A DNA stretch of 64,000 nt from Candidatus Korarchaeum sp. (GTDB lineage Archaea; Korarchaeota; Korarchaeia; Korarchaeales; Korarchaeaceae), in assembly GCA_038888615.1 (NCBI GenBank), contig JAWAID010000001.1, positions 558,001 through 622,000 on the forward strand, in the 5' to 3' direction. The notes beneath the pieces were generated by a model. The model did no database searches, was not told the origin of the DNA, and saw nothing but the letters and a program-made list of their open reading frames with translations. This document shows, piece after piece, positions 1-64,000 of the stretch. The stretch's first letter is position 1. Every line of letters begins with the position of its first letter. A program made the position numbers and the translations under genes.

Positions 1-2
1 TT

Positions 3-155
3 ATTGATGGTATCCTTCAGGCGCATATAGGTACCGTTGAGCAGCTTTGGATAAGCGTTTGTTTATTTGCCATGTTTGTGATCGGCCTCATAATATATTA
101 CTGTTACTCTAAGAGTATCGGTTTTCATGAGGGGTGGGCTCATGGTAGAAATTAG
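3..155 (+). CDS. C-terminal end of a membrane protein (5' end outside window)
   Basis: An open frame enters from the left edge and stops at 153-155, inside the start of the Rieske gene. The roughly 50 visible residues contain one hydrophobic segment (about residues 20-40, LWISVCLFAMFVIGLIIYYC) and a short polar tail. The overlap with the Rieske gene suggests it is the preceding member of the Rieske/cytochrome b operon, perhaps another membrane subunit of that complex. Too little is visible to name a family. It could be a chance frame, but no competing gene lies in this stretch. Confidence 0.45.
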   Translation: MDGILQAHIGTVEQLWISVCLFAMFVIGLIIYYCYSKSIGFHEGWAHGRN

Positions 156-645
156 CAGGAGGGATTTCATAAAGGCCGGGGTTCTAGCATCGGTAGCTTT
201 AGCAGCAGCATCACTCGGAGTTCCGCTATCACAGTTCCTCTCCTCAGAACGCGTGGTCACCGGGAAGATAGGTGAGAGCTCCAGATCGCTACCACTGAAG
301 ATAGCCAACGTGAGTGATGTGAAACCTGATTCCCAGATATCCTTCATAATGCCCCTGAATCCCGATGGTAGTAGAGGCCAGCACCCGGCCATCCTTATAA
401 GGCTTAGGACGGAGCTGGCGCAGAGGGCTGGGACGGAGTTTAAAGCTTACAGCGCATTGTGCCCGCATCTCGGATGCATAGTTCACCTAGAGCCAGGTAA
501 CGATATATACTGTCCCTGTCACGCTGGCTACTTCGATCCGGTCGATGGGAAGGTGATAGCGGGACCCCCGAAGAAACCTTTGCCCGAAGTGGAGATAAGG
601 ATCGATGAGATAGGGGACATCTACGCGGAGGGATGGAGGAAATGA
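142..645 (+). CDS. Rieske [2Fe-2S] iron-sulfur protein with Tat signal
   Basis: This is the Rieske subunit of a bc1/b6f-like quinol-oxidising complex. It passes an electron from quinol at the outer membrane face to a downstream carrier. The N-terminus has a twin-arginine motif (SRRDFIKAG) followed by a hydrophobic stretch, so it should be exported folded and stay anchored. Cluster motifs are CPHLGC (about residues 107-112) and CPCHAGYFD (from 124), giving the two Cys and two His ligands plus the disulfide pair. I chose ATG 142 because it puts the Tat motif at the N-terminus and has GGGGTGG just upstream. An in-frame ATG at 127 is possible. It overlaps the cytochrome b gene by 4 nt. Confidence 0.91.
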   Translation: MVEISRRDFIKAGVLASVALAAASLGVPLSQFLSSERVVTGKIGESSRSLPLKIANVSDVKPDSQISFIMPLNPDGSRGQHPAILIRLRTELAQRAGTEFKAYSALCPHLGCIVHLEPGNDIYCPCHAGYFDPVDGKVIAGPPKKPLPEVEIRIDEIGDIYAEGWRK

Positions 646-2048
646 GTTGTGAGGAGACTGGTTGCCTCTCTAAGTTCGTCAACTGGTTCATCGAGAGGTT
701 GGGTCTAAGGGAGTTCACAGAGCTCAAAGTACATAGGCACACGCTACACCCTCTCTACAGCTTAGGCGGATTGACTACGCTGATGTTCGTGATAAACGCA
801 CTCACAGGAGTGCTCTTACTCATGTTCTACGTACCTGTGTTCGGGGAGAGCAACCTCGCTTACGATAGCATAGTGAGGATTATGGAGGAAGTAGCTTACG
901 GTTCCATCATAAGAGGTCTACATAACTACGCAGCTAACTTGATGATATTACTCTCTATGCTTCACTTCCTCAGGGTCTACTTCATGGGGGCTTACAAGAG
1001 ACCTCACGAACTGACTTATGTAATAGGAATACTCACTGGACTGCTCGCGATCCTCTGCGGAGTCACTGGCTACTCGCTTAGGATGGATCACATCGCAGCT
1101 GAAGCGATAAGGATAGGGAACACACTGGTATCGAACATGCCCGGCGGTAAGTGGATAGCACCGCTGATATACGGGACTGGGACCTTCGATGAGATCTTAG
1201 GAAGATACTTCGGGTTCCACATATTAATAGCGGGGTTCATCGCGATACTCATGTTACTTCACTTCCTCATGGTGCACACGCATCACTCATCCCCTCCTTA
1301 CGATGACTCGCCTCCTGAACCAGCGGTGCCCTTCTTCCCAAACCATCTACTGACCGAGGTAGCAGCTATATTCGTGGTCCTAGGATCACTGATCGTACTA
1401 TCAGCGGCTTTTCCAGCGGAGCTTGGTCAGAAGTTCCTGCCCACCGAACAACTACCCGTTGGACAACCTGAATGGTATCTCATGGCGATCTACTCTGGCA
1501 TAAAGACGGGGGTGGATCCCTTCCTAGCTTTCGCAGTGGTCCCTGGGATACTGCTCCTAGTACTCGTTCTGATGCCTTGGATAGATCCGACTTACAGTAG
1601 ACATCCTAGGAACAGGAGGATAGCCACTCTCTACGGTTCAATACTGCTGGGGGAGTTCGTAGTCTTCACCATATACGGCATTCTCACACCAGGTCAGGAG
1701 ATACCGCTGACACACGCTTTAACAGTAGCTCTAATCACAGCTATCGCAATAGGCTTACCTGTCGCGAGATATACCTCTAAGCCGGTACCTCCGAGGAGCG
1801 TAAAGAGGGTCAGGAGAGTAAAACACACACCGCTGATAATCAAGCAGGGAAGCTATATTCTCCTAGCTATACTCATAATTCAAGCGATTGCTTCAGTTCT
1901 AGGTATTAACGCTCACCTCCAAGGGCTTTACACACTCGCCTCACTCTACTTCGGGATTTCGATAATAGCGTTCGGTTGGGTAATATTCATAGCTAAAGTG
2001 ATAACGGTAGACGTGCCTTACATAACTAAGATCGTAAGAGAAGTATAA
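642..2048 (+). CDS. Cytochrome b subunit of a Rieske/cytochrome b complex
   Basis: This is the membrane diheme subunit that forms the quinol oxidation and reduction sites with the Rieske protein. Paired heme-ligand histidines are visible in two helices (RGLHNYAAN ... SMLHFLRVY and FGFHILIAG ... LLHFLMVHTHH). The Qo-site PEWY motif is intact (GQPEWYLMA, near residue 280). At about 468 residues it is longer than cytochrome b6, and a C-terminal extension adds several predicted helices, as in archaeal fused forms. The start at 642 gives an ATGA overlap with the Rieske stop and a GGAGGG at 627-632. ATG 633 is the alternative. No cytochrome c, blue copper or terminal oxidase gene is seen in the window, so the electron acceptor is unknown. 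Confidence 0.93.
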   Translation: MSCEETGCLSKFVNWFIERLGLREFTELKVHRHTLHPLYSLGGLTTLMFVINALTGVLLLMFYVPVFGESNLAYDSIVRIMEEVAYGSIIRGLHNYAANLMILLSMLHFLRVYFMGAYKRPHELTYVIGILTGLLAILCGVTGYSLRMDHIAAEAIRIGNTLVSNMPGGKWIAPLIYGTGTFDEILGRYFGFHILIAGFIAILMLLHFLMVHTHHSSPPYDDSPPEPAVPFFPNHLLTEVAAIFVVLGSLIVLSAAFPAELGQKFLPTEQLPVGQPEWYLMAIYSGIKTGVDPFLAFAVVPGILLLVLVLMPWIDPTYSRHPRNRRIATLYGSILLGEFVVFTIYGILTPGQEIPLTHALTVALITAIAIGLPVARYTSKPVPPRSVKRVRRVKHTPLIIKQGSYILLAILIIQAIASVLGINAHLQGLYTLASLYFGISIIAFGWVIFIAKVITVDVPYITKIVREV

Positions 2049-2132
2049 ACATTTTAGGAATTTCCCCAACAACATCTTTTCATTCGATGATCAACTGAAA
2101 GCTTTTTTATCAAACGGTGGGGCTTATCCTTG

Positions 2133-2855
2133 ATGAACCGCGATACCCTGCTGCTACTCGGAGTTACGATAATAGTGTTAGTAGTTCTAAGTTCGATGTA
2201 CACGGTGATGTACAGAGGCGTAGCTCCCTCTCTTCTGGGAAGCTACACGCAAGCCCAACAATCGGGACAGACTCAAACTCAACAGGCAGCGACTAAGGAA
2301 GCCCCCTTCCCATTTAAGGATAAGTTCCTATCGACGAAGGAGTTCTCCGTGAATTACGATGTTTACATTAACAAGAGTAAGGAAGGTGAGCTAGCGGTTT
2401 ATCTGAAGGGGACTAAGTCTAGGACGGATTTCTCGAGGGGAGATGCTCAGTACGTGCTGATAAGATCAGGCAACTCCTACGTGATATGCTCTAAAATGCC
2501 CGGGGAGGATTGGGTATGCTTAAATGCTCCATCCCCAGAGGGAGCTATTCAATCAACTGGTGAGGAGGGCTTCAGGGATCCGGTAAGCGAGGGTCAAGCC
2601 CTCAGCTCCCCATCCTACAACGGGTCCAGGAGTTACGCGGGGCAGAAGAGCTACTGCTACTACGTAAAGGGAGAAGTGGCCACCGGTAGCTCCGTGACGG
2701 AGATCTGCGTAACGGATAAGGGGATCCCGGTGTACTACCTCCGACTAGAGAGATCACCGGATGGAAATTTGATATTAAGGTTAGAAATCGTAGCGAAAAC
2801 TATCTCCTATTCGGTGCAGGATACCGTGTTCAACCCACCGGCCACACCCTCGTGA
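2133..2855 (+). CDS. Membrane-anchored extracytoplasmic protein of unknown function
   Basis: I do not recognise this family. The N-terminus is one hydrophobic helix (residues 6-28) and looks like an uncleaved anchor. It is followed by a Gln/Ser/Thr-rich linker and a soluble domain of about 180 residues with four cysteines (VICSK, WVCLN, KSYCYY, TEICV) that could form two disulfides outside the cell. A TTTTTTAT element at 2103-2110 sits about 25 nt upstream of the start, as expected for a short-leader transcript. A TTG at 2130 is the alternative start. It lies just after the Rieske/cytochrome b operon but has its own promoter, so a link to that complex is only positional. Confidence 0.7.
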   Translation: MNRDTLLLLGVTIIVLVVLSSMYTVMYRGVAPSLLGSYTQAQQSGQTQTQQAATKEAPFPFKDKFLSTKEFSVNYDVYINKSKEGELAVYLKGTKSRTDFSRGDAQYVLIRSGNSYVICSKMPGEDWVCLNAPSPEGAIQSTGEEGFRDPVSEGQALSSPSYNGSRSYAGQKSYCYYVKGEVATGSSVTEICVTDKGIPVYYLRLERSPDGNLILRLEIVAKTISYSVQDTVFNPPATPS

Positions 2856-2956
2856 GCCCATGTAAATATTTTTAACATATAGGTGCGAATACTATAGTGA
2901 AAGTAGTATTATACATAACATTTTTAAACTAGTGGAGCGATGATTAACGAGGGAGT

Positions 2957-3226
2957 ATGAGAGACTTCCCGTCCTTCGAGCATGTTTACAATGCCATAAT
3001 GTCGGAACTCAGAGGGTTCGTTCACGGTTCAGAGTGCAATATGGACCTGATAAGAGAGCTAATAGCAACCTTGCCGTCCGAGTCCTTAGAGCAGTTGATC
3101 GAGCAGCTACGTGAGAACCTGAGATCTTGGTTTGAGATGGGACTCATCTCAGAGGAAAGGTTGGCTAGAGGCTTGGAGAAACTGGAGGAGATAAGGAAAC
3201 TATACCCCTCACCCTCTCAAAGGTGA
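2957..3226 (+). CDS. Small acidic helical protein, unknown
   Basis: An 89-residue protein with no recognised domain. It is rich in Glu, Leu and Arg and is probably all helical. Residues 36-82 have heptad-like leucine spacing (LEQLIEQLRENL, LEKLEEIRKLY) that could form a coiled coil or helical hairpin. Support for a real gene is a TTTTTAAA box at 2921-2928 and a purine-rich GAGGGAG just before the ATG. It stands alone between an anchored unknown protein and CTP synthase. Confidence 0.62.
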   Translation: MRDFPSFEHVYNAIMSELRGFVHGSECNMDLIRELIATLPSESLEQLIEQLRENLRSWFEMGLISEERLARGLEKLEEIRKLYPSPSQR

Positions 3227-3330
3227 ATCTACCTCACTTGAGTGAGGACTTTGAGAAGCGATGTTTAAAGTTCACGGAAAGGTAAAGGGTCTCAATAAGT
3301 TTTTATTGGTACCGCGTCCCCACAGGATAC

Positions 3331-4959
3331 GTGAATTTCAAGCTGATAATAATTACCGGTGGAGTAATAAGCGGGATAGGTAAGGGTGTGGTAGCTGCGT
3401 CGGTGGGTAAGCTCATTCAATCGAGGGGCCTCTCCGTCTCCATGATAAAGATAGACCCATACCTAAACCCTGACCCAGGGACCCTGAACCCAACTGAGCA
3501 CGGTGAGGTCTTCGTAACGGAGGATGTCTGGATATTCAACCCGGGAAGCGGGGTCGAGTTCAAGATAGCTGAGATAGACGAGGATTTCGGCCATTATGAG
3601 AGATTCCTAGATGTGAACATGCACCCCTCCAACAACATAACGAGCGGTCAGGTGATGCTGAGCGTCATACTCGGGGAGAGGAGGGGGCAGTACTTAGGGC
3701 AAACCATAAGGTTGATCCCGCATGTGACGGAGGAGATCAAGAGGAGGGTGTATGAGGTATCAGCAAGGGAGAGGCCTGATGTCCTAATTGTAGAACTAGG
3801 TGGAACTGTAGGAGACTATGAAGCAATGGCGTTTGTTGAAGCACTGAGACAACTCAGGTTAGAGCTTGGCAGAGGAAATTCCCTCCACATTCATGTGACT
3901 TACGTACCTTTCGTCGAGACAGTAGGTGAGTTTAAGACCAAACCGGCTCAGCTCTTCTTCAGGGAAGTCTTAGCAGCAGGACTTCCTCCTGATGTCGTTA
4001 TCGCTAGAACTTCCTCTCCACTTCCGGATAGCGTTAAGAAGAAGCTCGCGCTCTACGCTAGCGTGCCCCTGAGTTCGGTATTCGATGACCCGGATCTGAG
4101 CCTGACCTACGAGTTACCGATATACCTCGAAAAGCAGGGATTAGGGAGGGTGCTCTCGGAAAAACTCGGCTTGGACGGGGATTCCGATCTGAGTGATTGG
4201 GGGGAGATAGTAGAGGGGTTTAAGAGGGGTGTTAGAAGAAAAATCGCAATGGTTGGGAAGTATTGGAGGATGGCAGATGTCTACATATCGATAGTAGAAG
4301 CAATAAAGCACGCTGGAGCTAGCATAGGTGTAATTCCCGAGATAGTGTCGGTTGACTCGGAAGGGATCGAGAGGGGTGATGAGCTCTGGAAGATAGAGAG
4401 CTCTGACGGAGTAGTCCTAACCCCGGGCTTCGGTCCTAGAGGAACTGAGGGCATGATATCAGCAGCTTCACTCGCTCTTATGAACGGAAAGCCATTCTTA
4501 GGGATATGTTTCGGTGCTCAGTTAGCTACAGTTGCTTTTGCGAGAGATGTCATGGGCTGGAAGGATGCCAACTCGACGGAGATAGATCCAGCAACCCCCT
4601 GGCCTGTAGTGGATCTCCTGCCGGAGCAGAGGTCCGTTAGGGAGGTCGGGGGGACTATGAGACTCGGAGGCCAGGAGGTCCTCCTACTGGAAGGTAAATT
4701 GAAGCAAGCTTACGGTAGGGAGAGGATAGTCGAGAGGTTCAGGCATAGGTATCATATAATTAAGGAGTACGCCGAGAGGATGGAACCCCACGGTTACAGG
4801 GTGACGGCTTTAGATCCCACCGGCAGGATAGTAAATGCCTTCGAGGTCGAGGGGCACCCCTACTTCATCGGAGTCCAGTTCCACCCGGAGTTCAAGTCCA
4901 GACCTGGGAAGCCTAGTCCAACCTACCTGTCGTTTATGGAGGCCGTCAAAGCGATCTAA
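3331..4959 (+). CDS. pyrG: CTP synthase (glutamine-hydrolysing)
   Basis: PyrG makes CTP from UTP, ATP and glutamine in the last step of pyrimidine nucleotide synthesis. The N-terminal amidoligase domain shows the P-loop (GGVISGIGKG, residues 10-19) and HGEVFVTED. The glutamine amidotransferase domain has the nucleophile Cys393 in GICFGAQ and the His/Glu pair in VQFHPEF near the C-terminus. Length (542 aa) is normal. Start is GTG at 3331. Residues 66-86, between TED and GHYERF, are about 13 residues longer than usual in a region that is otherwise nearly invariant, yet the metal-binding Asp before GHYERF is kept. The 3' end overlaps the convergent aminotransferase gene by 14 bp. Confidence 0.97.
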   Translation: MNFKLIIITGGVISGIGKGVVAASVGKLIQSRGLSVSMIKIDPYLNPDPGTLNPTEHGEVFVTEDVWIFNPGSGVEFKIAEIDEDFGHYERFLDVNMHPSNNITSGQVMLSVILGERRGQYLGQTIRLIPHVTEEIKRRVYEVSARERPDVLIVELGGTVGDYEAMAFVEALRQLRLELGRGNSLHIHVTYVPFVETVGEFKTKPAQLFFREVLAAGLPPDVVIARTSSPLPDSVKKKLALYASVPLSSVFDDPDLSLTYELPIYLEKQGLGRVLSEKLGLDGDSDLSDWGEIVEGFKRGVRRKIAMVGKYWRMADVYISIVEAIKHAGASIGVIPEIVSVDSEGIERGDELWKIESSDGVVLTPGFGPRGTEGMISAASLALMNGKPFLGICFGAQLATVAFARDVMGWKDANSTEIDPATPWPVVDLLPEQRSVREVGGTMRLGGQEVLLLEGKLKQAYGRERIVERFRHRYHIIKEYAERMEPHGYRVTALDPTGRIVNAFEVEGHPYFIGVQFHPEFKSRPGKPSPTYLSFMEAVKAI

Positions 4960-6076
4960 ATACCTCCTTGGAGACTCTGACCACATTCCAAACTTCTTCA
5001 TCTGTCATGCAGTGGTATATGGGAAGGTAGAGTATCTCCCTGCAGAGGGCTTTAGCTTTAGGCGTTGAGGTATCGGACGGATCGAATCCCTCAAAGAGGA
5101 CGCTTAAGAAGTTATGATATCTATCACCTAGCTTAGAGATAACGGGCTGCTCTTGTAAAGGCATCGGGTAAGCCGGTCTCGCCATAATACCCCTCTCCTT
5201 GAGCATCTCCACCGCCCTATCCCTCTTCCCGGTCACTCTAATGGGGTAGAGATGCCAGACGGGATCAGCCCACTCAGCTACGTAAGGCGTCTCAACGATG
5301 TTAGAGAGCTCCTCTGAGTAGATAGACGCTATCTCCTTCCTCCTCCTATTGAACTCATCCAGCTTCTCTAACTGTGCTAGCCCTATTGCTGCATTTATCT
5401 CGGTCATCCTGTAATTGAATCCTATGAAGCGATGTTCGTACTTAGAGACCTGCCCCTGATCCCTCATGACCTTGGCCCTGAAGTGGACCTCCTCATCATC
5501 CGTCGTTATCATGCCGCCCTCACCGGTGGTCATGTTCTTAGTGGGATAGAAGCTGAAAGCTCCAGCCTCTCCTATACTCCCTACCTTCCGTCCCTTGTAG
5601 AGCGCACCGTGCGCTTGAGCGCAATCCTCTAGAATGAGGATCTCCTTACCACCTATAGCATCTCTTATACCATCCAAGTCCGCAGGATGTCCATGGATGT
5701 GAACGGGTATTATGGCCTTAGTTCTCTCCGATAACTTCCTCCTAATCTCCTCGGGATCTATGGTACCTGTCCTCGGATCAACGTCCGCGAAGACAGGCCT
5801 AGCGCCGGAGAGTATCACGGCTGAAGCGGTCCCGAAGAAGGTGTAACTGGGTACTATTACCTCGTCACCGGGTCCAACTCCCATAGCTATTAACGCTATA
5901 TGAAGAGCCGCAGTTCCATTGGAGACAGCGACAGCATATTTGCTCCCTACGTAGGAGGAAAAAGACCGCTCAAACTTTTCAACGAAACTTCCCTGGGCTA
6001 GCATCCCGGATCTTAAGACCTCTGTTACGTAAGCGATCTCCTCCTCACCTATACACGGCTTGGATATCGGTATCAA
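4946..6076 (-). CDS. DegT/DnrJ/EryC1-family sugar aminotransferase
   Basis: A PLP-dependent transaminase of the family that aminates keto-sugar nucleotides during glycan synthesis. The family pattern is intact: NGTAALHIAL near residue 54, VPSYTFFGTA, the EDCAQAHGA stretch, and the PLP lysine in FYPTKNMTTGEGGM near residue 180, followed by the dimer-interface region GFNYRMTEINAAIG. Length (376 aa) is typical. The start is a TTG at 6076. The exact substrate cannot be read from sequence. Two polyprenol-kinase-like membrane proteins lie upstream on the same strand, so a role in surface glycan or lipid-linked sugar synthesis is plausible but inferred. Confidence 0.92.
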   Translation of the reverse strand: MIPISKPCIGEEEIAYVTEVLRSGMLAQGSFVEKFERSFSSYVGSKYAVAVSNGTAALHIALIAMGVGPGDEVIVPSYTFFGTASAVILSGARPVFADVDPRTGTIDPEEIRRKLSERTKAIIPVHIHGHPADLDGIRDAIGGKEILILEDCAQAHGALYKGRKVGSIGEAGAFSFYPTKNMTTGEGGMITTDDEEVHFRAKVMRDQGQVSKYEHRFIGFNYRMTEINAAIGLAQLEKLDEFNRRRKEIASIYSEELSNIVETPYVAEWADPVWHLYPIRVTGKRDRAVEMLKERGIMARPAYPMPLQEQPVISKLGDRYHNFLSVLFEGFDPSDTSTPKAKALCREILYLPIYHCMTDEEVWNVVRVSKEVFRSL

Positions 6077-6114
6077 GCAAGACCCCTATGGCCTCTACCG
6101 AAGGGTTAAAAAGT

Positions 6115-6744
6115 TTAGGGGAGCAGGGGGGGAGCTACTAGGTAAGCTAGGGCCGATGCGACCAGAGGTACCGTTATGTTATCCTCTATACCGTAGAGCT
6201 CCGCTAGAGATGATACTGATGCTACGATCAATGAGCTGGAAAAATTTCCAGTGATGATGGTTAGAGCAACTGAGAAGGAGAGGAAGCCAGCTAGCGTACC
6301 TTCGACCGTCTTATTGGTGAATGGTACCTTAATTACGCCGATGTTCATTCCCACGATGGTAGAGATGCCATCTACCAAGAGGAGCCCAAGCACCCCGTAG
6401 ATAACGTGGAATCCGAAGATGAAATAGGAGGAAGCCCCACCTATTAAGCCCGACATCAGACCTAACCAGCCACTCCTCCTCTCGTAATCCCTCTCTACCA
6501 TACTCACCAATCTCTCGAAGGACTCAACTAAGCTCTCCAGCTGCTTGATCTGAGGCAGTTGCATGCTGGCCCTCAGCCACTCCGGGGGACCCTTCACCTG
6601 CATAGAGTATATCACCCCTCCGAAGGCGAGAGCTGCTCCGTAGATGATCCCCGGTTCGATGTAATCCCTAAAGATTAAGGGGATAACTAGGAGGAGTGAG
6701 AATAGCATGTGGATTATCTTTCGCAGGGTCTCGGATTCCCTCAT
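6115..6744 (-). CDS. Dolichol/phytol kinase-like membrane protein (second of a pair)
   Basis: A 209-residue multi-pass protein of the CTP-dependent polyprenol kinase and phosphatidate cytidylyltransferase-like group. Features visible are an N-terminal RKIIHMLFSLL segment, LLLVDGISTIVGMNIG, the VEGTLAGFLSF stretch and, near the C-terminus, ELYGIEDNITVPLV, which matches the EDN.TVPL signature of dolichol and phytol kinases. A charged loop (about residues 45-95) separates the first helices from the core and may form a coiled coil. Its ATG overlaps the stop of the upstream paralogue by 4 nt, so the two are likely translated together. The substrate (dolichol, geranylgeraniol or another polyprenol) is unknown. 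Confidence 0.78.
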   Translation of the reverse strand: MRESETLRKIIHMLFSLLLVIPLIFRDYIEPGIIYGAALAFGGVIYSMQVKGPPEWLRASMQLPQIKQLESLVESFERLVSMVERDYERRSGWLGLMSGLIGGASSYFIFGFHVIYGVLGLLLVDGISTIVGMNIGVIKVPFTNKTVEGTLAGFLSFSVALTIITGNFSSSLIVASVSSLAELYGIEDNITVPLVASALAYLVAPPLLP

Positions 6745-7436
6745 CCAATCCCCCGCGAAAGCAGAACCATTACTAAAGCGGACACGAGTGGTACAGTGAT
6801 ATTATCATCTACGCTCTTCCACTTCTCGATTAGTGTTGCGATAAAAGATGCGACCAAACCAACGACCCCCTTGTAGCACCATCCTATCGGTAAGGATACG
6901 AGGAGCATTGCTATGCTCCCCGCGACCCCCTTACTCCACCTACCATAGACCTTGTTCCTGACTATGCCCGTGACTCCATCCCCTACAGCCATGAAGAGGG
7001 CTGAGGCTACGCCAGCGTTCAAGTCCAGATACCAGAGACCGCAGATCACAGCTGTCCATGTGAGACAGAACCAGACCTCTCCCCAGTTCCCCTCGACCTG
7101 GAACCAATCGAACTTCCTACCTAAGAGCCTAGGTAGGAAGGTTAGGGTGAACATACCCAATCCTCCTATCAAGGGTATAGCCGGGGATTCGAAGATATGA
7201 GGCGCTAGGAAGGCAGCGACCCCACCCGTCAGTATATGGATCACTTTCCTAGCTACGTAGAAGTTCTGCCACCTAGCTACCCTCTTAGCTAATACGAAAA
7301 TCACTAGAAGTATCCAGATAACTAGGATCACTAGCCAGAAGAACTCTATAGGGCTGGGTTTGAAGTATAGGTATGCGAATAATGAGATCACTGCGACTGG
7401 TACTGGAAGGAGAGAGCTCAGGAGTCCCGCTTTCAT
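6741..7436 (-). CDS. Dolichol/phytol kinase-like membrane protein (first of a pair)
   Basis: A 231-residue multi-pass protein related to the downstream gene. It has VARKVIHILTGGVAAFLAP near residue 60, AVGDGVTGIVRNKVYGRWSKG, which resembles the GD..A...G..G kinase motif followed by K..EG, and a terminal SVDDNITVPLVSALV that matches the family signature. A TTTAAATAT box about 25 nt upstream suggests it heads the two-gene operon. Members of this family phosphorylate a polyprenol using CTP, and CTP synthase is encoded only 2 kb away. Why two diverged copies are kept is unknown. They may form a heterodimer or act on different alcohols. Confidence 0.76.
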   Translation of the reverse strand: MKAGLLSSLLPVPVAVISLFAYLYFKPSPIEFFWLVILVIWILLVIFVLAKRVARWQNFYVARKVIHILTGGVAAFLAPHIFESPAIPLIGGLGMFTLTFLPRLLGRKFDWFQVEGNWGEVWFCLTWTAVICGLWYLDLNAGVASALFMAVGDGVTGIVRNKVYGRWSKGVAGSIAMLLVSLPIGWCYKGVVGLVASFIATLIEKWKSVDDNITVPLVSALVMVLLSRGIG

Positions 7437-7592
7437 CCCATCAACGAGTTCGGGATATTTAAAAAGCTCGCCTCATCTTAGGATGACAAATATTTATATG
7501 ACATGGATTTTTAATAAAAAATTTTTGAATATAAATGCGGCATCCTAGGTTAAATTATTTTCTAGCATCGCATGCAAAAGTGAGCTGACTTC

Positions 7593-8000
7593 ATGAAGCT
7601 AGCCCCTTCCCCAGTTTTAAATAACTTCACCGCATTTCGAGTTCACGTGAGGATCAGCTTAACGCGTTTACTGGAGGAGATTAGGGAGGGGAAATCGCCT
7701 ACAGATAACGAGTTAGCGGAGGCCTTAAGAGAGCTCAGGGAGAGGTTCTCCGAAGTATCCCCTGAGATATTCTCAGATGAATATAAGCTCCCCCTGAGGG
7801 ATGTCATAAGGAGGGGAATACTGATAGCGGATGAGGACCTATTCCTGGCTTGCGAGGAACACGATTCTTTGAGGAGAGAAGCTTACAAAGCAGTTAAGTT
7901 CATGAGTAAAGAGGAGTTGGAGAGAGCTTCGACTGAGATATTAGCTAAGAATTTAGAGAGGACACTCCTAGGGAGTTTCATAATGAGGAAGATAGCCTGA
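7593..8000 (+). CDS. Helical cytoplasmic protein, unknown
   Basis: A 135-residue protein without recognisable domains. It is rich in Glu, Arg and Leu and predicted to be almost entirely helical (LTRLLEEIREG, LAEALRELRERF, SKEELERASTEI). There is no signal peptide or membrane segment. A TTAAATTATTTT stretch at 7551-7562 could be the promoter, leaving a short leader. The stop codon abuts the 3' end of the convergently transcribed tRNA-Tyr, with no spacer. Confidence 0.62.
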   Translation: MKLAPSPVLNNFTAFRVHVRISLTRLLEEIREGKSPTDNELAEALRELRERFSEVSPEIFSDEYKLPLRDVIRRGILIADEDLFLACEEHDSLRREAYKAVKFMSKEELERASTEILAKNLERTLLGSFIMRKIA

Positions 8001-8116
8001 TCGGGGCGGGGGGACTCGAACCCCCGGCCTGCCGGTCTCTGTGGGAGCTGCCGCTGACGGAGCGTCAACAGACGCCCACTACAGCCGGCCGCTCTACCAG
8101 GCTGAGCTACGCCCCG
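8001..8116 (-). tRNA. tRNA-Tyr (GUA) with a 42-nt intron
   Basis: Reading the minus strand, the 7-bp acceptor stem CGGGGCG/CGCCCCG encloses a D arm (GCTC/GAGC), an anticodon stem GCCGG/CCGGC and a T arm GGGGG-TTCGAGT-CCCCC, with discriminator A73. The anticodon loop is C-T-GTA-G-A, giving tyrosine. The C1-G72 pair is the known archaeal tRNA-Tyr identity feature. An intron splits the loop after position 37, the canonical site. The spliced length is 74 nt. CCA is not encoded, since TCA follows the discriminator base. Confidence 0.96.
8037..8078 (-). other. tRNA-Tyr intron
   Basis: The 42 nt lie between anticodon-loop positions 37 and 38. The intron starts TGGG and its 3' part has CCCA, which can pair as the central 4-bp helix of a bulge-helix-bulge site for the archaeal splicing endonuclease. 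The exon ends can then reform the anticodon stem. The rest of the intron can fold into a small hairpin. Boundaries come from restoring the 7-nt anticodon loop and could shift by one base. Confidence 0.82.
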
Positions 8117-8140
8117 CTCCCGCTGCTCGCTACGATGAGG

Positions 8141-8150
8141 TAATATATTA
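8141..8150 (-). promoter_or_regulatory. TATA box of tRNA-Tyr
   Basis: TAATATATTA lies about 25-34 nt upstream of the first tRNA base in an otherwise GC-rich context. This is the usual archaeal TATA spacing for a transcript starting at or near the mature 5' end. Confidence 0.55.
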
Positions 8151-8378
8151 ACTTTACTACACGGTCCTGATCCCGTGGCTCCTCATAACTACTAAACCTC
8201 CTGGCCTAACCCCTTGATCAGGGTGAATCACTATGAAGCCCTCGGGGAGAACTCATCAGAAGACGCAGCGCTCCTCTTGGGCGCTCACCTTCCGAATCTT
8301 GAGCACTCTATGGAGTTCCTCGGCTGGGGAATGGTATAATCTGGGTCATCCGTTCTGGATCTCTCAACGAGGCGTGGC

Positions 8379-8897
8379 TCAGAGCCCTTTAACATCAAAG
8401 GAAACTCCCATCTCGCTAGCAACTTTCTGGAATATGGAGAAGTCATCTCTGCTCCTAGTAACTATGAGTACCTCCTCTAAGGGGGAGGGACTTACTTCCT
8501 CCAGTATTATCCTGACTGAAACATCTACAGGGACCCCTCCAACTCCCGCGCCCATAGCTGGGAAGGCTAAACTCTTAATCCCCAGCTCAACCCCCTTCCT
8601 GATCGAGGCTCTCACAGCGGCTCTAACGTATTCAGGGTTACTCGCGTCGCCGGGTGCCTTAACGGTGGGTGAATGAATGATGTACTTCGCCTTCAACTTA
8701 CCAGCAGATGTCTCAACAGCATCTCCTATCCTTAAAGGAGCCTTTCTAAGAGCCTCCCTCTCTATCTCATCCCCTCCCTTTCTCTTTATCGCTCCTGCGA
8801 CACCTCCTCCCATTATCAGCATCGTGTTAGCTGGGTTCACTATGGCATCCGCCTCGACCTCCGTTATATCGCCCAGCACCAAGACCACCTTAGGCAT
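8379..8897 (-). CDS. Macrodomain protein (ADP-ribose binding)
   Basis: A stand-alone macrodomain of 172 residues. These bind ADP-ribose or its derivatives, and many hydrolyse O-acetyl-ADP-ribose or remove ADP-ribose from targets. Hallmarks are present in order: GDITEVEADAIVNPANT (residues 9-25), the glycine-rich GGGVAGAIKRKGG loop, the IIHSPTV strand and the phosphate-binding loop AFPAMGAGVGGVP near residue 115. No extra domain is fused. The neighbours (tRNA-Tyr, Trm112) do not indicate a specific substrate. Confidence 0.92.
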   Translation of the reverse strand: MPKVVLVLGDITEVEADAIVNPANTMLIMGGGVAGAIKRKGGDEIEREALRKAPLRIGDAVETSAGKLKAKYIIHSPTVKAPGDASNPEYVRAAVRASIRKGVELGIKSLAFPAMGAGVGGVPVDVSVRIILEEVSPSPLEEVLIVTRSRDDFSIFQKVASEMGVSFDVKGL

Positions 8898-8916
8898 ACT
8901 GTAAACCGAAGCTTGC

Positions 8917-9219
8917 TCATATTTTTACTTTGCTCAGATCCTCGGCTCTGAGCATCCTGGGAACACCCGCTTCTATGGTGAACTCAGAGCCGCAGCCCTT
9001 ACAACTCAATTTGCCCGTTACTATCTCTAGCCTCATACATTTGACGCAATCATGGGGGTTCGATGGATTTGATCCGATGAATGCGCACCATCTCTCACAA
9101 ATAGGCCTCTCAGGAACGGTAAGGAGCCCTTCTTCCTCTTCCTCTCTCTCTACTATCAGCTCTAACGGGAAACTCAAGCAAGAGGGGCAAGCTAGGAGAT
9201 CCAGGAGTCTCCTCCTCAA
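8917..9219 (-). CDS. Trm112-family methyltransferase activator
   Basis: A 100-residue zinc protein of the Trm112 type, which in archaea and eukaryotes binds and stabilises several tRNA, rRNA and translation-factor methyltransferases. The N-terminal LLDLLACPSCLSFPLEL and the C-terminal KLSCKGCGSEFTIEAGVPRML supply the two Cys pairs of the zinc knuckle. A middle segment with three more cysteines (PICERWC, HDCVKC) looks like an insertion. The start is TTG at 9219 with GGGTGATC upstream. A partner methyltransferase is not adjacent. Confidence 0.8.
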   Translation of the reverse strand: MRRRLLDLLACPSCLSFPLELIVEREEEEEGLLTVPERPICERWCAFIGSNPSNPHDCVKCMRLEIVTGKLSCKGCGSEFTIEAGVPRMLRAEDLSKVKI

Positions 9220-9295
9220 GTGATCACCCTAAAGCCATGAGGGTCCTCATTCGATTGGCTAAGAATAACTTTAAACTCCCATCACCTACTCACGG

Positions 9296-9652
9296 TTGAC
9301 GATCAGTGAGCTGACCAAGCAGGAAGATCCCAAGCGAATGCCAGCACCCAATAGGCCCGTGCCATTTATTAGCACCTTCCGAACCAGGAGTCGAGGGAGC
9401 ACCGTGGATAGCGACCATAGATTCGAGCTTCAGGTAATCAAACAAAGCAGGGCGATTAAGGTAGACAAGGAATATAAAGATAAAATAAAGGAACTGTATG
9501 GTGATAAAATAATTTCTAAATTCTCTAAGGACGCTGTAGAGTGTCCTATCATCGGCAAGAGGGTCAGCTTCTTGACATGCATGGGCTGCCCTAACTATGT
9601 CAGGAGATTCAAGGGATCTGTTCACTGTAAAGGTGAACCATTACAGAGATAA
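9296..9652 (+). CDS. Small Cys-motif protein, unknown
   Basis: A 118-residue protein of unknown function. The first 50 residues are Pro/Arg/Ser-rich and probably disordered. A basic helix follows, then a compact C-terminus with four cysteines (ECPIIGKRVSFLTCMGCPNY ... VHCKG) that could hold zinc or an iron-sulfur cluster. The TTG start at 9296 is supported by a CTTTAAACTC box about 25 nt upstream (leaderless). ATG 9338 is an alternative start. A further open stretch of about 45 codons follows in another frame just past the stop. Confidence 0.58.
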   Translation: MTISELTKQEDPKRMPAPNRPVPFISTFRTRSRGSTVDSDHRFELQVIKQSRAIKVDKEYKDKIKELYGDKIISKFSKDAVECPIIGKRVSFLTCMGCPNYVRRFKGSVHCKGEPLQR

Positions 9653-9858
9653 AAGGGCACCTGAGAACCTCAGATGAGGTCCTTAAAAGAGAACTCTCCC
9701 TCCTCATAAGGGTCAATCGTGCGGGGAAGCTCCATAGGAAAACTTTTAGTGATTTCGAGGTAACACGATCCCTGTTGGGATAGGATGCCCAAGGAGAGCA
9801 CTGAGTCACGCTCTCGATCAAGCTTCCTCCATAAGCTCCTCGGGGAGCTATGAGGAGT

Positions 9859-10581
9859 TTAGCCGGAGCTAGACTGACGAAGCGGGGAGCTATGTGGATC
9901 AGAACGCATAACTTTTCTCCTAGATTTCCTGGACATCAGCAACCCGATGATCGCTGATGTCGTAGAAGCTGTCAATCCGAGTATTAGGGGGATCAGAGAC
10001 CACGATATTTCCTCGAAACGTGAAGTCTCCGTGATTTGTGTCTCATTGAGGATCCTCGGTCCCTTGACCATCGGCCCTATCGTGGCATTAGAGCTGGCGT
10101 TCTCGCTTAGAGAAGTATAGACTACCTTATGAGCCTGCTCACCGTGATAACTCACTATCAGGAAGTACCATGGGGAGAGCATCACTATACCAACTAAGAG
10201 ACCAACGATAGCGCTCCTAATGATAAGCTCTCTCGGAATAGTCATAGCAGCTCTAAGAGCCTCGAAGATACGATCCTTATCCTCGTTAGAGATAGGAAGG
10301 ATTACGAATGCTGAGGAGGAGAGCGTGTAGAGGGTTTTCTGACCTCTCTTACCTGCCATCCTGACTAGGGGTCTTATCAACCCCGCATCCCTGAGCTTCT
10401 CCACGTGGAATACGACGGTAGTTAGCGGAATTCCTAGCTCTTTAGACAGGTCGTTCGGGCTCATAGGCTTATCCTTTAGGAGAGCCAGGATCCTCCTACC
10501 TACATCGCTCGATATCTCCTGACCTAAGAGCCTGAGTCTCTCATCCTCTAAGGTGAAAACTTCCCAATCCATCCTCCTCAC
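9859..10581 (-). CDS. Membrane-bound winged-helix (ArsR-like) regulator
   Basis: The N-terminal ~95 residues form a winged helix-turn-helix (SDVGRRILALLKDKPMSPNDL, then ELGIPLTTVVFHVEKLRDAGLI and a basic wing GKRGQKTLYTL). Two membrane helices follow (about 118-140 and 195-218), separated by an exposed loop with N-glycosylation-like NAS/NAT/NET sites. The C-terminal tail is basic and cytoplasmic. This architecture suits a regulator that senses an outside or membrane signal while bound to DNA. Its targets are unknown. Start could be GTG 10581 or ATG 10572; a CTTATATTC element lies about 20-25 nt upstream. Confidence 0.84.
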   Translation of the reverse strand: MRRMDWEVFTLEDERLRLLGQEISSDVGRRILALLKDKPMSPNDLSKELGIPLTTVVFHVEKLRDAGLIRPLVRMAGKRGQKTLYTLSSSAFVILPISNEDKDRIFEALRAAMTIPRELIIRSAIVGLLVGIVMLSPWYFLIVSYHGEQAHKVVYTSLSENASSNATIGPMVKGPRILNETQITETSRFEEISWSLIPLILGLTASTTSAIIGLLMSRKSRRKVMRSDPHSSPLRQSSSG

Positions 10582-10627
10582 TAGTTACTACGAACGCGGA
10601 ATATAAGCAAATTCCCATAACTTCGAA

Positions 10628-11278
10628 TCATTCCGTACCTTTCGACCACTCCACTATTAACTTAGCAGCACTAAGTAGGTCGTGAACTACGTGATCTGAG
10701 AGTTCTATTATCCTCTCAGATCTAGGCCTAAAGGCTATCTTGAGGCCCAGCTCCATCTCGAAGATCGAGAGGTCGCTCTCACCGTCCCCGACAAAGGCTA
10801 CTCTACTAAGAGCTACGCCGTAGTTTCTGGCCACTTCCTCCAAGACTAACCCCTTCATGTGGGGAGGAAGGTCTTCTATTAGCCCTTTGACCTCATTACC
10901 CTCTATCAAAAGCCTTGCGCTCCTACAAAAATCCATTTCAAGCTTCTTACAAACTCTAGATGCGATCACATCCACTCCGGAGCTTATAACTCCGACGATA
11001 AAACCTGAGTCCTTAAGGACCCTCACGGACTCCTCAGCTTTATCCGTCAGTTTTATCTCATCTAACCTCTTGAGGACTTCAGAGAAGTCCTTACCTCTCC
11101 ACGTCGAGATATCAAGCTCCGCCCACTCCCTATAACTTATCTCTCCTCTCTCGTACATGAGTTTATAGATGGAAACTAACTCCTCAGTCCCTAGGATCTT
11201 GTGAATGAACTCCCAAGAGCTCGTTATCTCAATGAGCGTCCCATCCATATCGAAGCAAGCGATGAACCTCATTTCCAT
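10628..11278 (-). CDS. HAD-family phosphatase, SerB-like
   Basis: A 216-residue haloacid-dehalogenase hydrolase most like phosphoserine phosphatases. Motif I is DMDGTL (nucleophile Asp and acid/base Asp near residues 10-12), motif II is ISSGVDV, a lysine follows in HMKGL, and motif IV is VGDGESDLSIFE. The segment between motifs I and II forms the helical cap typical of SerB relatives. A TTTTTAAC box 26 nt upstream supports leaderless translation from ATG 11278. Actual substrate is uncertain, as many archaeal paralogues act on other small phosphoesters. Confidence 0.88.
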   Translation of the reverse strand: MEMRFIACFDMDGTLIEITSSWEFIHKILGTEELVSIYKLMYERGEISYREWAELDISTWRGKDFSEVLKRLDEIKLTDKAEESVRVLKDSGFIVGVISSGVDVIASRVCKKLEMDFCRSARLLIEGNEVKGLIEDLPPHMKGLVLEEVARNYGVALSRVAFVGDGESDLSIFEMELGLKIAFRPRSERIIELSDHVVHDLLSAAKLIVEWSKGTE

Positions 11279-11445
11279 TCAATAGCCTCAGATATCCTGT
11301 TAAAAAGCGTTGTTCATTGAACCCTCCGGACAACGCTTCCCAACGGATGGCGTCCTCAAGGTATTTCATTAAATGGAGTACTTGCTGAGTGGACCGAACA
11401 TTTTAAAGGGACCTCACGACTCCCTCAGGAGAGGAGGTAGGTAGA

Positions 11446-12642
11446 TTGCAGGGAGGATCCACAATACTGCTGATGCAAATAGGTCAGAGCGATTGGCTCT
11501 CATGGATATTCTTCATAATGTTCATCATGATAATGCAGTTCTACGCGAATAAGCTCCAAGCGCAGATATGGATCAGTGAGATAAGTAGGGCCCTATCCAA
11601 ACTAGAGGAGTACAGCAATGATTCAGCGAAGAAGTTCGTTGAAGAAGCTTCTAAGTATGGGAGATCGCAGGATGAGATCAGGGCGATGTTCAACAGAGTG
11701 AAGGGATTCTTCCTGATAGAACCAGTTACTTTGGATCCTTATGGGGCAATAAAAAGGCTGGAGCACCTTCTAAATGTCATGAGAAACCATCTTAATACGA
11801 TAATGATGGAAATAGCTCCCAATGCTGATGGATGGAAGAGATCGAATCTCAGGGATCAGATGGCCGGAGCCCTGACGTTGGACATGATCTATAGGATAAT
11901 CAGGCACTATTTCATCTTGGGTAGGAAGACCCAGAACTTGATATACATAGCTCAGATACAGATGCTGCTCCCCGAGATAATGAGGATAGCTAAGGCTTAC
12001 TGGAAGGCAGGGGACTCCTTCAGGTTGGGAATACCGATAGGTGACGGTATAGGCCCGCTCGTAGCACTTAGGTTGATAGGAAGCGTGGAACCATCGGAGA
12101 TCGCGGAGAATGTGGTGGGGGCTGAGGTGGAGATAGAGGGCAGGCGAGTCATTGTCGTGAAAGCGAAGGGCCCCGGATCTGAAGTCGGGAGGCCTGGCTT
12201 AGCTATAGAGAGGATCGTTGAGGGAAGGGAGGGCAAGGTATCCCTCATAGTAACGATAGATGCCGCTTCCAAACTGGAGGGAGAGCCTACTGCAGAGATA
12301 GCTGAAGGCATAGGAGCAGCCATAGGAGATCCTGGGCCTGAGAAATATAAGATAGAGGAGGTAGCCACTAAGTACGGGATACCCCTTCACGCTATCGCGA
12401 TAAAGGAAGATCACTTAGACGCAATAACGAGCATGAGTGAAGAGATAGCTAAGTCCGTAGACGATGTGATCGAGAGGGTGAAGGCAGTGATAAGGTCTAA
12501 GACGATGCCCGGAGATTACGTGATAGTGGCTGGTATAGGGAACACTATGGGAATAGGGAACAGGGCTGAGATCGAAAGGAATGATGCGATCGTTCGCATC
12601 GGGAGCGGGGTGAGCGCAGGGGGCGAGGTGGGAGGTGTCTGA
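11446..12642 (+). CDS. DUF1512-type archaeal membrane-anchored protein
   Basis: A 398-residue protein resembling the archaea-specific DUF1512 family, whose function is unknown. One N-terminal helix (residues 16-33) anchors it. A helical domain of about 150 residues follows, then a glycine-rich C-terminal domain (GDGIGPLVALRLIG, AIGDPGPEKY, VIVAGIGNTMGIGNRAEIE). The TTG start is backed by GAGGAGG at 11431-11437. ATG 11473 would keep the helix but has poorer spacing. It is followed after 2 nt by a membrane/zinc-ribbon gene, so the two may work together. Confidence 0.83.
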   Translation: MQGGSTILLMQIGQSDWLSWIFFIMFIMIMQFYANKLQAQIWISEISRALSKLEEYSNDSAKKFVEEASKYGRSQDEIRAMFNRVKGFFLIEPVTLDPYGAIKRLEHLLNVMRNHLNTIMMEIAPNADGWKRSNLRDQMAGALTLDMIYRIIRHYFILGRKTQNLIYIAQIQMLLPEIMRIAKAYWKAGDSFRLGIPIGDGIGPLVALRLIGSVEPSEIAENVVGAEVEIEGRRVIVVKAKGPGSEVGRPGLAIERIVEGREGKVSLIVTIDAASKLEGEPTAEIAEGIGAAIGDPGPEKYKIEEVATKYGIPLHAIAIKEDHLDAITSMSEEIAKSVDDVIERVKAVIRSKTMPGDYVIVAGIGNTMGIGNRAEIERNDAIVRIGSGVSAGGEVGGV

Positions 12643-12644
12643 AA

Positions 12645-13055
12645 GTGACAGATGGAAAGAGGAAAGTCCCCTATGGATTTTACATAATATGGATTCTTTC
12701 CCTAGCTGGGATATTGATAATATCTACAGTATTCCTTTACTTGGGCTTGAGTAACTTAAGCGGAAGCACCGGGGAGTCCATCCTGAACATCGTAATGGGA
12801 GTAGCTGGGCTGGGGATAGCGGCTAAGGTAGGTTACGATATGCTCAGGGCGAGGGTATCGTTCAAGGAGGAGGTCTTCGAGGTCCTGACAGAACTCCGAT
12901 GCGGAAATTGCGGGGAGAAAATCTCCAGGGAGTTTAGGGAAGGAGATTACGTCGGAAAGATATTAGCGGAAACTAGATGTCCGAAATGCCAGAACTCGTT
13001 GTCTATAATAGCTATATACTCTAGGACTCCCAAGGGAAAGGAGAAGAAGTACTGA
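12645..13055 (+). CDS. Two-helix membrane protein with C-terminal zinc ribbon
   Basis: A 136-residue protein with two predicted membrane helices (about 11-34 and 45-63) and a cytoplasmic zinc ribbon made by CGNCGEK (near 86) and CPKCQNS (near 114). The GTG start lies directly after the DUF1512 stop with GGTGGGAGGTG upstream, so it is translationally linked to that gene and to the NUDIX gene that follows. No family name is recognised. Confidence 0.75.
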   Translation: MTDGKRKVPYGFYIIWILSLAGILIISTVFLYLGLSNLSGSTGESILNIVMGVAGLGIAAKVGYDMLRARVSFKEEVFEVLTELRCGNCGEKISREFREGDYVGKILAETRCPKCQNSLSIIAIYSRTPKGKEKKY

Positions 13056-13067
13056 CGGTGAACTCAG

Positions 13068-13556
13068 TTGAAGGGCACCAAGATGCACGTAGTCCCCTGC
13101 GTAGTGGTCTTCAATAGGGAGGGAAAGGTCCTATTGTTGAGGAGGGCTATGAGCAAGAGGAACGGTGGGAGATGGGAGATTCCGGGAGGGAGCTTGAAGT
13201 ACGGCGAGTCACCGAGAAAGGGTGCAATAAGAGAATTAATGGAGGAAACGGGAATTAAGGTGAGCCCTCTATCAGTTTTTCCGGTTGATACGTTCGGTTT
13301 CCTTTACTCAGAAATGGGGGTCGAGTTCATAATCCCCCTTTACTTCACGGTCGCCGAGGAGTTCGAGCCCAGGATAAGGGAGGATGAACACGATGGTTGG
13401 GGGTGGTTCACCGTGGAGGAGGTTAAGGAGATGGAGTTGAGGGACGAAAGCATGAAGGGAGCCTACATAATGGTCCTCGCCGCTAAGAGAGTAATGGAAA
13501 AATATCTTAACGGGTTCGGATCATCACCCGAATATCACGGACTCCCTTCCGAATAA
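13068..13556 (+). CDS. NUDIX hydrolase
   Basis: A single-domain NUDIX pyrophosphatase of 162 residues that should hydrolyse nucleoside diphosphates linked to another moiety. The Nudix box is intact: GGSLKYGESPRKGAIRELM with EETGI following, giving the metal-binding glutamates. The TTG start has GGTGA seven bases upstream, and ATG 13083 is possible. It is the third gene of a closely spaced unit after DUF1512. Its 3' end overlaps the convergent ABC permease by 33 bp. Substrate is not predictable from sequence. Confidence 0.93.
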   Translation: MKGTKMHVVPCVVVFNREGKVLLLRRAMSKRNGGRWEIPGGSLKYGESPRKGAIRELMEETGIKVSPLSVFPVDTFGFLYSEMGVEFIIPLYFTVAEEFEPRIREDEHDGWGWFTVEEVKEMELRDESMKGAYIMVLAAKRVMEKYLNGFGSSPEYHGLPSE

Positions 13557-14831
13557 CTTCGCACTGATTAGGAGGAAGAGGATCAGATAAGCGACTGAGG
13601 AAGCGAATGACAGGGTTACGGCGAGTATATCGCTAGCTCCAAGGATCATATCCCTAGCGAACATAGCGAGGCTGGTGACCGGGAGCAACCTGAGTATAGG
13701 GTACATCGATGCAGGGGAGTAAGGCACCACTATCATCGGGATTATCAGGATGAAGACGAGGGCTCCTACATATTGCTCAGCTTCCTTAAACGTTTTAGCG
13801 AAGGAAGAAGCCGTGACTAGTATCGCATTTCCAGTTAGTCCTCCGAGAATAACCGTTAGAAGTATCCCTATCACCGCGTAAATCAGGTTGGAAGGGCTTA
13901 TAGCTAACTGCGTTCCCTGCATCTGAACGTCTCCGGTCAAGGAGATGCTCAGGGAGAGGCCTATTCCCAGCATTGCTGAGAAGAGTGTGGATAGCCCGCT
14001 TATCACGGAGAGGACTATGAGTGCAGCGAACTTCCCCGTAAGTATCTCGATCTTACTGATTGGGTTTGTGAATAGAGCTTCTAATGTCTTCCTCTCTCTC
14101 TCGCCCGCCACCATATCCACGGCGAACGTCCCAGCGCCGGTTATCGCGATCAAACCTACCATCATGGGGAGGATCATCGCTGCTATGGTCTCCCCCATGC
14201 CTACCTCCTCGCCGGACCTCGTGACCTGCTTCGCTATGGTGAGCACTGGATTGACGTAATCAACAGTTAAGTTAACCTTCTTGAGTCTCTCAAGTAATAT
14301 CTGCCTTGAATAAGAGTTTATAGGCTCGCTTAAGATCCCTATCGCTAAGGAGGACTTCGTGCTTAATGGATCATAGTAGTAGAGTATGTGGGAGCTCTTA
14401 CCCTCGCTCAGGTTCCTATGGAAACCCTCGGGTATCTCAACCAGTAAATCTATTTCTCCATTAAGCACCATCTTTGTGTAATTATCAATTCTACAGTCGT
14501 TTTTCATGATTATGTTTGCCCTATCGGATGCCGATATGAGGTAATTAGTTATCTCGGTAGCCTGGTCATCGCAGATCAAGACCATCACCTTGGGTGGGAC
14601 CGTTCTGGGGCTGAGCATAAGCAAGGGGAGCGATATGACTATGGGCATGAGGATCAGGGGCAATATTACAACATTTAGCATTGTTCTTCTATCCCTAAAA
14701 GACTCTAAGAGCTCCTTCCAAGCTACAACAATCCAGCCCTCTCTCGGGAGCCCGTAACCAGCCTGACCAAGCCCTCTAGTAAACTTAACAACACCTGAGG
14801 ATCCTTTAAGAAACCTTCTCAACGACCTCAC
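13524..14831 (-). CDS. ABC-2 family transporter permease (NatB-like)
   Basis: A 435-residue permease with an N-terminal cytoplasmic stretch, a first helix (about 52-72), a large external domain of about 120 residues and then five to six helices. The SMILES-like core VDMVAGERERKTLEALFTNP, with ERE...LE..L..P before the second helix, is the hallmark of NatB/ABC-2 exporters. Its start overlaps the upstream ATPase gene by 26 nt, so the two form a half-transporter pair. The exported substrate is unknown (sodium, drug, lipid or peptide). Confidence 0.9.
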   Translation of the reverse strand: MRSLRRFLKGSSGVVKFTRGLGQAGYGLPREGWIVVAWKELLESFRDRRTMLNVVILPLILMPIVISLPLLMLSPRTVPPKVMVLICDDQATEITNYLISASDRANIIMKNDCRIDNYTKMVLNGEIDLLVEIPEGFHRNLSEGKSSHILYYYDPLSTKSSLAIGILSEPINSYSRQILLERLKKVNLTVDYVNPVLTIAKQVTRSGEEVGMGETIAAMILPMMVGLIAITGAGTFAVDMVAGERERKTLEALFTNPISKIEILTGKFAALIVLSVISGLSTLFSAMLGIGLSLSISLTGDVQMQGTQLAISPSNLIYAVIGILLTVILGGLTGNAILVTASSFAKTFKEAEQYVGALVFILIIPMIVVPYSPASMYPILRLLPVTSLAMFARDMILGASDILAVTLSFASSVAYLILFLLISAKLFGRESVIFG

Positions 14832-15549
14832 CCCTCACGAGCCTCAAGAATATCTCCTCAAACTCCCTCTCATCAGCTAGCTTCCCTAGCTCCTCCTTCC
14901 TACCAACGTATCTCATCCTTCCCTCGCTTATTATCCCCACATGGGTGCATAACCTCTCAGCTTCCCACATATTGTGGGTTGAGAGTATGACGGTCTTACC
15001 CGATCTGGCATAAGCTAGTATCATGTCCCTGATCTCCCTAGCGCTCATAACGTCCACTCCCAGGGTAGGCTCATCTAACACGAGTATAGGCGGCTCACTG
15101 AGGATCGCTCTGGCGAACGCCACCTTCTGTCTTTGCCCCTTTGAGAGCTTATCAGCAATTGTAAATCTCTTTTCCTTAAGCCCCAAAGTATCAAGAAGTT
15201 CATTTACTCTCCTCCTGAGCTCGTGAGGTTCCATCCCCCTCATCTTACCGAAGTATATCAAGTTCTCCTCAGCTGTTAGCCTAGGGTAGATCCCGGTGTC
15301 CTCAGGCATAACTCCCATCAGACCCCTCGCCGTCTTAGGTTCCCTCCACACATCTGTCCCCATGACTCTAACCTCACCACCGTCAGGTCTCAGCACTCCG
15401 TATATCATCCTCAACGTCGTGGTCTTTCCCGCACCGTTGGGTCCGAGTAGACCGAAAATAGAACCTTTCTCTACCTTAAAGGTGACACCGTCTACAGCTC
15501 TTAAGTCCCCGAAGTACTTCCTCAGGTCCAGCGCTTCCACGGCGAACAT
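14806..15549 (-). CDS. ABC transporter ATP-binding protein (NatA-like)
   Basis: A 247-residue ATPase that powers the permease encoded just downstream. Walker A is GPNGAGKTTT (near 35), the Q-loop region is MPEDTGIYPRLTAEEN, the signature is LSKGQRQ (a common variant of LSGGQ), Walker B is ILVLDEPTLGVD and the switch histidine is in STHN. A TTTAAAAAG box near 15579-15587 lies about 30 nt upstream of the ATG. Sequence features fit the export-type DRA/Nat group rather than importers. Confidence 0.95.
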   Translation of the reverse strand: MFAVEALDLRKYFGDLRAVDGVTFKVEKGSIFGLLGPNGAGKTTTLRMIYGVLRPDGGEVRVMGTDVWREPKTARGLMGVMPEDTGIYPRLTAEENLIYFGKMRGMEPHELRRRVNELLDTLGLKEKRFTIADKLSKGQRQKVAFARAILSEPPILVLDEPTLGVDVMSAREIRDMILAYARSGKTVILSTHNMWEAERLCTHVGIISEGRMRYVGRKEELGKLADEREFEEIFLRLVRGEVVEKVS

Positions 15550-15750
15550 GGCTACCCAAGCCCGTGAGAATGCTGACTTTTTAAAGATGGATTCCGATCC
15601 GGAGGAGCAGCGGAACTCTAACAGAGGGATTAAGCCATCATGTACCCGTCAGGATATCTTGAGTGCATAATTGCAAGCAATTAATGTGCATCGAACGGGA
15701 GTAGCTTCGAAGACCTTCACCATTATATACTTCGCCCTCATGAACACGAG

Positions 15751-16971
15751 ATGAGGTCGTCTAAGCTTTCAGCATCACTCCTAACGATGCTGCTCGCTGC
15801 ACTTTCACTTACCCTAACTACCGCTGAGGCTCAGGTAGCTCTGTTAGGTGTTTCAGAGACAGAGGTCCTGGCTGGTGGAACCTTTTTCGCGTTTTATAAC
15901 ATCACTACGGTCAAAGATAAGCCCATAATCGAGTTTAAGCTTACTGTCATCGTTCCGAAGGGGTGGAGGCTAAGCCCTTACAGAGCCAGTGGGATAACCA
16001 TGGAAGGGAAGGACATTGAAGTCTTATGGAACGGCAGCACAGCATTCTACAGGGGAGATGGGGCCTCCCTAGCTCAAGTCTCCTTCCTAGTTTGGGTGCC
16101 TCCGTATGAAAGCGGCGTGAGGAACCTGGAGGCCAGTGGTTACGTAGTGGTGAGGGAAGGAGGGGAGCTGAGGAAGTACAATGTGGTTGGTTCTAAGCGA
16201 GTGAACGTACATCAATGGGAACCCATGGTGTTCCTGAACTTGAGTAAGGTAGAGATAGTCCCCCCAGCTATCTTAAAAGCTTCCCTGAGGATCTTAACGG
16301 CACCGCCTCTCTATCCGGCTGACATGAGGAACGTTCTAATAAAAGTGGAGGACTCCGTAAAGGGAGTTGTTTACCAAGAGATGAGGGAATACTGGCCATA
16401 TGGAACAGTGATGGATGCTCAGTTCCCGATAGAGGTACCTCAGAATGCTCCAGGAGGGGAGCAAAAGATCAGCGTGACCGTCGAGTACGAGGTGTTCTCG
16501 GAGAGATATTCGACAAGAGTCGACTATGCTTATAAAGTAGTCAAACCGTCTAAGATAATCGTAGAGAGAGTAAACGTTACCGAGGAAGCTCGCGTAGGCG
16601 AGCCCATCGAGGTGAGGGTAATCTTGATCAACCCATCCTCCTTCGAAGCAAAGGATGTCGAACTGCATGCCCAGTTAGGGGAGTATCACCAGTCGAGGAG
16701 GTTAGGGAACCTGGCTCCGGGAGCTTACCTCATCAGCAACTTGACGTTCAAAGTGAATAGTCCGGGGAGGTGGAACATCACCATTTGGGCTATTTGGACT
16801 CAAGAGTACCCTAAGGTCACTAACTCGACTGAGAGGAAGAGTTATAGTGTGATCGTCCGAGAAGAAACTCAGATTAACGCGATAATAGTGGCGATCTCAC
16901 TAGTGGTGATCTCAGTTGCGGCAGTTAAGTACGCTCTTAAGGGAAGAGGAGTTAAGGAAACTGAGGGATGA
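15751..16971 (+). CDS. Secreted, C-terminally anchored beta-sandwich protein
   Basis: A 406-residue surface protein. Residues 1-27 are a signal peptide ending near AEAQ. The body is beta-rich with many N-x-S/T sequons. A CARDB/NEW3-like repeat occupies about 270-370 (REVRVILINPSSFEAKDV-type strands, LAPGAYLISNLTFKV). The end is a membrane helix (about 376-394) followed by a basic tail. A TTATATAC box 25 nt before the ATG implies a leaderless message. It is related in build to the large protein encoded at 23.8 kb. Its last 56 nt overlap the RNase HIII-like gene. Confidence 0.8.
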   Translation: MRSSKLSASLLTMLLAALSLTLTTAEAQVALLGVSETEVLAGGTFFAFYNITTVKDKPIIEFKLTVIVPKGWRLSPYRASGITMEGKDIEVLWNGSTAFYRGDGASLAQVSFLVWVPPYESGVRNLEASGYVVVREGGELRKYNVVGSKRVNVHQWEPMVFLNLSKVEIVPPAILKASLRILTAPPLYPADMRNVLIKVEDSVKGVVYQEMREYWPYGTVMDAQFPIEVPQNAPGGEQKISVTVEYEVFSERYSTRVDYAYKVVKPSKIIVERVNVTEEARVGEPIEVRVILINPSSFEAKDVELHAQLGEYHQSRRLGNLAPGAYLISNLTFKVNSPGRWNITIWAIWTQEYPKVTNSTERKSYSVIVREETQINAIIVAISLVVISVAAVKYALKGRGVKETEG

Positions 16972-17629
16972 AGCGGGTAAACTTGCTGAACTTCTGCCCC
17001 CGAGAAACCCTTGGGAGGAGTTCAGATTCTCCATAGATCAGTGCATCGGCATAGCCTACAAGAGCGGGAAGGTAGTGTACCACGAGGAGCTATCGCGATT
17101 CATCGAGGGTATCTTAATTGAGGATGATTGCATTGAAATAGGATCCGATGAGGCCGGTAAGGGGGAGGCCACTGGACCGATAGTGGTGGCTGCGGTAGCT
17201 CTAGACGGAAGAGGCAGGAAGCTGCTCAGAGCGAGGGGGCTCCTGGAATCAAAGTCTTTACCGAAGAAGAGGTTAAATGAGTTAGCGAGCTTGATCAGGG
17301 AGATCTCTATCTCCTACAGCATTAAGAGGATATCGCCCGATGAACTGAGGGAAGTCTGGAGGAGAGGGAACCTGAACGATCTACTCGCTCTCTGGCACCT
17401 CCGAGTGGTGGATGAGTTACTGAAGGTTACGAATGCCTGCAGGGTGATAGTTGACTCATTCGATGAGAAGAAGCTAAAGGAAGCTTTTTCTCAGATAGAG
17501 GGACCTCAGGTTGTTATAGAGAGTAACGCGGACCTGAGGTACTCGTCAGTAGCAGCAGCTAGTATACTGGCGAAGTTTGAATACCTGAAAGAAGGGTTCT
17601 CCGGAATAAAATGGGGAGGGCGCGATTAG
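16916..17629 (+). CDS. Type-2 RNase H (RNase HIII-like)
   Basis: A ribonuclease H of the HII/HIII fold, which cleaves RNA in RNA-DNA hybrids. The catalytic domain starts near residue 77 with IGSDEAGKGEATGPIVVAAV, closer to the DE.G.GD..GP pattern of HIII than to the DEAGRGP of HII. Later acidic residues sit in VIVDSFDEKK and ESNADLRYSSVAAASILAK. A ~75-residue N-terminal segment (NPWEEFRFSIDQCIGIAYKSGKVVY) looks like the TBP-like substrate-binding domain of HIII. Starting at TTG 16916 it overlaps the preceding gene by 56 nt; a later non-AUG start cannot be excluded. Confidence 0.75.
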   Translation: MRQLSTLLREEELRKLRDEAGKLAELLPPRNPWEEFRFSIDQCIGIAYKSGKVVYHEELSRFIEGILIEDDCIEIGSDEAGKGEATGPIVVAAVALDGRGRKLLRARGLLESKSLPKKRLNELASLIREISISYSIKRISPDELREVWRRGNLNDLLALWHLRVVDELLKVTNACRVIVDSFDEKKLKEAFSQIEGPQVVIESNADLRYSSVAAASILAKFEYLKEGFSGIKWGGRD

Positions 17630-17642
17630 GAGGGGGTAGGGC

Positions 17643-18143
17643 TCACTCAGGTGAGGGATGCTTGTACCCTATCCTCCTCAGGAACTCCATTCTCTCCCTA
17701 ATTTCCTCCTTCCCCTCGACTCCTAGAGGTTTACCACCATCGATGACCCCGAGGATTCCCCTACCGTCCCCATATTCAGCTACTATGACTTTTAATGGAT
17801 TTGATGTCGCTGCGTATACCGTGGCTATCTCAGGGAGCTGCCTCAACCTGGGCAGCACGTTTATGGGCCAAGCGTCCCTCATCACTATGACTAGGCTGTG
17901 ACCAGCTCCTATCTTAAGCGCCCTCTCGACAGCTGCCTCAACGAGCTTCTCGTCGTTTCCAGCTTTCCTCACTAGCCTAGGTCCTGATGACTCACAGAAA
18001 GCTAAACCGAACTTTATGCAGGAACAGGAGTCGGCTAAGGCCTCATAGACATCCTCAACAGTTTTAATGAAGTGGGAGGTAGCTACGATTATGTTGCAAC
18101 CCTCAGGAGGGGTAACGTCCACCACCTCAAGCTTGATCTCCAT
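17643..18143 (-). CDS. Adenosine-specific kinase-like protein (DUF355)
   Basis: A 166-residue single-domain protein matching the archaeal adenosine-specific kinase family (structure known for a Pyrobaculum member). Conserved-looking stretches are VATSHFIKTVEDVYEAL, FGLAFCESSGPRLVR, GHSLVIVMRDAWPINVL and VIVAEYGDGRGILGVIDG near the C-terminus. The family is thought to act on adenosine nucleosides, but its cellular role is poorly defined. It converges on the RNase H gene with a 13-bp gap. Confidence 0.85.
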   Translation of the reverse strand: MEIKLEVVDVTPPEGCNIIVATSHFIKTVEDVYEALADSCSCIKFGLAFCESSGPRLVRKAGNDEKLVEAAVERALKIGAGHSLVIVMRDAWPINVLPRLRQLPEIATVYAATSNPLKVIVAEYGDGRGILGVIDGGKPLGVEGKEEIRERMEFLRRIGYKHPSPE

Positions 18144-18396
18144 AGGGCCTCCCGCCTTCCTGTAGGCTTAGGCTTCCTTAAAAATAATTTAGCTGCGTTT
18201 GAGCCCGCCATTCGGGCACCGAAGTCCCTAAAGTCCCCTGCCACTTCAGGGCCGTATAAGGAGATACCTCATAGTTACAAGGGTGGTAAAATGATTAATA
18301 ACTTTAAGAATTATCACCATTAAAGTAAAATTAATAAACAAATATCGCCTGGAACCAGGAGAGAGGATTATCTTAGGTGCTCTCGCTACCTCACCG

Positions 18397-19494
18397 ATGT
18401 GGGATGTGGTCGTAATCGGGGCGGGACCCTCGGGCTCGACCTCAGCTTACCTCTCAGCTAAGAAGGGATACCGGACATTGATCCTAGACATGAGGGACCT
18501 CCCCAGACATAAAACATGCGGAGGAGGAGTTACTTGGAGAGCATACGAATTTCTAAAGAGCTTAGGAATCTCAGTTCATTCCTTCGAGGCCTATCATAAG
18601 GATGTGCTAATAAGGGGATTCGGAGAGGAGGTAAGGGTGAGCTCTGACTCAGGAGAGTTCGCTATTGCAACCGTAGAAAGGGAAAGGTTCGATAAAGAGC
18701 TCCTGGATGAGGCAGTATCTCAGGGAGCGGAGTTCAGGAGGTTGAGGATCACGAGGGTCGTTCAGAAGGAGGACAGGGTGGAGTTGAGTGGGACCGGAAT
18801 TCAAGCCAGGTACGTGATAGGGGCTGAAGGTGCTTACTCACTTACGGCTAACTCATTGGGGATCAGGGGACGCTGGAGTGATGAGGACCTGATATTCGCT
18901 ATCGAGGGGAGGGCCCCTCTTTACGATGAGCTGATGTTCATAGTAGATGCCTCACCCCTGGGCTATGGTTGGATCTTCCCCAAGGAGAGTGATTCCAACG
19001 CTGGGGTTGGCGGAATGGTCTCAAAATCGAGGGAGGTGATGGTGGCTTTCGAGAGGTTCTCCAAAGCTCATGGCGTTAGGAGGGTAGGCGCTTGGATCAT
19101 ACCAACGGGAGGTCATGGTCGGCCTATCGCTAGAGGGAGGGCCCTCCTAGTGGGGGATGCGGCAGGGTTAGCGGATCCGTTGACTGGTGAGGGATTATAT
19201 TACGCTTTCAGGAGCGCTCACGAGTGCGTCACTTCCCTAGAGTCCGATGATCCAGCGATGTCCTATCACAGTAGGATGAGGGATGTGCTCGAGGAGCTCA
19301 GGTTGAAGAGGAGAGCCAGAGGGATAATAGTCCCTCGCATGGGTTTCTTCTTCAAGCTCTTCGCAGCTTACCCGGAGATAGCCAGGAGGTACATGCTGAC
19401 CTCAATAGGTAAGCTGGACTTCAGGGAGTTCTGGAGGTGGGGGTTGCTCAGGATTCCGAGGGCCATGCTGAGGAGATCTCTGAGGCGATTTTAA
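18397..19494 (+). CDS. Geranylgeranyl reductase-family flavoprotein
   Basis: A 365-residue FAD-dependent oxidoreductase of the group that saturates the isoprenoid chains of archaeal membrane lipids. The dinucleotide-binding motif is VVVIGAGPSGSTSAYLSAKKG at the N-terminus. The family cysteine/glycine motif appears as HKTCGGGVTWRA near residue 45. The second FAD motif is ALLVGDAAGLADPLTGEGLYYA near 250. It could act on lipids or on quinone side chains; paralogues in archaea cover both. The 3' end overlaps the convergent NreA gene by 4 nt. Confidence 0.9.
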   Translation: MWDVVVIGAGPSGSTSAYLSAKKGYRTLILDMRDLPRHKTCGGGVTWRAYEFLKSLGISVHSFEAYHKDVLIRGFGEEVRVSSDSGEFAIATVERERFDKELLDEAVSQGAEFRRLRITRVVQKEDRVELSGTGIQARYVIGAEGAYSLTANSLGIRGRWSDEDLIFAIEGRAPLYDELMFIVDASPLGYGWIFPKESDSNAGVGGMVSKSREVMVAFERFSKAHGVRRVGAWIIPTGGHGRPIARGRALLVGDAAGLADPLTGEGLYYAFRSAHECVTSLESDDPAMSYHSRMRDVLEELRLKRRARGIIVPRMGFFFKLFAAYPEIARRYMLTSIGKLDFREFWRWGLLRIPRAMLRRSLRRF

Positions 19495-20702
19495 AAGAAG
19501 CTCTCAAGAGATACCCGTCCCCTCAAGAACTTGGGCACCCTCATCATCCTCAGCAGGGTGCTGAGGTTTAGATCGAGCGACTTTCGGATGTAAATCAAGG
19601 CATCGGCCAGATCGGGAAACTTAAGGGGCTCAGATCTAAGGGCCTTTCTCATCCCCTCCCTCACCTGCCAAACGCCCACCGGTGCGTAGTACTCGGGACC
19701 TATCCTCCTCAGGGAGATAACTGCAGCCTGTCTCCTCATGTTAAATAGTTTCTCTAATACAGCTAGTCTCATAGCGTAGTGACCTCCGTCCATGTACTCG
19801 AGTCCGCTGCTGCCGGTTTCTAGGTTCATCAGTATCACGGGTTCCACGCTCCCCATGGTCCATATGCCCCTCGGCATCCACGCTTCAACGACCTCGAGCA
19901 TATAAGGACCTGAAGCTATCAAGATCAGGTAATCGTTCCCCTCGTAGCTGCTCATAAAGAGAAGGGCTTCTCCTGAGTATATACCGAATCCGATAACCTC
20001 CCGTTTTAACTTATCCCCTATGATAGAATCGACCGCTGTTATCGCCCACTTCGTCGGAACTAGTCTCCTCCTGGCCCTCTCCCCTAAACCACCTAGGGAG
20101 AGGAGTTTGGATATGGCGTAAACGTCGATCCCCCTCCTGTAGGACTCCCAAGCGATGTCCGCTGTTTTGGCATCAGTATCGTGAAAAGCCCTCTCGAGAG
20201 CTAGAGGTATTTTTGGGTTCTCAGCTAACCTAATCCTCTCAAGAGGGGCTGAAGGGCCTAGCGGTGTGAGGATCCCATCGAAGGAGACCTTAGGTCTGGG
20301 GGGCTTGGCCAACTCCACACTCATGCTCACGGGGAGCTGACTCATCGCTGAGAACCTGATCTCCTCCAACCTAGGATCATCCACTCTCCTCACGTGGGAC
20401 TTGAAGTAAGCGTAAACTTGAGAGGAGAACCTAGCTATCAAGTGGCTCAGGTCCCTCGATATCCAGAGGCGGGGATCCTCGGGCTCCATCTCCCTCGGAG
20501 AAATCGTGGGTCCGACGGCGATGCGGGGGTAACCCTTCTCCCCGACCAGGGAGGAAGGGGGCGTGAAGCCCTCAATTACCCTCCCCTCAGGTACAGTTGA
20601 ACTGAACCTGAGCCTCTCAACTATAGGACACCTTCGGAGACCGCAGAGCAGTCTACTACCCTTGCACTTGACGCAGACATTGGCCTCTACCTTAGGGCAC
20701 AT
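19491..20702 (-). CDS. nreA: NreA-family archaeal DNA repair protein
   Basis: A 403-residue protein matching the archaeal Nre family (DUF650/651), linked in haloarchaea to DNA-damage tolerance through PCNA. The N-terminal zinc-like motif CVKCKGSRLLCGLRRCPI (residues 10-27) is characteristic, followed by the conserved GYPRIAVGPTISPRE region and VPTKWAITAVDSIIGD. The last eight residues, RVSLESFF, resemble a PCNA-interacting (PIP) motif with Arg in place of the usual Gln. It is the last gene of a four-gene minus-strand unit. Confidence 0.9.
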   Translation of the reverse strand: MCPKVEANVCVKCKGSRLLCGLRRCPIVERLRFSSTVPEGRVIEGFTPPSSLVGEKGYPRIAVGPTISPREMEPEDPRLWISRDLSHLIARFSSQVYAYFKSHVRRVDDPRLEEIRFSAMSQLPVSMSVELAKPPRPKVSFDGILTPLGPSAPLERIRLAENPKIPLALERAFHDTDAKTADIAWESYRRGIDVYAISKLLSLGGLGERARRRLVPTKWAITAVDSIIGDKLKREVIGFGIYSGEALLFMSSYEGNDYLILIASGPYMLEVVEAWMPRGIWTMGSVEPVILMNLETGSSGLEYMDGGHYAMRLAVLEKLFNMRRQAAVISLRRIGPEYYAPVGVWQVREGMRKALRSEPLKFPDLADALIYIRKSLDLNLSTLLRMMRVPKFLRGRVSLESFF

Positions 20703-20703
20703 C

Positions 20704-21120
20704 CTATCCCTTCAGGGAATCCTCCCCTAGGAGACCTCGCTTCAGCAGATAAACCTTCCCCTTACCCTCAACTCTATCCAAGATTCCCCTCTGACTCAAA
20801 ACCCTTAATCTATCTGCTATAATCCTCCTAGAAGCCTTTCCTCTCAACTTCTTTACCTCAGAAGTTATCTCAGATATGTTCCTAGGTTCACCATCCGAGA
20901 GTACCCTCACTATCGCCCTATCCAGATCACTGGAGAGCAGGTAAGCCAACCTCTCCAAATTAGCTACTCTACCCAATACTGAGGCATATATATTTAGGAG
21001 GGATCTATATGTCTCAATAATCTTCTTATCCTCCTCGTATTTACTTATCCTAGACTCTAGCTTATCTAACTTATCCATCAGAATGAGGATCATTCTCTTG
21101 ACTTCCTCGATCTCACCCAA
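20704..21120 (-). CDS. Coiled-coil winged-helix protein upstream of nreA
   Basis: A 138-residue protein with an N-terminal coiled coil (IEEVKRMILILMDKLDKLESR) and a C-terminal winged helix (DLDRAIVRVLSDGEPRNISEI ... SRRIIADRLRVLSQRGIL with wing EGKGKVYLL). The build suggests a small dimeric DNA-binding regulator or a repair-associated scaffold. It ends 1 nt before nreA starts and overlaps the upstream membrane protein by 31 nt, so co-expression is likely. No known family name. Confidence 0.75.
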   Translation of the reverse strand: MGEIEEVKRMILILMDKLDKLESRISKYEEDKKIIETYRSLLNIYASVLGRVANLERLAYLLSSDLDRAIVRVLSDGEPRNISEITSEVKKLRGKASRRIIADRLRVLSQRGILDRVEGKGKVYLLKRGLLGEDSLKG

Positions 21121-21344
21121 TTCAAGAACCTCCCTAATCCGGGTGAAGCGATATCAGCTAACTCCCGTGCGATCTGAGGGTCCACACCCGCTTTCCTGAG
21201 CTCATTCAATGCGGTCTTGTAAGCTCTGTAATATTTAAAAAGGAAGAAAAGAAACAGCAATAAAAGCTTGAGGAGAAATGGAATAAGATATATCACTCTT
21301 AAGGACACTCCGATCCAAGAAATGAGGTTCCTAAGGAACCTCAT
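21090..21344 (-). CDS. Small membrane protein in the nreA operon
   Basis: An 84-residue protein with one long hydrophobic stretch (about 14-40, rich in Leu and Phe) that could be one or two helices, and a basic cytoplasmic C-terminus (LNELRKAGVDPQIARELADIA). It overlaps both neighbours (4 nt upstream, 31 nt downstream), which supports it being translated. Function unknown; it could bring the operon's DNA-related products to the membrane, which is speculation. Confidence 0.66.
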   Translation of the reverse strand: MRFLRNLISWIGVSLRVIYLIPFLLKLLLLFLFFLFKYYRAYKTALNELRKAGVDPQIARELADIASPGLGRFLNWVRSRKSRE

Positions 21345-21685
21345 TCCTCTTCGCCCTCTTCATGCCCCTTCCCATACTCAGCAGTAATGCTCTTCAGCAG
21401 GCTGAGTGGGTTTACGAAGTGCTCCTTCATCAGCTCGATTATCAACGAGTCAGGCATTCCTTGGTCCTTAAGCTCTCTGTAAAATGATGCTATGGCCTTA
21501 GCCCTCTCCCTTGTCTTCTCAGGATCATAGATCATGTTTAAGAGTTCCTTCAGGGGATCCATGAGCCCTCTCACTAAGTTAGGAACTTCCTTACCCAGTA
21601 CGGAGAGCACCTCCTTAAGTTCCTCCGCATCCCCCTTCCACTCGCCGCTCTCCTCCTCGACCACGCATACCACCGATGATCCCAC
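21341..21685 (-). CDS. Acidic helical protein, first gene of the nreA operon
   Basis: A 114-residue acidic protein, largely helical, with no recognised domain (VLSVLGKEVPNLVRGLMDPL, TRERAKAIASFYRELKDQG). The C-terminus is strongly acidic (GKGHEEGEEE). It is the promoter-proximal gene of the unit that ends in nreA and shares a 4-nt overlap with the next gene. Confidence 0.68.
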   Translation of the reverse strand: MGSSVVCVVEEESGEWKGDAEELKEVLSVLGKEVPNLVRGLMDPLKELLNMIYDPEKTRERAKAIASFYRELKDQGMPDSLIIELMKEHFVNPLSLLKSITAEYGKGHEEGEEE

Positions 21686-21792
21686 AGCCCGCAGGGAATA
21701 AAAAGGGACTGATCACTTCTGAGCCTTAAGTGGACGCTTAAATCCCTCTTTATATTCCAAAGATAGGAGCATGCGTGAGGAGGGAGGGGGCT

Positions 21793-22722
21793 TTGCTTGA
21801 AATAGAGGTAGCTGTTGAGGCGAGGAACTTAACGAAGAGGTTCGGGAACTTCACAGCAGTCGATCATGTGAACTTGGAGATAAGGAGGGGTGAAAACTTT
21901 GGTCTACTCGGACCGAATGGTGCGGGGAAGACAACCACCATAAGGATGATAACTGGTACTATTCGGCCTACGGAAGGCTACGTTAAGGTCTTTGGGGTAG
22001 ATGTCTCAAGAGAAAGGGAGAAGGTTCTCAGGAGGATGGGATACATGCCTCAAAGATTCAGCCTGTACGAGGATCTAACCGTTGAGGAGAACCTGAGGCT
22101 CTACGGGGCTCTTCAAGGTCTCTCAAGGGAGTATCTAAATCAAAGGGTCAGCGAATTAATGGAAAAGTTCCTCTTAAAGGACCTCAGGAGGAGGTTGGCT
22201 GGTAAGCTGAGCGGAGGGATGAAACAGAGACTGAGCTTAGCTGTGGCTCTGGTACATGACCCTGATCTGCTGATACTAGACGAGCCGACAGCTGGTGTAG
22301 ATCCTCCTCTGAGGAGGAAGTTTTGGGAATACTTCAAGGAGCTCAACAAGGAGGGAAAGACCATACTGGTAACGACCCATTACATGGATGAAGCTGAGAA
22401 CTGCGATAGGCTCGCTCTAATGGGAGGAGGGAGGGTCCTCACGGTGGGTACGCCTCATGAGATAAAGAGGGGAGCGATGGGTGGCGACTTAGTCGAGATT
22501 CAAGTCGATGGTATCCTCGATCTTAATGGGGTAACTGGCTTAAGGAGGGTCTTGGAAGATGACGGTGGAAGGTACCTGCTCGTGGTGGAGGACTCAAGCA
22601 GCTTCATCCCGGAGGTCCTGAGGAAAGCCGAAATATCTGGGGTCAAGGTGAAATCATTAACACCAGTATTCATTAGTCTGGAAGAAGCTTTCATAAAAAT
22701 GATGGAAGGTGAGAGAGATTGA
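21793..22722 (+). CDS. ABC transporter ATP-binding protein (export type)
   Basis: A DRA-type ATPase of about 309 residues that should energise the adjacent permease. Walker A is GPNGAGKTTTIRM, the signature is LSGGMKQRLSLA, Walker B is LLILDEPTAGVD and the switch His is in TTHYMDEAE. A C-terminal domain of about 75 residues follows the ATPase core. TTG 21793 is preferred because the run GAGGAGGGAGG sits directly upstream; GTG 21775 would make that Shine-Dalgarno part of the coding region. It overlaps the permease start by 4 nt. Confidence 0.94.
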   Translation: MLEIEVAVEARNLTKRFGNFTAVDHVNLEIRRGENFGLLGPNGAGKTTTIRMITGTIRPTEGYVKVFGVDVSREREKVLRRMGYMPQRFSLYEDLTVEENLRLYGALQGLSREYLNQRVSELMEKFLLKDLRRRLAGKLSGGMKQRLSLAVALVHDPDLLILDEPTAGVDPPLRRKFWEYFKELNKEGKTILVTTHYMDEAENCDRLALMGGGRVLTVGTPHEIKRGAMGGDLVEIQVDGILDLNGVTGLRRVLEDDGGRYLLVVEDSSSFIPEVLRKAEISGVKVKSLTPVFISLEEAFIKMMEGERD

Positions 22723-23843
22723 AAGCAGAACGCCATAAAATATCAAAAATGGTGACGATTGTTAGGAAGGAGTTGATCCAGCTCGTCAGGGACCCGAAGA
22801 CGATAACGATGGTGCTCATGATGCCGATAACGGTCACCGTGCTCTTCGGGGTAGGTTACGGGGGGAAGGGATCCGGAAAGTATCCCATAACTATAGTCGA
22901 TTTAGATGGAAGAGACGGATCCTTAAAGTTCATCCAAGAGCTCAAGGACTCGAAGCTCTTCGAGATAAAAGCTATATACAAGTCGAAAGGACAGGGTTTC
23001 TCCTCAGTTTACTCTGGGGAGGTATACGCGAGCCTGATAATCCCAGAAGGATTTACAGAAGATTTGATGAAGGGCAGAGCGACTAGAGTAGAGCTCTACT
23101 ACGATGCCAGTAATCCGACGGTAGCTCAAGCGATAATGCAGGCAGTGGGTGTGGTAACTCAACACTATCAGGAATGGGCAGCATCTACCTTCGGTACGTT
23201 CGCGATACAACCTATGTTCTACACAGTCTACGGACCTAAGATCGAGAAGATAGAGAGCTTCATACCTACGCTCATGGCGCTAATACTTCAGATGGTCCCC
23301 ACGAGCCTCATCTCAGTATCCATCTGCAGGGAGAGGGAAAAAGGTACCTTTGAGCAGTTCATAATGACTCCGGTGAAACCCTTCGACGTGATCTTCGGGA
23401 AGTTAATAGCTTACTTTATTGCGACCATATCGGACGGTGTGCTGAGCTTGATGACAGCCATCTTGCTCTTCGATGTGAAGCTGAGGGGATCCTTAGTGGA
23501 CATGACAATAACATCGATAGTCTTCCTCCTCAGCTCCCTGAGCATGGGTCTCCTCATCTCAGTCTTCTCTAAGAACCAGCTTCAAGCTTACCAAGCTAGC
23601 ATATTCACCTTCATCCCCAGCATGCTATTCAGTGGGATGCTCATCCCAGTTGAGATATTGGGCCCTGAAGCCAAAACAATAGCTTCCTTCATCCCGATGT
23701 ACTACTTCATAACAGCTTTCAGGAACGTCTCCCTCAAAGGATGGAGTTTCTTAATGGTATCAGATCACTTACTGGTGATCATCATATTCACATCAGTTTT
23801 CCTCGCTTTATCCCTGAAGCTCCTGAGACTGGAGGTGACATGA
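22719..23843 (+). CDS. ABC-2 family transporter permease
   Basis: A 374-residue permease with a first helix (about 29-46), an external domain of about 130 residues, then five helices. The conserved REREKGTFEQFIMTPVKPFD segment before the third helix marks the ABC-2/YhhJ-YbhR group, as does FIPMYYFITAFRN near the end. It is translated from TTG overlapping the ATPase stop. The next gene, a large secreted protein, begins immediately after its stop, so all three are likely one operon. Substrate unknown. Confidence 0.92.
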   Translation: MKAERHKISKMVTIVRKELIQLVRDPKTITMVLMMPITVTVLFGVGYGGKGSGKYPITIVDLDGRDGSLKFIQELKDSKLFEIKAIYKSKGQGFSSVYSGEVYASLIIPEGFTEDLMKGRATRVELYYDASNPTVAQAIMQAVGVVTQHYQEWAASTFGTFAIQPMFYTVYGPKIEKIESFIPTLMALILQMVPTSLISVSICREREKGTFEQFIMTPVKPFDVIFGKLIAYFIATISDGVLSLMTAILLFDVKLRGSLVDMTITSIVFLLSSLSMGLLISVFSKNQLQAYQASIFTFIPSMLFSGMLIPVEILGPEAKTIASFIPMYYFITAFRNVSLKGWSFLMVSDHLLVIIIFTSVFLALSLKLLRLEVT

Positions 23844-26366
23844 TTGAGGAGAAGCTTGCTAAGGGTACTCACGTTACTAGCTGTCTTAAGGTTAGGAACC
23901 TCTGGAATCCAAGCATACGGGGGATCCTACGTGATCCTCAAGGACTCCTACTGGGAGGGACTAACTGTAGTCCTGGGGGCCAATAACACATTCATCATCG
24001 AGTTGAGTAGCTCATACAGTGGGATCTTAAGCGATTTCCAAGCTAATCTCATGATATATGACTTCGTCAGCTCGACCTACTCGACCTCCTCCTCATACCC
24101 GGGATCCATATTCAGAAGCCAATCGCTCTACCTGAGGTTCAACGTGAGCGTACCCTCCAACGCATATGCATCCCACTATAGAGCTGAACTGCTCCTCAAC
24201 TTCAGGGCCGATGGCCTACCGCAGACCCAGAGGATCCCCCTCTTCATCACCTTACAAGGGGCACCGAAGCTGAGGTGCACCATCTCAGGTGACGTGAGAC
24301 CCGGGTGGCCCGCTACCGCATACCTGGACGTGAGCAACGTAGGTGATGGGGTCGCTAGGAACGTAGTAGTGTCTCTAACCCCCACTACAGTAGGGGTGCA
24401 GGTGGCCTCTCCCATCGAGGTAGGTATCATGAACCCGATGGAGAGCAGGAGAGTTCCGTTCGAGGTCTATGCTGGGGATAACGTTGATGAAGCCATCACA
24501 ATAACTGCTACAGTGACTTGGAATGCTCAGGTAGGCCCGGGTGGACAGTACACAACCACACAAACTCTAGAAGTGCTGGAGGTAGGACCTAAGGGCCTAG
24601 AAGTCTCAACAAAAGATTATTACTTGAATCCCGGAAAAGTCAACACTGTAATGCTCTCCGTGGAGAATGAGGGGGGCGAGTGGGCTTACAGAGCTAGGCT
24701 GATCATTCAGACACCCCCGAGTGTAGCGGTGATGGGTAGCAGCAGCTTCGATCTAGGGGACATAGCTCCAGGAGGGGTCACCTTAGTTCCGGTGAACCTG
24801 AGCTTGAGTTCCCTCGAATCGGGGCCCATTCAGGTTTTAGCTAATCTAGAGTGGCTGGACTCGGGAGGCGAGCGGAGGGCATCATCATCAACGTTGGGCT
24901 TCTACGTGAGGGTTCCAGCTGGACCTTACTTAGTGGCTTCCTCGAATACGAAGGCGCTCAAACCAGGAGTTCCGGAGCCCGTCGGGATACTCCTCAGGAA
25001 CGAAGGGCAGGAGGCGGCTAGGAGGGTCAGGATGAACATAATCCCGTCCAAGGATTTAGCCGTCCTCTCAGATTCAGGGTTCTATTTAGGAGATATAGAG
25101 CCCGGAGGTGTTGTAGAAGTATCCATCCTGTTATACGCGGCTAACGTGAGTTATGGGACTCTCATATTAACGGTCGAGCTGAATTACCTGGATGAGCACG
25201 ACTCAACGAGGAACCAAGTGACCCAGCTCTCCTTCATAACGGAACCAGCGAAGCAACCCCTCCTGACCATAATCCCCCTGAACTCGGAACTCGAGACCGA
25301 TGAGACCAACGTGCTAGAGGTCAAGGTCAAGAACGAGGGTGGCATAGCGACGGATCTGAGAATAGAGTTAGCTTTCCCTTCCCCCGAATTGGGATCCATA
25401 GTTGGAACTGGGAGAGCTTACATCGAGTCGCTTGGTAGGGGGGAGAGCGCTGTAAGGAACTTCACGCTCTATCTCTCCCCTAAGGTTTACGGGGCAGTCC
25501 AGTTAATAGCCAGGTTGAGCTACAGGGATGAATCAGGGGTCGATCACTTCGATGTTACCACTTTAGGCGTGAGGGCTTCAGGTCAACCGAGGATAGAGGT
25601 GGCTCATGTCTCCACAATACCGACACCCGTATATCCCGGAGATTCCAACGTCAAGTTAGTAGTTCTAGTAACGAACCTAGGCAACTACGTGGCTAAGGAC
25701 CTGAGGCTGAACATCACGTCATTACCTCCACTGGTCGAGCCCTCCTACTCGGGCTCAGATACCTTTCTGATACCAGCTCTCCCTCCAGGCCAGAGCGCTG
25801 AGGCGAGATTCCTACTTACCGTGAATGGGGAAGCTAAACCCGGGAGGTACGATCTGAAGCTTGTTTCGAAGTACGGTGAGGTTAGCCTTCCACTACAGAT
25901 CGATGAGAAGGCCCACTTCAAGTTAGTCGAGTTCAGTGTTTCAGGTAGGCCTAAGCCGGGAGATAGGGGTGTAAAGATGTCTTTGGTCCTGAGGAACGAG
26001 GCTGAAGTTGATGCAAGCGATGCCCTAATTGAAGTGATAACGCCTTATCTGACGGGAACCACCTCGCTCGCCATGGGAGACGTGCCGGGGAGGAGCGATG
26101 CATCAGCCGTGATGGAGGTGGATATCGATAAACAAGCTCCCTTGGAGGTCCCGTTAGACATCAGGGTATCCTGGAAGCAAGAAGGAAGGAGCTTATCTCA
26201 GACGATAAAAACAACTTTAGTACTTCAGAGAGGGGATGAGATCAGCACCCTAGCTACAACGGTAATCCTAATTACCATCGTGCTTCTCTCACTAGCGGTG
26301 GTAGCGAGGAGGATCGGTCTCTCAAGGATCTCCTCGCGATCCCATATTGAACAAGAGCCCTCATAG
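23844..26366 (+). CDS. Large secreted multi-repeat protein, partner of ABC exporter
   Basis: An 840-residue surface protein related to archaeal COG1361-type S-layer-like proteins. A signal peptide covers about residues 1-25. The body is a series of six or so beta-sandwich repeats of roughly 110 residues, each with a motif like N.G...A..V.L.I (VSNVGDGVARNVVVSL, VENEGGEWAYRARLII, LRNEGQEAARRVRMNI, VKNEGGIATDLRIEL, VTNLGNYVAKDLRLNI, LRNEAEVDASDALIEV). A single helix near 805-822 anchors it, with a basic tail. The TTG start follows the permease stop with no gap. It may be an external partner or substrate-capturing arm of the transporter. The 3' end overlaps the acyl-CoA synthetase gene by 95 bp. 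Confidence 0.85.
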   Translation: MRRSLLRVLTLLAVLRLGTSGIQAYGGSYVILKDSYWEGLTVVLGANNTFIIELSSSYSGILSDFQANLMIYDFVSSTYSTSSSYPGSIFRSQSLYLRFNVSVPSNAYASHYRAELLLNFRADGLPQTQRIPLFITLQGAPKLRCTISGDVRPGWPATAYLDVSNVGDGVARNVVVSLTPTTVGVQVASPIEVGIMNPMESRRVPFEVYAGDNVDEAITITATVTWNAQVGPGGQYTTTQTLEVLEVGPKGLEVSTKDYYLNPGKVNTVMLSVENEGGEWAYRARLIIQTPPSVAVMGSSSFDLGDIAPGGVTLVPVNLSLSSLESGPIQVLANLEWLDSGGERRASSSTLGFYVRVPAGPYLVASSNTKALKPGVPEPVGILLRNEGQEAARRVRMNIIPSKDLAVLSDSGFYLGDIEPGGVVEVSILLYAANVSYGTLILTVELNYLDEHDSTRNQVTQLSFITEPAKQPLLTIIPLNSELETDETNVLEVKVKNEGGIATDLRIELAFPSPELGSIVGTGRAYIESLGRGESAVRNFTLYLSPKVYGAVQLIARLSYRDESGVDHFDVTTLGVRASGQPRIEVAHVSTIPTPVYPGDSNVKLVVLVTNLGNYVAKDLRLNITSLPPLVEPSYSGSDTFLIPALPPGQSAEARFLLTVNGEAKPGRYDLKLVSKYGEVSLPLQIDEKAHFKLVEFSVSGRPKPGDRGVKMSLVLRNEAEVDASDALIEVITPYLTGTTSLAMGDVPGRSDASAVMEVDIDKQAPLEVPLDIRVSWKQEGRSLSQTIKTTLVLQRGDEISTLATTVILITIVLLSLAVVARRIGLSRISSRSHIEQEPS

Positions 26367-27765
26367 CCTTCACAGCCCTCTCGGGCTCCGGATAAGCTGG
26401 TATTCCCTCGATCTCAAACAACTTCCTGAACTCCACAGCGTACCGCGAACTCCCTACATCCATCGCCACGACCGGCTTCCTGTATCCTCTTGAGACATCA
26501 GCTATCCTCCTGGGCAGCTCCGATGTAACACCTGGAACATGATGGAGAGCTAACACTATCACTCCGAAGACGTTAGGGTCTTGGAGGATCAACTCCAATG
26601 CTCCTATGAAGGAATCGTCCGTTGCGCTGCCAGTCAGATCTATGGGATTAGATAGGGAAGCGATCGGTGGTATAACGTCGCTCTTCTGAAGTTCCCTAAG
26701 CTTCTCCATTGTGAGAGGAGAGAACTCAGCTAACTTCAATCCTGAGGCCTCGACTTCATCAGCGGCCATCACACCAACGCCACCACCATCAGTCAGTATA
26801 GCGACGCTCTCCCCTTCAGCGGGTGGTTGCATCGCTAGGGCCTTAGCTACATCGAATAACTCCTCCATATCCCAGACCCTTATGACACCCGCCTGCTTGA
26901 AGGCAGCATCGTATATAGCATCGCTCCCAGCGATAGCAGCGGTATGTGAGCTAGCTGCCTTAGCTCCAGCACTAGTTCTCCCCGCTTTCAGTACTACGAT
27001 GGGTTTCTCCTTAGTAACCTCCCTAGCGAGCTCGAGGAACTCTCTTCCCCTATCTATCGACTCCGCGTAGATCAGTATGACTTTCGTCTCGGGATCGTCC
27101 TTGAGGTAACTGATCGCATCTACCTCGTCTACGTCTATCTTATTACCATAGCTTATGAACTTTGAGAGCCCGATTCCCTCACCGTACATGTAATCGAGGC
27201 ATGCGACGCCGAAGGCCCCTGACTGTGTACTGAGGGCAACGCTACCGGGCTTAGGTCTGGGTGATGAGATGTAGATGTTACCTCGGAGCTCCTTCTCTAC
27301 GGGTAAGAAGAGGGTGTCCACCCCTGTTGATGGGGATATCACCCCTACACAATTAGGACCGACGATCCTGATCCCGTACTTCCTCCTTATTTCATCCAAT
27401 CTCCTCTGGAGGATCAAGCCCTCCCCTCCTACCTCGGCGAACCCCCCACTTATCACCACAGCATTACGAACTCCCTTCTCACCACACTCCTCCAGCGCCT
27501 GAGGTGTTTGAGACGCAGGGGTGACTATAACAGCCAACTCAGGTGGCTCCGGCACTTCCATAACACTCTTGTAAGTCGGTACACCGAGTATCATCTCATC
27601 TGACCTCGGGTTCACTGCGTAAAGATTTCCCCTGAAAGTCCCACTTCTCTTATTCTCGACTAAGACTCTCAAGATCTCGTAACCTATCTTCCCAGGAGTT
27701 CTGGAAGCACCTACCACAACCACCGAGCTCGGTTCGAAGAATCCCTTCAACGCCAGGGATATCAC
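26272..27765 (-). CDS. ADP-forming acyl-CoA synthetase, alpha subunit
   Basis: The alpha subunit of the NDP-forming acetyl/acyl-CoA synthetase converts acyl-CoA plus ADP and phosphate to acid, CoA and ATP, the main substrate-level ATP step in peptide- and sugar-fermenting archaea. The CoA-binding Rossmann domain (VVVVGASRTPGKIGYEIL) is followed by VGPNCVGVISP, STQSGAFGVACLDY and the phospho-histidine loop ASSHTAAIAGSD near residue 270. No beta subunit is encoded nearby. GTG 27765 fits a TATA-like element at about 27783-27798 and starts just before the first domain; TTG 27780 is an alternative. The last 30 residues overlap the opposite gene. Confidence 0.92.
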   Translation of the reverse strand: MISLALKGFFEPSSVVVVGASRTPGKIGYEILRVLVENKRSGTFRGNLYAVNPRSDEMILGVPTYKSVMEVPEPPELAVIVTPASQTPQALEECGEKGVRNAVVISGGFAEVGGEGLILQRRLDEIRRKYGIRIVGPNCVGVISPSTGVDTLFLPVEKELRGNIYISSPRPKPGSVALSTQSGAFGVACLDYMYGEGIGLSKFISYGNKIDVDEVDAISYLKDDPETKVILIYAESIDRGREFLELAREVTKEKPIVVLKAGRTSAGAKAASSHTAAIAGSDAIYDAAFKQAGVIRVWDMEELFDVAKALAMQPPAEGESVAILTDGGGVGVMAADEVEASGLKLAEFSPLTMEKLRELQKSDVIPPIASLSNPIDLTGSATDDSFIGALELILQDPNVFGVIVLALHHVPGVTSELPRRIADVSRGYRKPVVAMDVGSSRYAVEFRKLFEIEGIPAYPEPERAVKAMRALVQYGIARRSLRDRSSSLPPLVREARW

Positions 27766-27860
27766 CACAAATCCTGCCAACTAAATATTAAGATTTTTAC
27801 TAGAGGCTCGTCCAATCGCTCGAAAAATGAGGAAAATACTTATGAGTGCTGGACAATTTG

Positions 27861-27877
27861 CGGGAAATATATTCCCG
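27861..27877. repeat. Inverted repeat CGGGAA-N5-TTCCCG followed by T-run
   Basis: A perfect 6-bp inverted repeat with an ATATA loop, followed on the plus strand by TTTT. It lies between the acyl-CoA synthetase start and the histone stop, both minus strand, so it is upstream of one gene and downstream of the other. It could be an operator or a weak hairpin terminator; the short AT loop makes either possible. Confidence 0.4.
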
Positions 27878-27957
27878 TTTTCACCCATTCAAAAAACTTA
27901 GCTAGATATGCCGCTGAAACTAAGAAAAAAGGTTCGGGGTTGGAGGGGATGCCTCGC

Positions 27958-28182
27958 TTACGCTTTCCAGACCGTCCTGACTGCGAGATCTATGTCCTCG
28001 CCTGATACAGTCTTCCTGTTAGCGTGTTTGGCTAAACTAACGGCCTGCCTTCCCACTTCAAGGGCGAACTTCTCCATGTAGCGTTCCAAAGCCTCTACTG
28101 CAGCGTCGCTCACTCTTTCTGCTCCTGCATCTCTTATTATTCTCCCGATGGGAGCAAGAGGTAGATACCTGGCCCTAGGCAT
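27958..28182 (-). CDS. Archaeal histone
   Basis: A 74-residue histone-fold protein of the HMf type that wraps DNA as dimers and longer polymers. The sequence covers helix 1 (LAPIGRIIRDAG), loop 1 with ERVSDAA, the long helix 2 (VEALERYMEKFALEVGRQAVSLAKHANR), loop 2 with KTVSGEDI and helix 3 (DLAVRTVWKA). The intermolecular dimer signature around RKTVSGEDIDLA is intact. Monocistronic, with a TTTTTATTTAAG promoter close upstream. Confidence 0.96.
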   Translation of the reverse strand: MPRARYLPLAPIGRIIRDAGAERVSDAAVEALERYMEKFALEVGRQAVSLAKHANRKTVSGEDIDLAVRTVWKA

Positions 28183-28198
28183 AGAGAAAAGTAAGGAG

Positions 28199-28210
28199 AA
28201 CTTAAATAAA
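28199..28210 (-). promoter_or_regulatory. TATA box of the histone gene
   Basis: On the minus strand TTTTTATTTAAG sits about 25 nt upstream of the histone ATG, preceded by purine-rich bases that could be the BRE. The spacing predicts a leaderless or very short-leader transcript. Confidence 0.5.
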
Positions 28211-28642
28211 AATTTTTCCCCCAGATTGCCAGTACGTGTTCTTGTAAAGTAACCCTATATTTAACCCTCGAGTATTCCATTTACCTTAAAATCAAATAAA
28301 TTTAACAGATCGGATCTCTAAAAACAAAGAGATTTTATAGGTTATGGGACGAAGAGGAGATTAAATTGTGTTTAGTTAATGAAGAGTATGAATATGAGAA
28401 ACTTGTAAGCTTGTCGCAGGAAGGTTCGCTCGATGGGAGATATGAATAGGTTTCCTAGCGCTTATCTATGTCAAAACTCAATTTAATGCTCCCTTCAAAT
28501 CCAAATGAGTTCTCATGCTACTCCGATTCGAGGGAATCAACGAAGCCTTTTTTAATAATGATGCGATTGTTCAATCGGATGAGATTTCTAATTCGCGGCT
28601 CGAGTAATCCCTACATGAGTTCGATGGGACTCTCCGGTACCC
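28211..28642. other. AT-rich intergenic stretch, possible micro-ORF
   Basis: About 430 nt between the histone promoter and the PurM-like gene. It is clearly AT-rich. One plus-strand reading frame stays open from 28306 to 28449. Within it a TTG at 28366 has GAGGAG six bases upstream and TTTTATAG at 28332-28339, and would encode 27 residues. No conserved domain is recognisable. The longer plus-strand frame at 28468-28671 has no coding character. Otherwise I see nothing here. Confidence 0.4.
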
Positions 28643-29551
28643 TCAACGGCGCCCCCTCTCTCCGCTACTAAGAGAGCCTATGAAGCTCACCTTATAGCCA
28701 TGGGCATCCAAAACATCTTTGAGCTGGCTGATCGGTGAGTCCTTAGACAGTATCACTATGACAGATCCCCTACTGGGAACTGATAGCGGATCCAAACCTA
28801 AATGGTGAGTTAGCTCAACTAGCTCCGGGGGAAGTTCCAGATAGTCCCTCCGGATCGCAAACCCCATTCCGGTTAACCTCGAGAGCACATCTAGCGATCC
28901 CAAGATACCGTTCTCTCCGACCCAGAGCATCCCCTTAACCTTGGCTACGCTTGGAATCGTTCTAATAGCATCTAAGCAGGATAGCATCCACTTATAATCC
29001 CTCCACCTAGAGATTTTCTCTCTAAAATCCAATTTCTCGAGAATATGTGGTTTCATGGTGGCGAACGAATATAAGAATTCAGCTCCCGGGACTCCGATAA
29101 GGGCGAGGGGATCTCCAACCCTGGCCTCCAAGGGGAGCAGGAGTTCCCGTGCCTCCCCTACGACTACTGTCGACACCATGGGATTCTTCAAATGTTCAAC
29201 TTTATTTACCCTAATTACCACATCAGAATGATATTTACTGGACTCTCTCCTTATATCTTCAATTATATCTCCTTTTTTAGAATCAATTTCGCTGGGCACT
29301 AGTAAGCTGCTTATGACGAGCTTCGGATCCGCACCCAACGTAGAAACTTTAGAGGCTGAAAAGTGAAATGAGAGAAATCCTAAATCTTCACATGGAAAAT
29401 TCACAGCAGTCTCTACTCCATAGACTCTGAAAATCCCACACAATTTCTCGAAGCATATGCCGAGCTCCCCCATTAATGATCTGACCGTGTCGAAAGCTTT
29501 TCCATGGGTCTTATCGCCTTTTAGTGTTCTTCCAAAAACTTTAGGGTTCAA
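28643..29551 (-). CDS. PurM/AIR-synthase-like protein
   Basis: A 302-residue protein that resembles the AIR synthase-related (PurM/HypE/ThiL) fold. Visible traces are an N-terminal segment with FPCEDLGFLSFHFSASKVST and LGADPKLVISSLLV, corresponding to the metal/ATP-binding strand and S..D....GA.P motif, and a second-domain region GDPLALIGVPGAEFLYSF. Several usual catalytic residues are replaced, so it may be a non-enzymatic or altered relative. TTG 29551 has a strong GGGGGTGGGATC before it. It is divergent from pheA. Family call is moderate. Confidence 0.6.
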   Translation of the reverse strand: MNPKVFGRTLKGDKTHGKAFDTVRSLMGELGICFEKLCGIFRVYGVETAVNFPCEDLGFLSFHFSASKVSTLGADPKLVISSLLVPSEIDSKKGDIIEDIRRESSKYHSDVVIRVNKVEHLKNPMVSTVVVGEARELLLPLEARVGDPLALIGVPGAEFLYSFATMKPHILEKLDFREKISRWRDYKWMLSCLDAIRTIPSVAKVKGMLWVGENGILGSLDVLSRLTGMGFAIRRDYLELPPELVELTHHLGLDPLSVPSRGSVIVILSKDSPISQLKDVLDAHGYKVSFIGSLSSGERGRR

Positions 29552-29692
29552 GATCCCACCCCCTCGTCCCTGAAGAATGGGGACCTAACTCTCATATATG
29601 CGTATCTCCTCAACGAGTAGCGTCAGAGTGCTGAAGGACTGCAGTCCAGTTAAATGACAAGATTTTTCAACCTTAAAATTCATCGAGCGTTT

Positions 29693-30514
29693 GTGAGAGT
29701 TTCGATCCAAGGTGAGAGAGGGTCTTACAGCGAAGAAGCAGTGCTTCAGTACTTTGGGATGTGTGCTTACGAACTGATCACGAAGAATTACCTTGAGGAG
29801 GTATTCGACTCGGTTGAATCGGGGGAAGCTGACTACGGTGTGGTTCCCGTTGAGAACTCATCGACGGGAAGTATAAGGAAGTCCCTAGACCTATTACTAG
29901 CGAGGGATGTGAGGGTTGTAGGAGAGTCAAAGGTAAAAGTTTCTCATGCCCTTCTAGGTGTGAGAGGGGCAAAGTTAAGTGATATAGAGCGTGTTTACTC
30001 ACATCCAGAGGCAATATCTCAGTGCGAGGGCTTCCTAAGGAGGTATAACTGGACCGTGATTCCCAGCCTAGATACAGCTGGCGCTGCGAGGTTCATAGCC
30101 GATACTAAAGATAGGAGATCAGCAGCCGTAGCTAGTGAGAGGGCGGCTTCGATATACGGATTGGAGGTAATAGCTAGGAATATTCAAGATGTCCCCGTGA
30201 ACATAACCAGGTTCTTCGTGATCTCCTTAAGTGAGCAAGTTAGTCAGGATGCCGATACAACGGCAGCTTTCTTCGCAACTAAACACACACCGGGTTCCCT
30301 TTGGAGAGCTCTGGGGGCTTTCGCTAAGAGGGGAATAAATCTCCTCTGGTTGGAGTCGAGGCCCATCAAGGGAGAGCCGTGGAACTACTCTTTTTACGTG
30401 GAGTTCGAGGGTTCCCTAATGAGAGAAGTTACTAGGGAGGCGATCCGGGAACTCAGGGAGCTAACTATCTGGGTTAAGGTATTAGGAAGCTATAAGAGGA
30501 TGTCATTAGAGTAA
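29693..30514 (+). CDS. pheA: Prephenate dehydratase
   Basis: PheA converts prephenate to phenylpyruvate in phenylalanine synthesis. The catalytic domain shows IQGERGSYSEEA, VVPVENSSTGSI, SHPEAISQC and the NITRFF motif, where the essential Thr-Arg-Phe is kept. A C-terminal ACT domain with LLWLESRPIKGEPWNYSFYV provides feedback binding of phenylalanine. No chorismate mutase is fused. I place the start at GTG 29693, which begins the domain directly and has a CCTTAAAATT element about 20 nt upstream. ATG 29654 adds 13 residues. Confidence 0.93.
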   Translation: MRVSIQGERGSYSEEAVLQYFGMCAYELITKNYLEEVFDSVESGEADYGVVPVENSSTGSIRKSLDLLLARDVRVVGESKVKVSHALLGVRGAKLSDIERVYSHPEAISQCEGFLRRYNWTVIPSLDTAGAARFIADTKDRRSAAVASERAASIYGLEVIARNIQDVPVNITRFFVISLSEQVSQDADTTAAFFATKHTPGSLWRALGAFAKRGINLLWLESRPIKGEPWNYSFYVEFEGSLMREVTREAIRELRELTIWVKVLGSYKRMSLE

Positions 30515-31003
30515 GAGTTCTTTCTTAAACTTATCGCTGAGAATCCTAACCTCTTTCTCGCTCTTTGAGCGAGCGTAGGCCTTTAACCTCTCCTCATTCA
30601 CCTTAAGGAACTCAGCTCCCCATTTAAATGGATTAAGCATTTTTAACGAGAGCTCCTCGTAGCCCAATATCATGAGGGCAGACGCCACCGCTTCAACGGT
30701 CGATAGGTACTCGGGAACTCCGTAATTTATCGGATTAGCTGCTACCAGGAAAGGGAGTCTTCTCTGAATACCCGGGGGCCATCTAACTTCACTTATTCTC
30801 CTCCAGGATGCATCCACAGCGACTATGGCCTTAGCCAAATCCCTGTCTGCAGGGGATAGATATCTCCTGGAGAGGGGGTTCAGTACTATGGATCTCCTGA
30901 GAGGTCTATACCTCTCTGCAAGCTTTAGCCTTATGAGCCTCGCTCCCGTAGCCTTCCTAGGATCATCGTGCTCTAACCTCAGTACGTAAACCGTTATGCT
31001 CAC
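30506..31003 (-). CDS. tsr3: Tsr3-type rRNA aminocarboxypropyltransferase
   Basis: A 165-residue SPOUT-like enzyme that adds the 3-amino-3-carboxypropyl group from SAM to a hypermodified uridine in small-subunit rRNA. Family motifs are RLEHDDPRKATGARLIRL, LNPLSRRYLSPADRD, AIVAVDASWRR and RRLPFLVAANPINYG followed by LSTVEAVASAL. Length fits archaeal members. It is co-transcribed with, and overlaps by 4 nt, the Lrp-type RAM protein. The 3' end overlaps pheA by 9 nt. Confidence 0.93.
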   Translation of the reverse strand: MSITVYVLRLEHDDPRKATGARLIRLKLAERYRPLRRSIVLNPLSRRYLSPADRDLAKAIVAVDASWRRISEVRWPPGIQRRLPFLVAANPINYGVPEYLSTVEAVASALMILGYEELSLKMLNPFKWGAEFLKVNEERLKAYARSKSEKEVRILSDKFKKELLL

Positions 31004-31269
31004 TTCAATTTCTCCAGCACTATGAAGGTCACCGTGTTCTCAACACCCTCCTGGCTTCTGAGACCCTCTATTATCTTAGCGAGCTCGAATGTGTTAGCAG
31101 CTTCCACTCTCATGAGGAAATCGAACTCTCCGGTGACGTAAAATATCTCCTTTATCTTCTCATTCGCTGAGAAGGTCTTCTTGAGGTCAGTAGTGCTAGA
31201 GGGTCTGACGCTGACCGCTATGAACGCTTCAAGCATAACGACCACTGGTTCTATAGGAGGAGCCATCAT
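31000..31269 (-). CDS. Stand-alone Lrp/AsnC effector (RAM) domain protein
   Basis: An 89-residue protein that contains only the ligand-binding/oligomerisation domain of Lrp regulators, without the DNA-binding half. It shows AFIAVSVRPSSTTDL, VTGEFDFLMRVEAANTFELA and the terminal TVTFIVLEKLK strand. Such proteins may tune full-length Lrp family members or sense amino acids. The start may be ATG 31236 (MLEAFIAV), which trims 11 extra residues. Confidence 0.84.
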   Translation of the reverse strand: MMAPPIEPVVVMLEAFIAVSVRPSSTTDLKKTFSANEKIKEIFYVTGEFDFLMRVEAANTFELAKIIEGLRSQEGVENTVTFIVLEKLK

Positions 31270-31391
31270 TAATAAATCATTTGGTTTAAAGGAATTCCTC
31301 GTCAGCCGATCCGAATTAGACTATCGACGTTTCACATGTCCGCAATACCAGCTTAAATAAACTAGCAGCGCATAGAGGTCAGGTGGTATCC

Positions 31392-31592
31392 ATGGCTCAA
31401 CAGGTAGTAGTGAATATCGACGAGGACCTGATAAAGGCGATAGATGCCCTCGTAATGGAGGGCAACTATAAGAGTAGGTCTGAAGCGATAAGAGCTGCCC
31501 TCTTGGGTTTTGTGAGAAGCAAGAATGCGGAGAGGGTCAAATCCGTATTTGAGGATTTTATCTCTCAATCGGTTTCCGATTTTAGGAAGTAA
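31392..31592 (+). CDS. Ribbon-helix-helix DNA-binding protein
   Basis: A 66-residue CopG/Arc-type regulator. The ribbon strand QQVVVNIDEDLI is followed by helix A (IKAIDALVMEGNY) and helix B with SRSEAIRAALLGFV, the typical RHH ending. A short helical tail follows. ATG 31392 is preferred to GTG 31383, with GGTGG five bases before it. No toxin gene is adjacent, so a role as antitoxin is not supported. Target unknown. Confidence 0.85.
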   Translation: MAQQVVVNIDEDLIKAIDALVMEGNYKSRSEAIRAALLGFVRSKNAERVKSVFEDFISQSVSDFRK

Positions 31593-31721
31593 CCGTAGAC
31601 TGAGGTAGCATCTATCTCCTCAATTCCCTCGATCCACCGTTCGATTAGATCAGCCATCCTCCAAGCCTGCAGTAACTCCGTGAATCTCAAAGTTTTTATT
31701 GGGATCCGTTTGCCCAGACGT

Positions 31722-32129
31722 ATGGGAGCCAAGCTAGGGGTAAAAGGAGAACTAGTGTTCGATAGTAGAGATAAATGTATAAGTTTTTTGGGAAGATTTG
31801 GGATAGACCTGGAGAGTGGGAAGGGAGAGTCGGAAGGTATTAAGGTAGTTGGGGTCAGCGAGAGAGAGGGTAGGTGTCACGTGAAATTCGAGGGGAGGGT
31901 AGATTGGCCCTCAAAAGAGGCGCCTTCAAACGTAGATCCACTAGATTGGCTAGAATCCCAACTGATCGGATTAGTGTGGGATGTAGAGGAGCTCAAAACT
32001 CTAGAAGTTTACAGAGCTAAGGAAGACGTCAGCTTCGAGTTCTATGGAAGAGAGGAGCTCGAGAGAAAACGCGAAGAGTACAACAAGTGGTGGATAGACT
32101 CCGCTAGCAACATAGTGGGTCTCTTTTAA
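31722..32129 (+). CDS. Conserved-looking protein of unknown function
   Basis: A 135-residue soluble protein, mixed alpha/beta with many charged residues and four tryptophans (VDWPSKE, LDWLESQ, LVWDVEE, NKWWIDS). No family recognised. TTTTTATT at 31693-31700 lies about 25 nt before ATG 31722, indicating a leaderless transcript from there rather than from the GTG at 31680. Confidence 0.62.
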   Translation: MGAKLGVKGELVFDSRDKCISFLGRFGIDLESGKGESEGIKVVGVSEREGRCHVKFEGRVDWPSKEAPSNVDPLDWLESQLIGLVWDVEELKTLEVYRAKEDVSFEFYGREELERKREEYNKWWIDSASNIVGLF

Positions 32130-32264
32130 AATGAACTAGATTCCTCTGGGGGGAGGATGAGTTCTGGAGGAATTTAAAGTGAGATTCCGACCAATAAAAG
32201 TAAAGTCAACCGATCTGTCGAATGGTGCTGAGACCATGAGGGATCTACGTAGATAAGCAAACAC

Positions 32265-32275
32265 TTTTATATAAG
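32265..32275 (+). promoter_or_regulatory. TATA box of the aIF1 gene
   Basis: CTTTTATATAA is centred about 26 nt upstream of ATG 32297 in an A-rich context, the spacing expected for a leaderless aIF1 message. Confidence 0.55.
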
Positions 32276-32296
32276 CCGAGAGTAGGATTCCTCAGG

Positions 32297-32620
32297 ATGG
32301 TTGCGTTCGAGGAGAGAGTTAGAGATCCCGTGACCGGACTCCCCATAGAGTTATTCACATGGGAAGAAGTTGAAAAAGAACTGAAGCCGGTGAAGATAAG
32401 ATACGAAAGGAGGAAGGGAAAGGACGTTACCATTATTGAGAACCTACCGCTATCAGATGAGAACATATGGAGTTTCCTCAAGGAGACTAAGAGGATCCTA
32501 GCTTGTGGTGGTACCTACAAGGATGGTTACGTGCTACTTCAAGGGGACCATAGGTACAAGGTCGCTAGGCTCCTGAGGGAAAGGTGGGGGATTCCGGAGG
32601 AACAGATAGAAGTCGAGTGA
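32297..32620 (+). CDS. Translation initiation factor aIF1 (SUI1)
   Basis: A 107-residue SUI1-domain protein that binds the small ribosomal subunit and enforces correct start-codon choice. Conserved parts are KIRYERRKGKDVTIIENL (about 35-52), the LACGGTYKDGYVLLQGDHR core and the ending WGIPEEQIEVE. It converges on guaA with a 2-bp gap. Confidence 0.95.
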   Translation: MVAFEERVRDPVTGLPIELFTWEEVEKELKPVKIRYERRKGKDVTIIENLPLSDENIWSFLKETKRILACGGTYKDGYVLLQGDHRYKVARLLRERWGIPEEQIEVE

Positions 32621-32622
32621 TC

Positions 32623-34134
32623 TCAACAGGGTTCTATGGTACTCGGAGGCTTTGTTGTTATCGCATAAGTTACCATGGAAACTTTGGGGATCCTAGAGAT
32701 CCTCTTAGATAGCTCTTCCAGAGTCTCCCCATCCAATCTGAACCAGTCCGCGGTCATCGCGTCCTCGCTCTCTACCACCCTGATGGTAACTATGTAGCCA
32801 TCTACTCTGGCGTCTCCCTTAACGCCCACCCACTTGTCCTCCCCGACAACCGCGAAAGCTTGCCAAACCTTATCGTATAGGTTCCTCTCCTTGAGCACTT
32901 CCTCCACAATACTGGAAGCCTCCCTAACTATCTCAAGCTTCTCCTCAGTGACCTCTCCTATTATCCTGACCGAGAGCCCGGGTCCGGGGAAGGGGTGCTT
33001 GCTAACTATCTCCTCAGGCAGCCCGAGTCTCCTAGCTAGCCTCCTGACCTCGTCCTTATACAGGTAGCGAAGCGGTTCTATCACCCTTCCCTTGAACCAA
33101 CCGGGGAGACCTGCTACGTTGTGATGACTCTTTATCCTGTCGGCTCCGATCTCCGCACCACTCTCTATCACATCCGGATATAGAGTACCCTGAACTAGGC
33201 AATCGCAGTTCTCCTTTTCGAATATCTCAGCGAATATCTTAGCGAACAGCTCACCCACTACAGCCCTCTTTTCCTCGCAGTCCCTCACCCCCCTGAGGGC
33301 CTCGAGGAATTCCCTAGATGCATCCACATATACGACATCGATGCCAACCTTCCTCAGGGATGAGAGGACGCTCTCAGTCTCTCCCTTCCTCAGGAGACCG
33401 TGGTTCACGAACACCGGGACGAGCTTCTCCCTAGCTACCCTACTGACCAGTAAAGCGGAGAGCGTGGAGTCCACGCCCCCGCTTACGGCAACTAATACCT
33501 TATCGCACTTACCTACCTCATTTACGATGTACTCCTCTATCAGGGAGAGAATCCTATCAGTATTCCAATCTCTCTCAGCTCCCGTTATCCTCAAGAAGTT
33601 CTCGAGGATCTTGTTCCCTCCCTGAGTGTGCTTGACCTCTGGATGGAACTGAACCCCGTAGATGGGCTTACGCTTATGCTTAAATGAACTCACGTAACCG
33701 TTCTCAGACATCGAAGTGATGACGAGATCGTTAGGGAGCTTGGAGACGAAGTCCGAGTGGCTCATCCACACGAGTTCATTGTTCCATCCCCCTAGAAGAT
33801 CGTCTTCCTCAATAACGCGAACTTTAGTTGGGCCGAACTCCCCCTTCCCCTCCTTAACTTCCCCTCCTAACAGCTTTGCTATGAGCTGGAACCCGTAACA
33901 TATCCCCAAGATAGGTACGTCCGCCTCCAGGAGTCTGGGGTCAAGGGAGGGCGAATTGGGTGCGTAGACGCTGCTGGGACCCCCTGAGAGGATGATCCCG
34001 GAGGGACTTCTAGTCCTTATTTCCTCATAGCTGGCCCTCGTATACGGAATTATCTCCGAGTAGACACCTAGATCCCTCACCTTCCTCGCAATCAGGTGAG
34101 CGTACTGTCCCCCGAAGTTCACGATCAGTATCAT
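32623..34134 (-). CDS. guaA: GMP synthase (glutamine-hydrolysing), single chain
   Basis: GuaA aminates XMP to GMP. The N-terminal amidotransferase (residues 1-185) has the nucleophile in GICYGFQLIAK and the His/Glu pair in VQFHPEVKHTQGG. The ATP-pyrophosphatase domain begins with the PP-loop AVSGGVDSTLSALLV near 216. The dimerisation domain ends with VTYAITTKPPSTIE. Many archaea split this enzyme into two proteins; here it is one chain of 503 residues. Its start overlaps the TldE stop by 4 nt. Confidence 0.97.
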   Translation of the reverse strand: MILIVNFGGQYAHLIARKVRDLGVYSEIIPYTRASYEEIRTRSPSGIILSGGPSSVYAPNSPSLDPRLLEADVPILGICYGFQLIAKLLGGEVKEGKGEFGPTKVRVIEEDDLLGGWNNELVWMSHSDFVSKLPNDLVITSMSENGYVSSFKHKRKPIYGVQFHPEVKHTQGGNKILENFLRITGAERDWNTDRILSLIEEYIVNEVGKCDKVLVAVSGGVDSTLSALLVSRVAREKLVPVFVNHGLLRKGETESVLSSLRKVGIDVVYVDASREFLEALRGVRDCEEKRAVVGELFAKIFAEIFEKENCDCLVQGTLYPDVIESGAEIGADRIKSHHNVAGLPGWFKGRVIEPLRYLYKDEVRRLARRLGLPEEIVSKHPFPGPGLSVRIIGEVTEEKLEIVREASSIVEEVLKERNLYDKVWQAFAVVGEDKWVGVKGDARVDGYIVTIRVVESEDAMTADWFRLDGETLEELSKRISRIPKVSMVTYAITTKPPSTIEPC

Positions 34135-35453
34135 GAGGACCCCGGTCCCGAAACTCTCGCCTTAAGCCTTATGGAGCCCCCGAGGTAGGAACCCACGGAC
34201 GCCACATCCTTCCCTATTCCGTCCAGCTCCTTCATGAGCTCCTCCAATGTGAAAGCTATGCTCGTCTGCCTCAGCGATCTTGTGGGTTCACCGTTCTCGA
34301 TCAGAAAGGCTGTTTCAGCCATCCCACTGAACTCGCCGGTCGCGAGGTTAGGAGTATCCCCCGTATAGAGAACTAGTATTCCCCTCCTCACATCAAGAAG
34401 CTCTTCCTCATCCATCTCCAAGTTGGGAGCCTCTATCCTGACATTGTTAGCGCCCACAGAGGGAGCCCTCCTGTAGTCCCTCGAAGCATTACCCGTGCTC
34501 TCCCTACCCTCCCTCTTGGCTGTGTACCAGTTGTGTATCGCGCTCCTGAAGGTACCCTCCTCAACGACCCTCGTGCTAGTAGTGGGAATTCCCTCATCAT
34601 CAAAGCTTGAGCTCCCAATGAGCCAAGGGATCCTTCCATCGTCTATTATTGAGATTTGATCGCTTGCTATCTGACTGTTCAGCCTGTTTGTGAGGAAGCT
34701 CCTCCCATATTGTATGTTCTCAGCATTAGCGGCCTCATCCACTATGAAGGGCACTATGGCCTGCAAGGCCTTCGGTTTGAACACGACGGGCAGCGTCTCG
34801 ACACCTATCCTCGTGGAATCTAAGCTCTTGACAGCGATCTCCCCAGCCTCCTCCCCGAATCTCCTAGGGTCGAGCATATCCAGTTTCCTTCCCTCAGAGA
34901 AGTTGAAACCGGAGCCCCTCCTATCCCCATCCTTAGCGGCTACCTCCAGGAAGATGTTGAATGAGGTCCTACCCTCGGAGACATCCACACCAGTGGAACT
35001 GAATATCCTGACCTCCGCATAAGTGAGGGTAAGGATCCCCGAAACGGAGGTTATGCTGGGAGATAGTTTTGCAGCTTCCACAGAATCCATGAAGATTGAA
35101 GAAGCCTCGCTAACGTCAATATCCCTTATCCTATCGTCCAGAAGCCCGTCCATGAGCTCAACCCTGCGGGGCTCCGGCAGGGAGTGGAAGTCAGCATCCT
35201 CGGGTGAGGCCTTAGCATTCATGAAGGCTCTCCTCCCAGCTGAAGCTCCTTCCGGAGGATTTGTCGAGAACGCCATTCCTAGTTTCTTCCCTATATAAGC
35301 CCGGACACCTAGGCCAATCTCCCTGATGGTACTAGATGTCTTCAGGACCCCCCTCTCGACGTTTAGGGAGATCTTCCTCATCCTGATCTCGAAGGCCTCC
35401 GCTCCCTCAGCCCCCTCGGATATGGCGGCCCTCACCGCTTCCTCAGCTAGCAT
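34131..35453 (-). CDS. TldE/PmbA-type subunit of a TldD-TldE peptidase
   Basis: A 440-residue member of the PmbA/TldE half of the heterodimeric TldD-TldE protease, which degrades unfolded peptides. It has the fold but not the HExxxH metal motif, as expected for TldE. Conserved regions include RDIDVSEASSIFMDSV, LPVVFKPKALQAI and the C-terminal TGEFSGMAETAFLIENGEPT. It follows tldD with a 3-nt gap, so the two are made together. Confidence 0.92.
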   Translation of the reverse strand: MLAEEAVRAAISEGAEGAEAFEIRMRKISLNVERGVLKTSSTIREIGLGVRAYIGKKLGMAFSTNPPEGASAGRRAFMNAKASPEDADFHSLPEPRRVELMDGLLDDRIRDIDVSEASSIFMDSVEAAKLSPSITSVSGILTLTYAEVRIFSSTGVDVSEGRTSFNIFLEVAAKDGDRRGSGFNFSEGRKLDMLDPRRFGEEAGEIAVKSLDSTRIGVETLPVVFKPKALQAIVPFIVDEAANAENIQYGRSFLTNRLNSQIASDQISIIDDGRIPWLIGSSSFDDEGIPTTSTRVVEEGTFRSAIHNWYTAKREGRESTGNASRDYRRAPSVGANNVRIEAPNLEMDEEELLDVRRGILVLYTGDTPNLATGEFSGMAETAFLIENGEPTRSLRQTSIAFTLEELMKELDGIGKDVASVGSYLGGSIRLKARVSGPGSS

Positions 35454-35456
35454 GGG

Positions 35457-36815
35457 TCACCTCCCCCCGAAGACCAGGCTCCTCACCATGATGTGAGGAG
35501 AACCCGTGGTGACGGGGACCCACTGGCCCTTCTTACCGCAGTTACCAGGATCGTGATGTAGGTCATTACCCACGGCTTCAACATTGTGCAACACCTCCAG
35601 CGTCATCCCCGTGATCGCGACCTCCCTCAACCTTCTCACGATCTCCCCTCTCTCGATGAGCCAGCCTCCCTCAGCCTTGAACATGAACTGCCCCTTTGCA
35701 GGGTCAGTGTACCCGTACAAGGATCCGAAGGCATAGATGCCATCCTTCATCTCTGAGACCATTTCCTCGAAGCTCCAATCCCCCCTCTCTATAAACGTGT
35801 TCGACATCCTCACCTCAGGGGGATTGCCGAAGTCCATGGACCTCGCGTTACCGGTCAACTCAACGTTCAGTTTCCTGGATACCTCCAAGTTCGTGAGGTA
35901 GCTTGATAGGACACCCTCTCTCACTATGTACTTCCTCCTAGCCTCAGTACCCTCATCGTCGTACCTGTAGCTACCGTACAGACCCTCAAGGGTGGGATCG
36001 TCAACGACACTTACGCGAGGTGAGCCAACGGGTTTCCCCATCATCCCCGTGAGGATGCTCTCGTCGTTAACTATAGCATCGCCCTCAGCAGCGTGCCCGA
36101 AGGCCTCATGTATGAACACGCCGGCTAGCTTGGGATCCAGTATCGCTTTACGCGGGCCTGGTGGAGCCGGTACGGCAGATAAGGCTTCTACAGCTCTTCT
36201 AGCGGCTCTCTCAGCTACATCGCTCCCCTCGATCACTTCCATACCACCCAATCCCCCCTTGGACTCGAAGGAGGCCTCAGTCACTCCGGCCTCATGGGCG
36301 AAGATGTAGGCAGCCATTCTGATCCGAGCTATCCTCTGGTCTACATCGGTTCCTAGCGAATTCAGAATCCTGGTTTCCTTAATGGAATCCACTAGGAAGA
36401 TGTTAGTGTTCCGAACACCCCTTATGGAACTAGCTGACTTGTGCTGATCGATTAAAATACCTATCTTCCTCTCAATAGGGACCTCATAGGCCGGCTCTTT
36501 GCCTAAAACCTCATAATTACCCTTAAATGATGGCCAATCCACTTCAAGCCTACGGGATCGGTTTGATGAGAGTTTCGCGAGCTCGAAGGAATCGATCAAA
36601 GCTTCTTCTAAATCTTCCACAGATCTGGCAACGCTGAGGCCCCAACCCCCCTTATAAAGGGTCCTGACGCCTATCCTGAACTCATCCCCACTACTCAGCT
36701 CCCTAACCACGCCGTCCACAACTCTCAATATAGTGGTGCGGGACCTCTCCTCCCTGATCTCAACGAAATCAGCTCCTAACTTAATCCCCCTGCTGATAGT
36801 GCTCTCCAATTCCAT
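35457..36815 (-). CDS. tldD: TldD-type metallopeptidase subunit
   Basis: The 452-residue catalytic partner of TldE. The zinc motif HEAFGHAAEGD (HExxxH, near residue 235) is intact, with the later zinc Cys plausibly in HHDPGNCGKKGQWVPV near the C-terminus, a stretch typical of TldD. First gene of a tldD-tldE-guaA unit. It diverges from the YkgJ-like gene, with only 34 bp between the two start codons to hold both promoters. Confidence 0.95.
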   Translation of the reverse strand: MELESTISRGIKLGADFVEIREERSRTTILRVVDGVVRELSSGDEFRIGVRTLYKGGWGLSVARSVEDLEEALIDSFELAKLSSNRSRRLEVDWPSFKGNYEVLGKEPAYEVPIERKIGILIDQHKSASSIRGVRNTNIFLVDSIKETRILNSLGTDVDQRIARIRMAAYIFAHEAGVTEASFESKGGLGGMEVIEGSDVAERAARRAVEALSAVPAPPGPRKAILDPKLAGVFIHEAFGHAAEGDAIVNDESILTGMMGKPVGSPRVSVVDDPTLEGLYGSYRYDDEGTEARRKYIVREGVLSSYLTNLEVSRKLNVELTGNARSMDFGNPPEVRMSNTFIERGDWSFEEMVSEMKDGIYAFGSLYGYTDPAKGQFMFKAEGGWLIERGEIVRRLREVAITGMTLEVLHNVEAVGNDLHHDPGNCGKKGQWVPVTTGSPHIMVRSLVFGGR

Positions 36816-36849
36816 AACGAATTTAGGGGGAGTTGATTCTTTTAATATT

Positions 36850-37227
36850 ATGCGGTGCCCGGATGGGTGTTATGCTTGCTGTCTTGAAACGGAGATGTTA
36901 CTGACGGAGGACGATCTAAGGAGGATAGAATCTCTAGGCTATAAGAGGGAGGATTTCAGTGAATTTAGGGAAGGATTCATCAGGCTTAGGAATGTAGAGG
37001 GTAGGTGCTACTTTCTCAATGGGAAGATGTGTAAAATCTACGAATCACGTCCGCTTGGATGCGAAGCATACCCAGTGGTCTTCAACATCACCACGAGGAG
37101 CTGTGAGTTAGACGACAGCTGTCCTGCTATCGGTACACTGGATGAGGAGGAGTTCAAAAGTAAGTGCAGAATTGTTATCGGAATATTGAGGAATTTAAAG
37201 CTCTTGAGTGAAGGTATATTCAAATGA
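36850..37227 (+). CDS. YkgJ-type Cys-cluster protein
   Basis: A 125-residue protein of the zinc/iron-chelating YkgJ (UPF0153) family. Eight cysteines follow the family pattern: CPDGCYACC at the N-terminus, RCYFLNGKMCKIYESRPLGC in the middle and SCELDDSCP. The RP.GC..YP motif (SRPLGCEAYPV) is diagnostic. Metal and function are not established. ATG 36850 places the first Cys motif at the N-terminus; a longer in-frame reading would run into tldD on the other strand. Confidence 0.85.
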   Translation: MRCPDGCYACCLETEMLLTEDDLRRIESLGYKREDFSEFREGFIRLRNVEGRCYFLNGKMCKIYESRPLGCEAYPVVFNITTRSCELDDSCPAIGTLDEEEFKSKCRIVIGILRNLKLLSEGIFK

Positions 37228-37298
37228 GCTTTCATCCAACCCTATTAACGATCCTAAGATCCTCCTTTTTTATTATTGAGTAGTCGGCCTAAGAGGTT

Positions 37299-38156
37299 AT
37301 GATGTGTCCTGATAAAGAAGCGCCGATACAGGAACACCTGATAGAGCTTCTTGAGAGGCTTAGGAGGATACTAATCGCTCTGATGATCTCCTCAATAATA
37401 TTCTCCTTCTCGCCAGATCCATCCTATCTCTCTCGGAGCGGCGTAGCCTATAAGCCCCTAGTACTCTCCTTGGTTGAGAGAGTACGGGAAGATATGGGCA
37501 ACTTGAATAACCCAGTGGTAAGGCCCCTCGCATCGCTCCTAGGGATCAGAGATTTAAAACTGGAGTTAATAGCTTACAGCTGGCTAGACTCATTGGAGGT
37601 AATATTCTTATTGAGTTTTCTCCTGGGATTCACCCTTGCTTCCCCTTATATTGCGAAGCAGATATATGATTTCGTGGAGCCCGCGCTTATAGATCGCGAA
37701 AAGAGGGTCCTGATACCCTTCGTCCTAGGATTCACTTTGCTTTTCGCCTCGGGGGTCGCTTACACGTACTTTATAATAATGCCACTCACAATATTATTTC
37801 TCTCTTATATATACATTTTGAGTGGAATAAAATTAGTCTTCTCCCTTAATGAGTTCTTCTCCTTTATAATAGCTGGCCTGTTGATAGGAGGTCTCTTCTT
37901 CACGTTCCCATTAATCGCCGCGGTGATATCCTACTTGGGGATACTCCCGCCATCTTCACTAAGGAAGAATTGGAGGTATGCTTTCTTCATAACCGCAGTA
38001 ATAACAGCCATCTTAACCCCGGATCCAACTCCGGTCTCGATGACCTTACTTTCCCTACCTTTCCTCACCCTTTACTGGCTATCTTACATACTCTCCAAGA
38101 GATTTTATAGAATAGGAGCTAGAACTTTTAGCTCCGAGATGAACGGCAAAGTTTAA
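37299..38156 (+). CDS. tatC: Twin-arginine translocase subunit TatC
   Basis: A 285-residue TatC, the signal-peptide receptor of the Tat pathway. The N-terminal PIQEHLIELLERLRRIL, with the conserved E..ELR-like motif before the first helix, is followed by six helices and IYDFVEPALIDREKR, the F..PAL...E signature. The first periplasmic loop is long (about residues 43-95). A T-rich element near 37264-37275 lies about 30 nt upstream. The Tat-type Rieske protein at the left end is one likely client. Confidence 0.92.
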   Translation: MMCPDKEAPIQEHLIELLERLRRILIALMISSIIFSFSPDPSYLSRSGVAYKPLVLSLVERVREDMGNLNNPVVRPLASLLGIRDLKLELIAYSWLDSLEVIFLLSFLLGFTLASPYIAKQIYDFVEPALIDREKRVLIPFVLGFTLLFASGVAYTYFIIMPLTILFLSYIYILSGIKLVFSLNEFFSFIIAGLLIGGLFFTFPLIAAVISYLGILPPSSLRKNWRYAFFITAVITAILTPDPTPVSMTLLSLPFLTLYWLSYILSKRFYRIGARTFSSEMNGKV

Positions 38157-38314
38157 GGTTTAAACTACACATACGCATTTATGATTAACAGGTGAGAACC
38201 AGAAATTTAGCTCGCGCTTAATGGGAGTCATAAGCTAAGGGAACTATGAGCCCCGAACCGGCTGTGTTTGAAGGCCTAAACATCAGATGAGCAATTAGAG
38301 CCACCGGATAATAA

Positions 38315-38626
38315 TTAGTCTCCCATGATCTTCAATTTTATCTCCTCTAGAAGCTCTTCATCCGTCTTTCCAGCTACATCTATGCCGAGACTTAATGCTA
38401 GCTCCCTTATTCCCGTGTTAATCTCCTTTTTCTTATCAGTCTCATCCTCTTCAGCTATCTGGCTCGATGCTCTTCTGAACTCCCTAACAGCCTCACCCAT
38501 CGCCCTAGCAAGCTCCGGTATCTTCTTTGGACCGAAGAGTATAAGGGCTATCAGGATTATGATCAAGATCTCCGGAAGCCCAATGGTTCCAAACTGCATC
38601 AACCTGACTAGATGGGATGACATCAT
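38315..38626 (-). CDS. tatA: Twin-arginine translocase subunit TatA/B
   Basis: A 103-residue TatA-family protein. It has the short N-terminal helix (LPEILIIILIALILF), the hinge FGPKKIPELARAMG and an amphipathic helix EAVREFRRASS, then a charged tail longer than in minimal TatA proteins. It is convergent with tatC. Start 38626 (MMSSH) has AGGGG about 6 nt upstream and TTTTTATAC about 35 nt upstream; ATG 38599 (MQFGTIG) is closer to the usual TatA N-terminus. Confidence 0.9.
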   Translation of the reverse strand: MMSSHLVRLMQFGTIGLPEILIIILIALILFGPKKIPELARAMGEAVREFRRASSQIAEEDETDKKKEINTGIRELALSLGIDVAGKTDEELLEEIKLKIMGD

Positions 38627-38741
38627 AGAACCCCTTGTAATCGCTTGAGGAGAGCGTATAAAAAGGATTAGGAGAGAGCTACGGTAGGGGAGTAATTATC
38701 TAGTAAGTGAAAAGTTCTCATGGATCAGCCATCAATTTAAT

Positions 38742-39557
38742 TCAAGTTAGATCTTCCTCTAATCCCAATATTAATATCGGGTATATTTCCCTAGGAATAC
38801 CTCCTTCCAATGCGCTCTCATCCACTAAGCTCCAATCGCCCCCACATGCATTGCACTTCATAGAGTAGAACCCTCTCCTCAGGTAGGATGACTCAGCCTC
38901 GGAGGATCCGCAGAAGGGACATCTATTCTCAGGGTAATCCCATTCCATACAGCAGATCTCACACTTAAGGTGCACCCCTTTCTCATCAGTAAATGATGTC
39001 TTTGTGTAACTCCCGCAGATAGGGCAAAACCCCTTATCCCACCCCTTAGAATCGATCTTCCCATCTAAGGCCTCTTTTATTGCTAGAAAGAGGGACTGCA
39101 TGATCCAAACTCCTATAGCGCTCAGGAGGTCCTCGCTAACACCTATCGTGAGAGAAACCCCTCTTGCGTAATTCAAATCTCCCTTAAAGGAGAGCCTAGC
39201 CAAGCTCTCCAGGTCAAAGAGGCCTTCCTTTATTGAATTACTGATAACACTCAATTCCTCCCTAAGGTCCCTCCTGCGGGAAACCAGGGCGGATAATATG
39301 CCAGAGGCGAGCTCCTCCCACACTTGGGGATCGATCTTAGGGATATCGTAGGCATCGAACAGGGATGATCCACTGGATCTCGCTTGATTGAAGTATTTAA
39401 CCAGATCCTCTGCTATAATATACTTAGCTAAGATATCACACATGCGGACTTGAGCGGTGAAGATCTCTAAGAAAAGTAACATTGAATCAGAGAGCTCTGG
39501 TTCCTCCTCTATTATCTTATGGACGGCATGCCTGACTCTCTGTGGATCCACGGGCAT
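38742..39557 (-). CDS. FdhE-like accessory protein
   Basis: A 271-residue protein like FdhE, which in bacteria matures Tat-exported formate dehydrogenases. The C-terminal third holds four CxxC pairs (FCPICGSY, CEICCMEW, RCPFCGSS, CNACGGDW) as tandem rubredoxin-like knuckles, while the N-terminal two thirds are helical. A TATA element near 39577-39586 gives it its own promoter after the hyp genes. No formate dehydrogenase is encoded in the window, so it may serve another metalloenzyme such as the hydrogenase. This is inference. Confidence 0.78.
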   Translation of the reverse strand: MPVDPQRVRHAVHKIIEEEPELSDSMLLFLEIFTAQVRMCDILAKYIIAEDLVKYFNQARSSGSSLFDAYDIPKIDPQVWEELASGILSALVSRRRDLREELSVISNSIKEGLFDLESLARLSFKGDLNYARGVSLTIGVSEDLLSAIGVWIMQSLFLAIKEALDGKIDSKGWDKGFCPICGSYTKTSFTDEKGVHLKCEICCMEWDYPENRCPFCGSSEAESSYLRRGFYSMKCNACGGDWSLVDESALEGGIPREIYPILILGLEEDLT

Positions 39558-39772
39558 CTGAGACTAAAGTCCCGTTTGATATAAAATCCTACTCAGCGTA
39601 ATGAACTTATTAGAGTGGGGGTTAGTAAAACTAATAGCAGTACTCCTAGGGGATATCTGAGTATCTATGTTGGGAGTTAAACTACCTGGAGACACTGACG
39701 TGTTGCAAAGAAGTGTATCCACAGCTCCATCATCTACTAGAGAAGACCTCTAAGGGGTGCTATTTCGATCGA

Positions 39773-40825
39773 TCAGCAGATCCTAGGCACTATAACTCCG
39801 GAAGACGGTTCTAAAATCCTCAAACCTCCGACGAGGGTCCTCATGATGACGATACCATCGTAACCCTCCCCCTTCCTGACCTCCCCGATTATGGAGGCAT
39901 CGGAGTACCCCAGGCCCCTGATGAACTCCAGTATCTCCTCAGCAAGACTACCCTCAACTCCTAAAACTGCCCTCCCCTCACAAGCTAAGAAGAGAGGATC
40001 TACTCCCAGTAGCTCAGTGAAGGCCTTAACATCCTCCCTCACGGGAATCTTGTCCTCACTCACGACCAATAGTAAGCCTGACTTCTGGGCCCACTCATTC
40101 AGCGTCTGCGCTAATCCACCCCTAGTCGGGTCCTGCGCTGCATGTATCGCAGTCCCGTATCTCTCGACGAGTGGTACCATCAATCTAGTCAGTGGTTCTA
40201 CATCACTTCTCAGCTCGCTCTTGACGGAGAGGCCTTCTTGAGATGATAATATCGCAGCCCCATGCTCTCCTATGGTCCCCGTCACTATTATCCTGTCTCC
40301 AGGCTTTAGTCTTGAGTCGACTATAGGCCTCCTTGCTATCCCTAGACCTGCCGTGGTTATCACGTACCTATCGAGCTGACCCTTCGGCATCACTTTGAAA
40401 TCACCTCCAACAAGCTTAACTCCCTCCTTCCTCAAGGTCTCAATGAAGCTCTCAGTTATCTCCTCCACCTCGGAAAGGGGGGATCCCTCCTCTACTATTA
40501 TGGAGTCCAAGATAACCTTCGGGATACCCCCCATCATCAGAATATCGTTTATCGTACCACAAGCCGCAAGCTTCCCTAGGTCCCCCCCTGGGAAGAACGG
40601 AGGGTTCACCGTGTAAGAGTCTATGGAGATAACCAGATAGGTTCCGTCCGGTAGGGGGATGGCCGCGCCATCGTCGAGCTCCCCTAGACCCACGCCCCCC
40701 TCGACAGACAGCTCCTCATCGGATAGCTTAGATAACACTAACTTCCTCACGAGGAGGGTAGTCTCCCTTCCACCGGATCCGTGGGCCAATTTCACAGCAG
40801 TTAACTCGGGCTCATTCAACTCCAT
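39773..40825 (-). CDS. hypE: Hydrogenase maturation protein HypE
   Basis: HypE dehydrates the carbamoyl group received from HypF to a cyanide ligand for the Fe(CN)2CO centre. The 350 residues contain HGSGGRET near the start, the GELDDGAAI metal site, GGDFKVM and the essential C-terminal PRIC, whose Cys carries the thiocyanate. It overlaps hypC by 14 nt and is the last gene of the long hydrogenase operon. Confidence 0.97.
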   Translation of the reverse strand: MELNEPELTAVKLAHGSGGRETTLLVRKLVLSKLSDEELSVEGGVGLGELDDGAAIPLPDGTYLVISIDSYTVNPPFFPGGDLGKLAACGTINDILMMGGIPKVILDSIIVEEGSPLSEVEEITESFIETLRKEGVKLVGGDFKVMPKGQLDRYVITTAGLGIARRPIVDSRLKPGDRIIVTGTIGEHGAAILSSQEGLSVKSELRSDVEPLTRLMVPLVERYGTAIHAAQDPTRGGLAQTLNEWAQKSGLLLVVSEDKIPVREDVKAFTELLGVDPLFLACEGRAVLGVEGSLAEEILEFIRGLGYSDASIIGEVRKGEGYDGIVIMRTLVGGLRILEPSSGVIVPRIC

Positions 40826-41033
40826 AGCTCTCTATCTCCCTCAGGAGCTCCATTATCTCTAGGGCTTCTCTCTCATCGATTTTCGCTATCACCATGCCTA
40901 CGTGGACCAGAACGTAATCTCCCAGGGATACGTCCTCAAGACTGGCATCTACCTCCTTCAACACTCCTCCGAAGTCGACTAAGGCCTTACTCCCCTTCAA
41001 TTCTACAATCCTGCCGGGTATTCCCAAACACAC
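40812..41033 (-). CDS. hypC: Hydrogenase maturation chaperone HypC
   Basis: A small chaperone of about 73 residues that shuttles iron with HypD and binds the apo large subunit. The start decides function: HypC needs Cys at position 2, and GTG 41033 gives Met-Cys-Leu-Gly-Ile-Pro-Gly exactly. The upstream in-frame GTG at 41039 would place two residues in front. GGTGGGGTGA precedes it as ribosome binding site. The OB-fold core and terminal helix LEIMELLREIE are normal. Confidence 0.95.
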   Translation of the reverse strand: MCLGIPGRIVELKGSKALVDFGGVLKEVDASLEDVSLGDYVLVHVGMVIAKIDEREALEIMELLREIESYGVE

Positions 41034-41035
41034 GC

Positions 41036-41818
41036 TCACCCCACCCCCACTAGCTCATCTAGTAGCTTCTCCATTTGATATCTGAAATCCCCCGGTAACT
41101 CGGAGAACCTCCCTTTTTTAATCCGTTCCTCAATGGACAGATCTATGGGTAGACTCGCTAAGATCCTGAGACCGTATCTGCTCAGAAAATCATCGTCGAT
41201 GCTCCCAAAAGGTCTTAAAGTTTCACCACAGCACTTAATGTACGCCATGTTCTCAACGAGTCCGTAGATCCTCATCCCCTCCTCCCTGAGCAGTCCGATT
41301 AGCCTAGCGACTACGGAGCGTGACAGGGAGGAGGGTGTCGTTATCACGATAGCACCGGCATTATCCATATTCCTCAAGGCTCTTAGGCAAAATAACGTCT
41401 CATCACCGGTCCCGGGAGGCATGTCAATCACTAAGTGGTCCAGATCCCCCCACTCCGTCATGGCAAGGAGAAACGAGAGTGCGGACCTCTTACTCTCTCC
41501 TTTCAGAGGTACTGGATTCCCCCCCACCATCAACCCCAGAGACATCAGCTTGAGTCCATTTACCACAGGAGGGATCAAGCCCTCCTTACCAGCCACTAGC
41601 TCGTCATTAAACCCGAATATGTTAGGTATAGAGGGTCCGTGAATGTCTAGGTCTAGCAAACCAGTTCTGTATCCTCTATTCGCGGAGGTAAGCGCGAGGG
41701 ATGCAGCCAATATACTCTTACCAACTCCCCCCTTTCCCGAGGCTACTAAAGTGATTCTCTCCACCTTCCTAAGCTTCTTCTTCGCCCTATCAAAGATAGG
41801 ATCCTCCAATGAGCTCAC
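41036..41818 (-). CDS. Mrp/MinD-family ATPase acting as HypB
   Basis: A 260-residue P-loop ATPase of the Mrp/NBP35 group. It has the deviant Walker A ASGKGGVGKSILAASLAL near residue 26, switch I DLDIHGPSIPNIFG, DMPPGTGDET and a short cysteine pair in AYIKCCGET where other Mrp proteins have CPHC. It sits between hypA and hypC, overlapping hypA by 4 nt. In Thermococcales this same family replaces the GTPase HypB and works with HypA to insert nickel, so that role is likely here. The alternative, a general Fe-S carrier, cannot be excluded. Confidence 0.88.
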   Translation of the reverse strand: MSSLEDPIFDRAKKKLRKVERITLVASGKGGVGKSILAASLALTSANRGYRTGLLDLDIHGPSIPNIFGFNDELVAGKEGLIPPVVNGLKLMSLGLMVGGNPVPLKGESKRSALSFLLAMTEWGDLDHLVIDMPPGTGDETLFCLRALRNMDNAGAIVITTPSSLSRSVVARLIGLLREEGMRIYGLVENMAYIKCCGETLRPFGSIDDDFLSRYGLRILASLPIDLSIEERIKKGRFSELPGDFRYQMEKLLDELVGVG

Positions 41819-42252
41819 CCCTCTAAAACCACCTTGTAGATCCTCAATCCCCTTCCAGATTCCACCTCAAAGTCCCTACTACCGCAACTAGGACATCTCA
41901 TCAGGGCTTGAGCTAGATCGGGGATGAAGTGGATCGGGCTCTCCCTATCGCCGCTCGTCCCCTCCCTTATCCCCAGATCCTCCGGGAGCGTATCATGAGC
42001 CTGTTCAAAATCCCACTTATATCCACAGGAGTTACACCTGAAAGATGCCTTCTCCTCCCTGAACATGAACCTAGAACCCTCTAGAGGAGTCCCCTTAGAT
42101 AGTTCCTCTAATGCGAACCTCAGTATATCTAGCTCGAGCTCCATCATTTCACCATACACTATCTCGACCTCCGAGACCCTCCCAGCACTCTCATGCTTAA
42201 CTATGGGTATTATAGCCTCCAGTATGGCTTCCGCTAGCGACCACTCATGCAT
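41815..42252 (-). CDS. hypA: Hydrogenase nickel chaperone HypA
   Basis: HypA delivers nickel to the hydrogenase large subunit. The N-terminal MHEWSLAEAI gives the nickel ligand His2. The zinc domain uses CNSC (73-76) and CPSC (120-123), with an insertion of about 40 residues between the pairs, as in the longer Thermococcus-type HypA that pairs with an Mrp-type HypB. This agrees with the gene next to it. Confidence 0.95.
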   Translation of the reverse strand: MHEWSLAEAILEAIIPIVKHESAGRVSEVEIVYGEMMELELDILRFALEELSKGTPLEGSRFMFREEKASFRCNSCGYKWDFEQAHDTLPEDLGIREGTSGDRESPIHFIPDLAQALMRCPSCGSRDFEVESGRGLRIYKVVLEG

Positions 42253-42278
42253 CCTCCTTCCACCTAGACGGAGTTCTC

Positions 42279-42773
42279 CTACAGCTTAAAATCGTAAGCA
42301 GGTGTATTTCTCCGAATCCGGAGGAGCTGCATTATCTCGCTCAATATAACTTCAGCGAGCTTCTTCGCAGCGACCCTGATCCTCTCACTGGCAGGGAACC
42401 CTAGACGTGGTTCATTAATCGTTATACAGTAGATCCTTACCTCAGGAATCCTCTCACCTAACTCCTCCAACAGACTTAGGATCTCAGGAATCCCGTAATA
42501 GTGTGGTGATGGAGCTGCTGCTTGACCCAGTGAGCTAGGGTCTATTCGAACGAGCTCGCCGGCCCTATCGCTCACTACAGAGTCTATCAGTATTATGAGA
42601 TCGTAGTCCCCCAGGAAGTGATCTAATAAACGGATCCCTGATTCATGGGATTTTACTATTTCCACGGATTCTAGGTCCTTAGGTATTCTTCTCGAGAGCT
42701 CATCCGCTACTAAGAGACCGGCAGCATCGTCTCCGAAGAGCTCATTCCCTAATGCTAGAACGAGAATTCTCAT
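42279..42773 (-). CDS. Hydrogenase maturation protease
   Basis: An endopeptidase of the HycI/HyaD/FrcD group, about 164 residues. It removes the C-terminal tail of MvhA after nickel insertion. The motif LALGNELFGDDAAGLLVADEL has the conserved Gly and the first nickel-binding Asp; LIILIDSV holds the second Asp and SPHYYGIPEIL the His. It lies directly downstream of mvhA. ATG 42773 (MRILVLALGN) is taken over the slightly longer start. Confidence 0.92.
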   Translation of the reverse strand: MRILVLALGNELFGDDAAGLLVADELSRRIPKDLESVEIVKSHESGIRLLDHFLGDYDLIILIDSVVSDRAGELVRIDPSSLGQAAAPSPHYYGIPEILSLLEELGERIPEVRIYCITINEPRLGFPASERIRVAAKKLAEVILSEIMQLLRIRRNTPAYDFKL

Positions 42774-42827
42774 CGCAATCACGTTAAAATTAGATAAGAA
42801 AATAAGAAGTTATTGGAAAATTTAATG

Positions 42828-44288
42828 TTAGCCTCTCCTAATCTCCTTTATCAGGTTATCGTTGTTATCGTATACCCTGACTATCAGCGGCATTGAGCCC
42901 GGCAGTGAGTGAGTCGCGCAGGCGTGACACGGGTCGTATGCCCTGAAAGCCATTTCTACCATATTCAGAATTCCATCATCTATTTTTCCACCTTTTATGA
43001 GAGATCTGGCAGCTTTGTCAACGGATAAAACCATTCTTGCCGAGTTGTTCTGCGTTGCGACTATGAGGTTTGCTTTCTTTATTATGCCTCGTTCATCCGT
43101 CTCGTAATGGTGGATCAGTGTCCCTCTAGGTGCCTCAACTACACCTATTCCAACATCAGGCTTTTCCTTCGGAAGGTTCCTCACTTCCTTACTCCTTATC
43201 TCAGGGTTTTCAATGAGCTCCATCATCCTCTCGGCAGCATACACCATCTCGATGACCCTAGCCCAGTGGAATGCTAGCGTGCCATGGACGGGCTTTCCAC
43301 CCATGGCCTGGTAGAACTCCTTGTAGAGCTCGTTAGCCATGGGCGTTGCCATCCCATCAGAGGCGTTGAGCCTAGCTAGAGGAGCTACACTATAGATACC
43401 GCTCTCCTTACCATCAACGAAACCCTTCCATCCCACACGCTTAAGGTAGGTGAACTTCACGTAGGTCCAAGGTTCCACCTGCTCAGCTATATGATCTAAA
43501 TATTCCCTAGCGTCGAACTTAGCGAACTCCTTGCCCTCCGGATCGACTACTCTTATCTTCCCATCGTAGAAATTGACGTGATTGTTACTATCAACCAGAC
43601 CCATGTAGTAGGTCCTGTGGGTATAAGCATCTGACTTCATCAGCTCCACGTACTGATCGTTTGAGAGGACTATGTCCTTCAGAGCCTTATAGGCGAACTT
43701 AGCGAACTCTACTCCCTCCTTCGACGTCTCGAAGCAGATCCTCCAGTCTTCGTCTGATAAGGGCTTAGCGACCCCTCCTGGGAGGCCTAGCACAGGGTGT
43801 GTTATCTTTCCTCCTATGAGCTGCTCCAGGTATCTCAGCTTCTTTCTAGTAACTATCACGCTCTTGACCAGGTCCGCCCCCAGCTTCTTGATGATACCGA
43901 GGAGATTTCTCTCCTCCTTGGGTGCTGTTGGTCCTACTATGAAGTCAGGTCCTCCGAGAACATAGAAGTGAAGAGCATGATCTTCTAGCATGAAAACGTT
44001 GTATGCGAATTCTCTTATCAATTTAGCAGCTAGCGGAGGCTCTACCTTGAAAAGATCGTCTAATGCCTTTACTGAGGCCATATGGTGAGCCCAGGGACAA
44101 ACACCACATATCCTAGAAGTTATCTGAGGTGCATCCTCCACCGTCCTACCGACCAAGAATTTCTCGAATCCCCTTAACTCCGGGACCTGAAGGAGCGCTT
44201 TTTGAACGTTTCCGTTCTCATCCAGCTTTATCACGATCTTCCCATGACCCTCCAATCTAGTTATAGGGTCTATTACTACTTCCCTCAT
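42828..44288 (-). CDS. mvhA: [NiFe] hydrogenase large subunit, MvhA type (group 3c-like)
   Basis: The catalytic subunit with the Ni-Fe centre. The L1 motif is RICGVCPWAHH (Cys61, Cys64) and the L2 motif DPCHACATH (Cys454, Cys457). Cleavage after His460 would remove a 26-residue tail starting SLPG. There is no selenocysteine. The 486 residues and the neighbours MvhG, MvhD and HdrA place it with the F420-non-reducing cytoplasmic hydrogenases. It would oxidise or evolve H2 with low-potential partners in the attached flavoproteins. Confidence 0.95.
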   Translation of the reverse strand: MREVVIDPITRLEGHGKIVIKLDENGNVQKALLQVPELRGFEKFLVGRTVEDAPQITSRICGVCPWAHHMASVKALDDLFKVEPPLAAKLIREFAYNVFMLEDHALHFYVLGGPDFIVGPTAPKEERNLLGIIKKLGADLVKSVIVTRKKLRYLEQLIGGKITHPVLGLPGGVAKPLSDEDWRICFETSKEGVEFAKFAYKALKDIVLSNDQYVELMKSDAYTHRTYYMGLVDSNNHVNFYDGKIRVVDPEGKEFAKFDAREYLDHIAEQVEPWTYVKFTYLKRVGWKGFVDGKESGIYSVAPLARLNASDGMATPMANELYKEFYQAMGGKPVHGTLAFHWARVIEMVYAAERMMELIENPEIRSKEVRNLPKEKPDVGIGVVEAPRGTLIHHYETDERGIIKKANLIVATQNNSARMVLSVDKAARSLIKGGKIDDGILNMVEMAFRAYDPCHACATHSLPGSMPLIVRVYDNNDNLIKEIRRG

Positions 44289-44297
44289 AATCCCACC

Positions 44298-45266
44298 TCA
44301 ATCCCCGCTTCTCCTGTAGATGGTCCCCTTCCCGAAGCAGTACTTCGCGAACCACCCCAGCGGATCTACACCAACCTCATCCAAGAGCTTCCTAAACGCG
44401 ACCTCATCATCGACGTTAATTATCGAGGAGAAGAACGATAGAGCCTTTGCTCCCTGGTAGCTTACACCATCTACAGGACCAAAGCATCCGGTGCACGGCA
44501 TGTTGCCCCTCACGCAGAGCGCCTTACAACCTCCTCTAGTGACGGGCCCCATACAGAGTACTCCCTGAATCAGATAACACTTACTCGGATCCAATATGAC
44601 TTGATGTGGTCTCTTTATACTGTCCAGAACTATCTTCTCGGGTTTAGTCTCGTTAAGAGGACACTCATAACAGAGAGCCCTGTCGCTACCGAAAACGTGG
44701 CCCTTAGGCGGTAACTTGCCAGAGAGTATGGAGGAGATAGCTTCCCAAGTGATCTCAGGGGTAGGAGGGCAGCCCGGGATATAGTAATCGACTTCAACCA
44801 CTTCATCCAGAGGTTTCAGGTATTCTAAGAAGGCCGGCAACTCAAACTCCATCCCGTCAACCGTAACCCTTGCCTCGGGCCTCCTACTACTGGGATTGGC
44901 GGCAGTAGGTGCCTCCTCATATACGTACTTGAGGATAGATTCTTTCGTATAAGCATTTGCTAGAGCAGGGATACCTCCCATATGAGCGCAACTACCATAT
45001 GCAACGACCAACTTGGCTTTCCTCCTGAGGAGCTCCACCATCTCCTCGTGCTCACTTACCCTTATCCCACCGTTTATTATAGCCACATCTACCGAACCAT
45101 CGGGGATCTTCTCCACATCCTCCTTCTTGAAGTCCATGGCCACAGGCCAAAGTACTATATCCGCAGCTTCAACTAAGTCGAATATCTTTTCAGCGAGATC
45201 TACCTGGGCCTCCTCGCAACCTCCACAGCTAGCGCACCAATAAAAGGCTATCTTGGCCTTAGGCAT
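44298..45266 (-). CDS. mvhG: [NiFe] hydrogenase small subunit, MvhG type
   Basis: The Fe-S subunit that relays electrons from MvhA. The proximal cluster ligands are in FYWCASCGGCEEA, VAYGSCAHMGG and IPGCPPTPE. Further cysteines in ALCYECPLNE, SKCYLIQGVLCMG, GGCKALCV and MPCTGCFGP supply the medial and distal clusters. There is no Tat signal, so the enzyme is cytoplasmic. ATG 45266 is five bases after the AGGTGA element; ATG 45269 and GTG 45275 are alternatives. Confidence 0.93.
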   Translation of the reverse strand: MPKAKIAFYWCASCGGCEEAQVDLAEKIFDLVEAADIVLWPVAMDFKKEDVEKIPDGSVDVAIINGGIRVSEHEEMVELLRRKAKLVVAYGSCAHMGGIPALANAYTKESILKYVYEEAPTAANPSSRRPEARVTVDGMEFELPAFLEYLKPLDEVVEVDYYIPGCPPTPEITWEAISSILSGKLPPKGHVFGSDRALCYECPLNETKPEKIVLDSIKRPHQVILDPSKCYLIQGVLCMGPVTRGGCKALCVRGNMPCTGCFGPVDGVSYQGAKALSFFSSIINVDDEVAFRKLLDEVGVDPLGWFAKYCFGKGTIYRRSGD

Positions 45267-45271
45267 CATAA

Positions 45272-45703
45272 TCACCTCCCGGAATCCAACCTGAGGGGTC
45301 CTAACTTCCTAACTTGCTCCACCATCTCTGTCACGACATCCACCCACTTCTTAGCCTCAGCAGCTGAGATCCACTCTCTTCTAAATCTCTCCTTCTCTAT
45401 ACCCATCTGCTCAAGCATCTTCTCGAGGAGGACGGTTCTCCTCATGGTCTTCATGTTCCCATTGACGTAGTGACAGTCGCCAGGATGACATCCCGCGACC
45501 AGTACGCCGTCAGCCCCGTTCCTGAAGGCCTCTATAACGAACTGAGGATCGCTTCTACCGGAGCACATCACCCTTATCACCCTAACGTTGGGGGGGTACT
45601 TGAACCTGCTCGTTCCTGCTAAATTGATAGCCTGGTAAGTACACCAATGGCATGCGATAACGACTATCCTCGGCTCGAAGCTCCCCTCACTCAACGAAAT
45701 CAC
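45272..45703 (-). CDS. mvhD: MvhD/FlpD-type [2Fe-2S] electron-transfer subunit
   Basis: A 143-residue FlpD-family protein that connects the hydrogenase to HdrA. Conserved cysteines appear in VVIACHWCTYQAIN, IRVMCSGRSDP and LVAGCHPGDCHYVNGN. In bacterial QmoB this domain is fused to the HdrA part; here it is a separate gene whose GTG overlaps the HdrA stop by 4 nt. Order HdrA-MvhD-MvhG-MvhA is as in methanogens. Confidence 0.92.
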   Translation of the reverse strand: MISLSEGSFEPRIVVIACHWCTYQAINLAGTSRFKYPPNVRVIRVMCSGRSDPQFVIEAFRNGADGVLVAGCHPGDCHYVNGNMKTMRRTVLLEKMLEQMGIEKERFRREWISAAEAKKWVDVVTEMVEQVRKLGPLRLDSGR

Positions 45704-47685
45704 CTCCCGAATATCGCTAAAATCTGCGGGATTATCTGTTTATCCTTGTAACCGTACTGCTGTATAGCTGCTGATGGGCATGCAGCGACGCACGTCCCGC
45801 AACCCTCGCATAACATGGGGTCTATCTTGGAGTACTTAGTCCCATCTTCCCTCTTAAGGATCGATATTGCATTGAACGGGCAAAGGGAGACACATATCCC
45901 GCAACCGGAGCATTTACTTTCATCTACCTCGGCTATCAGGGGCTCGACCTCTATATAGTCCTTGACCAAAAGTATCGAGGCCTTTGCCGCAGCCGCGCTA
46001 CCGGCTATTATGCTTTCTGGTACATTCTTCGGACCTGTAGCAGTCCCGGCGAGGAATATCCCTCCAGTGAGAGACTCTACTGGGTTCAGCTTCAAATGCA
46101 ACTCCTTCAGGAATCCATCTCCCCCGCATCCTACTTTGAAGAGGCTCCTCACGGAATCAACGTCTTTGATAGGGGTCATGCCTGTGACTAGGACCACGGC
46201 GTCTGCAGGTATTGATATCCTCTCCTGCAGCGTGGCCTCGAAGACCTCCACAGAAAGCCTGTCCTTCTCTATAGATACCTTCGGAGACTCCTTATCGAAT
46301 CTAACGAACTTAATGGAGCTATCTATAGCATCCCAGTAAAGCTTCTCGTCCTTCCCATAGACCCTTATGTCCTTATGTACATAGAAGATGTTCGCATCCG
46401 GATACTTGCTCTTGATATGGAGCATCTCAGATAGAGCGGCCATACAGCAAGTCCTAGAACAGTACTGATTAGCGTGTGGAGTTGTACTGAGTGAGCCGAC
46501 GCATGATATGAAAACGATGCTTTTCGGCCTGGTACCATTCACCAGCAGCTCTCCTCTGGTTGGTCCATCATCGCTTAAGTATCTCTTTAGTTGATTCAGC
46601 GTTATCACCCTTGGAGAGAGGGAGTAACCGTACTCCCCGACAGCCGGTTCATAATCTTCATGTCCTATTGACATCACGATAGCCCCTATCGTGAGGGAAA
46701 TCTCCTCTTCCCTCTCATCTAGGTTTATGGCATTGACTGGGCAGACTTCCACGCACTTACCACAGAAGGTACACGCACTCGGGTCTATGACGTACCTCTC
46801 AGGATAAGCCCCTGGGAAGGGAAGATATATCGCTTTTCTCTCGATTAATCCATATTCATACTCATTAGGGACAGAAACGGGACATACTTCAACGCATTTA
46901 CCGCATAAATTACACTTTTCACTCACGTATCTTGGCTTTCTCTTGATCGAAACCTTGAAGTTACCTATCGAGCCGTCCACTCCGATGACCTCTGAATTCG
47001 TATGAACTACGATCCTCGGGTTCTCCTTGACCCTGTTTATAAGACTCCTCACCGATTCTCTCCCGGATATCCTCCGCCCCTCCCAGCTTAACAGACCCAT
47101 CAGGGCCACGTGACCCCCGAGCGTAGGTCTCCTCTCTACCAGATGGACCTCGAATCCCCTATTGGCTAAGTCAAGCGCGGACGTTAGCCCGGCTACACCC
47201 CCTCCCACGATCAGTGCCCTACGGACTACCTCACCCCTTATCTTCTCTAGGGGCTCTAAATTCCTAGCCCTAGCCACCGACATCCTTATCATATCCTTCG
47301 CCTTCTCAGTGGCAGCCTTCGGGTTATCGTAGTGTACCCAAGAACTCCCCTCTCGTATCGCTATGAGGTCAATTAGGAATGGGTTCAAACCGGCTTCCGA
47401 TACGGCGGCCCTGAAAGTGGGTTCGTGCATCTCAGGCCCGCATGCGGCTATGACCACCCTATTTAGTTTATACTGTTCAATGTCCTCCTTTATTAAGTTC
47501 TGACCCGGTGCGGAGCACATGAAAACGTACTCTTTGGCAATTACGACGTCAGGCAATGTCTTAGCATATTCAACGAGCTCCTTGACATCTATTACCCCGG
47601 CTATGTTGAGGCCACAGTGACAAACGTAGACACCTACCCTTACCTCTTCAACTTGAGATTCAGGGGCCTTAACTCCCTTACTCAT
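45700..47685 (-). CDS. hdrA: HdrA-type flavoprotein with four ferredoxin-like cluster motifs
   Basis: A full-length HdrA (661 aa), the FAD subunit where electron bifurcation occurs in methanogen HdrABC. Order: N-terminal domain with CHCGLNIAG and MCSAPGQ, FAD-binding IVGGGVAGLTSALDLANRG near 160, an inserted ferredoxin pair (CNLCGKCVEVCP, CTFCGKCVEVCP), a second nucleotide-binding half with GTATGPKNVPESI, and a C-terminal ferredoxin (CSGCGICVSLCP, CEGCGTCVAACP). GGGGGG precedes the ATG. It resembles both methanogen HdrA and the first part of QmoB. Confidence 0.94.
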   Translation of the reverse strand: MSKGVKAPESQVEEVRVGVYVCHCGLNIAGVIDVKELVEYAKTLPDVVIAKEYVFMCSAPGQNLIKEDIEQYKLNRVVIAACGPEMHEPTFRAAVSEAGLNPFLIDLIAIREGSSWVHYDNPKAATEKAKDMIRMSVARARNLEPLEKIRGEVVRRALIVGGGVAGLTSALDLANRGFEVHLVERRPTLGGHVALMGLLSWEGRRISGRESVRSLINRVKENPRIVVHTNSEVIGVDGSIGNFKVSIKRKPRYVSEKCNLCGKCVEVCPVSVPNEYEYGLIERKAIYLPFPGAYPERYVIDPSACTFCGKCVEVCPVNAINLDEREEEISLTIGAIVMSIGHEDYEPAVGEYGYSLSPRVITLNQLKRYLSDDGPTRGELLVNGTRPKSIVFISCVGSLSTTPHANQYCSRTCCMAALSEMLHIKSKYPDANIFYVHKDIRVYGKDEKLYWDAIDSSIKFVRFDKESPKVSIEKDRLSVEVFEATLQERISIPADAVVLVTGMTPIKDVDSVRSLFKVGCGGDGFLKELHLKLNPVESLTGGIFLAGTATGPKNVPESIIAGSAAAAKASILLVKDYIEVEPLIAEVDESKCSGCGICVSLCPFNAISILKREDGTKYSKIDPMLCEGCGTCVAACPSAAIQQYGYKDKQIIPQILAIFGR

Positions 47686-47699
47686 CTCGATCCCCCCAA

Positions 47700-48977
47700 T
47701 CAGCTAACCGCCAAAAGGGATGCTTTCATTGCTGCGGCGCTGGCTTGGACTACGGAGTCAGGTATGTCCTTGGGGCCACTCAGCATCCCGATAACGAATA
47801 TCCCCGGCAAGGGGGAGCTGACGGGTTCCATGATGGGATCCTTAAGCTGGGCAAACGAATCCTCAGAAACTGGTATGAAGGAATCAGGTAGCCTGGGCCT
47901 CACTCCCACTGCTAGAACCACCATATCAAACTCCTCCTTGATGAACTCACTCCTCTGAGTATCCTCATAATGTACTATTAGGTTTCTAGTGTTGGGGTCC
48001 TCTACTATCCTCGCTGGTTTACTTCTAATGAACCTAACACCGAACTCATCTCTCGCCCGATCGTAAAACTCTTGATAACCCTTTCCAAAGGCCCTGAGAT
48101 CCATGTAGAAGATGGTTACATCGACTTCATGCATGTGCTCCTTCGTCAATATAGCCTCCTTCACTGAAGCCATGCAACAGATAGCAGAACAGCTAGGGTT
48201 CACCCTAGCATCCCTTGAGCATACGCACTGAATGAACGCTATCTTCTTGGGATGCTTCTTATCAGATCTCCTCACGATCTCACCACTGGTTGGCCCGGTA
48301 GCAGAAACTATCCTCTCGTACTCCAAGTTCGTGTAAACGTTTGCATAAACACCGTAGCCGTACTGTTCCCTCAGAAAATCGGCATCCATTATGAGATCGT
48401 ATCCGGTTGCGAATATCACTGCCGCAACGTCGAGCTCAATGTCCTCCGGTTTCTGGTTGTAGTCTATGGCCTTAGCAGGGCAGAACTTCTCACAATTCTT
48501 ACAGATCCCCTTTTGGAAGAAAAGACAGTGATCTGCGTCTATGGTAGCCTTCAAAGGAACTGATTGTGGGAACGGAATGTAAATTGCTTTTCTTTCACTC
48601 ATATATAAGTTATACTCATCTGGAACCTTGGATGGGCAGTACTTAAAGCAGACCATACAGCCAGTGCACTTGTCGATGTCCACGTACCTGGGCTTCTTCC
48701 TAACCTTCAACTTGAAATTTCCAGCCTCTCCCTTTATGTCTAGGAGCTTATGATAAGTTAAGAGCTCTATGTTCTTGTTCCTAGCGACCTCCACCATTCT
48801 AGGCGTCAATATACACATACTACAATCTAGAGTAGGGAAAGTCTTATCGAGCTGTGCCATTCTTCCGCCGATCGAGGGAGTCTCCTCTATGAGGTAGACC
48901 TTGATACCTTGGTTCGCGAGATCTAAGGCAGCTTGAATACCAGCTATTCCACCACCGATAACGGCAACAGGTTTCAT
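47700..48977 (-). CDS. Short HdrA paralogue (QmoA-like flavoprotein)
   Basis: A flavoprotein of about 425 residues with the FAD motif AVIGGGIAGIQAALDLANQG, the HdrA signature LDCSMCILTPRMVEVARN, an inserted ferredoxin-like region (CTGCMVCFKYCP and CLFFQKGICKNCEKFCP) and the ending GMLSGPKDIPDSV. It lacks the extra N-terminal and C-terminal ferredoxin domains of its neighbour, exactly the size and layout of QmoA. ATG 48977 overlaps the stop of the QmoC-like gene by 4 nt. Pairing with the long HdrA would give a QmoAB-like heterodimer. Confidence 0.86.
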   Translation of the reverse strand: MKPVAVIGGGIAGIQAALDLANQGIKVYLIEETPSIGGRMAQLDKTFPTLDCSMCILTPRMVEVARNKNIELLTYHKLLDIKGEAGNFKLKVRKKPRYVDIDKCTGCMVCFKYCPSKVPDEYNLYMSERKAIYIPFPQSVPLKATIDADHCLFFQKGICKNCEKFCPAKAIDYNQKPEDIELDVAAVIFATGYDLIMDADFLREQYGYGVYANVYTNLEYERIVSATGPTSGEIVRRSDKKHPKKIAFIQCVCSRDARVNPSCSAICCMASVKEAILTKEHMHEVDVTIFYMDLRAFGKGYQEFYDRARDEFGVRFIRSKPARIVEDPNTRNLIVHYEDTQRSEFIKEEFDMVVLAVGVRPRLPDSFIPVSEDSFAQLKDPIMEPVSSPLPGIFVIGMLSGPKDIPDSVVQASAAAMKASLLAVS

Positions 48978-50116
48978 AACTCTCCCTCCCAAACTTTAGC
49001 GAACCAGAGGGCAAGTGGTCTGTAGATCAGGTGAGCCAGCTTGGAGAAGGGTGCTGAGATTATCAGATAGAAAACAGTCAGTAAATGAACTCCGTATGAA
49101 GCGTAAGCTAGTAGTGGAATGTTCACATAAATAGCGGTTGTTATCAGGAAACCAGACAGTCCGATCACGAGGATTAGTGAGAGGAGCCACCAGTCAGGTA
49201 AGTAAGTTCTTTCTGCGTATACATCGTCTTTCTTAATCCTGTGGAGCAAGTAATAGACGCTACCATACATGAGCAATATTCCCCCAATGATCCCCAGGAC
49301 TCTAGCGGTGTTCGTAACGAGGGGTGGTTCAGGAACTTCCGGATATAGTGTTAACCAAATAAAGTGAACTCCCGTGGCTGCAAAGGTCAAGACAAATCCC
49401 CAGAAGATTGATAGATGCGCCAAGTACCTACCGCTAAAACCCTTCTGGCACCTGAGTCTCAGCTGGAATAAGCCTTCCTTTAGGATGACGTCTACTAACT
49501 CCTTAATCCAAGTGGACAATTTGACTCTCTTCTCACACTCTAAAGTACCCCTCATGTAGCTGTACATGGTTATGATGTTGGCTAGGCTCACTAAAACCGT
49601 ATATGCAAGGAGCCATAATCCTATCTCATGAATTATTTCTGAGCTCATGAACGTATTTATGTTCACCCTAGCGAGGTCAAGCTCACTCAGGCCATGGGAC
49701 CAGGTGAAGATGCCTAAGATCCCCACGAGTGTCATTATCATCAGAGCTATTGCAGCGTAGAGCTTTTCGTAAAATATTTTACCTAGTTTGAGGAAGCTGT
49801 AGTTGATCACCTGGTACTTCCTAGCGGAATCCATTATGTAGCCGGGAGTAGCCTCTCTGGGACATGTCGCATTACAATCCCCACAGAAATAACAAGTCCA
49901 TGGCGTAGGATCTCCTAAGATACTGCTCCTCATTCCAAGCTGGATCTTCTTTATTAGCCTCCTCACTCTCACCGTCTGAATCTCAGAGTTGGGGCATATC
50001 GCTGTACATGTCCCACACTGGTAGCACTTACGTATACCCTCCCCTCCAAGTCTCAGGAATTCCCTGGAAATGTCCTCTGCCACCACAATCGGTTTTTCAG
50101 TCATGGACAGAGTCAT
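48974..50116 (-). CDS. QmoC-like membrane subunit (HdrC fused to cytochrome b domain)
   Basis: A protein of about 380 residues. The N-terminal HdrC-type part carries two [4Fe-4S] motifs (CYQCGTCTAICPNS and CYFCGDCNATCPREATPG). The rest is a membrane domain with about six helices similar to QmoC/HdrE/NarI, with candidate heme histidines in SEIIHEIGLW, LAHLSIFWGF, TGVHFIW, YLLHRIKK and YGVHLLTVFY. The ending FSKLAHLIYRPLALW is typical of that domain. It is the first gene of the hydrogenase operon. I start at ATG 50116 because a T-rich promoter (50143-50160) lies inside a longer frame that reaches 50182; ATG 50104 is also possible. Confidence 0.87.
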   Translation of the reverse strand: MTLSMTEKPIVVAEDISREFLRLGGEGIRKCYQCGTCTAICPNSEIQTVRVRRLIKKIQLGMRSSILGDPTPWTCYFCGDCNATCPREATPGYIMDSARKYQVINYSFLKLGKIFYEKLYAAIALMIMTLVGILGIFTWSHGLSELDLARVNINTFMSSEIIHEIGLWLLAYTVLVSLANIITMYSYMRGTLECEKRVKLSTWIKELVDVILKEGLFQLRLRCQKGFSGRYLAHLSIFWGFVLTFAATGVHFIWLTLYPEVPEPPLVTNTARVLGIIGGILLMYGSVYYLLHRIKKDDVYAERTYLPDWWLLSLILVIGLSGFLITTAIYVNIPLLAYASYGVHLLTVFYLIISAPFSKLAHLIYRPLALWFAKVWEGEL

Positions 50117-50142
50117 CAGCGGGATCCCCGACGGGAAAGGGA

Positions 50143-50160
50143 GTATTAAATAATAAAAAT
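50143..50160 (-). promoter_or_regulatory. Promoter of the hydrogenase/Qmo-like operon
   Basis: On the minus strand ATTTTTATTATTTAATAC lies 27-44 nt before ATG 50116. It is the nearest TATA-like sequence and would place the start of transcription a few bases upstream of the codon. No GTATTAC/GTAATAC pair with the spacing seen before nikM is present here, so NikR control of this promoter is not evident. Confidence 0.42.
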
Positions 50161-50182
50161 ATTTCCCATCGATACCCCTCAT

Positions 50183-50584
50183 CTCCCGGGAATGGTATTC
50201 CTTACAGAAATTTGATCCGAACTCGCCCGTGAATAGTTATATGATAATAAGAAAACAATAAACAAATCATATTTTAGCTTCTCATACGTTTTTTATTTAA
50301 CTAGTAAGTCATTTTCAGATTTGCCTTTATCATAAATACCCTATTTAAACAAAAACATTGTAATAAATAATGAGTATCTAATGTTATGAGTTATAAGATT
50401 AATTAAATTATAGGATGCGACCTCGTATACTACACTATTTTACCCAGGGACGCACAGTATATCATCGATTAGAAATGAAGAGCGGTTAACTACAGGTAAA
50501 TTTGATGAGATCCTTGCCCTCGTTACCATCGTAGTGTGCCTAACACTTAAAATTAGTTGAGAGGACTCGGGTTGGAGTGGTAAA
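50183..50584. other. AT-rich divergent intergenic region between hydrogenase operon and hypF
   Basis: About 400 nt of strongly AT-rich DNA separate the two divergent hydrogen-gene units. A CTTAAAATTAG element near 50545-50555 and GGAGTGG just before GTG 50585 probably serve hypF. Partial inverted stretches (TATGATAA near 50238, TTATCATA near 50328) might be regulator sites. No gene or structured RNA is evident. The length and composition stand out from the typically short gaps around it. Confidence 0.5.
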
Positions 50585-52909
50585 GTGCTCTCAAGACAAG
50601 GTAGCGCAGCCCTGCATATCAGGATATCCGGTGTAGTTCAAGGGGTAGGGTTCAGACCATTTATTCACAGAGTGGCCACTAGATATAACCTATCAGGGTA
50701 CGTCAGGAACTTAGGAGGAAGCGAGGTGGAGATAAGGGTTGAAGGGAACTACGGGGCGATCTCATCTTTCATAAAATCACTATTGGATGAGAGGCCACCT
50801 CCAGCTAGAATAGAGGAGATAATCATAAGATCAGATCAACCAAATGGCATCTCTGGGTTCTTCATACTCGGCAGTGGTGATAAAGCTGAGATCTACTCAA
50901 TGATACCGCCTGACTTCAGCATATGCGATCAATGTCTCAGGGAGGTTTACGACCCTTCCGACAGGCATTATAGGTATGCGTTCAACAGCTGCGCCTGGTG
51001 CGGTCCTAGGTTCTCGATGATGAGGAAGGTCCCCTACGATAGGGAGAACACTTCCATGAATGAATTCCCACTCTGCAAGGATTGTGAGCTTGAGTACAGG
51101 GATCCGAGCGATGAGAGGAGGTTTCATGCCCAGGGGATCTCATGCCCCAAGTGCGGTCCCTCCCTCTGGCTTGAGGACAGTAAGGGGAACAGAGTGAGCT
51201 CCGATGACCCAATAAGGGAGACAGCTGGGCTGATAGAGGAGGGTAAGATAGTCGCTATAAAGGGCATCGGGGGTTATCACATCGCTTGCCTCGCTACCGA
51301 TGATGAAGTCGTCAGGAAGCTTAGGGAGAGGAAGAGGAGGCCATCCAAACCATTTGCCCTTATGGCCCTCGACCTAGGGACCGTTGAGAGATATGCTATA
51401 CTAGATGACGCTTCAAGGAGCCTGCTTTTGAGTCCAGAGAGACCTATAGTCCTTCTTCCAAGAAAAGAAGGTTCTGAGATCTCCGATTTAGTGGCACCGG
51501 GCCTGCACCTGGTCGGTACGATGCTGCCCTACACGGCTCTTCACCACATGCTACTGAGCGAAACGGGGGAGAAGGTGCTCATAATGACGAGTGGAAACGA
51601 TCACAATAAACCGATGTGCACAGATATAGAAAGCGCCAGGAGGAACTTGTCCGGGATAGTCGATTACTTTCTGCATCATGATAGGGAGATCGTGAATAGG
51701 GTGGATGATAGCGTCGTTAGGTTCACTGGAAGAAGGGTCACGATGATCAGAAGGTCCAGAGGCTACGCTCCCATGTGGATAAAGCTTCCGGCTCGCTTGA
51801 AGAGGCCAGCTATAGCATTCGGTGCCGAGCTCCAGAGTGCGGGAGCAGTGGCTTTCGAGGATAGGGTGGTCCTGACACAGTTCATAGGGGATACGGATGA
51901 GTTGGAGAACTTAGAGTTCTTAGATAGGATGCTCAGGTTCTTCGCTAGTGTTTACAGAGTAGATCCATCCGAAGCAGTTCTGGTGGCAGATAGACATGAG
52001 GAGTACTCATCTAGGAGGTTGGCTGAGCTCTGGGCCTCTAGGTACGGTTCACCCCTGGTGACCGTTCAGCACCATCATGCCCATGTGCTCTCCGCGATGG
52101 TCGAGGGAAGGGTGAATCCGGAGGAGGAGGTGATAGGAATAGCTGTCGACGGCCTCGGTTACGGGGATGACGGGACGTTCTGGGGAGGGGAGGTCCTCCT
52201 ATCGAGCTTCTCCCATTTCGAGAGGGTCGGTCACCTGAGACCCCAGCCGATGCCTGGCGGAGATAGGGCGTCCAGGTACCCCGTGAGGATGCTAATAGGT
52301 ATCCTGAGCACTTTCATGGACGATGAGGAGGTGCTCGAAGCTCTGAGGAAGAGGGATCTGATTAAGGGACTCCCTAAGGGAGAGGAGGAGGCCTTGGTAG
52401 CATTAAGGCAAGCCAGAAGTAAAACTCCCCTTATATCGAGCGTTGGGAGGGTGATGGATGCCATGAGCTCCTTACTAGGCGTCTGCTTCGAGAGGACTTA
52501 TGAGGGGGAGCCCGCGATGAAGCTGGAGGCAGTGGCCTCCAAGGGCAAACTGATAGACCTCGATCCCCCTAAGATAGTCGGGAACCTCATAGATACGAGT
52601 GAGTTCCTGGAGAGGGTGCTGAGCCTGGACGCCAGAAGGGAGGATGTGGCCTTCACCGCGATATACCTCATCGGTTACTCACTGGGGAGACTGGCATCGA
52701 TGAACCTCGGAAGGAGTGATCTGAACCTCGTCTTCGTCTCAGGAGGGGCTGCTGTCAATTCAATCCTGGTATCTGGCATCGAAGATGCCTTGAGGGAAGG
52801 GGGGGCTCAGGTGAAGCTGAACTCAGCGGTACCAGCCGGGGACGGTGGGATAGCGCTGGGGCAGGTGGCATCCCTCCTGGGGAGGGAGAAGGATTATGCA
52901 CTTAGCTGA
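50585..52909 (+). CDS. hypF: Carbamoyltransferase HypF
   Basis: HypF makes the carbamoyl group that becomes the cyanide ligands of the Ni-Fe site. The 774 residues show the acylphosphatase domain (ISGVVQGVGFRPFIHR at the N-terminus), two zinc fingers (CDQCLREVYD ... CAWCGPRF and CKDCELEYRD ... CPKCGPS), a YrdC domain (KGIGGYHIACLATDD, MTSGNDHNKP) and a Kae1-like domain (VQHHHAHVLSAMVE and VFVSGGAAVNSIL). All domains are complete. GTG start. The end overlaps hypD by 14 nt. Confidence 0.97.
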   Translation: MLSRQGSAALHIRISGVVQGVGFRPFIHRVATRYNLSGYVRNLGGSEVEIRVEGNYGAISSFIKSLLDERPPPARIEEIIIRSDQPNGISGFFILGSGDKAEIYSMIPPDFSICDQCLREVYDPSDRHYRYAFNSCAWCGPRFSMMRKVPYDRENTSMNEFPLCKDCELEYRDPSDERRFHAQGISCPKCGPSLWLEDSKGNRVSSDDPIRETAGLIEEGKIVAIKGIGGYHIACLATDDEVVRKLRERKRRPSKPFALMALDLGTVERYAILDDASRSLLLSPERPIVLLPRKEGSEISDLVAPGLHLVGTMLPYTALHHMLLSETGEKVLIMTSGNDHNKPMCTDIESARRNLSGIVDYFLHHDREIVNRVDDSVVRFTGRRVTMIRRSRGYAPMWIKLPARLKRPAIAFGAELQSAGAVAFEDRVVLTQFIGDTDELENLEFLDRMLRFFASVYRVDPSEAVLVADRHEEYSSRRLAELWASRYGSPLVTVQHHHAHVLSAMVEGRVNPEEEVIGIAVDGLGYGDDGTFWGGEVLLSSFSHFERVGHLRPQPMPGGDRASRYPVRMLIGILSTFMDDEEVLEALRKRDLIKGLPKGEEEALVALRQARSKTPLISSVGRVMDAMSSLLGVCFERTYEGEPAMKLEAVASKGKLIDLDPPKIVGNLIDTSEFLERVLSLDARREDVAFTAIYLIGYSLGRLASMNLGRSDLNLVFVSGGAAVNSILVSGIEDALREGGAQVKLNSAVPAGDGGIALGQVASLLGREKDYALS

Positions 52910-54029
52910 ATTAAGAGATAAAGAAATATCACTAAAAATAGCAAGAAAGATAAAAGAAATAAGTAAAGATCTTGGAAATATAAAAATAATGAACTTTTGT
53001 GGTACGCATGAATGGACGATAACTCACTACGGCCTCAGGTACCTGATGCCCGAGAACCTGGAGCTGGTAGCGGGTCCGGGATGCCCCGTGTGCATAACCC
53101 CAGCCCAGTACGTGGACGCAGCGGTCAGGCTGGCGATGGAAGGCGTGAGGGTGCTGACCTTCGGGGACAGTTACAGGCTCATGGGCTCCAGGAGGAGCGG
53201 TCTCCCCAAGAGCCTAGAGGAGGCTAAGGAGAAGGGGGCTAGCGTGGAGATAGTTTACGGGATGTTAGATGCTATTAGGATGGTAAGAGACGGTAAGGAA
53301 TCTGTTTTCCTCTCTGTAGGCTTTGAGACGACGGCTCCGGCTACACTGAACCCCATCCGCTCGGGTGAGATTCCCAGTAACCTCAGCTTGATCGTGGCCC
53401 ATCGCCTCACACCGCCAGTGATGAGGTACGTGCTGGAGAGGTTTCCGGGCTCCCCCATAAGGGGGGTGATAGCTCCGGGGCACGTCTCAACGATAATAGG
53501 CTCCTCGGCTTGGGAGTTCGTGGCCGAGGAGTACGGAATACCGGTAGCTGTATCAGGCTTCGAACCCGTTGACGTGCTCCTCTCGGTCCTGGAGATAGTT
53601 AGGCAGATCGCGAGAGGTGAAGCCAAGCTCTTCAACGAGTACTCCAGGGTCGTCAGCTACGGAGGGAACGAGAGGGCCCTGAGGGTCATAGCCTCAACTA
53701 CGGACGTGGTCGACGCGGCCTGGAGGGGGATAGGGGTTGTGCCTAAGAGCGGCCTGGTGCTGAAGGAGGAGCTCTCCGAGTTCGATGCGCTGAAGAGGTA
53801 CGGCTTAAGCGAGCCCTCAGAGTGGCGTGACGACTCACCTCCAGGTTGCAGGTGCGCTGAGATCACGCTGGGAATAGCCAAACCGACGGATTGTCCTCTT
53901 TTCATGAGGACCTGCACTCCTCAGAGGCCTTACGGCCCGTGCATGGTTTCGATCGAGGGAACCTGCTTGATATGGGCCAAGTACGGGGGCGGTGAGTTCC
54001 TCAGGGGGCTCCTAGATCTATCGACTTGA
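52896..54029 (+). CDS. hypD: Hydrogenase maturation protein HypD
   Basis: HypD holds the iron with HypC while CN and CO ligands are attached. Conserved motifs are NFCGTHEWTI (near 35), GPGCPVCITP, SVGFETTAP, APGHVSTIIG and the C-terminal [4Fe-4S] ligands CRCAEITLGIAKPTDCPLF with CTPQRPYGPCMVS. All are intact. The first ~35 codons are markedly A+T rich (AAA, ATA, AGA codons) while the rest matches the GC-rich hypF, a sharp change near 53000. Confidence 0.97.
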   Translation: MHLAELRDKEISLKIARKIKEISKDLGNIKIMNFCGTHEWTITHYGLRYLMPENLELVAGPGCPVCITPAQYVDAAVRLAMEGVRVLTFGDSYRLMGSRRSGLPKSLEEAKEKGASVEIVYGMLDAIRMVRDGKESVFLSVGFETTAPATLNPIRSGEIPSNLSLIVAHRLTPPVMRYVLERFPGSPIRGVIAPGHVSTIIGSSAWEFVAEEYGIPVAVSGFEPVDVLLSVLEIVRQIARGEAKLFNEYSRVVSYGGNERALRVIASTTDVVDAAWRGIGVVPKSGLVLKEELSEFDALKRYGLSEPSEWRDDSPPGCRCAEITLGIAKPTDCPLFMRTCTPQRPYGPCMVSIEGTCLIWAKYGGGEFLRGLLDLST

Positions 54030-54560
54030 TGGTGGTAAGCGGCTCACGGATCTAATCCGAGGGCCCGATCTGCGGATGGCGCTGGAGCGTGTATGAATTG
54101 AGGTGATGGAGCCGGAAAGTCCTCAAGCAAAGCGGTGCCACCCTTCCTAGGGCTCCTCCCGCGTGATGATGGGGTCATGCGCTCCCGAGAGAGCAGGATC
54201 AAGGGTCGTAAGAGAGGTTGGCTTCGATATATCCCGACCCTCACGGAGACTCAGTCCCGTCCCCTCCGAGGGCATTCTCTCGGATAACTGACCATTGCGA
54301 AGTTTCCGATGAGCTCTCTCGGAATCGGGCTATAGGGGATGGTCAATATCGCTTTATTCCAATCGATCCCTCTCAGGGACCACGGTACCATAGAATCGAA
54401 TCTTCCCGGACACCTTTGAGCTCATCTAACTTCCTCCCGATCTCATCGAATCCCCTTCAAACTCCTCGTAACTTACGCTGATCCTAAGCCTGCGAGTCCT
54501 CCCCGGGGCTCTCTGAATCCGGTGGAGATGGTCGCGAGGATCCCGAGTACTTGCCATCCG
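54030..54560 (-). pseudogene. Possible decayed coding sequence (multiple frames)
   Basis: About 530 nt without an intact gene, yet protein-like stretches follow one another on the minus strand in shifting frames: TRRLRISVSYEEFEGDS, then FDEIGRKLDELKGVREDSI, then GIDWNKAILTIPYSPIP with RELIGNFAMVSYPRE, and later LLEDFPAPSPQFIHAPAPSA. Each ends in a stop and the next resumes in another frame. This could be a gene broken by several indels or just chance in GC-rich DNA. I do not recognise the parent family. Confidence 0.3.
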
Positions 54561-54610
54561 CCACTCCACGCTAACGGTGGGACCCGCCGGCGAACACCCG
54601 TCTGCAATTA

Positions 54611-54658
54611 GTATTACTAAATTCCCTAGATGGTAATATTTATAAGATACAGTAATAC
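54611..54658 (+). promoter_or_regulatory. Putative NikR operator and promoter of nikMNQO
   Basis: Three matching half-sites lie in this stretch: GTATTAC (54611-54617), GTAATA (54633-54638) and GTAATAC (54652-54658). The first two form TATTAC-N15-GTAATA, close to the GTATGA-N16-TCATAC layout of known NikR sites. The first and third are perfect 7-bp inverted copies. The likely TATA box TTTATAAG (54639-54646) lies between the second and third half-sites, so a bound repressor would block it. A nikR gene lies at the far end of this transporter operon. Confidence 0.65.
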
Positions 54659-54678
54659 CTCCCCATCCGGGTGATATT

Positions 54679-55293
54679 ATGCACATCCCCGACGGCTTCC
54701 TGGACCCGGCCGTGGCGCTGACCCTCTACGCGGTGTCCTTAGCTGCGGTGATCTACTCGGGTAGGAGGTACTTCAGGGGGGGTGGCGACATACACTACCT
54801 CTCCGTGACGGCTGCAGCTATATTCGCCGCTCAGATGTTGAACTGGCCGATACCAGGCGGTACCTCAGCTCACTTCGTTGGTGGGGCATTCGCATCGATA
54901 CTGATAGGTCCCTTCGGAGGTTGCTTGGCGATGTTCATGAACCTGCTCGTCCAATGTCTCCTGATGGGGGACGGTGGCATAACAGCCCTGGGAGCCAACG
55001 CGTTCAACATGGCGGTAGTGGGTGTGTTCTCGGGCTACGCCATATATAAGGCCGCTCTGAGATACCTGGGTGAGGGCAGAAAGTTCTTATCAGCGTTTCT
55101 GGCGGGCTGGCTGAGCATAACCCTGGCCGCGGTCACCTGCGGCGTGGAACTGGGTCTCTCCCCGAGCTTCGGGTATCCCCTGGCGGTGACCGTACCCGTG
55201 ATGGGGTCGTGGCACCTGGCCTTGGGGCTGGTAGAGGGCCTGGCCACGGCGATGATAGTAACCTACCTATCCGGCAGGGGGTTGAGATTGTGA
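54679..55293 (+). CDS. nikM: Nickel ECF transporter substrate-binding membrane protein NikM (CbiM family)
   Basis: A 204-residue S-component. The N-terminus MHIPDGFL provides the metal-binding Met-His. Family motifs NWPIPGGTSAHFVGGAFAS and MGDGGITALGANAFNMAVV are intact across about six helices. CbiM (cobalt) and NikM (nickel) are close relatives; nickel is chosen because of the hydrogenase maturation genes upstream and NikR downstream. GGGTGA precedes the ATG by 4 nt. Confidence 0.9.
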   Translation: MHIPDGFLDPAVALTLYAVSLAAVIYSGRRYFRGGGDIHYLSVTAAAIFAAQMLNWPIPGGTSAHFVGGAFASILIGPFGGCLAMFMNLLVQCLLMGDGGITALGANAFNMAVVGVFSGYAIYKAALRYLGEGRKFLSAFLAGWLSITLAAVTCGVELGLSPSFGYPLAVTVPVMGSWHLALGLVEGLATAMIVTYLSGRGLRL

Positions 55294-55553
55294 GGAGTTA
55301 CCTCGCCATAATCCTGTTGGTGCTGATAAGCCCTCTCTTCGGGGTCATAGGTGCTAACGTAGTGGGCTACAGGGAACCGTTGGACGTAGCGGCCGAGCTC
55401 ATCGGCATGGAGGAATCCGAACCGATATGGAGCGGGATATTCCCTGACTACACGTTACCGGGGCTGCCCGATGAGTTAGCTTACGTAATAGCTGGGCTCG
55501 TGGGAGTGGGGGTCCTCCTGCTGCCCTCCCTGGTAAGGAAGGCGAGGCCTTGA
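55290..55553 (+). CDS. nikN: Nickel transporter small subunit NikN (PDGLE-like)
   Basis: An 87-residue protein with an N-terminal helix (about 5-25), an external segment with PDYTLPGLPDELAYV matching the PDGLE-type region, and a C-terminal helix. It is the small accessory subunit needed for metal uptake. The GTG at 55290 overlaps the nikM stop (GTGA). Confidence 0.85.
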   Translation: MRSYLAIILLVLISPLFGVIGANVVGYREPLDVAAELIGMEESEPIWSGIFPDYTLPGLPDELAYVIAGLVGVGVLLLPSLVRKARP

Positions 55554-56275
55554 GGAGGAGCATCGAGAGGGTATTCGAAGAAGCCTCGAGGTCCTTCTAC
55601 GATTGGCTTTCCTCGATGGAACTCTCAGTCGGAAGGCTTCACGCGAATCCACTCGCATCCTTCCTCTCCTGCGTGGTTGCAGTATCGCTGGCTTCCTTCT
55701 CATCGAGGGTATCGCAAGTCCTCTTCATAATGGTCCTTTCTTCAATTATCCTCGTTTTTTGCAATGTTAAGAGATTCAGGAGGTACCTGAAGCTTTCTCT
55801 GGCCTGGTTCTCCTTCACCTTGGTCATAATGCTGCCTAGGATGGTTCAGGAGATCGGAACCATCCTCCTGCCACTGAGGGTGGCCGCAGCTCTCCTGACG
55901 CTGAGCGCCTTCATCGAGCTGGTGGGGGCCAGGAGGCTGATGAACGGGATCGATGGGCTGCTAGCGCCCCTCCTCGGGGGTAGCCTAGCCACCGCTCTCG
56001 AGGTGATGGTGAACCACATCGGTAGGTACGTGAGGTCGCTCGGCAGACTCGTGTTGGCCAAGGCCTCCAGGCTGATTGAGGGAGGTTTGACCGGAGATTA
56101 CTCGATAATCTCGCTCGCAGCCTCGGATCTCTTCTTCAGAGGATCTAGAGATGCTTTTTACACATCTTTGGTGCTGAGGTCGAGGATGTTCGAAGCTGGC
56201 TTGAGCAACAGCCCGAGGGATACCTCCATCATCCTCGCTATAGCGTTTACTTATACCCTCACCCTGTTGGCTTAG
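55550..56275 (+). CDS. nikQ: Nickel ECF transporter transmembrane protein NikQ (CbiQ family)
   Basis: A 241-residue T-component with about five helices. It couples ATP hydrolysis in NikO to NikM. The usual Ala-Arg-Gly coupling motifs are degenerate; the second may be VLRSRMFEAGLS near 210. The family call therefore rests largely on position, size and topology. The TTG start overlaps the nikN stop by 4 nt. Confidence 0.84.
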   Translation: MRRSIERVFEEASRSFYDWLSSMELSVGRLHANPLASFLSCVVAVSLASFSSRVSQVLFIMVLSSIILVFCNVKRFRRYLKLSLAWFSFTLVIMLPRMVQEIGTILLPLRVAAALLTLSAFIELVGARRLMNGIDGLLAPLLGGSLATALEVMVNHIGRYVRSLGRLVLAKASRLIEGGLTGDYSIISLAASDLFFRGSRDAFYTSLVLRSRMFEAGLSNSPRDTSIILAIAFTYTLTLLA

Positions 56276-56283
56276 GTGTCCCG

Positions 56284-57138
56284 ATGGAGCTGTGCGCATC
56301 TGAAGCGAGCTACACCTACCCGGACGGTACCAAGGCCGTCGACAGGGTCAGCTTGTGCGTACGCTCAGGCGAGGTAGTCTGCATCCTCGGTCCCAACGGG
56401 TCCGGGAAGAGCACCTTGCTCCTCCTACTGGCCGGTCTCATCAGGCCGACTTCTGGCAGCGTCACGCTCGATCGCGTGGAACTGGAGAGCGTAGCCGGGT
56501 ACAGGAGGATCTGCGGTGTCCTCTTCCAGACACCTTCGGACCAGCTGGTAGCGCCTACCGTCGAGGAGGATGTGGCCTTGGGGCCTAGGCAGCTCAAACT
56601 GGGTGATGAGGAGGTCAGAGGGAGGGTCAGGTCATCCCTGGAGAGGTTCGGTCTCATGGGGTTCGAGGGGAGGTCCCCGTTTAGGATCAGCGGGGGAGAG
56701 GCGGCTAAGGTTGCCTTGGCTGGGTTGGTAGCACTGGACCCTCAGATATACCTGCTCGATGAACCGAGCTCCTCCCTGGACAGCGAAGGGATAGAGGCAT
56801 TGAAGGGATTACTGAGGGAACTCAAGGAAAGGGGGAGGATAATAGTGGTAGCGACGCAGGACTCCGATTTCGCTTCAGAAGTGGCGGATAAGGTCTACAT
56901 CATGAAGGAAGGCAAGATAATCGCTGGAGGTGGCTTAGAGGTCCTGAGCCAAATTCAGCTCGAGGAGGTGGGAATCAGGACACCTACAGCCTTAAGGATA
57001 TACAGGAGACTATCACTACCTCTTAGCGATCCTCCGGTGAATCTGGAGTCCCTGATAGATGCTCTAAGGAAGCTCCTCTCCACCCCCCAGAGGGATCAGG
57101 AAGGGCTTGATGGTACTCACGGTCCTCAGAGCCTGTAA
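56284..57138 (+). CDS. nikO: Nickel ECF transporter ATPase NikO (CbiO family)
   Basis: A 284-residue ATPase. Walker A is LGPNGSGKSTLLLLLAG, the Q-loop lies in CGVLFQTPSDQLVAPTVEEDV, the signature is ISGGEAAKVALAG and Walker B is IYLLDEPSSSLD. Where nearly all ABC ATPases have a switch histidine (STHD), this one reads VVATQDSDF, so His is replaced by Gln. The C-terminal ~60 residues are an extension. Its last 75 nt overlap nikR on the other strand. Confidence 0.93.
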   Translation: MELCASEASYTYPDGTKAVDRVSLCVRSGEVVCILGPNGSGKSTLLLLLAGLIRPTSGSVTLDRVELESVAGYRRICGVLFQTPSDQLVAPTVEEDVALGPRQLKLGDEEVRGRVRSSLERFGLMGFEGRSPFRISGGEAAKVALAGLVALDPQIYLLDEPSSSLDSEGIEALKGLLRELKERGRIIVVATQDSDFASEVADKVYIMKEGKIIAGGGLEVLSQIQLEEVGIRTPTALRIYRRLSLPLSDPPVNLESLIDALRKLLSTPQRDQEGLDGTHGPQSL

Positions 57139-57486
57139 CTCCGTGAAGAGCTGCCTGACCCTTGAGAGAGATCCTAGGACGATCACCACTTCCAAGCACC
57201 TCTCCTCATCCACGTGAACGTGAGATGTAGACCTTATCAGATCGAAATACTTATGCTGGATCTCCGTCACATCGGATCCCCTGTGGTGATCGTAGACGAG
57301 GAGTATGGCCCCAGCTACCTCCTTATCCACCTCCGAGAGGACCCAGTACCTCTCCGCTATGTAGAGGGATATCGCCTCGGATATGGCCTTGGACCTGCTC
57401 CTCACGTTCGTATGAGAGAGCAGATCATTTAACTTATCCATCAAATCGCTCGGTATAGATATAGCTGTCCTCGAGACTCCCTTCAT
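57064..57486 (-). CDS. nikR: Nickel-responsive regulator NikR
   Basis: A 140-residue nickel sensor. The ribbon-helix-helix part is VSRTAISIPSDLMDKLNDLL with SRSKAISEAISLYI. In the ACT-like metal domain the nickel ligands are at His78, His89, His91 and Cys97, in QHKYFD and STSHVHVDEERCLEVVIVLG, the same spacing as His76/87/89/Cys95 of E. coli NikR. It should repress nikMNQO when nickel is plentiful. ATG 57486 has AGGTGA five bases upstream; GTG 57495 is an alternative. Confidence 0.95.
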   Translation of the reverse strand: MKGVSRTAISIPSDLMDKLNDLLSHTNVRSRSKAISEAISLYIAERYWVLSEVDKEVAGAILLVYDHHRGSDVTEIQHKYFDLIRSTSHVHVDEERCLEVVIVLGSLSRVRQLFTELQALRTVSTIKPFLIPLGGGEELP

Positions 57487-57661
57487 GATGATCACCTATT
57501 CCAGCGTAATGCCCTAAAAAAGGTGACTGCTCTCCGCGGGTTTCTTGAGCCCCAAGCCGTGAGTCTCGGGGCATTCCTTCATGAGTGAATCTGGAAGTAT
57601 AACGGCTGCTCTCGGAGCACATCTTTAAAATATTCAGGCCGATAGCATGCTAGGTGATATC

Positions 57662-58096
57662 ATGCCCCTGCTGAGGAGGAAACGTGAGCTGCCCCTGAGA
57701 GTCGAGGACGTCATGACATCCCCAGCCGTGACCGTGAAGATGGATACCCCGGTGGAGGAAGCTGCGAAGGTGATGGATGAGAGGAGGATAAGCAGCATAT
57801 TGGTAGTCGATGATAACGGAAAGCTGGTGGGCATCTTCACGGACAGGGACCTCAGGTTCGCCGCTGCTAACGGTAAGATAGGTAAGGGGATCCCCATACA
57901 CATGCTGATGACGGAGAACCCCATCACGATATCCCCCGGTGAGCCGATAACGGAGGCCCTCAGGAAGATGAGGGACGCCGATGTGAAACACCTGCCGGTC
58001 GTAGATAAGGAGAACAAGCCGGTCGGTGTGATAGCCGCTAGAGATGTGCTTGACGCGGTCATGATGCTGATGCAGCTAATGACGGGTCAAGCCTGA
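57662..58096 (+). CDS. CBS-domain pair protein
   Basis: A 144-residue Bateman module with two CBS domains (VEDVMTSPAVTVKMDTPVEE, SSILVVDDNGKLVGIFTDRD and LMTENPITISPGEPITEA, HLPVVDKENKPVGVIAARD). Such modules bind adenosine nucleotides and control other proteins. The first domain is preceded by a short basic tail only. ATG 57662 has GGTGA at 57654-57658 and a CTTTAAAATATT box 30 nt upstream. Its partner is unknown. Confidence 0.93.
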   Translation: MPLLRRKRELPLRVEDVMTSPAVTVKMDTPVEEAAKVMDERRISSILVVDDNGKLVGIFTDRDLRFAAANGKIGKGIPIHMLMTENPITISPGEPITEALRKMRDADVKHLPVVDKENKPVGVIAARDVLDAVMMLMQLMTGQA

Positions 58097-58099
58097 TTT

Positions 58100-58411
58100 T
58101 CAGGGGAACATATCCTCCACCTCTCCAGTGGACGGGTTCCATACCCTGAGCTCCTTACCCTTTTTCTCCTTCGGCTCGACTAACATGCTCCTTCCCTCTG
58201 TCTTTGTCGGTATCAAGAAGAACTCCTGGATGCTCCCGTCTTCGTGAAGGAGGACCAGCTTGTACTTGTCCTCAGTCCTCTCCTTGGTCTCGGGATCCCT
58301 GTACTCTATGAGAGCGAACCTCCCCCTGGAGACCAGGGTCCTTAGCTCCCTCTTCCCCTTCTTGCTAATGGTTATGGCTTCATCTAGCGGCATCCCGTGA
58401 TCCGGTTTCAA
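58100..58411 (-). CDS. Small beta-rich protein, unknown
   Basis: A 103-residue basic protein with alternating charged strands (FALIEYRDPETKERTEDKYK, LVLLHEDGSIQEFFLIPT) and a C-terminal ELRVWNPSTGEVEDMF. No family recognised. It follows another unknown gene on the same strand with a 14-nt gap, so the two may be co-transcribed. It converges on the CBS gene with a 3-nt gap. Confidence 0.6.
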   Translation of the reverse strand: MKPDHGMPLDEAITISKKGKRELRTLVSRGRFALIEYRDPETKERTEDKYKLVLLHEDGSIQEFFLIPTKTEGRSMLVEPKEKKGKELRVWNPSTGEVEDMFP

Positions 58412-58425
58412 GAGCTAATAAAGGT

Positions 58426-58746
58426 TCAGTAATCCACACCGATCCTGAATCTCTCAGCCCCCTCCCTAGATATGACCAGCTTCAAGCTGTCCCCTACGGT
58501 GGGCTTCCCGATCCTCTCGTACTCCTCATCGCTTAGGACGATCGTGACAGAGGGTAGCGATGGCTGGGAGAAGGGGATGGGGAGTCTCATGTACTTCTCC
58601 ATCGCCCTCATGACCTGGAACATCATGGCCTCCTCCTCGCTCTCGGGGGGAGGGATCTCCTCTACACCGCTCGGTCTACTCAGGGATAAAAGAACTCCGG
58701 ACTGCGTCTTCCTGACCTCGGTAACCTCCAGGTTCAGAGTGAGCAT
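58426..58746 (-). CDS. Small protein, unknown (weak arcadin-1-like look)
   Basis: About 106 residues. The N-terminal strand LTLNLEVTEVRKTQSGVLL, a proline/glutamate-rich middle and a C-terminal VTIVLSDEEYERIGKPTVGD followed by a strand recall my memory of the arcadin-1 family, found beside crenactin genes in some archaea. No actin-like gene is near, so this is only a hint. ATG 58746 is chosen over TTG 58773 because a TTAAGCTTAATA element sits at about 58776-58788. Confidence 0.58.
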   Translation of the reverse strand: MLTLNLEVTEVRKTQSGVLLSLSRPSGVEEIPPPESEEEAMMFQVMRAMEKYMRLPIPFSQPSLPSVTIVLSDEEYERIGKPTVGDSLKLVISREGAERFRIGVDY

Positions 58747-58974
58747 CTCTATCGAGGCATTGGAGGGCTCCAAGTATTAAGCTTAACCTTCCACCTCGAG
58801 TTCGCCGGGATCCCTACAGGAACCCCGATCCCTCACCAGCGGTAGATTCAGCGCCCCGTTCTTGTGTAGGTGCTTGAGGCCAGCCAAGTGGCTAGGTGAG
58901 AGTAGAGGCGATCGCGATCAGCACCTCACGCAGACCGATCAGATCGTTTGGTTGGAGATAGGTCTAAAATATAC

Positions 58975-59296
58975 CTAGTGAGGACTTGAATAACGACTCA
59001 ATAAGTTGCTCATCGGCTCCAGAGCAAAGGAGACGAGAGATGTGAGGAAGATTAAAGCAGTGGAGGTATTGTAGCCCAATTCACTAGAAGCGCTCTTCAT
59101 GGTGGCATCAAAATTGCTGCACGCTTTAAAGCTACTGAGGAGAGCTTTCTTTATTATCGCGAAGAGACTCGAGCGCTCATCCCCTTCCTCATGACCACCG
59201 GTACCGCTAGCACTATGGAGATGAGAAAACGCGGAATCAGGTTGACTGTAAGAGACAGAACGAGTAGTGCGAGGGAAGTGATTATAGCGCTAGTTT
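58975..59296 (-). pseudogene. Remnant of a membrane protein with frameshift
   Basis: A 600-nt gap (58774-59447) has no intact gene. On the minus strand one frame reads SAIITSLALLVLSLTVNLIP and then RFLISIVLAVPVVMRKG before a stop. A second frame continues with SSLFAIIKKALLSSFKACSN, ATMKSASSELGYNTSTALIF and LTSLVSFALEPMSNLLSRY to a stop at 58975-58977. Hydrophobic helices in register across a frame change suggest a degraded gene. The parent family is not recognised. The flank 58774-58974 shows nothing further. Confidence 0.36.
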
Positions 59297-59447
59297 ATTG
59301 ATGAGCTTAGGGCTCACCGAATTCCCCTAAATACCTCTAAATGCATTAAGAACGCTTCAATGGGCCTCGCTTCCCGAGGCATCCCAGGCCGAGTTGAGTT
59401 AACAGGTGAAGGTCAGGGTTTATATGCGAGTCGGTTCCCCTTCCCAC

Positions 59448-60044
59448 GTGCAGGATGGGAAGCTGAAGCAGAGGTTCCTGAAGCTCCTAAGGGAGGATGA
59501 GGAGTTTAGATATGCGGTTGCTGGATTGTTAGGCCTGGAGGAAATCTTGAAGAGATTAGACAGGCACGAGGAACAGCTCGTGAAGCTTAGAGAGGATATG
59601 AACAAGCTTAGGGAGGATATGAACAAGCTTAGGGAGGATATGAACAGGGGGTTCGAGCTAATTGAGAGGAGGATAACAGCCTTAGGAGCTAGATGGGGGA
59701 TTCAAACCGAGGAGGCATTCAGGGAGAGCCTGAAGAGAATACTTGAGAAGGAATTCGGCGTAGAAGTGAAGAGGTGGATTGAAAGGGATTCAGAGGGACT
59801 TATCTACGGATATCCAAGCGATGTTGAGATAGATTTAGTCATTAGGGATGGTAAAACGATCCTAATGGAGGTCTCATCTCACGTCAAGGCATCCGATGTC
59901 CTGCTTTTCAAGAGGAAAGCCGAGTTCTATGAGAGGGTTACAGGGACGAGAGCGGATAGGCTGATCATGGTTACCCCATATGCGGATGAAAAGGCGATGG
60001 AGGTCGCGAGGGAAATGGGGATCGAGATACATACGAGGGTTTAG
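59448..60044 (+). CDS. DUF3782-type protein: coiled coil plus PD-(D/E)XK-like nuclease fold
   Basis: About 198 residues. An N-terminal helical part (FLKLLREDEEFRYAVAGLLG) leads into a coiled coil built from KLREDMN heptads and then a C-terminal domain with YPSDVEIDLVIRDGKTILMEVSSHV. There D...(I/V).EVSS resembles the D...ExK core of the PD-(D/E)XK nuclease superfamily, though the lysine is replaced by serine. Families of this build are multi-copy in thermophilic archaea. A TTTATATG box at 59418-59425 is 26 nt before GTG 59448, supporting that leaderless start over GTG 59406. Confidence 0.8.
   Translation: MQDGKLKQRFLKLLREDEEFRYAVAGLLGLEEILKRLDRHEEQLVKLREDMNKLREDMNKLREDMNRGFELIERRITALGARWGIQTEEAFRESLKRILEKEFGVEVKRWIERDSEGLIYGYPSDVEIDLVIRDGKTILMEVSSHVKASDVLLFKRKAEFYERVTGTRADRLIMVTPYADEKAMEVAREMGIEIHTRV
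59583..59645 (+). repeat. Three tandem 21-bp repeats encoding KLREDMN
   Basis: Three copies in a row at 59583-59603, 59604-59624 and 59625-59645. The second and third are identical; the first differs by one base (AGAGAG versus AGGGAG). Each adds one seven-residue coiled-coil turn, so copy number changes would lengthen the coil without shifting frame. Confidence 0.96.
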
Positions 60045-60288
60045 TACAATTGAGCACGTCATGAATAGAAGGGTGAGAGCTAATGCTTTGATACGATGAG
60101 GAACGTGGGACGAGGGGTCACTTTACTCATCGGTCTTCCTCTCATATAAGTAGTGAGACTGTGAAGGTCGCACATGTTGCACCACCTGCTGTGCATTCCT
60201 CTCAATAAGGGTTAGGGAAAATATGGATACCTTGAGTGATATTACGGTATGGTAATGCGCCGATGGCCAAATGTCCGCAGGCACAGCC

Positions 60289-60844
60289 TTACTGACGCTT
60301 TATCCTGAGGAGCAGGTAGAGGAGTGGGACACAGAGTATGATGGGTACCGAGTAGAGTAGGAGGTACGAAAGGAGAGGTAAGGGAACCTCTATACGGATA
60401 AATTCTATGGAATTACCGAAGAATATGAAGGTTAGGGCCGCAAGGGGTATTATTTCGTAATAAGCTTTTTTGGCTCAATTTGGGGGATGAGTGGGGTATA
60501 TAATAGCAGTAGGATGAACGCGATCGTAAGTAAGTTAGAGAGATATTGTAAGTAAAGTAATTGGCGAATCTCCAATTGAACGTATAAGGTATATATGATG
60601 ATGCTAGCAATAGTCAAGAAAATTGAAGATAAAAGGTAAACATGTCTAAAAGGCTCGGATTCTTAGCCCAAAGGTACACCGATATCAGGGATATTAGGGC
60701 TGTGAAAAGGAAGTGAACTATATCAGGAAGGACGATTACACCGTGCGTTTCTGAGAAAGAGATTAGGACCATAGTGGGAAGTAAAATGAACGCTAGAATC
60801 CTCCTTAGGATTAGATTAGCGCGAGGTACTACATCTACAGGCAC
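60289..60844 (-). pseudogene. Frameshifted third membrane protein of the Cys-rich locus
   Basis: Starting at GTG 60844 (with GGGAGGGTGG upstream) the frame encodes helices through TALISLISVYLWAKN, then runs to an early stop at 60614. A second frame continues with VYLLSSIFLTIASIIIYTLY and LSNLLTIAFILLLLYTPLIP, and a third from a run of six A bases near 60467-60474 with IIPLAALTFIFFGNSIEF and LLLYSVPIILCVPLLYLLL to TAA 60289. Joined, it is about 185 codons, the same size as its two upstream neighbours. Either a true pseudogene or assembly errors in homopolymers. Confidence 0.55.
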
Positions 60845-60881
60845 ATTGCCACCCTCCCGTGCAGCATGACGTATGAAGCGA

Positions 60882-61442
60882 TTACAATGGCGATGAAGCA
60901 CCCTTTCCTTCCCTCAAGATCGCCATTAAGTAGTGGATCAACGGTAGGAACGTGAGAAGACAGGATAGAGAGATAGCTATACGGAAGGGATTCAAGGGCA
61001 GGTCTCTACAAATCGGTGGGACCAGTGTGATGAGAGGGGTAATGATGAGGAGAGGGACTACGAAAGAAAGAGCGCTTCTCCTACTGGTCCTCATGAACTT
61101 AGGACCCCATCTCCTAATATCTCCCATCATGTGGAGGTATAGTAGGAAAAAAGTTGAGAAGCTGCAACGCACTAACTCGTCCAACATCCTTCCCCCCGCC
61201 ATGAGGGTGACAGTGGATGTCGATGCCGTGATGAGGAACGCGAGGATTGAGAGGAGCATGGTTCTCCTCAACACTCCACTTTCTCCCCTAAGAGACAACG
61301 ATAACCTGATGGCCGGTAGCACCGGGAAGAGCGTATATAACGGAAGCGGGACTATGTGGAGGGAGGGGTCCACGATGCTCAAAATGAGTAAGATGTACAT
61401 CAAGAAATTCACTATATCGTTCAAAGGATCCCACATCTTCAT
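60882..61442 (-). CDS. Multi-pass membrane protein, paralogue 2 of the Cys-rich locus
   Basis: About 186 residues with some six hydrophobic segments. It is clearly related to the upstream gene: PLYTLFPVLPAI versus PLIYALFPIFPAI, LRRTMLLSILAFLI versus LKRVMLLSALSFLF, GRMLDELVRCSFS versus GAMLDKLLCHGFA, and HYLMAILRE versus YYLMAIWRS. ATG 61442 has GGGGGG before it and removes an implausible hydrophilic extension that would overlap the previous gene. Function unknown. Being encoded after a secreted Cys-rich protein, it could be an immunity or export factor. Confidence 0.72.
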   Translation of the reverse strand: MKMWDPLNDIVNFLMYILLILSIVDPSLHIVPLPLYTLFPVLPAIRLSLSLRGESGVLRRTMLLSILAFLITASTSTVTLMAGGRMLDELVRCSFSTFFLLYLHMMGDIRRWGPKFMRTSRRSALSFVVPLLIITPLITLVPPICRDLPLNPFRIAISLSCLLTFLPLIHYLMAILREGKGASSPL

Positions 61443-61486
61443 CCCCCCTAATGATAGCTTATGTATGCGTAACGGATCTAGACTCC

Positions 61487-62041
61487 TCAACGACTCACGC
61501 TCCTCCAGATCGCCATCAAGTAGTAGACCCATGGTAGGAGCATCAGAAGCCAGGAAGAGAAAACTAAAATAAATATATGAATAGGAATTAATGGAAGAAT
61601 ATCTTCACAATAACTGGGGGTCCAAATGAAAAAAATAATACCGAGTATCATTAGTAGTGTTATGAGAGAACTGAGACTAGGTCTCCCATCCCCCGGAAGG
61701 AGGTTATTCTTCGACTCGGGAATGAATACCATTGAAGCGGAGTACAGCAGAAGGTTTGCGAAGCCGTGGCACAGGAGCTTATCCAACATTGCTCCTCTCA
61801 CTATGATTAGAGCTATGGTGTTCATTAGCGATACAAAAAGGAACGAAAGAGCAGATAGAAGCATCACTCTCTTCAATATGACGTTTTCCTCTTTCTCAAG
61901 ACATGGAAATAAAATTATGGCTGGAAATATTGGGAAAAGCGCGTATATTAGAGGTGGGACTGTACAGGGGCGGAAGATACCTAAAATAAATAATAAGAAT
62001 GAGGCCACAGCAATCAAAAGTTTAAACACCAATATCACCAT
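61487..62041 (-). CDS. Multi-pass membrane protein, paralogue 1 of the Cys-rich locus
   Basis: About 184 residues, about six hydrophobic segments, no soluble domain and no recognised family. ATG 62041 is preceded by GGGGGTGAGG. It lies 32 nt after the stop of the Cys-rich secreted protein and 44 nt before its own paralogue, so the genes probably share a transcript. The loop between helices four and five (PESKNNLLPGDGRPS) is the longest polar segment. Confidence 0.72.
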   Translation of the reverse strand: MVILVFKLLIAVASFLLFILGIFRPCTVPPLIYALFPIFPAIILFPCLEKEENVILKRVMLLSALSFLFVSLMNTIALIIVRGAMLDKLLCHGFANLLLYSASMVFIPESKNNLLPGDGRPSLSSLITLLMILGIIFFIWTPSYCEDILPLIPIHIFILVFSSWLLMLLPWVYYLMAIWRSVSR

Positions 62042-62073
62042 GAGGCCCTCACCCCCAATAATCACTATGGCTC

Positions 62074-62802
62074 TTAATGATATCTCAAACATCTACACGC
62101 GCAATGCGAGCTGATGCAGCAATGCGAGCACAGCCCCCCTGCATTTATCGCACAATTTACGCAGAGAAGGCATGAAAGTAGATCACCGGTCCCACACCTC
62201 TTACACACTAGCACACAGCCTGTAATGCTAAGACCACACCGAATGAGGCATGGTCTGTCCCAATCATCACATATGAACTTGCAATCAGCGTACCTTCCGC
62301 TAGGACAGCTTATCTGTCTGCTGCAACAGGGCCTACAGCCGCTGCTGTAGCAATCAGTACAACCAGCCTCAAGAGGCTCCACCCTAAGTTTACAGGCCCT
62401 GCATACCCCATTCCCGAATATCGTGACGACCCCTGATCTGCTGAAGGAATCCAGAAGGATTCTATCACCTCTTATCAGGTAGAGGTATGCCTCAGAGTAA
62501 CTGTCCTCATAAAGGATGAAGAGAAGCAGAGCTCCACCCTTGCCTCCGACGAGGGGCATCCCCAGCACAAGCCTGTCCTCTAACTTCACTGTGAGAGTCC
62601 TCCCCACATCAAAGCTCCTCTCCACCTTAAAGCCAAGCGTTTTCGCTCTCTCAATGACATTAGCAAGGTCAGCTGACCTTTTAGCTTCCCCAATGAGCCT
62701 TCCAAACTCATCATAGCTGAGCGGCTGAGCCCTGGATTCGAATGTTAGGGAGGAGAATAAGATCAAGGGTATGAGGAGAAGGGATGCCAGCTTATAATGC
62801 AT
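62074..62802 (-). CDS. Secreted cysteine-rich protein, possible archaeocin precursor
   Basis: A 242-residue protein. Residues 1-25 form a Sec-type signal peptide (LLLIPLILFSSLTFESRAQ). Residues 26-135 form a soluble domain (NVIERAKTLGFKVERSFDVG, LVLGMPLVGGKGGALLLFIL). The last ~105 residues hold 24 cysteines in CxxC and CC clusters (VCRACK, CTDC, CRPCC, CKFIC, CVLVCKRC, CLLCVNC, CSHCC, CACRC). Halocin C8 precursors share this plan of leader domain plus Cys-rich C-terminus, but sequence identity cannot be judged here. A disulfide-rich cell-wall or metal-binding protein is the main alternative. Confidence 0.8.
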   Translation of the reverse strand: MHYKLASLLLIPLILFSSLTFESRAQPLSYDEFGRLIGEAKRSADLANVIERAKTLGFKVERSFDVGRTLTVKLEDRLVLGMPLVGGKGGALLLFILYEDSYSEAYLYLIRGDRILLDSFSRSGVVTIFGNGVCRACKLRVEPLEAGCTDCYSSGCRPCCSRQISCPSGRYADCKFICDDWDRPCLIRCGLSITGCVLVCKRCGTGDLLSCLLCVNCAINAGGLCSHCCISSHCACRCLRYH

Positions 62803-62830
62803 AGCAACCCTCTGTTGTTAAGAAAATTTC

Positions 62831-62840
62831 CATATATATA
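62831..62840 (-). promoter_or_regulatory. TATA box of the Cys-rich protein locus
   Basis: On the minus strand TATATATATG sits about 29-38 nt upstream of ATG 62802, leaving a leader of roughly 10 nt with AGAGGG. It is the only strong promoter-like element before the Cys-rich gene, and no comparable element precedes the membrane-protein genes. Confidence 0.5.
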
Positions 62841-62863
62841 GTTCGACGATTGTAGAGTTTAGA

Positions 62864-63373
62864 TCATATGAATGACGTATTAGCGCGATCCAGTCTCTTC
62901 ATCCCCCTCTCCACAATAGCCCCTACTAGGGAATCTATACTGGAGAATCCGCCCTCAAGAGGTCCCCTCTCTGAGTAAGCACCTAAAAGGGGTGATACCT
63001 TCTCGATGAGCTGCCTCGCTTCGGATGGGCTGGAAGCCACTATGACCTTCGCGACCCTTTCCTCCCTCGCTAACTCGTCCTCGAACCCTAGGAAGATCAC
63101 AGCATCCGGTTCTATTGGTGCTAGATAAGATAAGGCCTTTATGAAGTCATTCAGGTCCTTAAGAGGGAAGTTTGAGGATATGAGCACCTTATCAGTTGAA
63201 CAAGCCATCCTTATCCCAGCTCCAGCCTCCGCATAATCCATAAGCTCCTCAGGAACCCTCAACCTCCTAACCTGGGTGACCGTAGCGACCCTATAGCCCC
63301 TACTAGCTAGAGCCCTGACTAAGGGCTTCATCAGGGCTTCCTTCCTGCTGCCCATGATGCAGAGCAAGAGCAA
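62864..63373 (-). CDS. MobB-like protein with degenerate P-loop
   Basis: A 169-residue protein resembling MobB (molybdopterin guanine dinucleotide step) in layout: strand, loop and helix with LALASRGYRVATVTQV-like follow-up (ALASRGYRVATVTQVRRL), a GAGIRMACSTDKVLISS middle and PDAVIFLGFEDELAREERVAK. The usual GxxGxGK(S/T) is replaced by CIMGSRKEALMK, so nucleotide binding is doubtful. TTG 63373 has GGGGTGA four bases upstream. It follows the DUF84 gene with a 4-nt gap. Confidence 0.62.
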   Translation of the reverse strand: MLLLCIMGSRKEALMKPLVRALASRGYRVATVTQVRRLRVPEELMDYAEAGAGIRMACSTDKVLISSNFPLKDLNDFIKALSYLAPIEPDAVIFLGFEDELAREERVAKVIVASSPSEARQLIEKVSPLLGAYSERGPLEGGFSSIDSLVGAIVERGMKRLDRANTSFI

Positions 63374-63377
63374 GGGA

Positions 63378-63899
63378 TCACCCCGGCCATCTATCAGCTG
63401 CTACGAACTTAACTAGGGCCATGAGGACACCGTGAGTGTACAGATCGACCCTGTTAACAGTCCCCCTCGTGAAGAACCCTATCGCACCTTCCTCCCTCTT
63501 TATATCATCCTTCCCACTGAGCTTCGCCATGAGATCCCCTAGCTCAGTCCCGGTGAGTAGCTCAGGAAGGAAGCTGCGCGGGCACTCGAACCAGCCGCTC
63601 GTTCCAGTGCTTTGCGCGCCATCACTCCTCTCCACCCACACGAAACCGGCGCAGTAATAGTTGCCGAAGAGGTAGAAGATCCCCCCCTCTATGCCCACAC
63701 CGAAGTCAGCGTTGAGGGTCCTCAAAGCCTTCCTAGCCCTGTTCCTAGCCCCTTCCATAGCCGCAGCACCGAAGGGCTCAGCCGGCACTTCGCTATCCAC
63801 CTTCACCCCCCTTACCTCGACCTCCCAGAACCTCGAGAAGGCCCTCCTCACGGCCTCCACCTTGACGGGGTTAGTTGAGCCCACTGCCACCAGTAGCAT
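63378..63899 (-). CDS. Inosine/xanthosine triphosphatase-like protein (DUF84)
   Basis: A 173-residue house-cleaning NTPase of the YjjX/DUF84 family that removes ITP/XTP. Motifs are [16 protein letters not shown] at the N-terminus, [29 protein letters not shown] and [12 protein letters not shown]. The length is typical. The ATG at 63899 begins directly before the first strand. An AT-rich stretch just upstream may serve both this gene and the gene diverging to the right. Confidence 0.9.
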
Positions 63900-63956
63900 C
63901 GAGCCTTCAGGGCGGCTCCTTTTTATTGTGTTACTAGCGAGTGAGTAGGTGTTCGC

Positions 63957-64000
63957 TTGTCAGCCGAGTTGATGGACGAGGTTGAGGGATACCTGTCCGA
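63957..64000 (+). CDS. Start of a rightward gene (cut by window edge)
   Basis: A TTG at 63957 opens a frame to the window end, reading [20 protein letters not shown] lies a few bases upstream and TTTTTATT at 63920-63927 is about 33 nt upstream. ATG 63972 is an alternative start. Only about 14 residues are visible, so no function can be given. Confidence 0.38.

Follow-up and report, generated by a model that had tools for sequence, protein, structure and literature searches.

A Korarchaeum operon encoding a group 3c [NiFe] hydrogenase, two HdrA proteins and a QmoC-type membrane subunit

A single, nearly gapless operon from a hot-spring archaeon of the genus Korarchaeum encodes a QmoC-like membrane subunit, a short HdrA, a long HdrA, MvhD, MvhG and MvhA, in this order, on the minus strand (positions 42828–50182 of the window, which is the whole 64,000-nucleotide stretch analyzed). 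We put slightly better than an even chance on the reading that the six products form one membrane-attached H2:quinone oxidoreductase complex, in which the short HdrA would bifurcate electrons to ferredoxin. The operon is a further lineage of an arrangement already described in Archaeoglobi: a 2024 study of Ca. Methanoglobus hypatiae reported a Mvh-Qmo-Hdr cluster and proposed that it reduces menaquinone and ferredoxin with H2 (PMC10945360). An earlier note on this DNA, made from the sequence alone, therefore overstated the novelty of both the cluster and the reaction.

Operon organization and flanking genes

The six genes and their order were established using Pfam and NCBIfam, with PDB homologues for HdrA, HdrC, MvhD, MvhG and MvhA, and agree with those read in the earlier note. 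Neighboring genes overlap by 4–19 bases or are separated by gaps of 9–14 bases; with the alternative ATG at 48977 for the short HdrA gene, its overlap would be 4 bases. For the QmoC-like gene, the start at 50116 proposed in the earlier note is preferred over 50182 because it gives a protein of 380 residues, the size of the homologue at locus L043. The operon consists of the following genes.

48974–50182, minus strand: QmoC-like membrane subunit (likely start 50116, 380 residues); an HdrC-like domain (two [4Fe-4S] motifs) followed by a heme b membrane domain of NarI/HdrE type
47700–48992, minus strand: short HdrA (430 residues); an FAD domain into which a two-cluster ferredoxin domain is inserted; candidate for the bifurcating subunit
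45700–47685, minus strand: long HdrA (661 residues); N-terminal, FAD-type, inserted ferredoxin and C-terminal ferredoxin domains; probable MvhD docking subunit
45272–45703, minus strand: MvhD, the [2Fe-2S] adaptor between hydrogenase and HdrA (PF02662, 183 bits; 5odc_D and 8rvu_F)
44298–45275, minus strand: MvhG, hydrogenase small subunit (5odc_E, 207.9 bits)
42828–44288, minus strand: MvhA, [NiFe] group 3c large subunit (5odc_F, 394 bits)

Hydrogenase maturation genes lie on both flanks of the operon.

39773–40825, minus strand: HypE (TIGR02124, above cut-off)
41036–41818, minus strand: Mrp/NUBPL-type iron-sulfur carrier ATPase (PF10609; MrpORP match)
41815–42252, minus strand: HypA, nickel chaperone (NF003008, above cut-off)
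42279–42782, minus strand: hydrogenase maturation protease (TIGR00072, 82 bits)
50585–52909, plus strand: HypF, divergent from the operon (TIGR00143, above cut-off)
52896–54029, plus strand: HypD (TIGR00075, above cut-off)
54679–57138, plus strand: CbiM-type metal uptake genes, then an ABC ATPase (PF01891, PF00005)

The Mrp/NUBPL-type ATPase possibly stands in for HypB. The CbiM-type genes and the ABC ATPase, in a set whose middle gene has no Pfam match, probably supply nickel or cobalt.

Cofactor-binding residues and the two HdrA proteins

Sequence comparison shows that the residues expected to bind NiFe, the Fe-S clusters, FAD and heme b are retained. MvhA, for which 5odc_F is the best PDB match, contains the segments RICGVCPWAHH and AYDPCHACATH, which correspond to the L1 (ICGxCxxxH) and L2 (AYDPCxxCATH) motifs of group 3c [NiFe] hydrogenases (PMC6085437). 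The accompanying subunits of this group, MvhG and MvhD, are encoded beside MvhA with intact cluster ligands; their cysteines are kept relative to 5odc_E for MvhG and to 5odc_D and 8rvu_F for MvhD. MvhA also has a tail that is probably cleaved. In an MvhA tree that includes few HdrABC-linked references, the archaeal operons cluster with a support of 86/100.

The QmoC-like protein scores 213.7 bits against the NCBIfam qmoC model, under that model's cut-off of 300, yet qmoC is its top-scoring family. HdrC of the PDB is a homologue, and an AF2 model (pLDDT 85) matches HdrC, EtfD and NarI in Foldseek. Consistent with a Qmo-style membrane subunit, the protein retains both cysteine motifs for [4Fe-4S] clusters and the heme-type histidines H185, H256, H366 and H384 as putative heme b ligands. 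The earlier note had staked its reading on a tree position within the Qmo/HdrE group and on heme ligands that survive alignment; the protein takes a QmoC-type position, and the ligand histidines are kept.

The short HdrA aligns at 467.9 bits with 5odc_A, which is HdrA in the solved structure of the H2-bifurcating complex, and its AF2 model (pLDDT 90) superimposes on that structure with a TM score of 0.94. The protein amounts to an HdrA cut down to its FAD domain and the inserted ferredoxin domain. Its residues K278 and E226 are the equivalents of K409 and E356, which mark a bifurcating HdrA (PMC12054007). K409, E356, CxxC and CxxxCC are all present in the short HdrA of 18/18 archaeal operons. 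The earlier note had predicted an H2:quinone oxidoreductase with bifurcation as an option, and these residues and cysteine motifs make bifurcation by the short HdrA more likely rather than certain. Canonical QmoA, whose own bifurcation is no more than proposed, also retains K409 and E356. In the long HdrA of Korarchaeum, CxxC is lost, and serine and lysine occupy the K409 and E356 positions, respectively. The long HdrA is a probable docking subunit for MvhD.

Neither HdrA protein groups with its canonical Qmo counterpart. The short HdrA matches QmoA in size, as the earlier note had observed, but orthology was rejected by the AU test (p-AU 8.5e-6). Orthology of the long HdrA to canonical QmoB was likewise rejected (p 1.0e-4, with two usable QmoB rows only). 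Loss of CxxC as a general QmoA trait was also dismissed; the alignment shows CPPxC at this position, an altered motif.

Distribution and related systems

The same six-gene order is found in 19 archaeal genomes, covering Korarchaeum, a second genus of its family, Archaeoglobi and several thermoproteotal families, a recurrence far beyond chance. Archaeoglobi-related genomes with this order are L180–L185. Across the operons, each HdrA type forms a single clade (support 100), and the two therefore evolved as a pair. The QmoC subunits of the operons do not form one clade (p-AU 2.6e-4, in a mixture-model tree from which ORF L096_7789, not a QmoC, was left out), and thus the membrane part has been exchanged between lineages; its history differs from that of the HdrA pair in the AU test. 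The operon is better seen as an HdrA/Mvh core into which a membrane subunit of QmoC type was recruited. The earlier view of joined Qmo and Mvh plans stands insofar as Mvh is linked to a heme subunit of QmoC type by way of two HdrA proteins. It is not supported as a union of Mvh with a Qmo complex, given the separate placement of the HdrA proteins, the absence of an APS reductase subunit from the Korarchaeum genomes and the separate history of QmoC.

The Mvh-Qmo-Hdr cluster of Ca. Methanoglobus hypatiae and nevadensis is highly expressed and, as in Korarchaeum, combines MvhAGD, two HdrA proteins and a QmoC fused to HdrC (PMC10945360). The Korarchaeum QmoC belongs to another lineage and has all heme-type histidines, whereas the QmoC of some Archaeoglobi operons (loci L181–L185) lacks one expected histidine and one cluster cysteine, and quinone reduction may therefore be absent in some members. 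The HdrABC-MvhADG complex of methanogens (PDB 5odc) shares MvhA, MvhG, MvhD, the HdrA-type FAD domain and HdrC-like clusters with the Korarchaeum system, but the latter has a short and a long HdrA in place of one HdrA, is devoid of HdrB and has its HdrC-like domain fused to a heme membrane domain. In sulfate reducers, QmoABC (types I and II) also combines a short HdrA-like protein, a long HdrA-like protein with an MvhD domain, and QmoC (PMC10504309). In Korarchaeum, by contrast, MvhD has a gene of its own and a hydrogenase takes the place of AprAB as the partner; neither HdrA protein is orthologous to the sampled canonical QmoA or QmoB. Type II QmoAB is nearer to HdrA and is found also without Dsr or Apr, with an unknown function (PMC10504309). 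Mvh:Hdl of Archaeoglobus likewise pairs Hdr-like subunits with an Mvh hydrogenase in a non-methanogen but is reported as soluble, without a QmoC membrane subunit (PMC3949148).

Proposed electron path and alternative readings

We infer the assembly into a single complex, its electron path, quinone acceptor and direction, and bifurcation as follows. H2 would be split by MvhA in the cytoplasm, and electrons would pass through MvhG and the [2Fe-2S] cluster of MvhD to the long HdrA, presumed to serve for docking and wiring, which they would enter at its C-terminal ferredoxin domain. The bifurcating FAD would sit in the short HdrA. From there, high-potential electrons would reach quinone by way of the QmoC-like subunit, passing its HdrC-like clusters and its heme b, and low-potential electrons would move through the inserted ferredoxin domain of the short HdrA to ferredoxin. 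The net reaction would be 2 H2 + quinone + 2 Fd(ox) → quinol + 2 Fd(red) + 2 H+. A fuller version is held tentatively, at a little under an even chance: the HdrA pair would be asymmetric, with bifurcation at the short HdrA and the long HdrA serving solely to connect MvhD to it, and the membrane quinone subunit would be an exchangeable part swapped among archaea. If true, it would to our knowledge be the first HdrA-type bifurcating hydrogenase with quinone, not a disulfide, as the high-potential acceptor.

Other genes bear on the acceptor. A Rieske/cytochrome b pair lies at 127–2048 of the window, and its cytochrome b is present in 15/16 Korarchaeum genomes, an indication of heme b and of a quinol pool. 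A UbiA gene adjoins a UbiD gene. MqnA/MqnD-type menaquinone genes (PF02621) were not found in Korarchaeum beyond weak matches; one of these, at C2:213283, was discarded as support for menaquinone synthesis, its ORF adjoining ABC transporter-like ORFs. A heme-copper oxidase was rejected as the terminal step, as none occurs in this genome or in any operon carrier checked. Five Korarchaeum genomes without the operon have one (5 and 5 of 16 genomes with an overlap of 0, chance ∼0.1 by hand calculation), a separation that is not taken as meaningful. A lone molybdopterin protein near 640.8 kb was rejected as a terminal reductase because no partner subunits were recognized.

Transfer from H2 to menaquinone is strongly downhill and does not require coupling, and the long HdrA of Korarchaeum lacks K409, E356 and the CxxC ligands. 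Both FADs could thus be simple relays that send all electrons through QmoC to quinone. This plain H2:quinone oxidoreductase is unlikely, though it deserves weight, because the short HdrA retains every marker in all 18 operons together with an inserted ferredoxin domain that would be superfluous for a relay. Reverse operation, with reduced ferredoxin and quinol confurcated to H2 as the electron outlet of a fermenter, appears less likely again. It would suit a genome with no oxidase and no obvious terminal reductase, the description of K. cryptofilum as a peptide-using heterotroph (PMC10469681) and the presumed transfer from quinol to the cytoplasm by canonical Qmo; however, other H2-evolving hydrogenases, of group 4g and [FeFe] type, are reported for Korarchaeia (PMC10667645), so H2 release needs no further enzyme, and there would be no clear quinol source.

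The divergent histories of QmoC and the HdrA pair, and the two tandem QmoC genes of some lineages (L190, L191), would fit a soluble assembly of MvhADG and two HdrA proteins that uses another acceptor, with the QmoC-like protein acting separately. We consider this improbable, as a QmoC-type gene comes first in every operon, where it either overlaps that of the short HdrA or lies next to it, and none of the 7 CCG-domain (HdrB) matches in the genome falls inside the window. The usual partner of Qmo is APS reductase (AprAB). A canonical Qmo for APS reduction, merely adjacent to a hydrogenase operon, can be nearly dismissed despite the resemblance of the subunit types to QmoA, a split QmoB and QmoC: an APS reductase subunit (PF12139) is absent from 16/16 Korarchaeum genomes and was detected in the Archaeoglobus-type control G035, the AU tests reject orthology to QmoA and QmoB, and the hydrogenase genes always share the operon with the HdrA and QmoC genes.

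If the bifurcating membrane complex is real, one enzyme could reduce both quinone and ferredoxin from H2, which would tie H2 uptake to respiration and carbon fixation in archaea without methanogenesis. The proposed division of roles, with the markers kept in the short HdrA and missing from the long one, is open to direct mutational testing, and the swapping of QmoC suggests a modular membrane end that can be replaced. Korarchaeum, usually called a peptide fermenter, gains a possible H2-driven quinone step.

The hydrogenase operon and its maturation genes

ORF calling places six minus-strand ORFs between window positions 42828 and 50182 that encode, in the 5' to 3' direction, a QmoC-like protein, a 430-aa HdrA (short HdrA), a 661-aa HdrA (long HdrA), MvhD, MvhG and MvhA. 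As called, the QmoC-like and short HdrA ORFs share 19 bases, a figure that falls to 4 with the short HdrA started from the ATG at 48977. The spacings from short HdrA through long HdrA, MvhD and MvhG to MvhA are +14, -4, -4 and +9 bases. This near-gapless arrangement on one strand agrees with the earlier note, which had described the six genes in this order as one operon.

42828-50182, minus strand: the six-gene operon
Downstream of MvhA, minus strand (as the operon): protease, HypA, Mrp-type ATPase and HypE
Divergent from the operon: HypF and HypD
Past HypF and HypD: CbiM-type uptake system

The hydrogenase operon is complete, maturation genes included. MvhA contains both group 3c motifs and matches over its full length the large hydrogenase subunit in the solved structure of the methanogen HdrABC-MvhADG complex (PDB 5odc), and the cluster cysteines are kept in MvhG and MvhD. 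The protein encoded at window 38742-39557, beside the hyp genes, displays an FdhE-like Cys pattern by eye only, lacks a Pfam or NCBIfam hit and has homologues near the operon at three compared loci (L039, L040 and L043).

The two HdrA proteins and the membrane subunit

The short and the long HdrA alike match HdrA from the solved complex. The short HdrA corresponds to residues 145-563 of 5odc HdrA, comprising the FAD domain and its inserted ferredoxin domain without the N-terminal domain, and its predicted structure (pLDDT 90) superimposes on 5odc_A with a TM score of 0.94. The C-terminal ferredoxin domain is found in the long HdrA and is absent from the short HdrA. The flavin-stabilising residues K409 and E356 of Methanothermococcus HdrA have been proposed to tell bifurcating from non-bifurcating proteins (PMC12054007). 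Their equivalents in the short HdrA, placed by counting along the alignment to 5odc HdrA, are K278 and E226. The lysine, the glutamate and the CxxC and CxxxCC cysteines are present in all 18 archaeal short HdrA proteins of the operon type. All 18 long HdrA proteins have lost the CxxC, and 4 of the 18 retain the lysine; at the K409 and E356 positions, the window protein carries S and K, respectively. Because the markers are kept in the short HdrA, and the long HdrA alone has the C-terminal ferredoxin domain, the short protein looks from its sequence like the bifurcating subunit and the long protein like the docking subunit. By homology to HdrABC-MvhADG, MvhD would pass electrons to the C-terminal ferredoxin domain of the long HdrA. 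Both residues are also retained in canonical QmoA, where CPPxC replaces CxxC, and the markers therefore do not separate the complex from Qmo.

The QmoC-like protein combines an HdrC-like part containing two [4Fe-4S] motifs with a membrane part. The structure predicted for this protein (pLDDT 85) resembles HdrC, EtfD and NarI, with weak Foldseek E-values (0.007 to 0.15) at probabilities of 0.99-1.00. Residues His 256, 366 and 384 are near-invariant across the 50 proteins compared, and His 185 is kept in Korarchaeum. An alignment check for lost heme ligands found the heme-type histidines of the Korarchaeum protein in place. Two hemes are plausible. Diverged QmoC-like proteins at L181-L185, and the second QmoC of L190 and L191, have one cluster Cys replaced (CNLHGDC/CNVHGDC); those at L181-L185 also lack the histidine matching window H366. 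Unusual fusions occur in Desulfobacterota MAGs (L103, L125 and L128), where a 766-779-aa QmoC is followed by an HdrA of >1100 aa and MvhD.

Distribution and history of the modules

The source genome (1.67 Mb, two contigs) is one of several with this gene set. The same six genes occur in the same order in the Korarchaeum genomes G000, G010, G011 and G013, in G007, where they are cut by the contig end, and in G022 from another genus of the family. Named records add Ca. Geocrenenecus huangii, one Thermoprotei MAG and one Archaeoglobaceae MAG. A strict short-HdrA search of two further phylum samples picked 6 of 295 and 8 of 398 genomes; 13 of these 14 carry the operon, two of them being genomes of the named records, and the 14th (L193) has an ordinary HdrABC-Mvh cluster. 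The gene-order search proposed in the earlier note thus recovered the order in 19 archaeal genomes, each counted once, with the operon whole or its QmoC cut by a contig end, and the truncated G007 in addition. QmoC is also linked with MvhA, in rearranged form, in Bryobacteraceae, Bacteroidales and Actinomycetota MAGs (L094, L113 and L120).

A hydrogenase-less sister cluster is widespread in Korarchaeum, Aminicenantes and other hosts and encodes a DsrE-like protein, an MvhD-like protein, short HdrA, long HdrA and QmoC (L041:3805-9738, L044:3147-8871, L054:4319-10080 and similar loci). Its DsrE partner suggests that it handles a sulfur substrate.

In a tree of 98 HdrA FAD domains, the archaeal short and long HdrA proteins each form one clade with support of 100. 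The inner branching orders of the two clades are broadly alike, indicating that the two proteins travelled together. AU tests on a quick tree without a mixture model, with groups picked after the tree was seen, rejected grouping of the short HdrA with QmoA (p-AU 8.5e-6) and of the long HdrA with QmoB (p-AU 1.0e-4; two QmoB rows only). The former result speaks against orthology of the short HdrA with QmoA, whose size it shares. The 20 archaeal operon-linked QmoC proteins do not form one clade (p-AU 2.6e-4, C20 mixture model), and those of Korarchaeum and L192 group with QmoC of hydrogenase-less clusters (94/97, just below the firm-branch threshold). The most parsimonious interpretation is a stable HdrA-Mvh core whose membrane subunit underwent duplication, loss and replacement. 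At the operon head in L190 (1999-4256) and L191 (2207-4497), the short HdrA is preceded by two different QmoC-like genes in tandem. The pair comprises one of each type found singly elsewhere and looks like an intermediate in membrane-subunit exchange.

Predicted electron flow and relation to known systems

A Rieske protein with a Tat-type start, followed by a SoxC-like cytochrome b, is encoded at window 127-2048. Of the 16 Korarchaeum genomes searched, 15 have this cytochrome b, despite the usual description of the genus as fermentative. Heme b and a quinol-type pool are implied by these findings. UbiA adjoins UbiD, compatible with quinone synthesis; MqnA and MqnD were searched for in Korarchaeum and not found. 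A heme-copper oxidase gene is present in five Korarchaeum genomes without the operon (G001, G002, G004, G006 and G009) and in none of the operon carriers, a split that is not significant over 16 genomes. The six gene products very probably form one membrane complex, and this complex is likely to connect H2 and quinone, as predicted in the earlier note. Bifurcation in the direction of H2 oxidation has about even odds.

Type II Qmo proteins, near which the operon probably belongs, are closer to HdrA and also occur without Dsr or Apr, with a role described as not known (PMC10504309). The Korarchaeota literature found mentions HdrABC/MvhD, and MvhA in few lineages, but not the operon. Archaeoglobi possess a cluster comprising MvhAGD, a pair of HdrA proteins and a QmoC-HdrC fusion, with expression of 995-2431 RPKM, for which bifurcation of electrons from H2 to menaquinone and ferredoxin has been proposed (PMC10945360); among the literature searched, the name Mvh-Qmo-Hdr was found in that paper only. 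Because the same gene set and a bifurcation proposal are already published for Archaeoglobi, the Korarchaeum operon is a new lineage of a described arrangement, with a predicted function.

Follow-up and report, generated by a model that had tools for sequence, protein, structure and literature searches.

What controls the nickel transporter genes nikMNQO in this archaeon, and how many operators lie before nikM? We analyzed a window (the whole stretch of DNA under study) of 64,000 nucleotides. The initial annotation of this DNA had described three half-sites for the nickel-responsive regulator NikR before nikM, with a TATA box between the second and the third, and had proposed that the third half-site allows two overlapping binding modes. 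All three half-sites are present (they start at 54611, 54633, and 54652), and the TATA box is where it was placed. The second half-site had been written as GTAATA; its position is right, and those are the first six bases of the full word, GTAATAT. We also found a fourth half-site, which pairs with the third. Our main reading, to which we give a probability of about 70%, is that two NikR-type operators stand here in tandem (O1 and O2; Table 1) and would control nikMNQO.

Table 1. Features of the nikM promoter, the nickel operon, and the related ZnuA-type operon.
Feature	Position	Strand	Remarks
Half-site 1 of O1	54611..54617	+	GTATTAC; 7-bp palindrome about its central base; KTATTAC in 5/5 clade genomes
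Half-site 2 of O1	54633..54639	+	GTAATAT; at the expected BRE position, abuts the TATA box; invariant in 5/5 clade genomes
Operator O1	54611..54639	.	29 bp, GTATTAC-N15-GTAATAT; geometry shared by family relatives
TATA box TTTATAAG	54639..54646	+	From the sequence; TTTTTAAG/TTTTTAGG in relatives
Half-site 3, first half of O2	54652..54658	+	GTAATAC; GTATTAC in four other clade genomes; 6/7 positions invariant
Half-site 4, second half of O2	54674..54680	+	ATATTAT; ends in the AT of the nikM ATG
Operator O2	54652..54680	.	29 bp, GTAATAC-N15-ATATTAT; half-site 4 weakened in the window's genome
nikM/cbiM	54679..55293	+	ECF transporter substrate-specific subunit; PF01891, 208.5 bits
nikN-like small membrane subunit	55290..55553	+	PDGLE domain, borderline: PF13190 27.1 bits, cut-off 27
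Putative nikQ	55550..56275	+	T-component by position only; no Pfam (even E=10) or NCBIfam match
nikO	56284..57138	+	ECF ATPase; ABC_tran; similarity to TIGR04520, TIGR01166
nikR	57064..57486	-	Nickel-responsive ribbon-helix-helix regulator at the operon's end, convergent with nikO
ZnuA-type operator	G000:C1:849386-849414		Perfect palindrome GTATTAC-N15-GTAATAC, then directly a TATA box and the operon
ZnuA-type operon	L195 2524-5493	-	ZnuA-type binding protein, FmdE-family protein, ATPase, ABC-3 permease

Among the transporter subunits, M and O are clear, N is borderline, and Q is assigned by position. The 3' ends of nikO and nikR overlap by 75 bp (57064-57138). With hypF and hypD upstream, the nickel operon adjoins the genes for maturation of [NiFe] hydrogenase. 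The ~580 bp from hypD to the operator (54030-54610) contain neither a convincing gene nor a match in Rfam, and an Rfam search upstream of nikM for a riboswitch or other known RNA gave no match up to E=1.

Half-sites 1 and 2 form an inverted pair that overlaps the core promoter of nikM, as had been proposed. The TATA box shares one base (54639) with half-site 2, and we expect transcription of nikM to start near 54667. The two half-sites had been placed 21 bp apart; the actual distance is 22 bp from centre to centre of the 7-bp words (29 bp outside to outside), and 21 bp is the norm elsewhere in archaea. These words are far beyond chance. Counting both strands, GTATTAC occurs twice in the 64 kb, both times before nikM. 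In first-order Markov simulations of 300-bp sequences, 0.02% of cases contained a pair at 22 bp with no more than one mismatch, 0.2-0.6% had three half-sites inside 48 bp, and 0 of 20,000 had two separate 22-bp pairs. Half-site 2 is at the expected BRE position and positions 54601-54680 are just 32.5% GC, so these AT-rich words might be core promoter elements (BRE, TATA box, proximal element) instead of operators. We give this idea hardly any credence: the exact spacing of the pairs is kept across divergent spacers, these pairs are nearly restricted genome-wide to metal-uptake promoters, and in some archaea they lie downstream of the TATA box.

The fourth half-site is best seen by comparing five genomes (the window's genome, G000, and G005, G010, G011, and G012), which form the clade that has half-sites 3 and 4. 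In all five, half-site 3 starts at -27 and half-site 4 at -5 from the ATG of nikM. Half-site 4 reads GTATTAT in the four relatives and ATATTAT in G000; its seventh base is the T of the ATG, so the consensus C is impossible there. The distances between half-sites 1 and 2 and between half-sites 3 and 4 are 22 bp in 5 of 5 genomes, while the distance between half-sites 2 and 3 varies (19, 20, 19, 20, and 19 bp, in the order given above). Given one variable gap between two fixed ones, half-site 3 most likely belongs to a second operator, downstream of O1, and a tandem of two like operators is probably the right as well as the simplest reading of the four half-sites. In O1 as in O2, the half-sites are separated by about two helical turns, as in NikR operators.

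The same distances bear on the proposal that two overlapping modes of NikR binding share the middle one of three half-sites. As that proposal needs, half-site 3 does exist and is conserved, and such an arrangement is present in a nikM promoter from the Thermofilaceae (L082), which has three half-sites spaced evenly by 21 bp, from -59 to -11 relative to nikM. We regard L082 as a real candidate for a shared middle half-site. At the window's locus, however, the spacing of half-sites 2 and 3 is 19 or 20 bp and variable, next to two invariant spacings of 22 bp, and the fourth half-site accounts for the third. The proposal started from a spacing that was off by one and missed the fourth half-site, and it finds no support in the relatives. 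It is probably wrong; indeed, we consider a shared middle half-site here to be very improbable.

It is rather unlikely, though less so, that O1 is the sole working operator, with half-sites 3 and 4 as remnants of common ancestry and of the translation start context. O2 is confined to a single clade, half-site 4 shares bases with the ATG and is degenerate in the window, and the word RTATTATG is slightly more frequent there than expected (7 occurrences versus 3.1). But the half-sites are kept and the DNA between them is not. Across the five genomes, half-sites 1 and 2 are invariant at 13 of 14 positions, as compared to 2 of 30 in the spacers (p=2.7e-8). For O2, where the evidence comes from this single clade of five genomes, two of them nearly identical upstream, half-site 3 is invariant at 6 of 7 positions (p=8e-5) and the part of half-site 4 before the ATG at 4 of 5 (p=0.0014), while the spacer between them is invariant at 1 of 15. 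Also, RTATT precedes 0 of 42 other gene starts in the window (starts were called crudely), and half-site 4 is found only where half-site 3 is.

Next we consider how far the 22-bp spacing extends. The initial annotation had suggested looking for the half-sites before related nikM genes, and a 22-bp pair is indeed present in 16 of the 19 family relatives that have nikM. Among relatives in the genus, 13 of 15 have it; of the other two, G014 has a 21-bp pair and G003 has no nikM match. In further genera, the spacing is 22 bp in G016, G017, and G020 (two genera), and we found no clear pair in the upstream regions of nikM from G022 and G023 (another genus). More broadly, in 78 nikM loci from a public collection of genomes, pairs that have no more than one mismatch cluster at 20-22 bp: there are 30 of these, as compared to ~0.06 in shuffled controls (~0.02 pairs per distance). 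There are 22 pairs at 21 bp, 4 at 22 bp, and 4 at 20 bp, and all four 22-bp pairs come from genomes closely related to the window's. A spacing of 22 bp therefore appears to be characteristic of this lineage; in other archaea, which are thinly sampled, 21 bp is the commonest. We asked if the length of the NikR linker, judged by eye, could be the cause, and rejected this: genomes whose NikR has the shorter linker use 21 bp (G014) and 22 bp (G001, G004, G006, and G015). Four loci from the Desulfurococcales (L074, L078, L099, and L109) have GGTGCAC-like repeats and no GTATTAC pairs upstream of nikM; perhaps this is a different operator.

The orientation of the half-sites is free. GTATTAC and GTAATAC are, central base aside, one 7-bp palindrome read from two strands, and the relatives have inverted GTATTAC/GTAATAT (as in the window), GTAACAC/GTAATAC, or fully direct GTAACAC/GTAACAC pairs. 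The asymmetric version of the half-site, GTAACAC/GTGTTAC, occurs inverted, direct, and everted. Since a ribbon-helix-helix dimer is two-fold symmetric, a half-site can flip without changing the geometry of the site. Inversion of the half-sites is no requirement in this lineage. Everted NikR sites in delta-proteobacteria were noted in 2004 (PMC545781).

If these words are operators, then they should be rare elsewhere. Our statements about whole genomes, including the 1.67 Mb genome that the window comes from, rest on pattern searches. In that genome, KTAWTAY-N15-RTAWTAY matches in three places only: O1, O2, and an operon with a ZnuA-type protein. A control pattern has 0-1 matches per genome. 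The pattern was drawn up with the window's ATATTAT in view, so the match to O2 in this genome is not independent; in G005, G010, G011, and G012, both O1 and O2 are matched, and O2 has the better word GTATTAT. When we scanned 20 whole genomes with GTRWYAC-N15-GTRWYAY, the matches were almost only at nikM and at the ZnuA-type operon. The others were a hydrogenase site in G020, two matches in G021, and one likely chance match each in G020 and G009. The hydrogenase site (L194, G020:C9:275347-275375) is a direct repeat, GTAACAC-N15-GTAACAC, before the gene for the small subunit of a [NiFe] hydrogenase, with hypD divergent.

The ZnuA-type operon encodes the ZnuA-type protein (PF01297), the ABC-3 permease (PF00950), and the ATPase (PF00005) in one gene run. 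Orthologous operons have a 22-bp operator in G000 and G011 (inverted), in G007 (everted), and in G017 and G021 (direct). In G014, the operator is at 21 bp before both this operon and nikM, so the spacing agrees within the genome. In G005, the operator before this operon is degenerate. ZnuA-type promoters from outside the family (G026, G027, G189, G202, and G275) have no convincing pair. The shared operator places this ZnuABC-type transporter in the same predicted regulon as nikMNQO, and a nickel-linked role is likely; as to the metal that it would carry, it could be a second nickel importer.

The expected reader of these operators is the NikR encoded beside nikMNQO. Both of its domains are above their cut-offs (PF08753, 76.4 bits with a cut-off of 22; PF01402, 21.2 bits with a cut-off of 20.5), and it is similar to NikR from P. 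horikoshii (2bj1; E=2e-21). All four nickel ligands are present, as had been reported: His78, His89, His91, and Cys97, with the same 11/2/6 spacing as in E. coli, whose ligands are His76, His87, His89, and Cys95. It scores below the NCBIfam cut-offs for NikR (102.2 bits instead of 111 for NF002169, and 61.9 instead of 175.45 for TIGR02793), but these cut-offs are naming rules and not defining features, and we view it as a divergent member of the family. It is thus a plausible cognate regulator in the same gene cluster. A 22-bp pair before nikR, which might indicate autoregulation, was not found.

Alternatively, another regulator, such as a NikR paralogue, might read the operators, and the metal might be zinc. 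The paralogue (G000:C2:77096-77437; L148, L204) is of the same family and lies behind a separate znuCB-like pair. It resembles a NikR homologue that lies beside ZnuABC in Methanothermobacter and was suggested to be zinc-responsive (PMC3087415). Six relatives in the genus with the 22-bp operator have no close orthologue of the window's NikR. Four of these have a different NikR (33-38% identical), and in two (L153 in G008 and L154 in G009) the nikM operator is intact and only the ligand-poor paralogue was detected. Missing contigs could explain why these six lack a close NikR. Against this alternative, the paralogue has no counterpart of the first histidine ligand (it probably senses another metal), we found no such operator in the 5.5 kb around its znu genes in six genomes, and a NikR gene with all four ligands adjoins nikMNQO throughout the tandem-operator clade. 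We rejected the paralogue as the reader because no such operator lies at its own znu locus, and we consider the alternative as a whole to be improbable.

With NikR as the reader, the tandem operators suggest how nickel might shut off its own import. From the sequences, we infer that NikR binds in a nickel-dependent manner, that it represses, and that O1 and O2 cooperate. Each GTAWTAC half-site would be read by one two-fold-symmetric ribbon-helix-helix dimer, and as the half-sites are 22 bp (about two turns) apart, one NikR tetramer would span each operator. O1 would cover the BRE and touch the TATA box, and O2 would begin shortly after the TATA box and reach the start codon. (Archaeal repressors commonly cover the BRE and TATA box or else the start site.) The centres of the four half-sites are at 0, 2.1, 3.9, and 6.0 helical turns, all on one face of the DNA, and the centres of O1 and O2 are 41-42 bp or ~3.9-4.0 turns apart, so that both tetramers would sit on one side. 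O2 has two mismatches to GTAWTAC in the window, O1 has one, and the ZnuA-type operator has none; by this measure the ZnuA-type operator would have the highest affinity, then O1, then O2, and O2 would be the weaker site in the window's genome. When nickel is plentiful, Ni-NikR would fill O1 first and block TBP and TFB. At higher occupancy, it would fill O2 and block the entry of the polymerase or initiation, which could give stepped or tighter repression. In other words, the two operators probably act as a double lock through which nickel turns off its own import.

Both the words and the design resemble known NikR systems. The half-site GTATTAC matches the published words TRWYA/TRTTA (PMC5385501) and GTGTTAC (PMC545781). 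The operators of delta-proteobacteria, GTGTTAC-N13/14-GTAACAC, have a similar half-site word, the same design of two half-sites, and the same placement before nikMQO operons; everted pairs, as among the window's relatives, occur in Desulfotalea and Desulfovibrio vulgaris, and a predicted site at hydAB in Desulfovibrio desulfuricans uses GTaTTAC (PMC545781). Unlike these described bacterial sites, which are 27-28 bp overall, the window's are 29 bp (N15), with a second tandem operator over the start codon, an archaeal BRE/TATA context, and direct-repeat pairs in relatives. The nikABCDE operator of E. coli, GTATGA-N16-TCATAC, is also an inverted repeat with one NikR tetramer across two turns (PMC7055735); the half-site in the window is GTATTAC instead of GTATGAT, its operators are one bp longer overall, and there are two of them, not one. 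The consensus for Helicobacter pylori NikR, TRTTA-N15-TAWTA (PMC5385501), agrees in its core (TATTA/TAATA), but there the pentamer centres are 20 bp apart instead of 22. Other archaeal nikM promoters, with GTATTAC-N14-GTAATAC, have the same half-sites, and several abut the TATA box with the second one; in contrast, they have a spacing of 21 bp and mostly a single operator. The archaeal NikR motif that we see in nikM promoters may have been predicted in an earlier publication.

These promoters are a natural experiment in how a tetrameric repressor measures DNA: the orientation of the half-sites changes freely, while the spacing is fixed in each lineage and differs by one bp between lineages (20, 21, or 22). 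Taken together, we tentatively suggest, at less than even odds, that NikR in this lineage has a 22-bp operator with free orientation, stepped control from tandem sites, and a ZnuABC-type transporter as a second nickel importer. The analysis gives a predicted nickel regulon for a barely cultured group of archaea, and it includes a ZnuABC-type transporter that annotation would label as a transporter for zinc or manganese.
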